Shown here piece by piece: positions 1 to 64,000 of a stretch of 64,000 nt of DNA (its first letter is position 1; the number at the start of each line of letters is the position of its first letter). The position numbers were made by a program, and so were the translations under genes. A model generated the notes under the pieces. It searched no databases. It saw nothing but the letters and a program-made list of their open reading frames with translations, and had not been told where the DNA came from. Location: positions 227,635-291,634 of the forward strand of contig JAVLUZ010000752.1 of the NCBI GenBank assembly GCA_036768485.1, given 5' to 3'. The stretch is from Mermis nigrescens (taxonomy: Eukaryota; Nematoda; Enoplea; Mermithida; Mermithidae).

Positions 1-502
1 GAAAATTTTTTCAGCCCCCTAGAAATTTTTTCACCCCCCCCAGAATTTCGATGCTGCCCATCTATGATCCCCACATGCATGTTTGCTTGCAGCACTAGTA
101 GATGCATGAGACACTCGCTGCGTAAAACTTCAAGATAATAATTTTTTTTCGTACAATGTCACATGAAATTCTTGATTGCTCCGGCTTATTTTCAAGAATA
201 TTGACTTGCTTAGTTAAAAAGCTAAAAAATTCAGTGCAGAAAGTACGATGCAATCGTAATAAAGTTGCAAAAATTCACCACAAAAAATCTTGACATTTTT
301 TAATCGAATACCTCGAATAAAGATGCTATGCGTATATAGTACTAACAGTTAATTTTATTTTTATTTTATTGTGTTATTTTTATCACTACTTTTATGATAT
401 GCGACGAATGAGAGCTGGGCTCGTATATTACATAACGAATATCAGCATACAGGGATAACATATTTCCACATTCAGGCTGTATCCAGGATTCGGCTTAGAA
501 AG

Positions 503-941
503 GAAGGGGCGGACGCAGCATAAATTGGTTGTACGTGGGCAGCAAGAAAATCCTGACGGGGTCAGGATGGGTGAAATTGTCAAAAATGTTACTAAAAATA
601 GAATTCTGGTGGGGGTCTACAGTAATCTGGTTGGGTTTAACTTTCCCCAAAACCCCCCGCCCATGTGTCAGTCTACATATATCTCTGAAAATTTGTCAGG
701 ATAGCTCGCAAAAATATGCCTATCCATAGAAATCATAAAATTTAAAACGTTCGAAGAAATTTCCTCCTTATTCGAAACGCTATAAAAAGTGCCGTTTTTT
801 TGACTGTGCTTGAGCCAAGCTTATAGAGAATACTTCTCATCTGGCCCGAAGCGCCGAATAGGCAAATTGTATATCCATTCTTTATACCGCCAAATATTTT
901 TGGCTAATCGGGGGGGGCGCCCTTTTTTAAATCCGCCCCTG
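503..941. mobile_element. Possible short hAT-like element (also near 5511-5948 and 10646-11086)
   Basis: The left side reads AAGGGGCGGACGC and the right side, reverse-complemented, reads CAGGGGCGGATTT, resembling ends common in hAT-type MITEs. No clean 8-bp target duplication is visible and the inner ends diverge, so this is weak. The interior (about 530-675) also resembles the dispersed repeat family described at 4796. Confidence 0.3.
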
Positions 942-1872
942 TAAATAGTGCATTATTTGTTGTTTTTTTCTATTTTTGGATGTGGAAGCAGGGATAAAAA
1001 AATTCAATAAATGATTTTTAAGAGTTTGAGGTACATTTCGTCAAATCCTTCATTTTAATCTGTTGAGCTTTTGATGCTGATTTAGTGATTAATTATGTAA
1101 AGTTTCAATTTTAGATTCGTTAAAGAAGCATTGCCGAATCCACACCTTGTTCTTGGTAACAAGGTCGTCTATTCTGGTGTCAGTAAACCAGCTGGCAAAG
1201 CGATGAATCCTTGATAATTTTTACTAAGATGAAGCGTTTTTTATCGTTTGCTCGCCCAGTTCTTCTAACTTTTTTGCACTCATTCGAGGAGCGGCATTCA
1301 TTAGCCACCGAAATATTTCGCCTATTTACCTCTCCTTAAAAATGTGCGAAAAACCGACTACATTTTCGGAAAAATAATTCCAGTAATGCGCGTTGCCTGC
1401 GTGACATAACTTTCTCAAAAATTTGATTCCAGTAGCACGTGACGGGGAATAAGAAGAAATTTGAACGGAAGTTGTTAACGTTGGGCTTGTTAGCATTTCT
1501 TAAGTACGTCGACCTAAAAAAAGTTTTCTGCATATATAAGTCGAATATCTGCATTTTATGCGACGTATTTAGAATGCGCAAGCGCTAGAGAGGAAGTCAG
1601 CCTAGGGCGAAATTTTGCTTTTCCTTTGGATATCTGAGAAGAGACCTGCGTGACTGCTTGCTGCTTTATCGCCTACGCATTCAAGCTAAGTATGTTGTAT
1701 AGGTAGTTAGTAGGTACTTCTGTCGATGAGTATGAAATTTAGAAGCTAAGTTTCATAAACCTTTGTTTCTCTCAACACTTTTCAGTTGTTAAGCTAGTAG
1801 TTCTTCATTTAGCGCGAGCACACATTGTGCACATATTTCATCGAGAATTGAAAGTAATATTTCGTCGTCTTT

Positions 1873-2450
1873 AAAAAGGTTGGTCGGTTCTCAAAGAAGG
1901 TTGGCTGGTTCCTTAAACAGGTTGGTCGGTTCCCAGAAAAAGGTTGGCTTGTCCCGTAAAAAAGTTGGTTGATTCCAAAAAAGTTGGCTGTTCCTCTGAA
2001 TGGTTAGTTTGGTTCCCAAAAAAGGTAGGCTGGTTCCATGAAAACCGTATGCGGTGCCCAAAAAAAACTTGGCTACTCCCTTAAATGGTTGGTTGTTTAC
2101 CGAAAAAAAGTTGCCTGCTCCCTAAGACAGGTTGGCCGGTCCCCAAAAAAGGTTGCATGCTCCCTTCAAAAGGTTGGTCGGTTCCCAAAAACGGTTGGCT
2201 GCTCCCTAAAAAAAAACGTTGATTAGTTCCCAAAAAACATTGGCTGCTCCCTTAAAAAATTAAGTGGTTCCCAAAAAAATTGGTCGGTTTCCAAAAAAAG
2301 TTGGCTGCTCCCATTAAAACGTTGGTCGGTTCGCAAAAAGGTTGTCTGCTACTTAAAAAAGGTTGGTCGGTTCCCAGAAAAGGTTGGTGCTCTAATAAAT
2401 AGATTAGTCGGTCCTCATAAAAGGTAGACTGCTTCTCAAAAAGGGTGATC
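1873..2450. repeat. GGTTGG-type minisatellite, array copy 1
   Basis: About 14 imperfect units of roughly 40 bp, each made of two ~20-bp halves built on GGTTGGTCGGTTCCCAAAAA and a GGTTGGCTGCTCCC variant. The apparent reading frames on both strands are products of the repeat and not genes. A related minisatellite with a GGTTGCTGGG core lies at 15590-16835. Confidence 0.9.
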
Positions 2451-2852
2451 TTGAGTTATCATGCACTTGGAAAAAGGTTACTTGGTACATATGTAGCATA
2501 AGTAGTATGCTGATTTGCTTCTCAAGTTGTCATATTTAGACTATCAATCAACCTTCAGCATGTATCTATGCCCATGTACAAAACATGCCCCCATCCCAGA
2601 GACCCTTCGCCCCGTTGCAGGATTGGTCCGGCCCATTGCCGGTTGAGGGCGATATGGGGCATTGCCCAGGTGTGAGCATCACATGCCATAAAGGGATTAG
2701 CCAAACTGTTTACTTTCACAATATGATTTTAAATAGCCGAATTATTGTAAAACTGTAAATATTCAAACTCAATTTGCTCGAAACGCACTTTTTGTACTTA
2801 GTCACTTCTTGCAGTAAGCCCTCGCACATTTCGTTTCCCTCTGCTCGTGGTC

Positions 2853-3678
<826 letters not shown>

Positions 3679-3962
3679 GGACTTTCATCAACCTAGATAT
3701 ATGATCAGGAATACGAAGTGCCGAGTCACAGTTTGTTTGCTTAGCATTTACGGTCTGTGGTTAGCCTGGTCTAGGAGTCATATAACTTTTACGAGCTAGG
3801 ATACTTTTAAATTTGGTAAAACGCTTTAAGCAGTAATAATTACTTATATTCGTTCTCGTATTTTGTTCTATTTCAATCACTTTCTTGAAATGACTTGTCC
3901 TTTCATGGTCTTAATATTACCATCATTCACAAAAAAATCGCACAAATACACCTACATATACT

Positions 3963-3964
<2 letters not shown>

Positions 3965-4044
<80 letters not shown>
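3965..4044. repeat. (TA)n microsatellite
   Basis: About 40 TA units upstream of the orphan exon 2; the copy-2 equivalent is far longer (8971-9182). Confidence 0.98.
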
Positions 4045-4048
<4 letters not shown>

Positions 4049-4374
4049 CGCGAATATGAAAGATGCACACAATACATGCCTGCCTGTTAGATGGTGAATT
4101 ATATATGTAAATTAAACCTTTATGTGAAAAAATGAATAATTGCACAGATGTAAATACAATGTATTGTTTGGCTCTAACAGAGCTTCGGCCATTTAAAGTA
4201 GTACCTACACTAGCTTTCAGGTCAACGAAATTTAAAAGACTTTGTTAATTATGCTCGTAAGTTTCGAATGATAACTAATAACTACAATGTTGGGGAAATG
4301 TGAAAAATGAGAATAAAAGACTTTTACGGCAATCATTCTATTTAAAGTAGCCAGTTCAATTTTGGGTTTTTAAG

Positions 4375-4527
4375 GTGACTGTTGCCCCACAAGGACCGAA
4401 AACGCCCATTGATGGAGAATCCAGAAGAATAGTTTTATTGCTCGTCCCCGCGCCATTAGACACTCTTAACATTAAAGACGCATGGAAAAGTACAGACATA
4501 GTTCGAAAGAACATTCAGCTAAAGTAA
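4375..4527 (+). pseudogene. Orphan second copy of MSP exon 2, array copy 1
   Basis: This is homologous to exon 2 at 3522-3678 (APQGPKTPIDGES..., same VPAPLDTLNIKDAW and VRKNIQLK-stop end). Its acceptor region reads TTTTTAAG followed directly by GTGACT. That puts the open frame in phase 0, whereas the only exon 1 donor leaves phase 2; joining them would give an immediate TGA. The exon 2 at 3522 also ends in a stop. So this copy looks unusable unless another first exon exists. Its coding sequence nevertheless stays open for 50 codons. Confidence 0.65.
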
Positions 4528-4795
4528 GGACTTTCATCAACCTAGATATATGATCAGGAATACGAAGTGCCGAGTCACAGTTTGTTTGCTTAGCATTTAC
4601 GGTCTGTGGTTAGCCTGGTCTATGAGTCATATAACTTTTACGAGCTAGGATACTTTTAAATTTGGTAAAACGCTTTAAGCAGTAATAATTACTTATATTC
4701 GTTCTCGTATTTTGTTCTATTTCAATCATTTTCTTGAAATGACTTGTCCTTTCATGGTCTTAATATTACCATCATTTACAAAAAATCGACCTTTT

Positions 4796-5095
4796 TCCCA
4801 GAGTCCCTGCCACATGTGGGCGTGGGGAGTATGCACCCCCAGAAGTTGGAATACCCCCAGAAATCAAAATACCACCAGAATTAAATTTTTGAAAATTTTT
4901 CTGCTGTTTCAGCGATTTTTTGATGCCGTTGTACAGTGCTCGATGAGAAACGTCGAAAAATGGTGTTTTTTCACCATACGCCTACTTGAAGACCATTTTT
5001 TGACCTTTGAAAATTTTTTCAGCCCCCTAGAAATTTTTTCACCCCCCCCAGAATTTCGATGCTGCCCATCTATGATCCCCACATGCATGTTTGCT
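4796..5095. repeat. Dispersed repeat family A (~280-300 bp), array copy 1
   Basis: It begins near CACATGTGGGCGTGGGG, carries C-run blocks around CCCCCAGAAATC, a core GAGAAACGTCGAAAAATGG, and ends near GCTGCCCATCTATG. Other copies: 1-85 (tail), 9935-10232, 22478-22743, 36798-37064 and 63216-63490. No coding capacity; MITE-like. Confidence 0.85.
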
Positions 5096-6880
5096 TGCAG
5101 CACTAGTAGATGCATGAGACACTCGCTGCGTAAAACTTCAAGATAATAATTTTTTTTCGTACAATGTCACATGAAATTCTTGATTGCTCCGGCTTATTTT
5201 CAAGAATATTGACTTGCTTAGTTAAAAAGCTAAAAAATTCAGTGCAGAAAGTACGATGCAATCGTAATAAAGTTGCAAAAATTCACCACAAAAAATCTTG
5301 ACATTTTTTAATCGAATACCTCGAATAAAGATGCTATGCGTATATAGTACTAACAGTTAATTTTATTTTTATTTTATTGTGTTATTTTTATCACTACTTT
5401 TATGATATGCGACGAATGAGAGCTGGGCTCGTATATTACATAACGAATATCAGCATACAGGGATAACATATTTCCACATTCAGGCTGTATCCAGGATTCG
5501 GCTTAGAAAGGAAGGGGCGGACGCAGCATAAATTGGTTGTACGTGGGCAGCAAGAAAATCCTGACGGGGTCAGGATGGGTGAAATTGTCAAAAATGTTAC
5601 TAAAAATAGAATTCTGGTGGGGGTCTACAGTAATCTGGTTGGGTTTAACTTTCCCCAAAACCCCCCGCCCATGTGTCAGTCTACATATATCTCTGAAAAT
5701 TTGTCAGGATAGCTCGCAAAAATATGCCTATCCATAGAAATCATAAAATTTAAAACGTTCGAAGAAATTTCCTCCTTATTCGAAACGCTATAAAAAGTGC
5801 CGTTTTTTTGACTGTGCTTGAGCCAAGCTTATAGAGAATACTTCTCATCTGGCCCGAAGCGCCGAATAGGCAAATTGTATATCCATTCTTTATACCGCCA
5901 AATATTTTTGGCTAATCGGGGGGGCGCCCTTTTTTAAATCCGCCCCTGTAAATAGTGCATTATTTGTTGTTTTTTTCTATTTTTGGATGTGGAAGCAGGG
6001 ATAAAAAAATTCAATAAATGATTTTTAAGAGTTTGAGGTACATTTCGTCAAATCCTTCATTTTAATCTGTTGAGCTTTTGATGCTGATTTAGTGATTAAT
6101 TATGTAAAGTTTCAATTTTAGATTCGTTAAAGAAGCATTGCCGAATCCACACCTTGTTCTTGGTAACAAGGTCGTCTATTCTGGTGTCAGTAAACCAGCT
6201 GGCAAAGCGATGAATCCTTGATAATTTTTACTAAGATGAAGCGTTTTTTATCGTTTGCTCGCCCAGTTCTTCTAACTTTTTTGCACTCATTCGAGGAGCG
6301 GCATTCATTAGCCACCGAAATATTTCGCCTATTTACCTCTCCTTAAAAATGTGCGAAAAACCGACTACATTTTCGGAAAAATAATTCCAGTAATGCGCGT
6401 TGCCTGCGTGACATAACTTTCTCAAAAATTTGATTCCAGTAGCACGTGACGGGGAATAAGAAGAAATTTGAACGGAAGTTGTTAACGTTGGGCTTGTTAG
6501 CATTTCTTAAGTACGTCGACCTAAAAAAAGTTTTCTGCATATATAAGTCGAATATCTGCATTTTATGCGACGTATTTAGAATGCGCAAGCGCTAGAGAGG
6601 AAGTCAGCCTAGGGCGAAATTTTGCTTTTCCTTTGGATATCTGAGAAGAGACCTGCGTGACTGCTTGCTGCTTTATCGCCTACGCATTCAAGCTAAGTAT
6701 GTTGTATAGGTAGTTAGTAGGTACTTCTGTCGATGAGTATGAAATTTAGAAGCTAAGTTTCATAAACCTTTGTTTCTCTCAACACTTTTCAGTTGTTAAG
6801 CTAGTAGTTCTTCATTTAGCGCGAGCACACATTGTGCACATATTTCATCGAGAATTGAAAGTAATATTTCGTCGTCTTTA

Positions 6881-7448
6881 AAAAGGTTGGTCGGTTCTCA
6901 AAGAAGGTTGGCTGGTTCCTTAAACAGGTTGGTCGGTTCCCAGAAAAAGGTTGGCTTGTCCCGTAAAAAAGTTGGTTGATTCCAAAAAAAGTTGGCTGTT
7001 CCTCTGAATGGTTAGTTTGGTTCCCAAAAAAGGTAGGCTGGTTCCATGAAAACCGTATGCGGTGCCCAAAAAAAACTTGGCTACTCCCTTAAATGGTTGG
7101 TTGTTTACCGAAAAAAGTTGCCTGCTCCCTAAGACAGGTTGGCCGGTCCCCAAAAAAGGTTGCATGCTCCCTTCAAAAGGTTGGTCGGTTCCCAAAAACG
7201 GTTGGCTGCTCCCTAAAAAAAACGTTGATTAGTTCCCAAAAAACATTGGCTGCTCCCTTAAAAAATTAAGTGGTTCCCAAAAAAATTGGTCGGTTTCCAA
7301 AAAAGTTGGCTGCTCCCATTAAAACGTTGGTCGGTTCGCAAAAAGGTTGTCTGCTACTTAAAAAAGGTTGGTCGGTTCCCAGAAAAGGTTGGTGCTCTAA
7401 TAAATAGATTAGTCGGTCCTCATAAAAGGTAGACTGCTTCTCAAAAAG
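6881..7448. repeat. GGTTGG-type minisatellite, array copy 2
   Basis: Same minisatellite as at 1873-2450, differing mainly in the number of A residues between units. Confidence 0.9.
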
Positions 7449-7857
7449 GGTGATCTTGAGTTATCATGCACTTGGAAAAAGGTTACTTGGTACATATGTA
7501 GCATAAGTAGTATGCTGATTTGCTTCTCAAGTTGTCATATTTAGACTATCAATCAACCTTCAGCATGTATCTATGCCCATGTACAAAACATGCCCCCATC
7601 CCAGAGACCCTTCGCCCCGTTGCAGGATTGGTCCGGCCCATTGCCGGTTGAGGGCGATATGGGGCATTGCCCAGGTGTGAGCATCACATGCCATAAAGGG
7701 ATTAGCCAAACTGTTTACTTTCACAATATGATTTTAAATAGCCGAATTATTGTAAAACTGTAAATATTCAAACTCAATTTGCTCGAAACGCACTTTTTGT
7801 ACTTAGTCACTTCTTGCAGTAAGCCCTCGCACATTTCGTTTCCCTCTGCTCGTGGTC

Positions 7858-8684
<827 letters not shown>

Positions 8685-8969
8685 GGACTTTCATCAACCT
8701 AGATATATGATCAGGAATACGAAGTGCCGAGTCACAGTTTGTTTGCTTAGCATTTACGGTCTGTGGTTAGCCTGGTCTAGGAGTCATATAACTTTTACGA
8801 GCTAGGATACTTTTAAATTTGGTAAAACGCTTTAAGCAGTAATAATTACTTATATTCGTTCTCGTATTTTGTTCTATTTCAATCACTTTCTTGAAATGAC
8901 TTGTCCTTTCATGGTCTTAATATTACCATCATTTACAAAAAAATCGCACAAATACACCTACATATACTT

Positions 8970-9186
<217 letters not shown>

Positions 9187-9512
9187 CGCGAATATGAAAG
9201 ATGCACACAATACATGCCTGCCTGTTAGATGGTGAATTATATATGTAAATTAAACCTTTATGTGAAAAAATGAATAATTGCACAGATGTAAATACAATGT
9301 ATTGTTTGGCTCTAACAGAGCTTCGGCCATTTAAAGTAGTACCTACACTAGCTTTCAGGTCAACGAAATTTAAAAGACTTTGTTAATTATGCTCGTAAGT
9401 TTCGAATGATAACTAATAACTACAATGTTGGGGAAATGTGAAAAATGAGAATAAAAGACTTTTACGGCAATCATTCTATTTAAAGTAGCCAGTTCAATTT
9501 TGGGTTTTTAAG

Positions 9513-9665
9513 GTGACTGTTGCCCCACAAGGACCGAAAACGCCCATTGATGGAGAATCCAGAAGAATAGTTTTATTGCTCGTCCCCGCGCCATTAGACA
9601 CTCTTAACATTAAAGACGCATGGAAAAGTACAGACATAGTTCGAAAGAACATTCAGCTAAAGTAA
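9513..9665 (+). pseudogene. Orphan second copy of MSP exon 2, array copy 2
   Basis: Essentially identical to 4375-4527, with the same phase problem (TTTTTAAG then GTGACT, phase 0). It is the probable donor for the mosaic exon 2 at 8531-8684, or shares a source with it. Confidence 0.65.
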
Positions 9666-9934
9666 GGACTTTCATCAACCTAGATATATGATCAGGAATA
9701 CGAAGTGCCGAGTCACAGTTTGTTTGCTTAGCATTTACGGTCTGTGGTTAGCCTGGTCTATGAGTCATATAACTTTTACGAGCTAGGATACTTTTAAATT
9801 TGGTAAAACGCTTTAAGCAGTAATAATTACTTATATTCGTTCTCGTATTTTGTTCTATTTCAATCATTTTCTTGAAATGACTTGTCCTTTCATGGTCTTA
9901 ATATTACCATCATTTACAAAAAATCGACCTTTTT

Positions 9935-10232
9935 CCCAGAGTCCCTGCCACATGTGGGCGTGGGGAGTATGCACCCCCAGAAGTTGGAATACCCCCAGAA
10001 ATCAAAATACCACCAGAATTAAATTTTTGAAAATTTTTCTGCTGTTTCAGCGATTTTTTGATGCCGTTGTACAGTGCTCGATGAGAAACGTCGAAAAATG
10101 GTGTTTTTTCACCATACGCCTACTTGAAGACCATTTTTTGACCTTTGAAAATTTTTTCAGCCCCCTAGAAATTTTTTCACCCCCCCCCCAGAATTTCGAT
10201 GCTGCCCATCTATGATCCCCACATGCATGTTT
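9935..10232. repeat. Dispersed repeat family A, array copy 2
   Basis: Same as 4796-5095, but with a longer C run near 10180. It spans the boundary between array copies 2 and 3. Confidence 0.85.
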
Positions 10233-12130
10233 GCTTGCAGCACTAGTAGATGCATGAGACACTCGCTGCGTAAAACTTCAAGATAATAATTTTTTTCGTA
10301 CAATGTCACATGAAATTCTTGATTGCTCCGGCTTATTTTCAAGAATATTGACTTGCTTAGTTAAAAAGCTAAAAAATTTAGTGCAGAAAGTACGATGCAA
10401 TCGTAATAAAGTTGCAAAAATTCACCACAAAAAATCTTGACATTTTTTAATCGAATACCTCGAATAAAGATGCTATGCGTATATAGTACTAACAGTTAAT
10501 TTTATTTTTATTTTATTGTGTTATTTTTATCACTACTTTTATGATATGCGACGAATGAGAGCTGGGCTCGTATATTACATAACGAATATCAGCATACAGG
10601 GATAACATATTTCCACATTCAGGCTGTATCCAGGATTCGGCTTAGAAAGGAAGGGGCGGACGCAGCATAAATTGGTTGTACGTGGGCAGCAAGAAAATCC
10701 TGACGGGGTCAGGATGGGTGAAATTGTCAAAAATGTTACTAAAAATAGAATTCTGGTGGGGGTCTACAGTAATCTGGTTGGGTTTAACTTTCCCCAAAAC
10801 CCCCGCCCATGTGTCAGTCTACATATATCTCTGAAAATTTGTCAGGATAGCTCGCAAAAATATGCCTATCCATAGAAATCATAAAATTTAAAACGTTCGA
10901 AGAAATTTCCTCCTTATTCGAAACGCTATAAAAAGTGCCGTTTTTTTGACTGTGCTTGAGCCAAGCTTATAGAGAATACTTCTCATCTGGCCCGAAGCGC
11001 CGAATAGGCAAATTGTATATCCATTCTTTATACCGCCAAATATTTTTGGCTAATCGGGGGGGGCGCCCTTTTTTAAATCCGCCCCTGTAAATAGTGCATT
11101 ATTTGTTGTTTTTTTTCTATTTTTGGATGTGGAAGCAGGGATAAAAAAATTCAATAAATGATTTTTAAGAGTTTGAGGTACATTTCGTCAAATCCTTCAT
11201 TTTAATCTGTTGAGCTTTTGATGCTGATTTAGTGATTAATTATCTAAAGTTTCAATTTTAGATTCGTTAAAGAAGCATTGCCGAATCCACACCTTGTTCT
11301 TGGTAACAAGGTCGTCTATTCTGGTGTCAGTAAACCAGCTGGCAAAGCGATGAATCCTTGATAATTTTTACTAAGATGAAGCGTTTTTTATCGTTTGCTC
11401 GCCCAGTTCTTCTAACTTTTTTGCACTCATTCGAGGAGCGGCATTCATTAGCCACCGAAATATTTCGCCTATTTACCTCTCCTTAAAAATGTGCGAAAAA
11501 CCGACTACATTTTCGGAAAAATAATTCCAGTAATGCGCGTTGCCTGCGTGACATAACTTTCTCAAAAATTTGATTCCAGTAGCACGTGACGGGGAATAAG
11601 AAGAAATTTGAACGGAAGTTGTTAACGTTGGGCTTGTTAGCATTTCTTAAGTACGTCGACCTAAAAAAAGTTTTCTGCATATATAAGTCGAATATCTGCA
11701 TTTTATGCGACGTATTTAGAATGCGCAAGCGCTAGAGAGGAAGTCAGCCTAGGGCGAAATTTTGCTTTTCCTTTGGATATCTGAGAAGAGACCTGCGTGA
11801 CTGCTTGCTGCTTTATCGCCTACGCATTCAAGCTAAGTATGTTGTATAGGTAGTTAGTAGGTACTTCTGTCGATGAGTATGAAATTTAGAAGCTAAGTTT
11901 CATAAACTTTTGTTTCTCTCAACACTTTTCAGTTGTTAAGCTAGTAGTTCTTCATTTAGCGCGAGCACACATTGTGCACATATTTCATCGAGAATTGAAA
12001 GTAATATTTCGTCGTATTAATTAGTCGTGCAACGTATTTTCTTCGATTCGTAAAATGTATATAAAGAGTACTGCCTGCGAAAAGTCGTGTTTAATTATGA
12101 TGCGGAACAATTTAGTCAAACGTTTTTTAA

Positions 12131-13805
12131 TTAACCTTTTAGTGGCCAACGTTCCCAATTGGGAACATATTTTTAAAATTTTGTTGCAAAACAACTACTC
12201 ATCTAATTTAAATAAGACTTGTTTTGGATGAGAAACAAGATGTTTGTCTATCCTGCGAGAGCAATTTCAAAACTTAATTATGAGTATGTGCTATGCTATA
12301 CTGTCTTAAGTTAGACAAAAATAGCGAAAGTTTGTCATGTTTAGAAATTTGCATATTGTCAATTGACATACAAAATTTTTGAGCCAAATGTCATGCAGTC
12401 ATCTTTGCAGAGTTTTTCTGATCATTTTGGTATGTTATTCATTTTTATTTAGTTGTTCATCAAAATTTATGGTTAAATTTATATTGATGTTCCCGTTTGG
12501 GAACGTTGGCTCCTAGGAGTGCAAAAATATTTGATTCCTGGAAGGAGAACAAAATCTATGGGGCAGCATATGTAACCTCGGCTATGCTCTTTAGTGACCT
12601 CTCATGCATTCCTTCAATTTTCTAGAGCTCCACAAGCATTCTGGTATGACTCCAATGCACATATTCAAAATATTAAATGCAGGTTTATGGGATTCTTAAC
12701 TTGATTCTATGTGTTACGATTACACAACAATGTAGCTCTTGATTTCTAGCGGTTTTTAGGCAAAAATTCAAGTGTTTCTGTAAATAATTTTAGGTTCTTT
12801 TGCAGAAATTACCTGCTCTACCTTACTTTGCCTTACTTTTTTACTATAACTTACAGAGCCATGAATCTTTAGAGGCTTAGAGACAAATTTTCTTAAATTC
12901 ATGCACAATATCATGTGTTTTTGATCTGTAGAAATTGCACTGTACTTTATCAAATTTTATATAACTACTGATTTCTAACATTTTTTAATAGCTCAGAAGC
13001 ATGCTAGCAACATAACTAAACTTTGAGTTTAAGTTTATTGGACTATCGATAACAACTGCGGATAGGTAAACGTCCGAATGAGTAAACGTATGATATTATG
13101 ACTTACTTTTATTCACTGTAAAATTCGACTTATTGAAAATTGAATGAAATTGCCAAATTGACTATATTACACCCTGACTTCCTGTTATTTCTCGAATCTT
13201 GATTCATAGTTTTAACTATTAGTATACCAAAATATGTCGATGTAGTGTAAATAGCTCTGAGATCACGGGCATTAGTTCAACAGCGTAGAAATAAGAAAAT
13301 TAATAAATTTTGAAAAATCCAGCAAAAACGAAAATACAGATTATAGCTCAATAATAGTTTTTTACTCATCTTAGCTGGACATTATTTAATGTTATCTAGA
13401 AAGCAAGCAAATCTAACAAAAAACAAATATAAAGTTACGGTGTCTATTGAAAGTTTCTTGGTTTTCTGAGGTTTATGGTTCCCATAAGGTTTCAAAAACT
13501 CAAAACTTTACCCTTGTAGGCTCTCTATTTGACAATTTGACAGTTTAGATTACTTGTGTTATCAATGTTTATAGCAGAACGCTTCAATCTTATATGTTTT
13601 GCAAAACATAAAAGAACTTGCAATTTGGCAAAAATGTTCCCCAAGAAGCCAACGTTCCCGAATGGGAACATATGAACAACATGATAGAGAGGAGAGCTTT
13701 CGCTCTGGTTTTTTGCATACAGTCTTGCATTTTACAGATTTGAAACATATTAGGATTGCATTGCTGTAGCACATCTGCATCATAGAGCGGACTTTAAAAG
13801 GTTAA
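12131..13805. mobile_element. piggyBac-like non-autonomous element with TTAA ends
   Basis: Bounded on the left by TTAA-CCTTTTAGTGGCC (12131) and on the right by AAAAGG-TTAA (13796-13805), so the ends are inverted CCTTTTA inside a TTAA duplication, as in piggyBac-type elements. No transposase ORF was seen; small ORFs inside are AT-rich noise. Three palindromes of the form GTTCCC-NNNN-GGGAAC lie at 12151-12166, 12489-12504 and 13654-13669, two of them within about 150 bp of an end in the context GCCAACGTTCCC. The TIR is short, so the superfamily call is tentative. Confidence 0.5.
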
Positions 13806-13848
13806 TATCCTTACGATCATTTTCACGCATTTATTCGTGTCGTTTTAT

Positions 13849-13935
13849 TATGTACGTCGACCTAAAAAAGTTTTCTGCATATATAAGTCGAATATCTGCA
13901 TTTTATGCGACGTATTTAGAATGCGCAAGCGCTTG
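13849..13935. repeat. Fragment of the ~5 kb array unit
   Basis: TACGTCGACCTAAAAAAG through GAATGCGCAAGCGCT matches 1503-1588, 6510-6593 and 11650-11733. It is a detached 86-bp piece beyond the array, possibly a remnant of an earlier larger array. Confidence 0.85.
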
Positions 13936-14247
13936 AGAGGTTTTATACATAATAAAACAAAACGCTCTATATCTGAAAATTATTTGATGACATATTTTCT
14001 CCGAAATCATTCATGTCAGAGTTCTAAGATCCATATTTTCGAAACATGGGCGAAAAAAGCGTGTTGAAAATTAGTCAATCTCGCTGAGTGAGGTGCATTT
14101 CGATGTAATTTTAAAAAATTTCACTTCAGGGTCTGTTTGAAAATATGAAACCTTTTTCTTTGACTTTTTTGAGAATGTTAGTGTATCGTTTGGAAACTTT
14201 AGGAATTTAAGAGGATGCCAAGAATATTATTTTTGAGTATAGTGTAT
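13936..14247. other. AT-rich spacer, nothing recognised
   Basis: No gene, repeat end or regulatory site that I can support. Confidence 0.5.
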
Positions 14248-14739
14248 GTATGTCTCAGAACATAGCTGGGCAAGCCTTAAAGTCTCGGCTGGTACCGGAG
14301 CCCAATTTTTTGGTTGGTTGCCTAAGTCAGAAAAGTGGTTGAATTTTTAACATGTTAGTCTTGCTTCCACGCAAAGTCCTTTCATAATTTCACGCGAAGT
14401 CGCACTATTTCTCGCGACATAATTTTTTGATTAAAAATGGTGTGTCAAAATTAGTGTGGTGTAAAAAATAGTGCAATCGATAATTTGCATAGCAATTATG
14501 TTTAAAAACTAATTACTTTAGTAACAATTGACGTTTAATCTTGAAGAGACATTCACCGCCTTTGAAATGCTTATTTTTTATGCAATTCATTGAGTAAAAT
14601 TAAAACTTCTACAGAGTTCCTCATTTTCATGTCGTCAAATAGTACGTTCTCATTTCAAATATAAATCCTGCTTGAAATGCACGGAAATTGTCATAATTCA
14701 GCGCAACCTATAAACATCAATAACGAATAATAAAATTAA

Positions 14740-15300
14740 ATCAATTGGGCGTGAAGCGCCGGAAAATTTTAAGATTTAACCTTTGTGAAATGCAATTTTG
14801 CATTACAAAAATTGTCCAAATTTGGCGCAGCTTAAGCATCAATAACAAGTAATAAAATTAAATCAATTAGGCGCGAAGCGCCGGAAAATTTTGAGATTTC
14901 ACCTTTTGAAACGCAATTTTGCATCACAAAAATTATCCGAATCCGACGCGAAGCGCCGGAAGATTTTGAAATTTAACCTTTGTGAAACGCAATTTTGCAT
15001 TACAAAAGCTGTCCAAATTTGGCGCAGCTTAAGCTTTATTAACAAGTAAAAAAATTAACTCAATTCGGCGCGAAGCGCCGGAAAATTTCGAGATTTAACT
15101 TGAGTGAAATGCAATTCTGCATTACAAAAATTGTTCAAATTTGGCGCAGCTTAAGCATCAATAACAAGTAATAAAATTAAATCAATTCGGCGCCAAGCGC
15201 CGGAAAATTTTGAGATTTCACCTTTTTGACACGCAATTTTGCATCTCAAAAATTATTCGTATTCGGCGCGAAGTGCCGGAAAATTTTGATATTTCACCCT
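14740..15300. repeat. GGCGCGAAGCGCC satellite
   Basis: At least six imperfect units with a G(G)CGCGAAGCGCCGGAAAATTTT palindromic core (near 14750, 14870, 14945, 15066, 15190 and 15265), alternating with AACGCAATTTTGCAT and AATAACAAGTAATAAAATTAA blocks. Single related cores occur in troponin T intron 1 near 41050, 41137 and 41755. Confidence 0.85.
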
Positions 15301-15589
15301 TTTTAAACGCAATTTTACATTACAAAAATTGTCAGAATTCAGCGTGGCCTGAACATCAATAACAAGTAATGTATGTATAAAAGACCAGCGTTTATTTACA
15401 CATAAAACAGGTGGACAGACAAGTATGTATTTTAATACATCGATGTGCAGAAGATCACAAAAATACATAATGTGTTCTATTTTGATCTGACGAATTATTA
15501 TTTTCTCTAAATTAGGCATTACTTACTTAAGTATAATCTCTGAATTATGCATTACTTACGTACCGATTTTTAGAGAGCCCAGTAACCGA

Positions 15590-16835
15590 TTCGGTTGCCG
15601 GGATTTAAAAATCGGTTGTTGGGATCTAAAAAATGATTGCTGAGCTCCATAAATCGGTTGCTGAGGTCCCAAAATTGATTAATAGGGTCAAAAAATCAAT
15701 TGGTAGGATCCGAAAATCGGTTGCTGGGGTCGTAAAATCAGTCCTTGGCCCTGAAAATTGGTTGCTGGGGTCCTAAATCAGTTGCTGGGCTCCAAAAATC
15801 AGTTAACGGGCTCCAAAAATCGATTGCTGTGGTCAAAAAATCAGTTGATGGTGTCCAAAAATCGGTTGCTGTGGTCTGAAAACCGGTTGATTGGCTCCAA
15901 AAATCGGTTGCCGGCCGGGGTATACAAATCGGTCTGTGAGCTCGAAAAATTGATTCATAGATACTAAATCGCTTATTGGGCTTAAAAATCGCCTCTTGGG
16001 TTTCTAAATCCGTTATTGGGGTCCGAAAATCAGTTGCTAGGGTCTAAAAGTTGGTTGGTTGGCTATAAAAATCGGTTGCTCGGGGTCTGAAAACCGGTTG
16101 GTTGGCTACAAAAATCGGTTGCTGAGGTCTAAATCGGTTGGTGAGCTCCAAAAATCGGTTGCCAGGGTATACAAATCGGTCTGTGAGCTCGAAAAATTGA
16201 TTGATAGGTCCTAAATCGCTTATTGGGCTTAAAAATCGCCTGTTGGGTTTCTAAATCCGTTATTGGGGTCCGAAAATCAGTTGCTTAGGTCTAAACGTTG
16301 GTTGGTTGGCTATAAAAATCGGTTGCTGGGGTCTGAAAAACCGGTTGGTTGGCTCCAAAAATCAGTTGCTGGAGTCTAGAAATCGTTAGTGAGCTCGAAA
16401 AATCGATTGATGGGTCCTAAGTCGCTTATTGGGCGTAAAAATCGCTTGCTGGGGTCATGAATCCCTTACTGGGGTCCGAAAATCAGTTGCTGGGGTCTAA
16501 AAATTGGTTGGTTGGCTATAAAAATCGGTTGCTGAGGTCTGTTAACCGATTGGTTGGCTCCAAAAATCGGTTGCCGGGGTCTAGGAATCGGTTAGTGAGC
16601 TCCAAAAATCGGTTGCTGGGGGCTAGAAATCGGTTGTTGAGCTCCAACAATCGGTTGCTGGGGTCTAAAAATCAGTTGATGAGCTCGAAAAATTAGTTGA
16701 ACCCAGCAGCAATTGATTTTTAGAGCCATCCAACCGATTTTTAAATCCCAGCAACCGATTTTTGGAGCACATCAACCGACTCTCAAACCCCAGCAACCGA
16801 TTTTTGGAGCCAACCAATCGATTTTTACACCAAAA
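15590..16835. repeat. ~20-bp minisatellite with internal inversion
   Basis: About 60 imperfect units of AAAATCGGTTGCTGGGGTCT and variants. From about 16695 onward the unit runs in the opposite orientation (CCCAGCAACCGATTTTTGGAGC), so the last ~140 bp form a potential long hairpin with the preceding units. Confidence 0.9.
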
Positions 16836-17146
16836 AAAGTTTATGTACAAAACATAGGGTGCAACTGGTGGACCATCCGGCTGGTACCGAACTTGCTCTG
16901 GCTGGTACCCGGTTGAACCTGGTTGAATCCCTTGCCCAGGTATGTCTCAGAATAGCTTGAATTTGTAGAGCTTTCTGTTGTTTAATCTGTCTGATCAATA
17001 TTCTCAGACTTCTACCTTTAGAATAATTTGCGGTTTTCTCTTGAATTTTATCCACATGAATTATGCTATAAAAATAGCATGCAAGTTTAATATATAGTAA
17101 TGCCGCTCAACATTAGAAAGGTTATTGCATAACTCGAGCTACTGTA

Positions 17147-18197
17147 TGTAACTGCGAGAGTTACACGTTTAGGCGAACCTGCCTTAGCAGTTCGCAATAG
17201 CCATAACATAGCCAATACTAGTAGCTATCTATGATAGTGCACTGTGGGCTATGCCTTCGGTCTTCCCATTATTTCCCCAAATTTTCAATAATAAAAAACA
17301 TTTAGATACTTGTCCGGTAGCATAGAGCTAAGTGTATGATAATAGTAATTGTTTAATGCATACCGCTTACGTGAATCGAGAACTTTCGATCTGGGATAAA
17401 AGTCATTTCAGTATTATGTTAAATTGATCGTTGTTTTAATTTACTGTAATGGCCCTTGAGGCCAGTGTACGGAAGGTCGTACTAGTTTTTCTGGCTTTTT
17501 GGTTTTTCGTTGGCCGGTTTATTTGACTGTACATTATCGTTTTTCTTTTGCGTATTTTGTTTCCCGGCTTTAGGCCATGCGTTATTCGTCGAATAAAAGT
17601 ATAGAAAACCAACCCAGTGGTTTCGGTTATACCGAGGGTTAGGTCGGCCATCATCCCTACGTCGAGGACTTCCACCTTCTGGTGGACTGATAGGTAAATT
17701 CCGTATGATAGTTTTCTCCATTCGAAAATCATAACTTATTTCTCAAGCCAAAAATTGATCAAAATTATTATCTAATCTTTAAGGATGATTGATCAGCATA
17801 GAGCTCGTTGTTGTTGTTTTCATAGTTCAGCGTGCTACACAAATTAGGAACCAAAACATTTCGAATCAGGCACTGATTGAAAATAAGTTAAATTACAACT
17901 TGAGCTTGAGATAGGTCAACTGACCTCCGCGGCAATTACCGAGACTAGGTAGGTAGCCTTAGGTCTTAGGGCGTAGCTGCTGAGATCACCCGACATAGAA
18001 GCAGCCAGCAATATTAGGGCTGAGGGGATCGAAGCCGTAAGGTCTGTAAGGGTCCAAAGATCGAAAGCCTTAGAGCCGCGCGATCGGGGCCAGCACTAAG
18101 CGTAGACTTAAGTACCTACGTACCTAGGTAAATCTCGAAGGTAATGTATCCGTCCTATGTCGATTCTTTGTAGACATAAGGCGGCTCTACATTTACA
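17147..18197 (+). repeat. 5' LTR
   Basis: Starts TGTAACTGCGAGAGTTACACG and ends CTCTACATTTACA (TG...CA type). It contains an AATAAAAAA stretch near 17291 that could act in polyadenylation. Reading frames inside on the minus strand are not conserved as genes. Confidence 0.93.
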
Positions 18198-18198
18198 T

Positions 18199-18216
18199 TG
18201 GACGTTCCCTCCTTTA
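18199..18216 (+). promoter_or_regulatory. Primer binding site
   Basis: TGGACGTTCCCTCC begins one base after the 5' LTR, as expected for a sequence complementary to a tRNA 3' end (…CCA). I cannot assign the tRNA by eye. Confidence 0.6.
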
Positions 18217-18773
18217 GGCTGCTAGCTACAGCCGAGCTGATCATTCATCGTAAAATTATTTTTCGATCCAAAAATCATCATTTTGGCCATCTAAAGATGT
18301 GTAACGTTTCACTCACCTTTGTTGTTGTATCGACCGCGATCGTGGCAGTGCGCAATTTAAGTAAGCGTCTGTGGTAAAGATTTTGTGTATTGTGGTAAAG
18401 CCATTGTTATTTTTCTATTTCCGTCGGATCTCTGCCGACAAAGGCAGCTCTCACACTCGTATATTCATTTTTCTATAACCGTCAGCCCTCAGGCAAATAT
18501 TTATCATTTTTCTCAACTGACGACGAAATTCCGTCACTTAGGTTCTTACCTAACTGTTTTTCTAACCACGTACACAATCTTGCGCTTTAGGCTTAGTTCT
18601 ATCTGCTTTCGATCATTTCACGTCAGGTATATCTTACTTCACGTGAGGAAGTACTATTTACGTGGAAAAACCTGTTTTTCGGATCGACAAAGGTCTAATT
18701 CGAAACACTTATTTTGGGAAAAATTTCGACGTACTGAAATTTATTTTACCCCAAGGCACATTTTTCGACATTT
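18217..18773 (+). other. Retrotransposon leader with a possible 5' splice site
   Basis: Untranslated leader between PBS and gag. AATTTAA-GTAAGC at 18361 is a reasonable splice donor that could pair with the acceptor at 30012 to make a subgenomic ORF2 message. No other feature was seen. Confidence 0.4.
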
Positions 18774-21053
18774 TTGACACCTAAAAATGGCAGGAAAAAG
18801 GTTTTGCGGACACCGCCCGCTAAATTGAAAAAACCTTCTACGCCACCTACTTCAGCTCGCCAATTACCTACCGCGCCTGTTGACTTTAATAGCGCGTGTA
18901 ATTCTGCGAATAATGACACAATTACGAGAGACGTAACGACTAAGGCGAATAATGATAAATTACTCACGTCACTACATGCCGCGAGTAATACACAGTCCGA
19001 AGACAAATTATCATTGAGTACCATGTGATCTCGCATTAATCAATCTTCGCTAACTAGGTCGGATCCTAATATTGACAATTCATCAAGTCACACAATGATC
19101 GATAATACGACTACCATTAACACGGCAAATAACCCTGAAACCAGTTCGGAACGCAAAAATCACGATTCTGACGTAGAAAGTAATCATAGTCGCTGCATGA
19201 ATGCCGACAGAGAGCATGCTAATGCTAATGTGACTAATGATCTTATTTTGAAAGCGCTACAAGCTATTCATTTGCAATTTTCGGATCTTTCTACGCGCGT
19301 TGATCAAGATAAAAAGGAAAATGCGGATGAAATGCGTAAACTGTGTTTGGAGCTAAGCACTATGCTTAAACCCCAACCAGTTCTGAATCGCATAGAAACT
19401 AATGTATCTGAGCGCGTTAACCACTCAATTGATAGCGCAAATTTTTCTGAATTCAATGCGCAAAGTGCGAATCGTGCGCAAGTTCGCATAGGGCATCTTC
19501 ACTGTTGTATACTAGCAACAGAGCATCGAATTCACGCTCACCTTCGGAAACTGTTCCAGACAATATTTCTCAAAGTTGTACAAACCGCGCGCCGGAAATA
19601 TGTAATTTGTCACAGAATCCTGTAAACACGGGTTTGCAATCAGTGCAAAACTCGGGTTTTTCGGAGAATATACCTACGATTTTGCAGCCGTCGGTATCAA
19701 TTTTGCAGACGTCGCGATCTCGGCCTTCGCTGCCATTAAATCGTAATGCGCCTTCCTTCGTACCTAATCCTTCTATTGCGAACTCGCAGCAGCAACTAAA
19801 TCCACCACTGCTGCAGTATTTTCCACCTCAAGGAGAAATCTTACCCAATAATTATGTACCTAATCCTATAAATGTGGAAATACCACCTAATAATCCTATC
19901 TTGCATTCTTCTAATATTGAAATGCAACCGGTTGAGATAAATTTATCTGGTATTAATAATGAATCTGCAAATTTGCAAAATGAAGCTGCTCCTCAATCTG
20001 AATCGTCTAGTAGGAAAAAACATGTCAAATTTTCTGACGACAGCTCATCTAATAGTTATGATCGCCCGCGCAGTCGCCGCTCGCGTCGCAAATCTCGATC
20101 GCGCAGACGACGTCATAGACATAGTTCAGGTTCTTCATCTGAAAGCTCGCGTGGTGATTCATGTCTCGCTGATTCCTTGAATCGCGGACCATTTTTGCAG
20201 CAGATGCAATTTGCAATTGCAAATAAAAAATTTTTTGATGGCGATAAATCAGACATAAAGGCATATTTTGCAGAATTTGAATCGCTTGCCAATACCTATG
20301 ATATTGACAAGGCTGATCGTTTAAAATTCGCTACTGGATTTCTTGACCCTTATGTTTTGCGCCTATACCATTCATTACCTGCTGATATACAACAATCTTA
20401 TTCGAAAATGAAGCATGCGCTAATAACTGAATTTTGTCCTATGGACACCGGTGCGCTCTTTAATCGTTTTTTTTGTCACACAAACAGCAGCCCAACGAAT
20501 CGGTTAAAGCTTATTATCTCTCGCTTTGCAAAGAGTTAATTAAATCGGATCCCTATCTTGAAGTTGACTCGCCACATTTTAATAATTTAATGCGACATCA
20601 ACTAAAACAAGCTTTATTACCACATATTTCGAAAGAGGCATATCATAAAAAACCTAGAGCATCATTAGCTGAATTTTTGGACAATGCGCTTAGCGCTGAA
20701 TTTGCTAATAAAGAATTTGAGGATAAAAAGGCAGTAACGCCTTACGTATCGGTAACAGCTGCTCCAGTAGGCAGCGTAGTACCTAAAGATACTCCTCGCG
20801 CATCGAATCAAAATGATACAAATCGTTCACGTCATCGAACGTTTCATCGCTCATCGCGTGCTGAGAAACCAGAAAATTCTTCTCGTAAATATTGTACCTT
20901 TTGCAAGTGCATAGGTCACATTTATGAGGAATGTTTCACGCGTCAAAGGCAAGAAACGTCTAATAATGCTAATTTTAATAATCAAGCTGATTGGAATACT
21001 AATTCTATGGCGCGCAATCGCAGCCAATCGCGTTCTTTTCGCGACGAAATCGT
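18774..21053 (+). pseudogene. gag: gag (broken into three or four frames)
   Basis: The N-terminal part is polar and Asn/Ser-rich; the middle has an Arg-Ser-rich stretch (RSRRSRRKSRSRRRR, near 20070); then comes a conserved retrotransposon gag core (FFDGDKSDIKAYFAEFE...) and a CX2CX4HX4C zinc knuckle (CTFCKCIGHIYEEC, 20893-20934), which binds RNA. Breaks seen: an ATG at 18787 out of frame with the body by one base in an A run, an in-frame TGA at 19026, and single-base losses near 19490, in the T run near 20471, and near 21050. On either side of each break the expected protein resumes in another frame. Gag forms the virus-like particle. Too broken to be expressed as written, unless the breaks are assembly errors. 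Confidence 0.85.
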
Positions 21054-22007
21054 TTGCCATCGCGTTCGAATTCGCAGAATAGGCATCAATCTCAATCACG
21101 ACATCGTAACTCTAGTCAACATCGTTCATCTAACTATGCGAATAATGATAATCGTTTTGAATCAAAGCAATCACGATCGAATTTTCGGCAAAATCGTAAT
21201 GATCATTACCAAAATTCGCGTGCTAATTATCAAAATTTGCGTTACGATAATCGTTATAATAACCAATCGCGCCAAAATACACCTTTTGTGCAATTTCCTA
21301 ATGAACAGCGTGGCACACACTATAAATCTAGTTATCGCAGCGATAATAATTTCAATCGCCCGTATGTCACATACACTGCAGACAACCAACCCGCCTTGAA
21401 TATACCCCCACCGCAGCCAACCCTTACATCTCCTCGTGATGTGAACACGGTTACTGCAAAAGAGCAAGAATCTAGCGCGCGTCCTAATTTCTTCGCATCG
21501 CAAGAATTTCTTGAAGAGTACAAATGTCTACAACATCGTCTTGCAACTTACGAAAAAATTAATCTACCTCCATCTAAGATTTTCGATCCTAATATTCCTA
21601 TCGTAAGTCATGCTGGGACAAATTTACCCACTATTCTCGTTAAAGTTCATGGCGTTGACGTGCCTGCTCTGATAGATACGGGTTCACAGGTCACCATGAT
21701 GACCACATCAGCATTCTTACGTCTTGGTTTTAATTTACCACCTAAGCAAGTTTCACAAGTCGTACATGGTGTAGGCGAAATTACCGCAGTTGTTCGCTAT
21801 AAAGTAAATATGACTTTAACAATCGCGGAACAATCTATTTCTACCTCAGTAGCTATAATTGATCACTTGCCGGAAGACATGCTTTTAGGATATGATTTTT
21901 GCAAATCTGCACTCATGTGGGTTAATCCTATTGAGCGTTGTGCTTTTATAAACGGCATAAAGATTAATTTACTTTCATCTCACAAAAAATTGCAATTTCA
22001 GCGCTGA
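21054..22007 (+). CDS. Basic gag tail and aspartic protease
   Basis: The first half is Asn/Arg/Gln/Ser-rich nucleocapsid-like sequence. The protease domain follows: ALIDTGSQVTMM with the catalytic DTG at 21675-21683, then a flap-like region and MLLGYDF (the family's LLG signature). It would cleave the Gag-Pol polyprotein. The frame ends at TGA 22005-22007, with pol resuming in another frame at about 22046 (VSLPESV...), implying a lost base between them. It is joined to gag only through the frameshift near 21050. Confidence 0.85.
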   Translation: MPSRSNSQNRHQSQSRHRNSSQHRSSNYANNDNRFESKQSRSNFRQNRNDHYQNSRANYQNLRYDNRYNNQSRQNTPFVQFPNEQRGTHYKSSYRSDNNFNRPYVTYTADNQPALNIPPPQPTLTSPRDVNTVTAKEQESSARPNFFASQEFLEEYKCLQHRLATYEKINLPPSKIFDPNIPIVSHAGTNLPTILVKVHGVDVPALIDTGSQVTMMTTSAFLRLGFNLPPKQVSQVVHGVGEITAVVRYKVNMTLTIAEQSISTSVAIIDHLPEDMLLGYDFCKSALMWVNPIERCAFINGIKINLLSSHKKLQFQR

Positions 22008-22045
22008 AACCCAACGCAACCACCTCTGGTGTTGTGTGTGTGTAG

Positions 22046-23992
22046 GTTTCGTTACCTGAGTCTGTTATTATACAACCTAGGCATGAATTAATTACACCTG
22101 GCTACATAAGTCACGGTTCTTGCAATTTTGATTTCGCATTATTCGAACCAAATCCCGATTTTATGGAAAAAACTTCACTTTTTGTTGCTCCGTCTATAGT
22201 CGATGCTTCACAACCTCTAATACCTGTTCGCGTCTGTAACATCTCTAAAGCACCAATTCGCATTGATCTGGTGAAATAATAGGTTCTTTAACCACTGATG
22301 CCGAAGTCGTGTCACATGTTTCATCCTTTGATGATAGGACACCAGAACTTTTTGCATCAATAAATAAAGCTTTAAATGGCTCCGCCGTTGATTCTAGACA
22401 GCAGCAACAAATTCGTGAACTTTGCTTAAAATACGACTCAATTTTTCCATTAAAAAATGAACCTCTCGGTTGTACCCATATGTGGGTAGCAAGAAAATTC
22501 TGGGGGTGCAAGATTTTTTTGAAGGTCGAAAAATGGCCTTAAAAATGGTGGTATGGCGATAAAAACACCATTTTTCGACGTTTCTCATCAAGCACTATCC
22601 ATTGGCATCAAAAAATTGCGGAAAAAACGAAAAAATTTTCAAAACTTGAATTCTGGGGGGTATTTTGATTTCTGGGGGGGGGTATTTGGTTTCTGGGGGT
22701 GCATACCCCCCCCAAACCCCCCCCCCCACGCCCAGGTGTGGTCGTACCCCCTTGATGAAACATCATATTGACACAGGGGATAATCCACCCGTTGTTGGAA
22801 AAACTTACCGTGTTGAGCATTCTAGAAGAGAATCTATGCAGAAAATTATAAATGAAATGCTTGCGGATAAAATTATTCGACCTTCAACTAGCCCATGGGC
22901 AAGTCCATCATTTCTCATTGGGAAAAAGGACGGTTCCCTTAGGCCAGTCGTCGATTATCGACGGTTAAATGACGTCACTAAAACGCAAGTTTACCCTCTT
23001 CCACAATTAGACGATTATTTTGATACCTTAGGCAGTACTGCATATTTTAGCACACTAGATTTAAAATCTGGATACTGGCAAATTCCACTCGATAATAAAT
23101 CTCGCGAAAAAACAGCATTTATATGTCCTGTTGGTCATTACAAATTTGAAGTTTTACCTTTTGGTTTAAAGAATGCGCCCGCAGATTTTCAAAGACTAAT
23201 GGAGCTTGTGCTCGCAGGTCTAAATTAGAAATCGTGTCTTGTTTACATTGATGACATAATTATTTTTTCACGTACTTTCAAAGAACATTTAAAAGATCTT
23301 GAAAATGTCTTCATTGCTCTTAAAAAGGCAAACTTACGTGTCAAGCCTGATAAATGCCATCTCGCGCATGCAGAGGTAAAATTTCTTGGCCACAGCATCA
23401 GTGCAATGGGCATCGCTCCCGATATGTCTAAAGTCGCAGATTTAATCTCGTTTCCCGTACCAAAACCGTTAAATCAGTGCAGAAATTTCTTGGCTTAGTC
23501 CAATGGTTTAAGAAATTCGTTAAAGATCTCGCTAAAATCGCTAAACCGCTATTCCATCTTCTACGTAAAGATGTCGAATTTTGCTGGAAGGCTGAACACC
23601 AAACCGCTTTTGAGCTTCTGAAGAAAGCATTTACATCCCCACCTATTTTGCAATTACCAAAATTCGATAATGAGCACCAATTTATTTTAACAACTGACGC
23701 AAGTAACTATGCGTTAGGTGCTATTTTGACACAAAAGCATTTACCATCCAAAAGTCGTTTTATTCTTAGCTACGCTAGTCGCATGCTAAATTCTGCTGAA
23801 TGTAATTATGCTACTTCAGAAAAAGAAGCGCTAGCAGTAGTGTGGGCCATCAAGCATTATCGACATTATCTTTACGCTAAAAAATTCATTGTTGAAACTG
23901 ATCATCAAGCGTTAACCTGGCTAGTAAATGTTAAAGACCCATCGAGTCGATTACGTCCGTTGGGGTCTCAAATTACAGGAATACGAATATGA
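22046..23992 (+). pseudogene. pol: Reverse transcriptase and RNase H (interrupted)
   Basis: RT motifs in order: SPWASPSFLIGKKDGSLR, VVDYRRLND, FSTLDLKSGYWQI, PFGLKNAPADFQR, and the active-site YIDD at 23244-23255. RNase H follows: TTDASNYALGAIL, SEKEALAVVWAI and ETDHQAL. This synthesises cDNA from the genomic RNA. Breaks: a base lost near 22270; a 266-bp family A repeat inserted at 22478-22743 with GTACCC on both sides; an in-frame TAG at 23226 in place of a usual Trp; a base lost in an A run near 23466; and a base gained near 23950. The inserted repeat shows that this copy is truly dead, whatever the status of the small indels. Confidence 0.9.
22478..22743. mobile_element. Family A repeat inserted in RT
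   Basis: Flanked by GTACCC (22472-22477 and 22744-22749). Removing it and one flank rejoins the RT reading frame. This gives direct evidence that family A is mobile, with a target duplication of at least 6 bp. Ends read ATGTGGGTAGCAAG and CCCAGGTGTGG. Confidence 0.8.
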
Positions 23993-25764
23993 TATCGTTT
24001 ACGTTCCTGGTGCATATAACTGCGCAGCTGATCTTCTTTCACGTCATCCTAAATATGATAATGCAGAATGCAAATATAAAGTAGAGCGCAAAAATATTGT
24101 TAACATCGCAAATTTAGAATCCGAAGATTCTGAGTCAGATGACAAATTGGTTCCACCTGAACGATCGTGCGATAATACCCCTACTGCGCCAATTAATCAT
24201 CCAAACGCACAAAATAATAATCCTAGTGCGCAAACCGATCCTATTAATTCTAAACCACCTACATTTTGCGAACGCTTGTTACTTACCGATGCAGAAAAAG
24301 CTGAAATGCTAACACCTGCGCGTTTACTCGCTGAGCAACGTGCAGATGACGAATTGCATAAAATTCGCATCGCATTGAATGACTTAACAATGAAAAAATA
24401 TCGTGACGAATTTTTTCTCGTAAACGATGTACTTTTTTGTCGTTTTCAACCTAAGCGTTCACCAACTGTCGTTCATCAAATAGTCATACCCAAATCTTTG
24501 TGTCGCTTCATATTAACGGAATTTCATGACTCTATTTTCGGAGCTCATTTTTCATCGCGCAAAATCTTGCCCGCCATACAAATGCGTTATTGGTGGCCGC
24601 GTATGGAAAATGATGTGATCGCGTGGTGTAGGAATTGTGATGTGTGCTTACAACGTAAGGTCGCATTAAATTCCACATCCGTTCCGTTGCAACCAATCGT
24701 AGTATCCGCGCCCTTTGAACTCATTGTGTGCGATTGTTTGCATATGCCGCGATCTCCCTCCGGAAATGACCAAATTGTAGTTTTTATGGATTATTTTACA
24801 AAATACGTGGAAGCTTTTGCTGTTTCTGATATAAAAGCAACAGCTATTGCAAATCTATTACTAAGAGAAATTATACCACGTTATGGAGTCCCCAAGAAAT
24901 TTTTGACAGATCAGGGGTCAAATTTTACATCTACCCTAATTTTGGAAGTTTGTAAACTATTAAACGTTCAAAAAATATTTACAACCCCATATCACCCCCA
25001 GTGTGATGGGTTGGTGGAACGTTATAATCGTACATTGATTGATGGTTTGTCTAAGCTGAGTGCGCGTTCACAGTATGATTGGGAACAATTTTTACCCTTC
25101 GCATTATTTGCATACCGCGCGACTCCACAATCATCAACTAATATATCTCCTTTTGAAATGCTTTATGGTCGTGAACCAGCATTTCCTCTTGACACTTTAC
25201 TCATAAATGACTTCGTGATGAATCCGAATTTACCATCTGTTGCAGAAAAATACGTCATTGATTTAAAGCTGACTTTGCAGGATCTGCATGAAATCGTGTC
25301 TCAAAATTTATCTCAAGCGCGTAAGCAGCAAAAATCGCAATATGACAAAGCCGTAACGCACACAAATTTTAATCTCTCGGATATAGTCTACCTCAATAAT
25401 ACTTCAGTCATTCAACCTGAAATCGGTAAACTGTCACCCAAGCGTGTTGGTCCCTACCGGATTATTGACTTACCTACGCCTGAAACTGCAAAAATCGCAT
25501 ATGTCCATAACCCTCTCATTATTCATCACGTTCACAGGAATAGACTTTTGCCTGAACCTAAATTACCTTATTCTGACTTAATTGTGGAAAAGCACGCTAG
25601 ATGTCCCTGGCGATTTTGTGTTGGTAAAGTTACCACATCGCCCTCTTGCCCCGGTAGTTGTCATAAGTTTTGAGGATTTACCGGGCAGGGAACAAAAAGC
25701 TAAGGACTGCGCGCCTGTACGTTTATTAAATGGTTCTAAAACAGCACATGCCGCACCATCATAG
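23928..25764 (+). CDS. Retrotransposon integrase
   Basis: The 581-codon frame starts with the RNase H tail (YNCAADLLSRHP) and then encodes the integrase: an HHCC zinc domain (FHDSIFGAHFSSRK...WCRNCDVCLQRK, about 24520-24660), the DDE core (first Asp in VCDCLHMP, second in FLTDQGSNF, Glu in GLVERYNRTL), and the KY(V)EAF and PFEMLYGREP signatures. It inserts the cDNA into the genome. Near 25600 one extra base shifts the frame; the C-terminal end continues in the next frame to a stop at 25764. The 25131-25764 stretch is repeated at 29353-29990. Confidence 0.9.
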
Positions 25765-28549
25765 GTAGCGCGTTAGCGCTGTACCTATAATATACTTGGG
25801 TACCCCCAACACCTGGGCACCCCCCCTACAGCTATAACGGGACACTTCTGGAAGGTGCGGTTTTTTTTAAAAGAAAGATAATAAAAAAATTCGCTGCCCG
25901 TGTTTTTTTGTTTTTCTTGAAACTCAAAATTGACTGTGTAAAGAAGGTGTAAAGTTTTTGTGTAACGTTATAACATAGGACAAATTTTGGGACCTTTTTA
26001 CTGCGGCATGTGGACAACTGAGTATTGATGACTCGAAGGATTGAACAGAATAGGATAATAGAGGGATGAATTCTACAGATGACACTTTTTTTGTTTTTTG
26101 AAATTCGCATTATTTATTGAACGGCAGTGTAAAGAGTGCGAAAATCTGGGGGTGAAAAAGCACTTTTTGGTCGAGTTTTCAACCTTCCTATGTCCGATAC
26201 TAACTCCGGTTATGAGGTTTTTAAAATGTTTTCTGACAGAAATGTAGAGCGGATCAAGGGCTACATTCTGCATATAAGGAAAGTCTTCTATGCTCTATGG
26301 TGAGTTAGATCCTGGGGTTTAAAGTTTACACTCTAGTGGATGGTGTAAAAAAACGGATTTTAACTAAGATTTCTCTGCCAAATTTTTCCGCTTATGAGTC
26401 AGTGCAAATCGAAGACAGCATTAATAAAGTGCCTTACAGGGGCTAAACATCGCAGCAAACCGCATTTAAAAAAACGCAATATTGAGTTATTTATGGGGGT
26501 GTAAAGTTCGAAATCAGAGGTGAAAAATGGGCTAAAAAACACGTTTTTTCCGAAGTTTGATTGATAAATCATGCCAAATAATTTTTGCAACAGAATTTTG
26601 GCACACAGGAATGTACTACGATTTAAAAGCTACAAATTGTACCAAACCGAATTTCTTTAAACTCAATGGGGAGTTCGGTACGGAATTTTAAAGTTTACAG
26701 TGTTCTAAATGATGGAAAATACGTTTTTGTTGCGTTTTTTGTTCGCCACTTTCTCCGTCCAGAAGTCGGGATAAGTCTAATAGAATAAAAATAAAGTGCT
26801 TTATATCGGATGCATGTCAAAGCAAATTGTCTATACATTAATATTTAGCGAGTGTAAAGTCAAAAATTTGGAGTCTAAAATGCGTTTCTGTCTTGTTTTT
26901 TCTGCCTGCTTCTCCGGATACGAGTCAGGGACACGTTTATCAAGTCTAGAAATGGACCAGGAACCAAATTTGATATGCCAGTCTGGCACATATGTTTACA
27001 CTCTACGGTGTTGTAAAGTAGTTTACACCAATTGTTAGTTTGCCCATAGAACATTATGTAGACTTAATTTTTTCATAAATATTAATCGTAATATCGGAAC
27101 AATATCAAAATTACGAATCTGACTAAAATCTTCTTTACACTAGGTGTTTACATGAAGTTTACACTACATATGTATTTATCTTCGTTTTTGAGCATTCCAG
27201 AAACCTAATTTTTTCCTGGAGTCTAGAAGTTTTCAAAGGATCATATGTGAGACGTCACGTAGGTGCGTTTGTTTACATCCAACAGTGATGTAAAGTAGTT
27301 TACACTCACTGTTTATATGTCCTCAGACCATTGTAGAGACATAATTTTTTCATGAATGTTGATCATAATATCCGAGTAATTTTTTACACTGCATGTTAGC
27401 CTTTGTTCTAGAGCATTGCAAAATCCGAAATTTTTTCCTGAGATATAAAAATTTACAGGGAATGAAATATATACGTCAGTTGGGCGCGCTTGCTTACACT
27501 CAGCAGTATTGCAAAGTGGTTTAAACCTAATGTTTATTGTCTTTAAAACATTATGGACTCATTTTTAAATAAATGTTGAAAGTAATATGGGAGCAATATC
27601 AAAATTACGAATCCGACTAAAATATTCTTTACGCTATGTGTTTGTGTAAAGTTTACATTACGTGTTAACCTTAATTCGATAGACTTGCAGAGACTTTGTA
27701 ACTGAAGTCAAGAAATTTTCAAGGATTCATATGTGAGACATCAATTAAGTGAGTTTGTTTACCCTCAAAAGTAATCTAAAGTGATTTAAAAATTATGTTC
27801 AAGTGTCCTTAGATCATTGAAGAGATGTAATTTTGTCTTAAATGGGTTGCATTAAAGTTAAATCCTTCTTAGCCGTGTTTATAATATGTTTCACAAAATC
27901 TTGCACATGGAGAGCTATCGTTTAATTGATGTAAATTGCCTGCAAAAGTGGTTTAAAATGAACCAGCAATCACACTACTGTGCACAGAAGTCGACAAAGA
28001 TATGCAGCTTTATTGTAATCATGTACATTAATAAGCCGTAAACTGTTAGTATTCTCTACACCTAGTAGTTGTGTAAAGTTTGCACTATTCATTTGTTGTT
28101 AATATGTAGTCTATACTACAAATTTATTTTACTACCAAATCGAAGCGTTAGTGTTCCTTACATTTGATATTTGCGTGAAGTTTTTGAATTTTTGCCGAAA
28201 AACTTTGCCTCCTAATTTACCAACATCCCGCCTTTTCCATTTTCTTAAAGTTTAAAATCTTTTATAAGTCTCTTAATAATTTAATAGTAGGTTTTAACTT
28301 TAAGTTTCTCTTGGTATACAACTCTCGCTTAGCAAGCTCATTTTTCAAAACTTTTTCATAGTGATCAGATTAGTCGCGTTTAGTTTGGAATTGGTGGACG
28401 GTCGTTGTCTTGTTTAAAAAGGATAATGCTGATGTTAAGAGCAATATTGTTTTCCGCGTTCTTGGACTGTTGTCATTATTGTGGCATGTTACTGATTGTG
28501 TTTACTGACTGATGTACTGAAATCACGCTAATTAAAAAGTAGTGTACTA
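25765..28549. repeat. Degenerate satellite block with GTGTAAAG/TTTACAC motifs
   Basis: AT-rich, no gene. From about 26100 to 26950 there are about five imperfect units of ~190 bp; from about 26980 to 27900 about four units of ~250 bp (each with TCTTTACAC..., GTTTACA... and AAGTAGTTTACAC elements, and a GTCC(T/C)(C/T)A...CATTGTAGAGACATAATTTTTTCAT arm). TGTAAAG and its complement face each other repeatedly, often as near-palindromes (GTGTAAAGTTTACAC near 26320 and 27645). The remainder to 28549 shows nothing recognisable. Confidence 0.7.
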
Positions 28550-29350
28550 GCAAGAAAAATGCTCCGATGGAACAAAAAGATGAATATACTTGGAATTGTG
28601 GATTATTATGGATGTAAAAGGAGGGGACTAGGAAAAATCTACCTAAAGTCGGAAAATCTGCTAAAAATCACACTTTCTCTAAGCAACGCAAAAAATCGAT
28701 GTATATTCTGCGGCCAACAGATTAAAATAAATATTCAACCATAACAATGATTCGAAACAGCAGCACGTTAGCCAGTGCAGTAGCTATGGGAAATGATATT
28801 AAGTAAACTAACAGTCTTCCAATTGCTGGCAATTGAATGAAATAGCAAACATCGAAGACAGTATTGTAATGACAGTTGTGTTGGTTAATAAACAGTATGA
28901 AACACGTAAAGTTGATTTGAAACAGATTGAATGTAGTATACACTAATCATGCCCGAAACGATTGCTAGTGCATCTACATCAATCGGCTCAACTGCTGTGC
29001 TTGCTATAATGCTCATAAAACCAAACAACTTTAAATACAATTGCCTCTTCGATGTTTGCTATTTCAATCAGGTGGCATGCAAGTTTAAAAAAGTATACCT
29101 TGATAGCATTTCGTTTAGCTACTACATGACTTACGTGCTGAAACTTCGAATCATTGTTATAAAAAGAGACACTTTTTTAGATGGCCGCAGAATATACATC
29201 GATTTTTTGCGTTGCTTAGAGAAAGTGTGATTTTTAGCAGATTTTCCGACTTTAGGTAGATTTTTCCTAGTCCCCTCCTTTTACATCCATAATAATCCAC
29301 AATTCCAAGTATATTCATCTTTTTTTGTTCCATCGGAGCATTTTCTTTGC
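28550..29350. mobile_element. Foldback element with ~167-bp inverted arms
   Basis: The arms 28550-28716 and 29184-29350 are nearly perfect inverted copies (left end GCAAGAAAAATGCTCCGATGG, right end reversed GCAAAGAAAATGCTCCGATGG). A second, weaker inverted pair lies inside (CAAACATCGAAGA near 28845 and TCTTCGATGTTTG near 29046). No transposase. It abuts the duplicated integrase fragment directly. Confidence 0.85.
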
Positions 29351-29352
29351 TT

Positions 29353-29990
29353 CAGTCAACTAATATATCTCCTTTTGAAATGCTTTATGGTCGTGAACCA
29401 GCATTTCCTCTTGACACTTTACTAATAAACGACTTCGTGATAAATCCGAATTTACCTTCCGTTGCGGAAAAATATGTCATTGATTTAAAGCTGACTTTGC
29501 AGGATCTGCATGAAATGGCGTCTCAAAATTTATTTCAAGCGCGTAAGCAGCAGAAATCACAATATGACAAGTCCATGTGGCCCAAACAAATTTTTCTCTT
29601 TCGGATATAGTCTATCTTAATAATACCTCAGTCATTCAACCTGAAATAGGTGAATTATCACCCAAGCGTGTAGGGTCCCTACCGGAACAACTGACCTACG
29701 CTACATGCAAACTGCAAAAATCGCATATGTCTATAACCCTCTCATTATTCATCACGGTTCACAGGAATAGACTTTTGCACAGAGCCTAAAACTACCTTAT
29801 TCTGACTTAATTGTGGAAAAACACGCGTATGTCCCTTGCGATTTTGTGTTGGTAAAGTTACCACATCGCCCTCCTTGCCCCGGCAGTAGTCATAAGTTTT
29901 GAGGATTTACCGGGCAGGGAACAAAAAGCTAAGGACAGCGCGCCTGTACGTTTATTAAATGGTTCTAAAACAGCACATGCCGTACCATTA
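29353..29990 (+). pseudogene. Duplicated, decayed integrase C-terminal fragment
   Basis: Homologous to 25131-25764 (STNISPFEMLYGREPAFPLDT... to the end of pol) but with several indels, for example around 29575, 29690 and 29730. After this copy, not the first, come the splice acceptor and ORF2, so this is the original pol-ORF2 junction and 25131-29350 behaves as an interpolated segment. Confidence 0.9.
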
Positions 29991-29993
29991 TCT

Positions 29994-30012
29994 AATGTTT
30001 TTCCTTTTGCAG
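29994..30012 (+). promoter_or_regulatory. Probable 3' splice site ahead of ORF2
   Basis: CTAAT followed by GTTTTTCCTTTTGCAG is a good branch-like plus pyrimidine-tract plus AG arrangement, four bases before ATG 30017. With the donor at 18361 it would yield a spliced message for ORF2, as env messages are made in retroviruses. Not proven. Confidence 0.5.
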
Positions 30013-30016
30013 ACCC

Positions 30017-33000
30017 ATGGCTGCACAAGGTACCCCCAGCAAGGAGGCATTGTTGGAAGCAGCTGGTCGCCGATGCAAATTCAAAGGGCATGTTCCCGCG
30101 TCCCTAGATGAGTTTCGTTCGGCGTTGACCAGTATGGCTTTAGACTGGGGTTTGGTTGTACCCGACCCGCTGCCGCAACACGATAATCGTCGTGTTGGCG
30201 GTCTCGAGTCACTTACCACAAAAATGGGTAAAGCATAAAGCAACACATAAAATCGCAAATCACAGAAAGCGTATAAATGACCAACAACTCTGGTGGGAGA
30301 ATCGGCTTGGTAGAAGTCCTTTGGTAACCCCTCGCGTACCAAAGAATAGAGCTTCTTCCCACCGTCATAGTCTCCGACGACCAGACGTCGTTTGGCGCCA
30401 TTTTGGCGTTAATTCAGCCATCGAATATGACTAATGGCACTTTATTCTTAGGCTACGACTCTGAATTTGTGAATGATAGAAAAGGCAGGCATTATAAGAC
30501 CTGGGACCTGCGTTTTCAACAACTATGTCCCACTTACCAGGACCTCCATGGCCCATTTGTACGCTAAGTCCAAGTTGCGAGCGCGACTGGCCATGTGTTC
30601 TGTTGGGATCTAGCAAAGTTTCCGCAACCTCCATTCGGGCTTCACCAGTTGCTTGAAACGCGTTTACCTAACATTTATATGGTTTGTTACGATCCAACGC
30701 AAGATCGACTTGCGTATTTCCATGTCTACGGGCCAACCTTCGAGGAAATTGTAGCAATTCCGGATGCAGAAATTCGCAATAAACTGCACTGGAAAGACCC
30801 ATTTATTGCAAATTTCATTGACATTCAGCCATTGGCGAGAAGATTTACTCGTCGTTTACGCATTAAAGCGCAATCGCACTCGTTAAAGCGCTTGGCGGAA
30901 TTCTTTTTTGACATGTACATTGATCCGAACGCGCCTGGTAACTTCGGACAGGCGTGGAGCTTACCCTTAACTCGGGACATGCAGCATTATCTAGCGATGG
31001 ACGCCCTCATAACTATCAATGTTTTTATACTGATAGAAGGGTGCTCGCAGGATAATCGCATTACTGACGATAGAAAGCCCATGTCGGTTTCTTTCGTAGG
31101 CGATGAGTTGTACATTAAGGCTAGTGGCCCGAAAGCCAAAGTACGCATACCATTGTCGACTAGCAAGCCACCACAAGGGCAGTCGACCAGCACAGCTGTT
31201 GAAGCTGAAGTGGATTCAAATGGCGAAGAGTTAATCTTAGCTGAGGACTTTTATTGCCCGGCTCCTCAACCACAAGTAGCTATAGCGGCAGCCACCACCA
31301 TTGCCTCAGTAACGGAAGCGTTGGCTCACGCTAACGTGTTTGACAATCCTGACTTACAAGTGCAGGCTTCGCAAACCGTTGCCGACACAGTTTCGGGCCC
31401 GGTAAATGCGCCTGACACGGAACCTAAGTCAAAACCAACCAGTACGAGTACACCAGCTTCTGTGTTTTCTTCGCAAACCGATATTCCCTACGATTCGCCT
31501 ATGCTGGGTGTAGAACCATCGATCTCCACTGAAGACGATGATTTATCTCCCAAACGTTTAGTGATGGCGTTATCTGACACCGAGGCGGAAACACAGGCTA
31601 ACGTGTCGCCACCGCGCGTAACACGCGGAGCAATGGCTCGAAAAGGGATTGTTACCGTTTCGCAACCGATTGTCTCGCAATCGCTTGCGGCGGTTCAACA
31701 AGCACCCTTGGGTATCAGTGCACTCGGACCTTTGCCGACTCTTCAGCCGGTCGGGGCAGAGCAGCAAGCTGACCCAGATGTCATCATGACTGATATTATC
31801 GGTTTTCCGCCACAACCGCAACGTACATTAGCCGCACACGAAGTACCTCATGTAGCATTATACACGCAAGTCACGACTCAACCCGTGTCACAAGGTACGA
31901 CGGCACCGGATACTCGTTTCACGGCTCCTATGGCCATGACGGGTGTGTCTAGTACCGTGGCAAATTTGCAATCACAGGCTACGCAAAGCCAACCATCAAA
32001 TATGGAAGTCGCAATACCTGCGCACGTGCAAGCTATTCGCGACCAGATGGCCGCGAATGAAAGCGCTAGAATTCAAAATCGCTCGCGCTACGTACAGCAT
32101 TTTTTCACAATGATGGAAAATATGACGCGCGAACCACCGTGCACTATCGCGCCAGTCGTTTTGCACGATTTACGTTCCTATTTGGGTGAGGTCGCAGGAT
32201 CGCGTTTGTACGATCAGTTGGTCGAAGCTGCTCAAGTGTACTTCGATCGAGTGTACGCAATCCATTTGCAGTACGCAAATTCGACTGATTCGCCCTCGCG
32301 CCCATTAGTGTGGTCTACGCTCGCACAGCCTTTGGCTGATGCCGATTGTGAGCCCGCACCTAGGTTCATAAGCGATATGAGCGTCTTTAACCGATTATTT
32401 TATCCTGACCAATACTTCGTGCGCATACGGTTTTTTATCACAACCGGAATGATGTTGTACGAGGTTCCGCTCGAGTATTTGGTCGTACACCCACATCTTG
32501 ACGCACCAAGCAAAGTGATTGACGGCGTTACACATCAAATTTGCCCGGATTTATATCCGCATAGAATGTCACCAGCGCCGGATCACCTAGCGCCAATTCT
32601 AATACCGACACGCCAGATGGTCGATATTTTCGATACTTTCCGAGAATTTCAGTCTTTATATGAGTCGGAGTATCGACACATGACGGTCTTTTCTTCAATA
32701 GACGTCATGCGCGCTACAGCGCTTTTGGAATTTCTGGATAGAAAATTCCACTATTTCGCATACGCCTATGGCAATGCCGGAATAGGTTGGCGTATGACGG
32801 AACAGTTGCGTCGCATGTTACGCGTAGCGTTCCTTGGCGAATCTTACACGCCATCTCCACGTGAGGCTTTTCCGGAATTCCCGGACTTAACAGCACGAAT
32901 CGAAAGTCCTCATGTTTTACACAACATGATTAGGCAAATTCGGTTAGCTACCGACCCGGCACTTGAAGTTCCGGCTCAGTTTGATCGTTTTCGAGGTTGT

Positions 33001-34170
33001 CAAAAATCTGTATTTTACCTCAAACATTGAATACGAGACAAATTGGAAAAAATTCGTAAAGAAAGGCGACAGGCATCCTCGCAGGACCCAAGCGGATCCG
33101 CAGCGAGCCTTGATATGCCCGAAGTCGATCTTTCCTTGGAAGCACAAATTGCGATGCGTCGAACACGCATGACGATCGAGCAGCGTGATCGTGAGAATTT
33201 GGCTACGGAAATGCCACGGCGTGCGACAAAGTTACGCGCCGCCGGTTCTCTTGCTGAGACTTCAGAAGTTTGTCACATGCCAGAAGACAAACACAAGGCA
33301 AAATTGAATCGTTTTTACGATACTAAATCCGAGCACACTTTGCGTCGGTTGAAGAATTTGGAAAAACAACGAGTAAGAAGACTCGTTCAAGCTGAAGTTG
33401 CAGCTAAGTTAAAAGCGCATTTAGGCCAAAGGGGATCGAGGCGACAAGACCCGCAGTCATCCCGGCAGCGCTATGCGCAAACGCACCACCGTTCACAGTC
33501 ACAAGCACAACCGCAGACACAAGTAAAACCGCATGTACAGCAATACACAAGACCGCAGACCCAACCGCGGCAACAGCAGCAATTCACGGAATCGCGTGAG
33601 CGTTCCGAGGCGTATTCTCAGGCCGATGCTGGTCATCTGTCGCGCTCGCGACAGCAGCAGCCTTATGAATATCGCCGTCCGCCACAGTCAAACCGCGGAA
33701 CTCATCGGGGCCGGTCACAATCCCGTCAACGTCAACAATGGGACCAGTCGTATCAATCACCGTTGGAACAAAGTCAACCAGCCACCGGGGGTTATCAGCC
33801 ACAACCTCGACCGGGTCCACTTTTGCCGAAACCGTGGCCTGTTACGCAACAACAACAGCATCCACGCGAACCTTCTCGACAGCGAACTTACGGTTTTACG
33901 CCGGAGCAATTATTTACTCTGACGCCACCCATACCGCGTCGTTACGCAGACGACTACGAGGACGACGACAATTTTGAGGACGACGATCGACCCGTCGATC
34001 CACATCGCCGCTTACGCCAACATCTGTACGGGCGTAGGCAATCACCATATGAATATCGTGAGCGTTCGAATACGCGTCGCGAACCGGAATCGGATCAGGA
34101 ATATTTTCAACGACAACGACGTCGCGGAAAATCGTATGGCTCGAAGGCCAAGTACCGCGACCAATATTAA
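30017..34170 (+). CDS. Accessory ORF2: DEDDy 3'-5' exonuclease-like protein with Gln/Arg-rich tail (broken copy)
   Basis: Starts MAAQGTPSKEALLEAAGRR at 30017. Two frame shifts (between about 30200 and 30430) lead into the main frame, open from 30430 to 34170 except for TAA 30565 and TGA 33028. The exonuclease domain shows Exo I (FLGYDSEFV, 30445-30475), the core strand VQVASATGHVFCWDL, an Exo II-like CYDPTQDRLAYF, IDIQPLARRF, and Exo III SLKRLAEFFF...WSLPLTRDMQHYLAMDA (Tyr-x3-Asp). This is the DEDDy arrangement of RNase D, WRN and nematode MUT-7 exonucleases. A Pro/Thr/Gln-rich linker follows, then a globular, unrecognised region (about 32080-33000), a Lys/Arg-rich helix, and a Gln/Arg/Ser tail with an acidic DDYEDDDNFEDDD patch. 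The second copy at 59974-62010 reads through the position of TGA 33028, so the break is secondary. It lies where env would be. Function in the element is unknown. Confidence 0.8.
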
Positions 34171-34966
34171 TTTACAAGTTCGACGTACTGAACTTTTGGA
34201 ACTCTGCGACGGCGTCGACTTTCGACCAGCAGCTTTTCGTCAATTTTTTTTCGTTTTTCGTCCTGATGTGGATTCCAGGACTTCGTGTATCGTCTATTTC
34301 TTGTGTATTTTTTCCTCTTGTCATTTTTTCTCTTGCTGTAAATTTTTCTTTGTCGGTGCTCGTATTTTTCCCCGTAATCTCGCATAATTTGCCATTTTTT
34401 CTCGTTTTACCTCGTATTTTAATTCGTCAGTGACTTTAATTTTTTGCTCAGCATAATGTTGCCTTATCATTCCGTGTCTTAAATTTTCTTGTGTTTAATT
34501 AGCGGTGTTACTATTATGGTACCTTAACTCTTTAACGGACAAGGGGTTAATTTACACCCAATCTACAAAATTTTTCAAATCAAAATTTTTCTCATTACCC
34601 GGGGACTGAAGGAGGCTACTTGGGCAGCATAATCGAATATTATGCAATGCTGTCCAAGACCGGAGTTCATCATTACTCGGGCAACAATATAGTTATCCCT
34701 AGCGCCATTGTGAGTGTTGCTCGAGAGTTTTTCCTGAGTGCGAACGAGGTCATGCGTTGACCGGCTATCGATATTTGTTATTTTTTTGTTCTTTTTATTT
34801 TCGTTTTTCACGTTCGCTCAGGATGAGGCGTTGCGGACGCCAGAGTAGAGGCGTTGCGAACGCCAGAGAGCCGAGTTGTAGAGCGTCGCCGACGCTAGTG
34901 GCGTTGTTTGTACCCCCGAAAAAATTCTCCACTACGTTACTAATTTTTTTTCTATACGTGGGGGAG
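34171..34966 (+). other. Retrotransposon 3' untranslated region with three hairpins
   Basis: No gene. Short hairpins GGCGT-TGCGG-ACGCC (34827-34841), GGCGTT-GCG-AACGCC (34850-34864) and GCGTC-GCC-GACGC (34883-34895) occur in a row. The same region is present in the second copy around 59255-59325. Possible RNA transport or packaging structure; inference only. Confidence 0.5.
34958..34966 (+). promoter_or_regulatory. Polypurine tract
   Basis: The purine-rich GTGGGGGAG ends at the first base of the 3' LTR; it is the expected plus-strand primer. The same tract is seen in the second copy at 59186-59194 (reverse). Confidence 0.75.
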
Positions 34967-36018
34967 TGTAACTGCGAGAGTTACACGTTTAGGCGAACCT
35001 GCCTTAGCAGTTCGCAATAGCCATAACATAGCCAATACTAGTAGCTATCTATGATAGTGCACTGTGGGCTATGCCTTCGGTCTTCCCATTATTTTCCCAA
35101 ATTTTCAATAATAAAAAACATTTAGATACTTGTCCGGTAGCATAGAGCTAAGTGTATGATAATAGTAATTGTTTAATGCATACCGCTTACGTGAATCGAG
35201 AACTTTCGATCTGAGATAAAAGTCATTTCAGTATTATGTTAAATTGATCGTTGTTTTAATTTACTGTAATGGCCCTTGAGGCCAGTGTACTGAAGGTCGT
35301 ATTAGTTTTTCTGGCTTTTTGGTTTTTCGTTGGCCGGTTTATTTCGACTGTACATTATCGTTTTTCTTTTGCGTATTTTGTTTCCCGGCTATAGGCCGTG
35401 TGTTATTCGTCGAATAAAAGTATAGAAAACCAACCCAGTGGTTTCGGTTATACCGAGGGTTAGGTCGGCCATCATCCCTACGTCGAGGACTTCCACCTTC
35501 TAGTGGACTGATAGGTAAATTCCGTATGATAGCCTTTTCTATTCGAAAATCATAATTTATTTCTCAAGCCAAAAATTGATCAAAATTATTATCTAATCTT
35601 TAAGGATGATTGATCAGCATAGAGCTCGTTGTTGTTGTTTTCATAGTTCAGCGTGCTACACAAATTAGGAACCAAAACATTTCGAATCAGGCACTGATTG
35701 AAAATAAGTTAAATTACAACTTGAGCTTGAGATAGGTCAACTGACCTCCGCGGCAATTACCGAGACTAGGTAGGTAGCCTTAGGTCTTAGGGCGTAGCTG
35801 CTGAGATCACCCGACATAGAAGCAGCCAGCAATATTAGGGCTGAGGGGATCGAAGCCGTAAGGTCTGTAAGGGTCCAAAGATCGAAAGCCTTAGAGCCGC
35901 GCGATCGGGGCCAGCACTAAGCGTAGACTTAAGTACCTACGTACCTAGGTAAATCTCGAAGGTAATGTATCCGTCCTATGTCGATTCTTTGTAGACATAA
36001 GGCGGCTCTACATTTACA
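34967..36018 (+). repeat. 3' LTR
   Basis: Matches 17147-18197 with roughly a dozen or more substitutions and single-base indels (for example around 35213, 35292, 35345 and 35530). Ends in TTTACA, followed by the target duplicate TGTA. Confidence 0.93.
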
Positions 36019-36797
36019 TGTATAACATCACTCTTTCCATATTAGTTTATAACATTCGGTCAATAACTGCGGTCCAAAAACCACAAAGTTACACGAAGAG
36101 GACTTAGTATTTTATATTTTAAAGACCTATTTCGTATAAGCTGGCGAATCTTTTCAGACTCTGCAATTGTCCATACGTGCCATAAATTGTGCGCTTTTAC
36201 TGGCCTGTAAGAAAATCAAAAGAAACCGCAAGTTTATATGAAACTGACTATAATGTTTCATAAACCAATTAAAAAATGTTCCTACATGCTGCTTGAATTT
36301 TTTGAGCAGCATCTTCAATTCATCGAATAGGTATTGCTTTGCTGAAGTAAAGGCAAACTGGTATAAATGCTAAAATAGCGTTAAACCCGCCTTATTCCAC
36401 AGTTTCTAGTCGATTTCAAAGCACTTTTGAGGAAAATTGTCAATTTTCATCCTTTTTTGGCCTTTAATTTGCCTTATTTTCAACATAATGTTTCCGATTT
36501 AACCATTCTCAGACCCCCCACCCAACCCCCACTTGCATGTCTGGTCTGAACCATAGATGCACAGCATGGCCGATCGGGGGTAGGAAGGGGCAGCCGGTCT
36601 CGGGGTCAAAAATTGAGCTTTTTAGACTAAATGACCTCAAAAACTGGTAAAACGTTAAAGTAGCGCTAAACTACGTTATGACCCAGTGTCTAGTTGATTG
36701 AAGACTTTAAAATGGAATTTTCATTTATTTTTTGGCCTTCATTTTGCTTTATTTTTCCAGAAAATTTCCCATTCTGAGCTCCTAGAGACCCTCTAAA

Positions 36798-37064
36798 CCA
36801 TACGTGGGCAGCAAGAAAATTCTGGGGGTGCAAGATTTTTTAGAAGGTCGAAAAATGGCCTTAAAAATGGTGGTATGGCGATAAAAACACCATTTTTCGA
36901 CGTTTCTCATCAAGCACTATTCATTGGCATCAAAAAATTGCGAAAAAAACGAAAAAAAATTTTCAAAAATTGAATTCTGGGGGGGTATTTTGATTTCTGG
37001 GGGGGTATTTGGTTTCTGGGGGGTGCATACCCCCAAACCCCCCCCCCACGCCCAGGTGTGCTCT
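36798..37064. repeat. Dispersed repeat family A
   Basis: Very similar to the copy inserted in RT (22478-22743), same orientation: starts TACGTGGGCAGCAAGAAAATTC and ends CACGCCCAGGTGTG. Confidence 0.9.
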
Positions 37065-37559
37065 AAACCCCCTGTGCATGTCTGCTCTGGACCCTTGAGA
37101 GTCTGAAACCCCTCCACAAATCGATAGAATCCCAGAATTAAATTTTTGATGATATTTTGGCGATTTCGCGCCATCAGACCTCCAGAATTAGGTTGCTGCC
37201 CAAATATATACACAACCTGCATTTTCAAGACCCTCGTTGGCCTAAAGACGTCCCTGAGTTTGACCGTCTGCAATTCTGATGCTATACATGACACGTCCTA
37301 CAAATTGAAATTTCGTTCTTGCAAGTGAATTCCAATTTTTCTGATAAATGATGCATGTGATCGATTTTGAATAAAATAATCCGAATGACGTCTGTCTCTC
37401 AAGCTATAAATAATTATGTAGGAATTGCAACACTTTTGACGTATGAATTCCTTAAAAAATGAAAAAGTCAGAAAGAATGCACGAAAAATATCTGTACTAC
37501 TATGGGGATATTCTAGGCGATGGAGATGTAAACCTATCGATAACCGAATGCCGCTTTTT

Positions 37560-37565
37560 CAGCTG
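37560..37565. promoter_or_regulatory. E-box CAGCTG upstream of troponin T
   Basis: CAGCTG, 115 bp before the start codon, in the context TTTTTCAGCTGCTTG. MyoD/HLH-1-type factors bind this core in muscle genes. The same bases could be a splice acceptor (TTTTTCAG). Chance occurrence is quite possible. Confidence 0.25.
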
Positions 37566-37679
37566 CTTGTGTGATCAGAATTTTGTTATCATCTCTATAT
37601 TAAATTATGCATTGATTTAGGCTTCGTTTACTACCGTCCTTCGTTAATATTCTAAGAATTACGTTAGAAGTTCCTGAAC

Positions 37680-57879
<20,200 letters not shown>

Positions 57880-58134
57880 AATGAAAGGTGGAACTTACGA
57901 GAGATGACCTTTTGATCTTGTGTTGATTTATTATTTTTTTCATAGTTTTTAGCCTTCTTTCGAATTTAGTTTATAATCATTTCGTTGATTTTCGTTCGTT
58001 CATGTTTGACAAATGCGGAGGATTCTAGTCTCGCTGTAAAATCGGTATTTTTATTAATATTCGTATTCTAAACATTTCTAGCAATAATATGGCGACTGAT
58101 AGATTTGCTGGAACAATGATAAGTATTTGCATGA

Positions 58135-59185
58135 TGTAAATGTTAGGGGCCTGCATCTACAAGAGCGACGCAGACCGGCCTAGCATTACCTTCGAGATTT
58201 GCCTAGGTACGTAGGTACTTAAGTCTGCGCTTAGTGCTGGCCCCGATCGCGCGGCTCTGAATGGCTTTCGATCTTTGGACCCTTAGAGACCTTACGGCTT
58301 CGATCCCCTCAGCCCTAATATTGCTGGCTGCTTCTATGTCGGGTGATCTCAGCAGCTACGCCCTAAGACCTAAGGCTACTTACCTAGTCTCGGAATTTGC
58401 CGCGGAGGTCAGTTGACCTATCTCAAGCTCAAGTTGTTTATTTAACTTATTTTCAATCAGTGCCTGATTCGAAATGTTTTGGTTCCTAATATGTGTAGCA
58501 CGCTGAACTATGAAAACAACAACAACGAGCTCTATGCTGATCAATCATCCTTAAAGATTAAATAATAATTTTGATCAATTTTTGGCTTGAGAAATAAATT
58601 ATGATTTCCAAATAAAATAAACTATCATACGAAATTTACCTATCAGTCCACTAAGATGGGAAGAAATCCTCGACGAGTAGATGCCCGACCTAACCCTCGG
58701 TATAACCAGAAACCACTGGGTAGGTTTTCTCTATTTTAATTCAACGAAGAATTCACGGCCTGAAGCCGGACAACAAGCAAAAAGAAAACGGAAACGTACG
58801 GACTATATCAACGTACGACTGGCAAACGAAAAAGCAAAAACGCCAGACTAAACTACAACGTTAAGTACACTGGCCTCAAGGACCATTACAGTAAATTAAA
58901 CAAAGATCAATTTAACGTAATACTGATAAGCTTTTATCTCAGATCAAATGTTATCGATTACACAAGCGGTATGCATGAAACAATTACTATTATCATACAC
59001 TTAACTCTATGCTACCGGACAAGTATCTAAATGTTTTTTATTATTGAAAATTTGGGGAAATAATGGGAAGACCGAAGGCATAGCCCACAGTGCACTATCA
59101 TCGATAGCTACTAGTATTGGCTATGTTATGGCTATCGCGAACTGCTAAGGCAGGTTCGCCTATACGTGTAACTCTCGCAGTTACA
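58135..59185 (-). repeat. 3' LTR of the second copy
   Basis: Full-length (1051 bp), from TGTAACT (59185, reverse) to TTTACA (58135, reverse). Substantially more diverged near its outer end and around 58600-58900 than the LTR pair of copy 1. Confidence 0.9.
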
Positions 59186-59973
59186 CTCCCCCACGTATAG
59201 AAAAAAAATTTGACACGTAGTGGAGAATTTTTCGGGGTACACCAACGCCACTAGCGTCTACAACGCTTCTATAACTCGGCTCTCTGGCGTTCGCAACGCC
59301 TCTACTCTGGCGTCCGCAACGCCTCATCCTGAGCGAACGTGAAAAACGAAAATAAAAAGAACAAAAAAATAACAAATATCGATAACAAATAACGGTCAAC
59401 GCCTGACCTCGTTCGCACTCAGGAAAACTTCTCGAGCAACACTCTCAATGGCGCTAGGGATAACTATATTGTTGCCCGAGTAATGATGAACTCCGGTCTT
59501 GGACAGTCCATCAGCTGTCCCATTAGCCTCCTTCAGTCCCCGGGTAATGAGAAAAATTTTGAATTGAAAAAATTTGTAGATTGGGTATAAATTAACCCCT
59601 TGTCCGTTAAAGAGTTAAGGTACCATAATAGTAACACCGCTAATTGAGCAAAAGACAAATTAAGATACGGAATGATAAGGCAAAATTATGCTGAGCAAAA
59701 ATTAAAGACACTGACGAGTTAAAACAAGAGGTAACGATAAAAACGAGAAAAAATGGCAAATTATGCGAGATAACTGGGAAAAATACAAGCACCGTCAAAG
59801 AAAAAATTTACAGCAAGAGAAAAATGACAAGAGAAAAAATACACATGAAATAAACGATACACGAAGTCCTGGAATCCACATCAGGACGAAAAACGAAAAA
59901 ATGGACGAAAAGCTGCTGGTCGAATTCGACGCCGTCGCAGAGTTCCAAAAGTTCTGTGCGTCGAACTTGTGAA

Positions 59974-62010
59974 TTAATAACGATCGCGATAATTGGCCTT
60001 CGAGCCATACGATTTTCCGCGACGTCGTTGACGTTGAAAATATTCTTGATCCGATTCGGGTTCGCGACGCGTATTCGAACGCTCACGATACTGATATGGC
60101 GATTGCCTACGCCCGTACAGATGTTGGCGTAAGCGTCGATGTGGATCGACTGGTCGATCGTCGTCCTCAAAATCGTTGTCGTCCTCGTAATCATCCGCGT
60201 AACGACGCGGTATAGGTGGCGTCGGAGTAAATAATTGCTCCGGCGTAAAACCGTAAGTTCGTTCACGTGAAGGTTCGCGTGGACGCTGTTGTTGTTGCGT
60301 AACAGGCCACGGTTTGGGCAAAAGTGGACCGGGTCGAGGTTGTGGCTGATAGCCCCCGGTGGCTGGTTGACTTTGTTCCAACGGTGAGCAATACGACTGG
60401 TCCCATTGCTGACGTTGACGGGATTGTGACCGGCCCCGATGACTTCCGCGGTTCGACTGTGGCGGGCGGCAATATTCATAAGGCTGCTGCTGTCGCGAGC
60501 GCGACAGATGACCAGCATCGGCCTGAGAATACGCCTCGGAACGCTCACGCGATTCCGTGAATTGCTGCTGTTGCCGCGGTTGGGTCTGCGGTCGTGTGTA
60601 TTGCTGTACATGTGGTTTTACTTGTGTCTGCTGTTGTGCTTGTGATTGTGAACGGTGATGCGTTTGCGCATAGCGTTGCCGGGATGACTGCGGTTCTTGC
60701 CGCCTTGATCCCTTTTGGCCTAAACGCGCTTTCAATTTAGCTGCAACTTCAGCTTGAACAAGTCTTCTGACTCGTTGCTTTTCCAAATTCTTTAACCGAC
60801 GCAAAGTGTGCTCGGATTTAGTATCGTAAAAACGATTCAATTTGGCTTTATGTTCGTCTTCTGACATATGACGAACTTCTGAAGACTCAGCAAGAGAACC
60901 GGCGGCGCGTAATCTCGTCGCACGCCGTGGCATTTCCGTCGCCAAATTCTCACGATCGCGTTGCTCGATCGTCATGCGTGTTCTACGCATTTCAATTTGG
61001 GCCTCCAAAGAAAGATCGACTTCTGGCATATCAAGGCTCGCTGCGGATCCGCTCGGGTCCTGCGAGGATGCCTGCCGCCTTTCTCTTCGAATTTTCTCTA
61101 ATTCGCCTTGAATGCGATGTTTGAGGAAAAATACAGATTTTTGTTGACCTCGGAAACGATCGAATTGAACCGGAACTTTGAGCGGCGGATCGGTTGCTAA
61201 CCGAATTTGCCGAATCATGTTATGCAAAACATGTGGACTTTCGATTCGTGCCGTCAACTCCGGGAATTCCGGGAAAGCTTCACTTGGCGAAGGTGTATAA
61301 GATTCACCAAGGAAAGCTACGCGCAACATGCGACGCAGCTGCTCGACCATGCGCCAACCTATTGCGGCATTGCCGTAGGCGTACGCAAAGAAGTGGAATT
61401 TCCTATCCAAGAATTCCAAAAGCGCTGTAGCGCGCATGACGTCTATTGAAGAGAAGATCGTCATGTGTCGATACTCCGAATCATATAATGATTGAAATTC
61501 ACGGAAAGTATCGAAAATATCGACCATTTGACGTGTCGATATTAAGATCGGTGCGAGATGATCCGGCGCTGGAGACATTCTGTGCGGATAGAATTCCGGA
61601 CGAACCTGATGTGTAACGCCATCGATCACCTCGCTCGGTGCGTCAAGATGCGGGTGTACGACCAAATACTCGAGCGGAACCTCGTACAACATCATTCCGG
61701 TTGTGATAAAGAACCGTATGCGTACAAAGTATTGGTCTGGGTAAAACAATCGATTAAAGATGCTCATTTTGCTAATAAATTGAGGTGCGGGCTCACAATC
61801 AGCATCAGCCAAAGGCTGTGCGATTGTAGACCACACTAATGGACGCGAGGGTGAGTCAGTCGTAGCCGCGTGCTGCAGATGTATTGCGTACACTCGGTCG
61901 AAGTACACTTGGGCAGCTTCAACCAGCTGATCGTACAGACGCGTTCCTTCGACTTCACCCAGATAGGAACGTAACTCGTGCAAGACGACTGGCGCGATAA
62001 TGCATGGTGG
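59974..62010 (-). CDS. Accessory ORF2, C-terminal two thirds (second copy)
   Basis: One uninterrupted frame of 679 codons. It aligns with 32138-34170 of the first copy with only scattered substitutions and few indels: a globular region (LRSYLGEVEGTRLYDQLVEA, DQYFVRIRFFITTGMMLYEV), a basic helical part (LEKIRRERRQASS, LRRLKNLEKQRVRRLVQAEV) and the Gln/Arg/Ser tail with an acidic DDYEDDNDFEDDDR patch. It reads straight through the place where copy 1 has TGA. Its upstream part, with the exonuclease domain, is cut off by the inserted transposon at 62011. The central region is well kept in both copies, which suggests it has a function. No family recognised for this part. Confidence 0.85.
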   Translation of the reverse strand, partial: PPCIIAPVVLHELRSYLGEVEGTRLYDQLVEAAQVYFDRVYAIHLQHAATTDSPSRPLVWSTIAQPLADADCEPAPQFISKMSIFNRLFYPDQYFVRIRFFITTGMMLYEVPLEYLVVHPHLDAPSEVIDGVTHQVRPEFYPHRMSPAPDHLAPILISTRQMVDIFDTFREFQSLYDSEYRHMTIFSSIDVMRATALLEFLDRKFHFFAYAYGNAAIGWRMVEQLRRMLRVAFLGESYTPSPSEAFPEFPELTARIESPHVLHNMIRQIRLATDPPLKVPVQFDRFRGQQKSVFFLKHRIQGELEKIRRERRQASSQDPSGSAASLDMPEVDLSLEAQIEMRRTRMTIEQRDRENLATEMPRRATRLRAAGSLAESSEVRHMSEDEHKAKLNRFYDTKSEHTLRRLKNLEKQRVRRLVQAEVAAKLKARLGQKGSRRQEPQSSRQRYAQTHHRSQSQAQQQTQVKPHVQQYTRPQTQPRQQQQFTESRERSEAYSQADAGHLSRSRQQQPYEYCRPPQSNRGSHRGRSQSRQRQQWDQSYCSPLEQSQPATGGYQPQPRPGPLLPKPWPVTQQQQRPREPSRERTYGFTPEQLFTPTPPIPRRYADDYEDDNDFEDDDRPVDPHRRLRQHLYGRRQSPYQYRERSNTRREPESDQEYFQRQRRRGKSYGSKANYRDRY

Positions 62011-64000
62011 TCAGAGCCCTGCGCGGGGCGGGTCGGCCCGCCCCGCCCCACAGGCCGCGCGGCCCGCGCGGGCTTTTTGCGGGGCAGGTCACACGGCTGG
62101 CGGGGCGGGGCGGGCTTTATTTTCTAAAAATTTTGGCGGGGTGGGGCGGGGCGGGCCTTTCTTTTTTTTAAATTTTTGTTGTGCAAAAGGATACGTGCGC
62201 GAAATTGATTTCCATGCACAAGGTTTTGCGAAATAGACTATAGTTCTAAGTAATGCTCTGCTTCTCATCCTTTGAATAAATACTTAATGAAATAGAACAC
62301 ATGGGGGGCTGTTAAAATAATACAAATTGAAATAATCCAGCTTTACCATGCATAAGCTTACTAAGCTTACATATATACTGTGTTTCAAAAAAACGAAACC
62401 CATATTTGACCTTGTTACTTCTCAATGGCTCACTCAATTTCAATGCAAATTATTTTAAATGATAGACAAAACCTTTGTAAGAAACTTGTTAAGTTTTATA
62501 TCCGTAGCTTGCTCTGTTCTTGTGCAACGCACAATTGTATAAAAGTCGTTTTTTTCATTAAATACAATGCGTGTTTAGAAATAAATCAAGTGTTGCAACG
62601 TTGTAGCTTTTAATCGAGTAAACATTTTAGAATACGGTCCGCTCTATTCAAAAGCCTGTTTGTCTAGCTGTTAGCCTGTAAATTTTCGTACTATTTCGCT
62701 ACTTGGTTCGAGAGTTATTGAGCTTTCGCCAAATGTCATTCCTTAGGTCATTCACAAGCGCAAGCAACTCGCTGCTTATTTTGTCATTGTTGGCTCAATC
62801 GCCGAGGGAGTGACCTTAGGCAAAAGCTGAATAGCTCTTAAACCAAGAAACAAAATAAAACTAGAATTTAGATACAACTAGCTAGATAAATAAGCTTTTG
62901 ATTGAAGCAAACCGTATCCTAAAATGTTCACTCGATCTCAAAGCTACAACGTCGCAAACACATATTCATTTCTTACGACACATTGTATTTAATGAAAAAA
63001 ACGACTTTTACCCAAATGCGCGTTGTGTTTACAAGAACAAATAAAGCTGCGCAAAAACGAAACTTTGCAAGATCATTATGAAGGTTCTTACCTATTGATT
63101 AAAGCTAGTTGCATTCAAATTGAGCGATTTGTTTCGAAGTTACAAGGTCTGATATGGGTTTCGTTTTTTTTTTGTTGAAAAACCCTGTATATATAGGTAG
63201 GCAGGTACCTACATACACACATGGGCGGGGGGGTTTGGGGGCATGCAACCCCCAGAAGTTGAAATACCCTTCCAGAAATCAAAATATCCCCCCCAGAGAA
63301 AATTTTTTTGCTTTTTCAGCAATTTTTTTGATGCCATTGGATAGTGCTTGATGAGAAACGTCGAAAAATAATGTTTTTTTCCATACGACCACTTTTAAGA
63401 CCATTTTTTAACCTTTAAAAATTTTTCAACCCCCTCCCAGAAATTATTTTACCCGTCCCCTACAGAATTTCGGTGCTGCCCACCTATGCCTACATATATG
63501 TAGGTACACACTACGTCCTTACATAAGGTAGACTATCACCTATAGGATTTGAGTAATGGCGAGCATTGGGATCTGGGTTGTCCCTTGGGATCCAGCAGAC
63601 CCCCAAAACTGATTTTGTTGTGCTAGTTTTGGCGATTTCGCCCCATCAGACCCTTTCAAAATTTGAGCAATCAGCAGTGCAAGATTATGCCTTTTGCAGC
63701 TTGACATTAGCTCTTATTCAATTTACAAAATTGCATTTCACTCATTTACATTAAAGATTTTGTATAACTCATTGTCCGGTTCTTTATCTTCTTTCATTCT
63801 GGCTCCTTTTCGACCAGAAATGGATTCATATAGTATATGAAAAAATTTTGCGGGGCGGGGCGGGCCTAATTTTTGTAACATTACTGGCGGGGCAGGGGCG
63901 GGGCGGGTCTAAGGAGCTGCGGGGCGGGGCGGGGGCGGGCTTTATTTCTTCTTGGCGGGGCGGGGCGGGTCTAAAAATTTTGGCCCGCGCAGGGCTCTGA
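62011..64000. mobile_element. GC-rich-ended TIR element, probably hAT-like
   Basis: Starts TCAGAGCCCTGCGCGGG and the window's last bases, reverse-complemented, read TCAGAGCCCTGCGCGGGCC. Next to both ends are GGGGCGGG arrays (62020-62160, 63850-63980). The interior is AT-rich with no transposase; it contains a weak inverted pair (GTTTCGTTTTTT near 63160 and AAAAAACGAAACC near 62390, with more matching inside) and a family A repeat. It splits the ORF of the retrotransposon exactly after CCACC. If hAT, an 8-bp duplicate CATGGTGG should follow position 64000. Confidence 0.75.
63216..63490. repeat. Dispersed repeat family A, inside the TIR element
   Basis: CACATGGGCGGGGGGGTTTG through GGTGCTGCCCACCTATG, same core GAGAAACGTCGAAAAAT as the others. 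Confidence 0.85.

What the first reader, a model, noticed from the sequence alone, without database searches (positions are those of the whole stretch)
30017..34170. LTR retrotransposon carrying a DEDDy exonuclease ORF in the env position
The ORF after integrase shows the three exonuclease motifs in order (Exo I DxE in GYDSEF, Exo II Asp in CYDPTQD, Exo III Tyr-x3-Asp in YLAMDA), plus the SLKRLAE...W..PLT framework of RNase D/WRN/MUT-7. Ty3/gypsy elements normally have either nothing or an envelope there. Nematode MUT-7 is an exonuclease of small-RNA silencing, so a captured relative could act on cDNA ends or against host silencing; that part is speculation.
Basis: partly seen in the sequence, partly recalled or inferred. 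Interest (0 to 1): 0.92.

Follow-up and report, generated by a model that had tools for sequence, protein, structure and literature searches.

The report
Jumping gene carrying its own exonuclease
A large jumping element in what is probably a nematode genome carries, after its normal replication genes, a gene for a DNA/RNA-trimming enzyme that selection has kept intact; a similar arrangement was already known in tiny animals called rotifers.

Summary
The window contains one Ty3-type LTR element (17147-36018; 1.05-kb LTRs, 4-bp TSD). Its third ORF (30017-34170), behind a splice acceptor, encodes a DEDDy 3'-5' exonuclease. This copy is broken, but the host assembly (524 Mb; probably the mermithid nematode Mermis nigrescens, inferred from assembly size) gave 56 scored matches, 21 with a stop-free frame of 1388 codons or more. 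Integrase lies upstream in 27 of 27 copies fetched. The five catalytic residues are invariant in 26 of 26, and the exonuclease is the most constrained of four ORF3 parts (dN/dS 0.041), about like integrase. Two more Ty3-type lineages in the genome carry related exonuclease ORFs. A profile of all three matches WRN exonuclease (E=6e-13), EXD2, Egalitarian and a MUT-7 homologue. It is not unprecedented: bdelloid rotifer elements carry DEDDy ORF3s (Rodriguez et al. 2017). New here: probably a second phylum, three lineages, a 1383-aa protein with an unidentified C-terminal part, and measured purifying selection. Best guess: it trims 3' ends of element RNA or cDNA. A specific MUT-7 capture is not supported; counter-silencing and proofreading remain open.

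The parts
17143..17146 (.). target-site duplication TGTA, left
   Evidence: matched by 36019-36022
17147..18197 (+). 5' LTR (TG...CA)
   Evidence: 98.7% identical to the 3' LTR; 13 mismatches and 1 gap in 1052 columns
18199..18216 (+). primer-binding-site-like stretch TGGACGTTCCC..., similar in 3 other copies; tRNA not identified
19095..21399 (+). gag region, broken into overlapping ORFs; CCHC zinc knuckle in 20473-21399
   Evidence: ORFs; CCHC read by eye
21054..22007 (+). aspartyl protease region
   Evidence: Pfam PF13650 E=1.8e-12
22476..22754 (+). repeat inserted in pol (related stretches at 36798-37074 and 63222-63434)
22665..23228 (+). reverse transcriptase (partial ORF)
   Evidence: Pfam RVT_1 E=1.1e-19
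23477..23992 (+). RNase H
   Evidence: Pfam PF17919 E=7.1e-32
23928..25673 (+). integrase, first copy
   Evidence: Pfam PF17921 E=1.4e-18 and PF00665 E=6e-12
25763..29355 (.). insert between the two copies of the integrase end; includes a fold-back repeat 28549-29351
29356..29991 (+). second, degenerate copy of the integrase 3' end (90.5% identical to 25134-25762)
29998..30012 (+). splice-acceptor-like TTTTTCCTTTTGCAG ahead of the ORF3 ATG; same acceptor in the other copies
   Evidence: sequence; 27 copies
30017..30430 (+). ORF3 N-terminal region, frame-disrupted in this copy
   Evidence: open in 26 fetched copies
30427..30564 (+). ORF3 exonuclease piece with Exo I (GYDSEF)
   Evidence: no Pfam match of its own
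30568..31101 (+). ORF3 exonuclease piece with Exo II and Exo III
   Evidence: Pfam PF01612 E=0.0023; profile of families A+B E=9.8e-9
31102..32022 (+). ORF3 low-complexity linker
   Evidence: dN/dS 0.253 over residues 346-665
32023..33027 (+). ORF3 conserved domain of unknown family
   Evidence: no Pfam match; dN/dS 0.136 over residues 666-900
33031..34170 (+). ORF3 Arg/Gln-rich basic tail
34952..34966 (+). polypurine-tract-like CTATACGTGGGGGAG before the 3' LTR
   Evidence: same in 3 other copies
34967..36018 (+). 3' LTR
36019..36022 (.). target-site duplication TGTA, right
58184..62011 (-). second copy: 3' part of ORF3 (open 61983-59974) plus LTR; the exonuclease part is not in the window

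Best explanation
ORF3 is an accessory DEDDy-type 3'-5' exonuclease gene that belongs to the element and travels with it. Shown: it lies between integrase and the 3' LTR in separate insertions, is under strong purifying selection, and keeps all catalytic residues. Inferred: it is made from a spliced subgenomic RNA using the acceptor in front of its ATG, its basic tail binds nucleic acid, and it trims 3' ends of the element's RNA or cDNA (primer remnants, mispaired or non-templated ends) before integration. Not shown: catalysis, substrate, expression.
For: [quoted passage not shown] Integrase upstream in 27 of 27 fetched copies, acceptor and ATG kept. 56 scored matches of 2953 candidates; 21 of the 56 have an open frame of 1388 codons or more without a stop. 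LTR pairs of two other copies differ at 2 of 1050 sites and at 3 sites plus 2 gap columns of about 1054, so recent insertions carry ORF3. Catalytic D147, E149, D229, Y324, D328 invariant in 26 of 26 copies; dN/dS exonuclease 0.041, N-terminal 0.233, linker 0.253, domain 0.136 over 253 pairs of 23 distinct copies. On the same 13 copies exonuclease 0.033 and integrase 0.030. Related ORFs downstream of integrase in 22 of 30 further loci. Profile matches to WRN, EXD2, Egalitarian, NrnC and a MUT-7 homologue, E 6e-13 to 3e-7.
Against: No biochemical or expression data. The exonuclease is only 21-26% identical to its relatives in the genome. The printed alignments to WRN cover the Exo II and Exo III regions, not Exo I; Exo I rests on the motif and on the alignment to families A and B. 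No structural model succeeded (pLDDT 40 and 33). Copies were taken from the best-scoring end of the list, which favours conserved ones, and some may be alleles or assembly duplicates. Nothing ties the enzyme to cDNA rather than small RNA.
Confidence: 0.5

Rival explanations
1. Counter-defence: the exonuclease degrades host small RNAs or their precursors and so blunts silencing of the element.
For: The profile finds a MUT-7 homologue and Egalitarian, which act on or bind RNA (recalled); the rotifer authors raised a mut-7-like role (PMC5408684, passages).
Against: WRN and EXD2 score better than the MUT-7 homologue. MUT-7 promotes silencing (recalled). No small-RNA data here.
Confidence: 0.2
2. 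Proofreading in trans: the exonuclease removes mismatched 3' ends left by the element's reverse transcriptase, which helps a 14.4-kb genome.
For: Element length 14.4 kb in two copies; exonuclease about as constrained as integrase; best PDB match is WRN, which acts on DNA (recalled).
Against: It is in a separate ORF, not fused to RT; no evidence of association with RT; in rotifers the DEDDy ORF was gained at least twice and is missing from some branches.
Confidence: 0.12
3. Catalytically dead nucleic-acid-binding or structural protein, as Maelstrom and EXD1 are.
For: Inactive DEDD relatives with RNA-binding roles exist (PMC5408684); long basic tail.
Against: All five catalytic residues invariant in 26 of 26 copies and the catalytic domain is the most constrained part of ORF3. 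In the three-family alignment (12 sequences) only one catalytic residue is changed, the E in L135.
Confidence: 0.08
4. Unrelated host gene that only neighbours the element, or an assembly artefact.
For: The window copy has a duplicated integrase end and a 3.6-kb insert next to ORF3; GC of ORF3 about 50% against about 40% for gag-pol.
Against: 27 of 27 fetched copies have integrase just upstream; LTRs with a TSD enclose it in three other copies, each with a different TSD.
Confidence: 0.01

Closest known systems
DEDDy ORF3 of bdelloid rotifer LTR retrotransposons Juno and Vesta (Rodriguez, Kenefick, Arkhipova 2017, PMC5408684; passages read)
   Same: LTR retrotransposon with an RNase D-like DEDDy exonuclease as ORF3 in the env position, present in more than one lineage; ORF3 typically expressed from a spliced message
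   Different: Probable host here is a nematode; no dUTPase found in the pol pieces scanned; ORF3 about 1383 aa with a long unidentified C-terminal part; [quoted passage not shown] purifying selection measured here. Direct sequence comparison not possible (their sequences not held).
Athena/Terminon retroelements of rotifers with DEDDy ORFs (PMC5408684, PMC6431247; passages read)
   Same: Retroelements with a DEDDy accessory ORF
   Different: Penelope-like, not LTR elements, up to 40 kb
Dada DNA transposons with a DEDDy domain (PMC3706591; passages read)
   Same: Mobile element with a DEDDy 3'-5' exonuclease, proposed to process 3' ends
   Different: Domain inside a DDE transposase of a DNA transposon
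WRN, EXD2, Egalitarian and MUT-7 exonuclease domains
   Same: Same domain family; profile E 6.4e-13 (WRN), 3e-9 (EXD2), 7.5e-9 (Egalitarian), 2.6e-7 (MUT-7 homologue)
   Different: Cellular genes. Most of the element ORFs aligned share a GRxPL-like motif before the domain, and all share a Trp-containing stretch between Exo I and Exo II; the printed WRN alignments begin after that part, so whether WRN lacks it was not tested
Errantivirus-type env-carrying Ty3 elements (recalled)
   Same: Extra ORF after pol behind a splice acceptor
   Different: Here the ORF is an enzyme; no env domain found

Membership tests
Ty3-type LTR retrotransposon | Two LTRs TG...CA flanked by a short TSD | tested here: met
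   three more copies with TSD TTTA, TTTT, AGCA read from the flanks printed
Ty3-type LTR retrotransposon | pol order protease - RT - RNase H - integrase | tested here: met
Ty3-type LTR retrotransposon | tRNA primer-binding site and polypurine tract | tested here: inconclusive
   TGGACGTTCCC after the LTR and GTGGGGGAG before the 3' LTR, similar in 3 other copies; tRNA not identified
DEDDy exonuclease (DnaQ-like, PF01612) | Exo I DxE, Exo II D, Exo III YxxxD in order | tested here: met
   invariant in 26 of 26 copies; the same columns in 12 aligned sequences of three families, one E to K
DEDDy exonuclease (DnaQ-like, PF01612) | Statistical sequence match to known members | tested here: met
   ORF3 alone is below the Pfam cut-off; through families A+B E=1.7e-20; family A and B loci exceed the cut-off; joint profile against WRN E=6.4e-13, covering the Exo II and III regions
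DEDDy exonuclease (DnaQ-like, PF01612) | RNase-H-like fold in a structure model | tested here: inconclusive
   single-piece model without Exo I, pLDDT 40
DEDDy exonuclease (DnaQ-like, PF01612) | 3'-5' exonuclease activity | not testable with these tools
   needs protein
Rotifer Juno/Vesta DEDDy-ORF3 elements | DEDDy ORF3 between integrase and 3' LTR | tested here: met
Rotifer Juno/Vesta DEDDy-ORF3 elements | dUTPase in pol (three rotifer-specific lineages) | tested here: not met
   no dUTPase in the pol pieces scanned, protease-RT interval included; pol is broken in this copy and was not scanned in others
Rotifer Juno/Vesta DEDDy-ORF3 elements | Sequence kinship of the ORF3s | not tested
   rotifer sequences not held
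MUT-7 | MUT-7 as nearest relative | tested here: not met
   a MUT-7 homologue ranks below WRN, EXD2, Egalitarian and NrnC among solved structures; no Pfam domain besides PF01612 in ORF3; no tree made
env-carrying errantivirus | Transmembrane or fusion glycoprotein ORF | tested here: not met
   no Pfam env match; the highest 19-residue hydropathy is 1.68, marginally above the usual 1.6 (recalled), but it lies at residue 325 inside the Exo III region

The most novel reading that the evidence does not exclude
A clade of nematode Ty3-type elements depends on a dedicated DEDDy 3'-5' exonuclease that edits the 3' ends made by its reverse transcriptase (proofreading or end-repair in trans), comparable in logic to ExoN of large RNA viruses. 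It would be a reverse-transcribing element with its own editing enzyme, kept under constraint like that of integrase and present in three deeply separated lineages.
Probability: 0.1. Interest if true: 0.88.

Novelty: new variant of a known kind. Interest (0 to 1): 0.55.

Why it matters
It suggests that an exonuclease ORF in LTR retrotransposons is not a rotifer oddity but occurs in what is probably a second animal phylum, in three lineages of one genome, and that selection keeps its active site. That turns an open question (are these captured enzymes useful to the element?) into a testable one with a substrate assay. Many uninterrupted copies in one sequenced worm, some in recent insertions, allow RNA-seq and small-RNA tests.

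Tried and rejected
Single-sequence homology: two protein searches of the 811-aa piece (one on its residues 1-185) against 5.8 billion proteins found nothing. Viral contigs: nothing for ORF3 or integrase. PDB with single sequences or near-identical copies gave chance hits (GRB2, an epimerase) and EXD2 only at E=1.3. NCBIfam: none. A profile of 80 enterobacterial RNase D genes plus E. coli rnd showed no signal with hhalign; both alignments were too shallow. Structure models of window pieces failed (pLDDT 40 and 33). No Rfam match in the window at the gathering threshold.

Rejected: neighbouring host gene (27 of 27 fetched copies have integrase upstream). Rejected: decayed relic only (dN/dS 0.116 between the two window copies over 678 gap-free codons; 0.041 for the exonuclease). 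So the exonuclease is about as constrained as integrase, not more. Not supported: a specific MUT-7 origin. A shared C-terminal domain between the three families was looked for with profiles and not found.

Weak points. The 27 copies fetched are of the 56 scored, the best of 2953 candidates. L014 was left out of the selection test because its first part is out of frame, and three duplicates were removed before the count. Integrase dN/dS used 16 of the 20 copies fetched by place; four with stops were dropped. Eight copies were fetched for LTRs: in four (C41, C57, C51, C513) no LTR was found in the 5' piece, in C457 the 3' match was incomplete, three gave flanks; of these C366 has LTRs differing at 78 sites plus gaps, with its 3' end extrapolated, so it may be recombinant or old. 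Of the 30 PF01612 loci 22 have integrase upstream (L147 only weakly, E=2e-5) and 8 do not: L126, L130 and L142 look like spliced host genes, L127 is cut short, and L144, L146, L149 and L152 showed none in the flank held. Five of the 46 PF01612 matches over the cut-off pass only with their neighbours in the frame. The split into families A and B is by eye. The host species is inferred from assembly size, not tested by a marker gene.
Full report
What is there. Self-comparison shows LTRs at 17147-18197 and 34967-36018, 98.7% identical (13 mismatches and 1 gap), with TG...CA ends and a 4-bp target-site duplication TGTA on both sides. Between them are a gag region with a CCHC knuckle (by eye), protease (PF13650 E=1.8e-12), RT (E=1.1e-19), RNase H (E=7.1e-32) and integrase (E=1.4e-18) in Ty3 order. 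A PPT-like GTGGGGGAG precedes the 3' LTR and a PBS-like TGGACGTTCCC follows the 5' LTR; both recur, the latter with small changes, in three other copies.

The copy is damaged. A repeat sits in pol (22476-22754) and a ~3.6-kb stretch (25763-29355, with a fold-back repeat) separates the integrase from a second, degenerate copy of its 3' end (29356-29991). ORF3 (30017-34170) has frame changes in its first 400 bases and two in-frame stops. A second, 3' partial copy lies on the minus strand at 62011-58184 and is open over 669 codons.

Identity of ORF3. The five DEDDy positions are present at 30457, 30463, 30703, 30988 and 31000. Taken alone the domain gives only a sub-threshold Pfam match to PF01612 (E=0.0023 for the window piece; 0.036 for the 811-aa piece; 0.004 to 0.012 for natural copies), over the Exo III part of the profile, and nothing in NCBIfam. 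The decisive step was a PF01612 search of the host assembly: 51 matches, 46 over the cut-off (five of these only with their neighbours in the frame), most of them in long frames. By eye most of the 30 loci fetched fall into two families, A (such as L128, L131, L136, L140, L146) and B (such as L135, L138, L141, L148, L154). A profile of these ten hits three natural ORF3 copies at E=1.7e-20 to 3.1e-19 and the window piece at 9.8e-9 (database size set to 25000); the window frame that holds Exo I alone scores 0.061; none of 300 shuffles is listed. The printed alignment runs through Exo I, II and III. In a 12-sequence alignment D60, D142, Y237 and D241 are invariant and E62 is changed once, in L135. 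The joint profile finds WRN (6.4e-13), EXD2 (3e-9), Egalitarian (7.5e-9), NrnC (1.4e-7) and a MUT-7 homologue (2.6e-7) among solved structures; the matched stretches listed for these begin at profile position 94 or later, so they cover the Exo II and/or Exo III regions and not Exo I. By sequence this is a DEDDy exonuclease; a fold model was not obtained.

It belongs to the element. The host assembly has 523,963,438 bases in 860 contigs. The Mermis nigrescens paper gives 524,220,005 bases in 867 scaffolds and 83.98% repeats (PMC10989877, passages), so I infer that species; no marker gene was tested. The 811-aa ORF3 piece matches 56 scored places, the window's own included, at 89-100% identity; 21 of the 56 have an open frame of at least 1388 codons without a stop. 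Some places may be alleles or assembly duplicates: that paper reports 6.6% heterozygosity. In 27 of 27 fetched copies a Ty3 integrase lies just upstream on the same strand, and the acceptor and ATG are kept (in L014 the anchor is shifted but the same string is present). Two copies have LTR pairs differing at 2 of 1050 sites and at 3 sites plus 2 gap columns of about 1054, with TSDs TTTA and TTTT and lengths of 14,361 and 14,371 bases; a third has TSD AGCA but LTRs about 92% alike; five of the eight tried gave no complete pair.

Selection. Between the two window copies 678 codons align without gaps; differences by codon position are 40, 23 and 139, dN/dS is 0.116 (bootstrap 0.08-0.165), and out-of-frame controls give 1.5 and 3.1. 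Among 23 distinct genomic copies (253 pairs) dN/dS is 0.041 for the exonuclease (residues 131-345), 0.233 for the N-terminal region, 0.253 for the linker and 0.136 for the following domain (to residue 900); catalytic residues are invariant in 26 of 26. For integrase, 16 copies gave 0.076, but two outliers drive this: without L020 and L024 it is 0.030, and on the same 13 copies the exonuclease gives 0.033. The exonuclease is thus constrained about like a core enzyme. The sample leans to well-kept copies, which may lower all values, but the contrast between parts of the same ORF is not explained by that.

Three lineages. Ty3-type integrase lies upstream in 22 of the 30 PF01612 loci fetched. Integrase identity is 34-36% between L128 (A) and B, 35% between L128 and this element, and 38-41% between B and this element; shorter fragments of other A members give 19-32%. 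Most of the aligned exonuclease ORFs share a GRxPL-like motif before the domain, and all share a Trp-containing stretch between Exo I and II, which suggests one origin or exchange among element lineages rather than separate captures; no tree with cellular genes was made. Profiles of the C-terminal parts of the three families do not match each other.

Function. Shown: position, conservation, selection, family. Inferred: spliced expression, nucleic-acid binding by the Arg/Gln-rich tail, action on 3' ends in replication. Env function is unlikely: no env domain, and the one hydrophobic peak (1.68) lies inside the Exo III region. Counter-silencing and proofreading are open.

Precedent. Rodriguez, Kenefick and Arkhipova 2017 (PMC5408684, abstract and passages) described RNase D-like DEDDy ORF3s in rotifer Juno and Vesta elements, acquired at least twice, also found in Athena retroelements, and discussed 3'-end processing and a mut-7-like role. 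A 2019 paper counts a DnaQ-like exonuclease among the well-known accessory domains of LTR elements (PMC6338049, passages). Dada DNA transposons carry one too (PMC3706591, passages). In the open-licence library, searches listed no nematode case that I could recognise from titles and abstract starts; one search found 4,268 papers and listed 8, and one search listed 12 of 13. Five papers were read in passages, none in full, the M. nigrescens paper included; its supplements were not seen. Papers outside that library were not searched. Hence: new variant of a known kind.

Noticed in passing
33533-33922 and 60611-59808 (-): Alternative frame inside the ORF3 tail, open for 129 and 267 codons in the two copies; synonymous divergence in the tail (0.24) is about half that of the domain before it (0.53), which could mean an overlapping constraint.
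   Followed up: no
25763-29355: Insert between two copies of the integrase 3' end, with a fold-back repeat at 28549-29351: recombination between elements, nested insertion or misassembly.
   Followed up: partly
L126-L155: Two further families of DEDDy ORFs, mostly downstream of Ty3-type integrase, in the same genome; L126, L130 and L142 look like spliced host exonuclease genes.
   Followed up: partly
1-16000: About 5-kb unit repeated three times (near 143, 5151, 10290) with AT arrays and 21/42-bp tandem repeats.
   Followed up: no
22476-22754, 36798-37074, 63222-63434: Short dispersed repeat inserted in pol, next to the element and near the second copy.
   Followed up: no
30001-34000: ORF3 has about 50% GC against about 40% for gag-pol and 30-42% in most of the window, hinting at a different origin or codon use.
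   Followed up: no
38982-40112, 43507-47015, 62387-63170: Large fold-back (inverted) repeats.
   Followed up: no
P0001, P0002: Closest integrase relatives (55% identical) carry a PWWP annotation (PF00855) and come from unnamed contigs; whether those elements have an exonuclease ORF is unknown.
   Followed up: no
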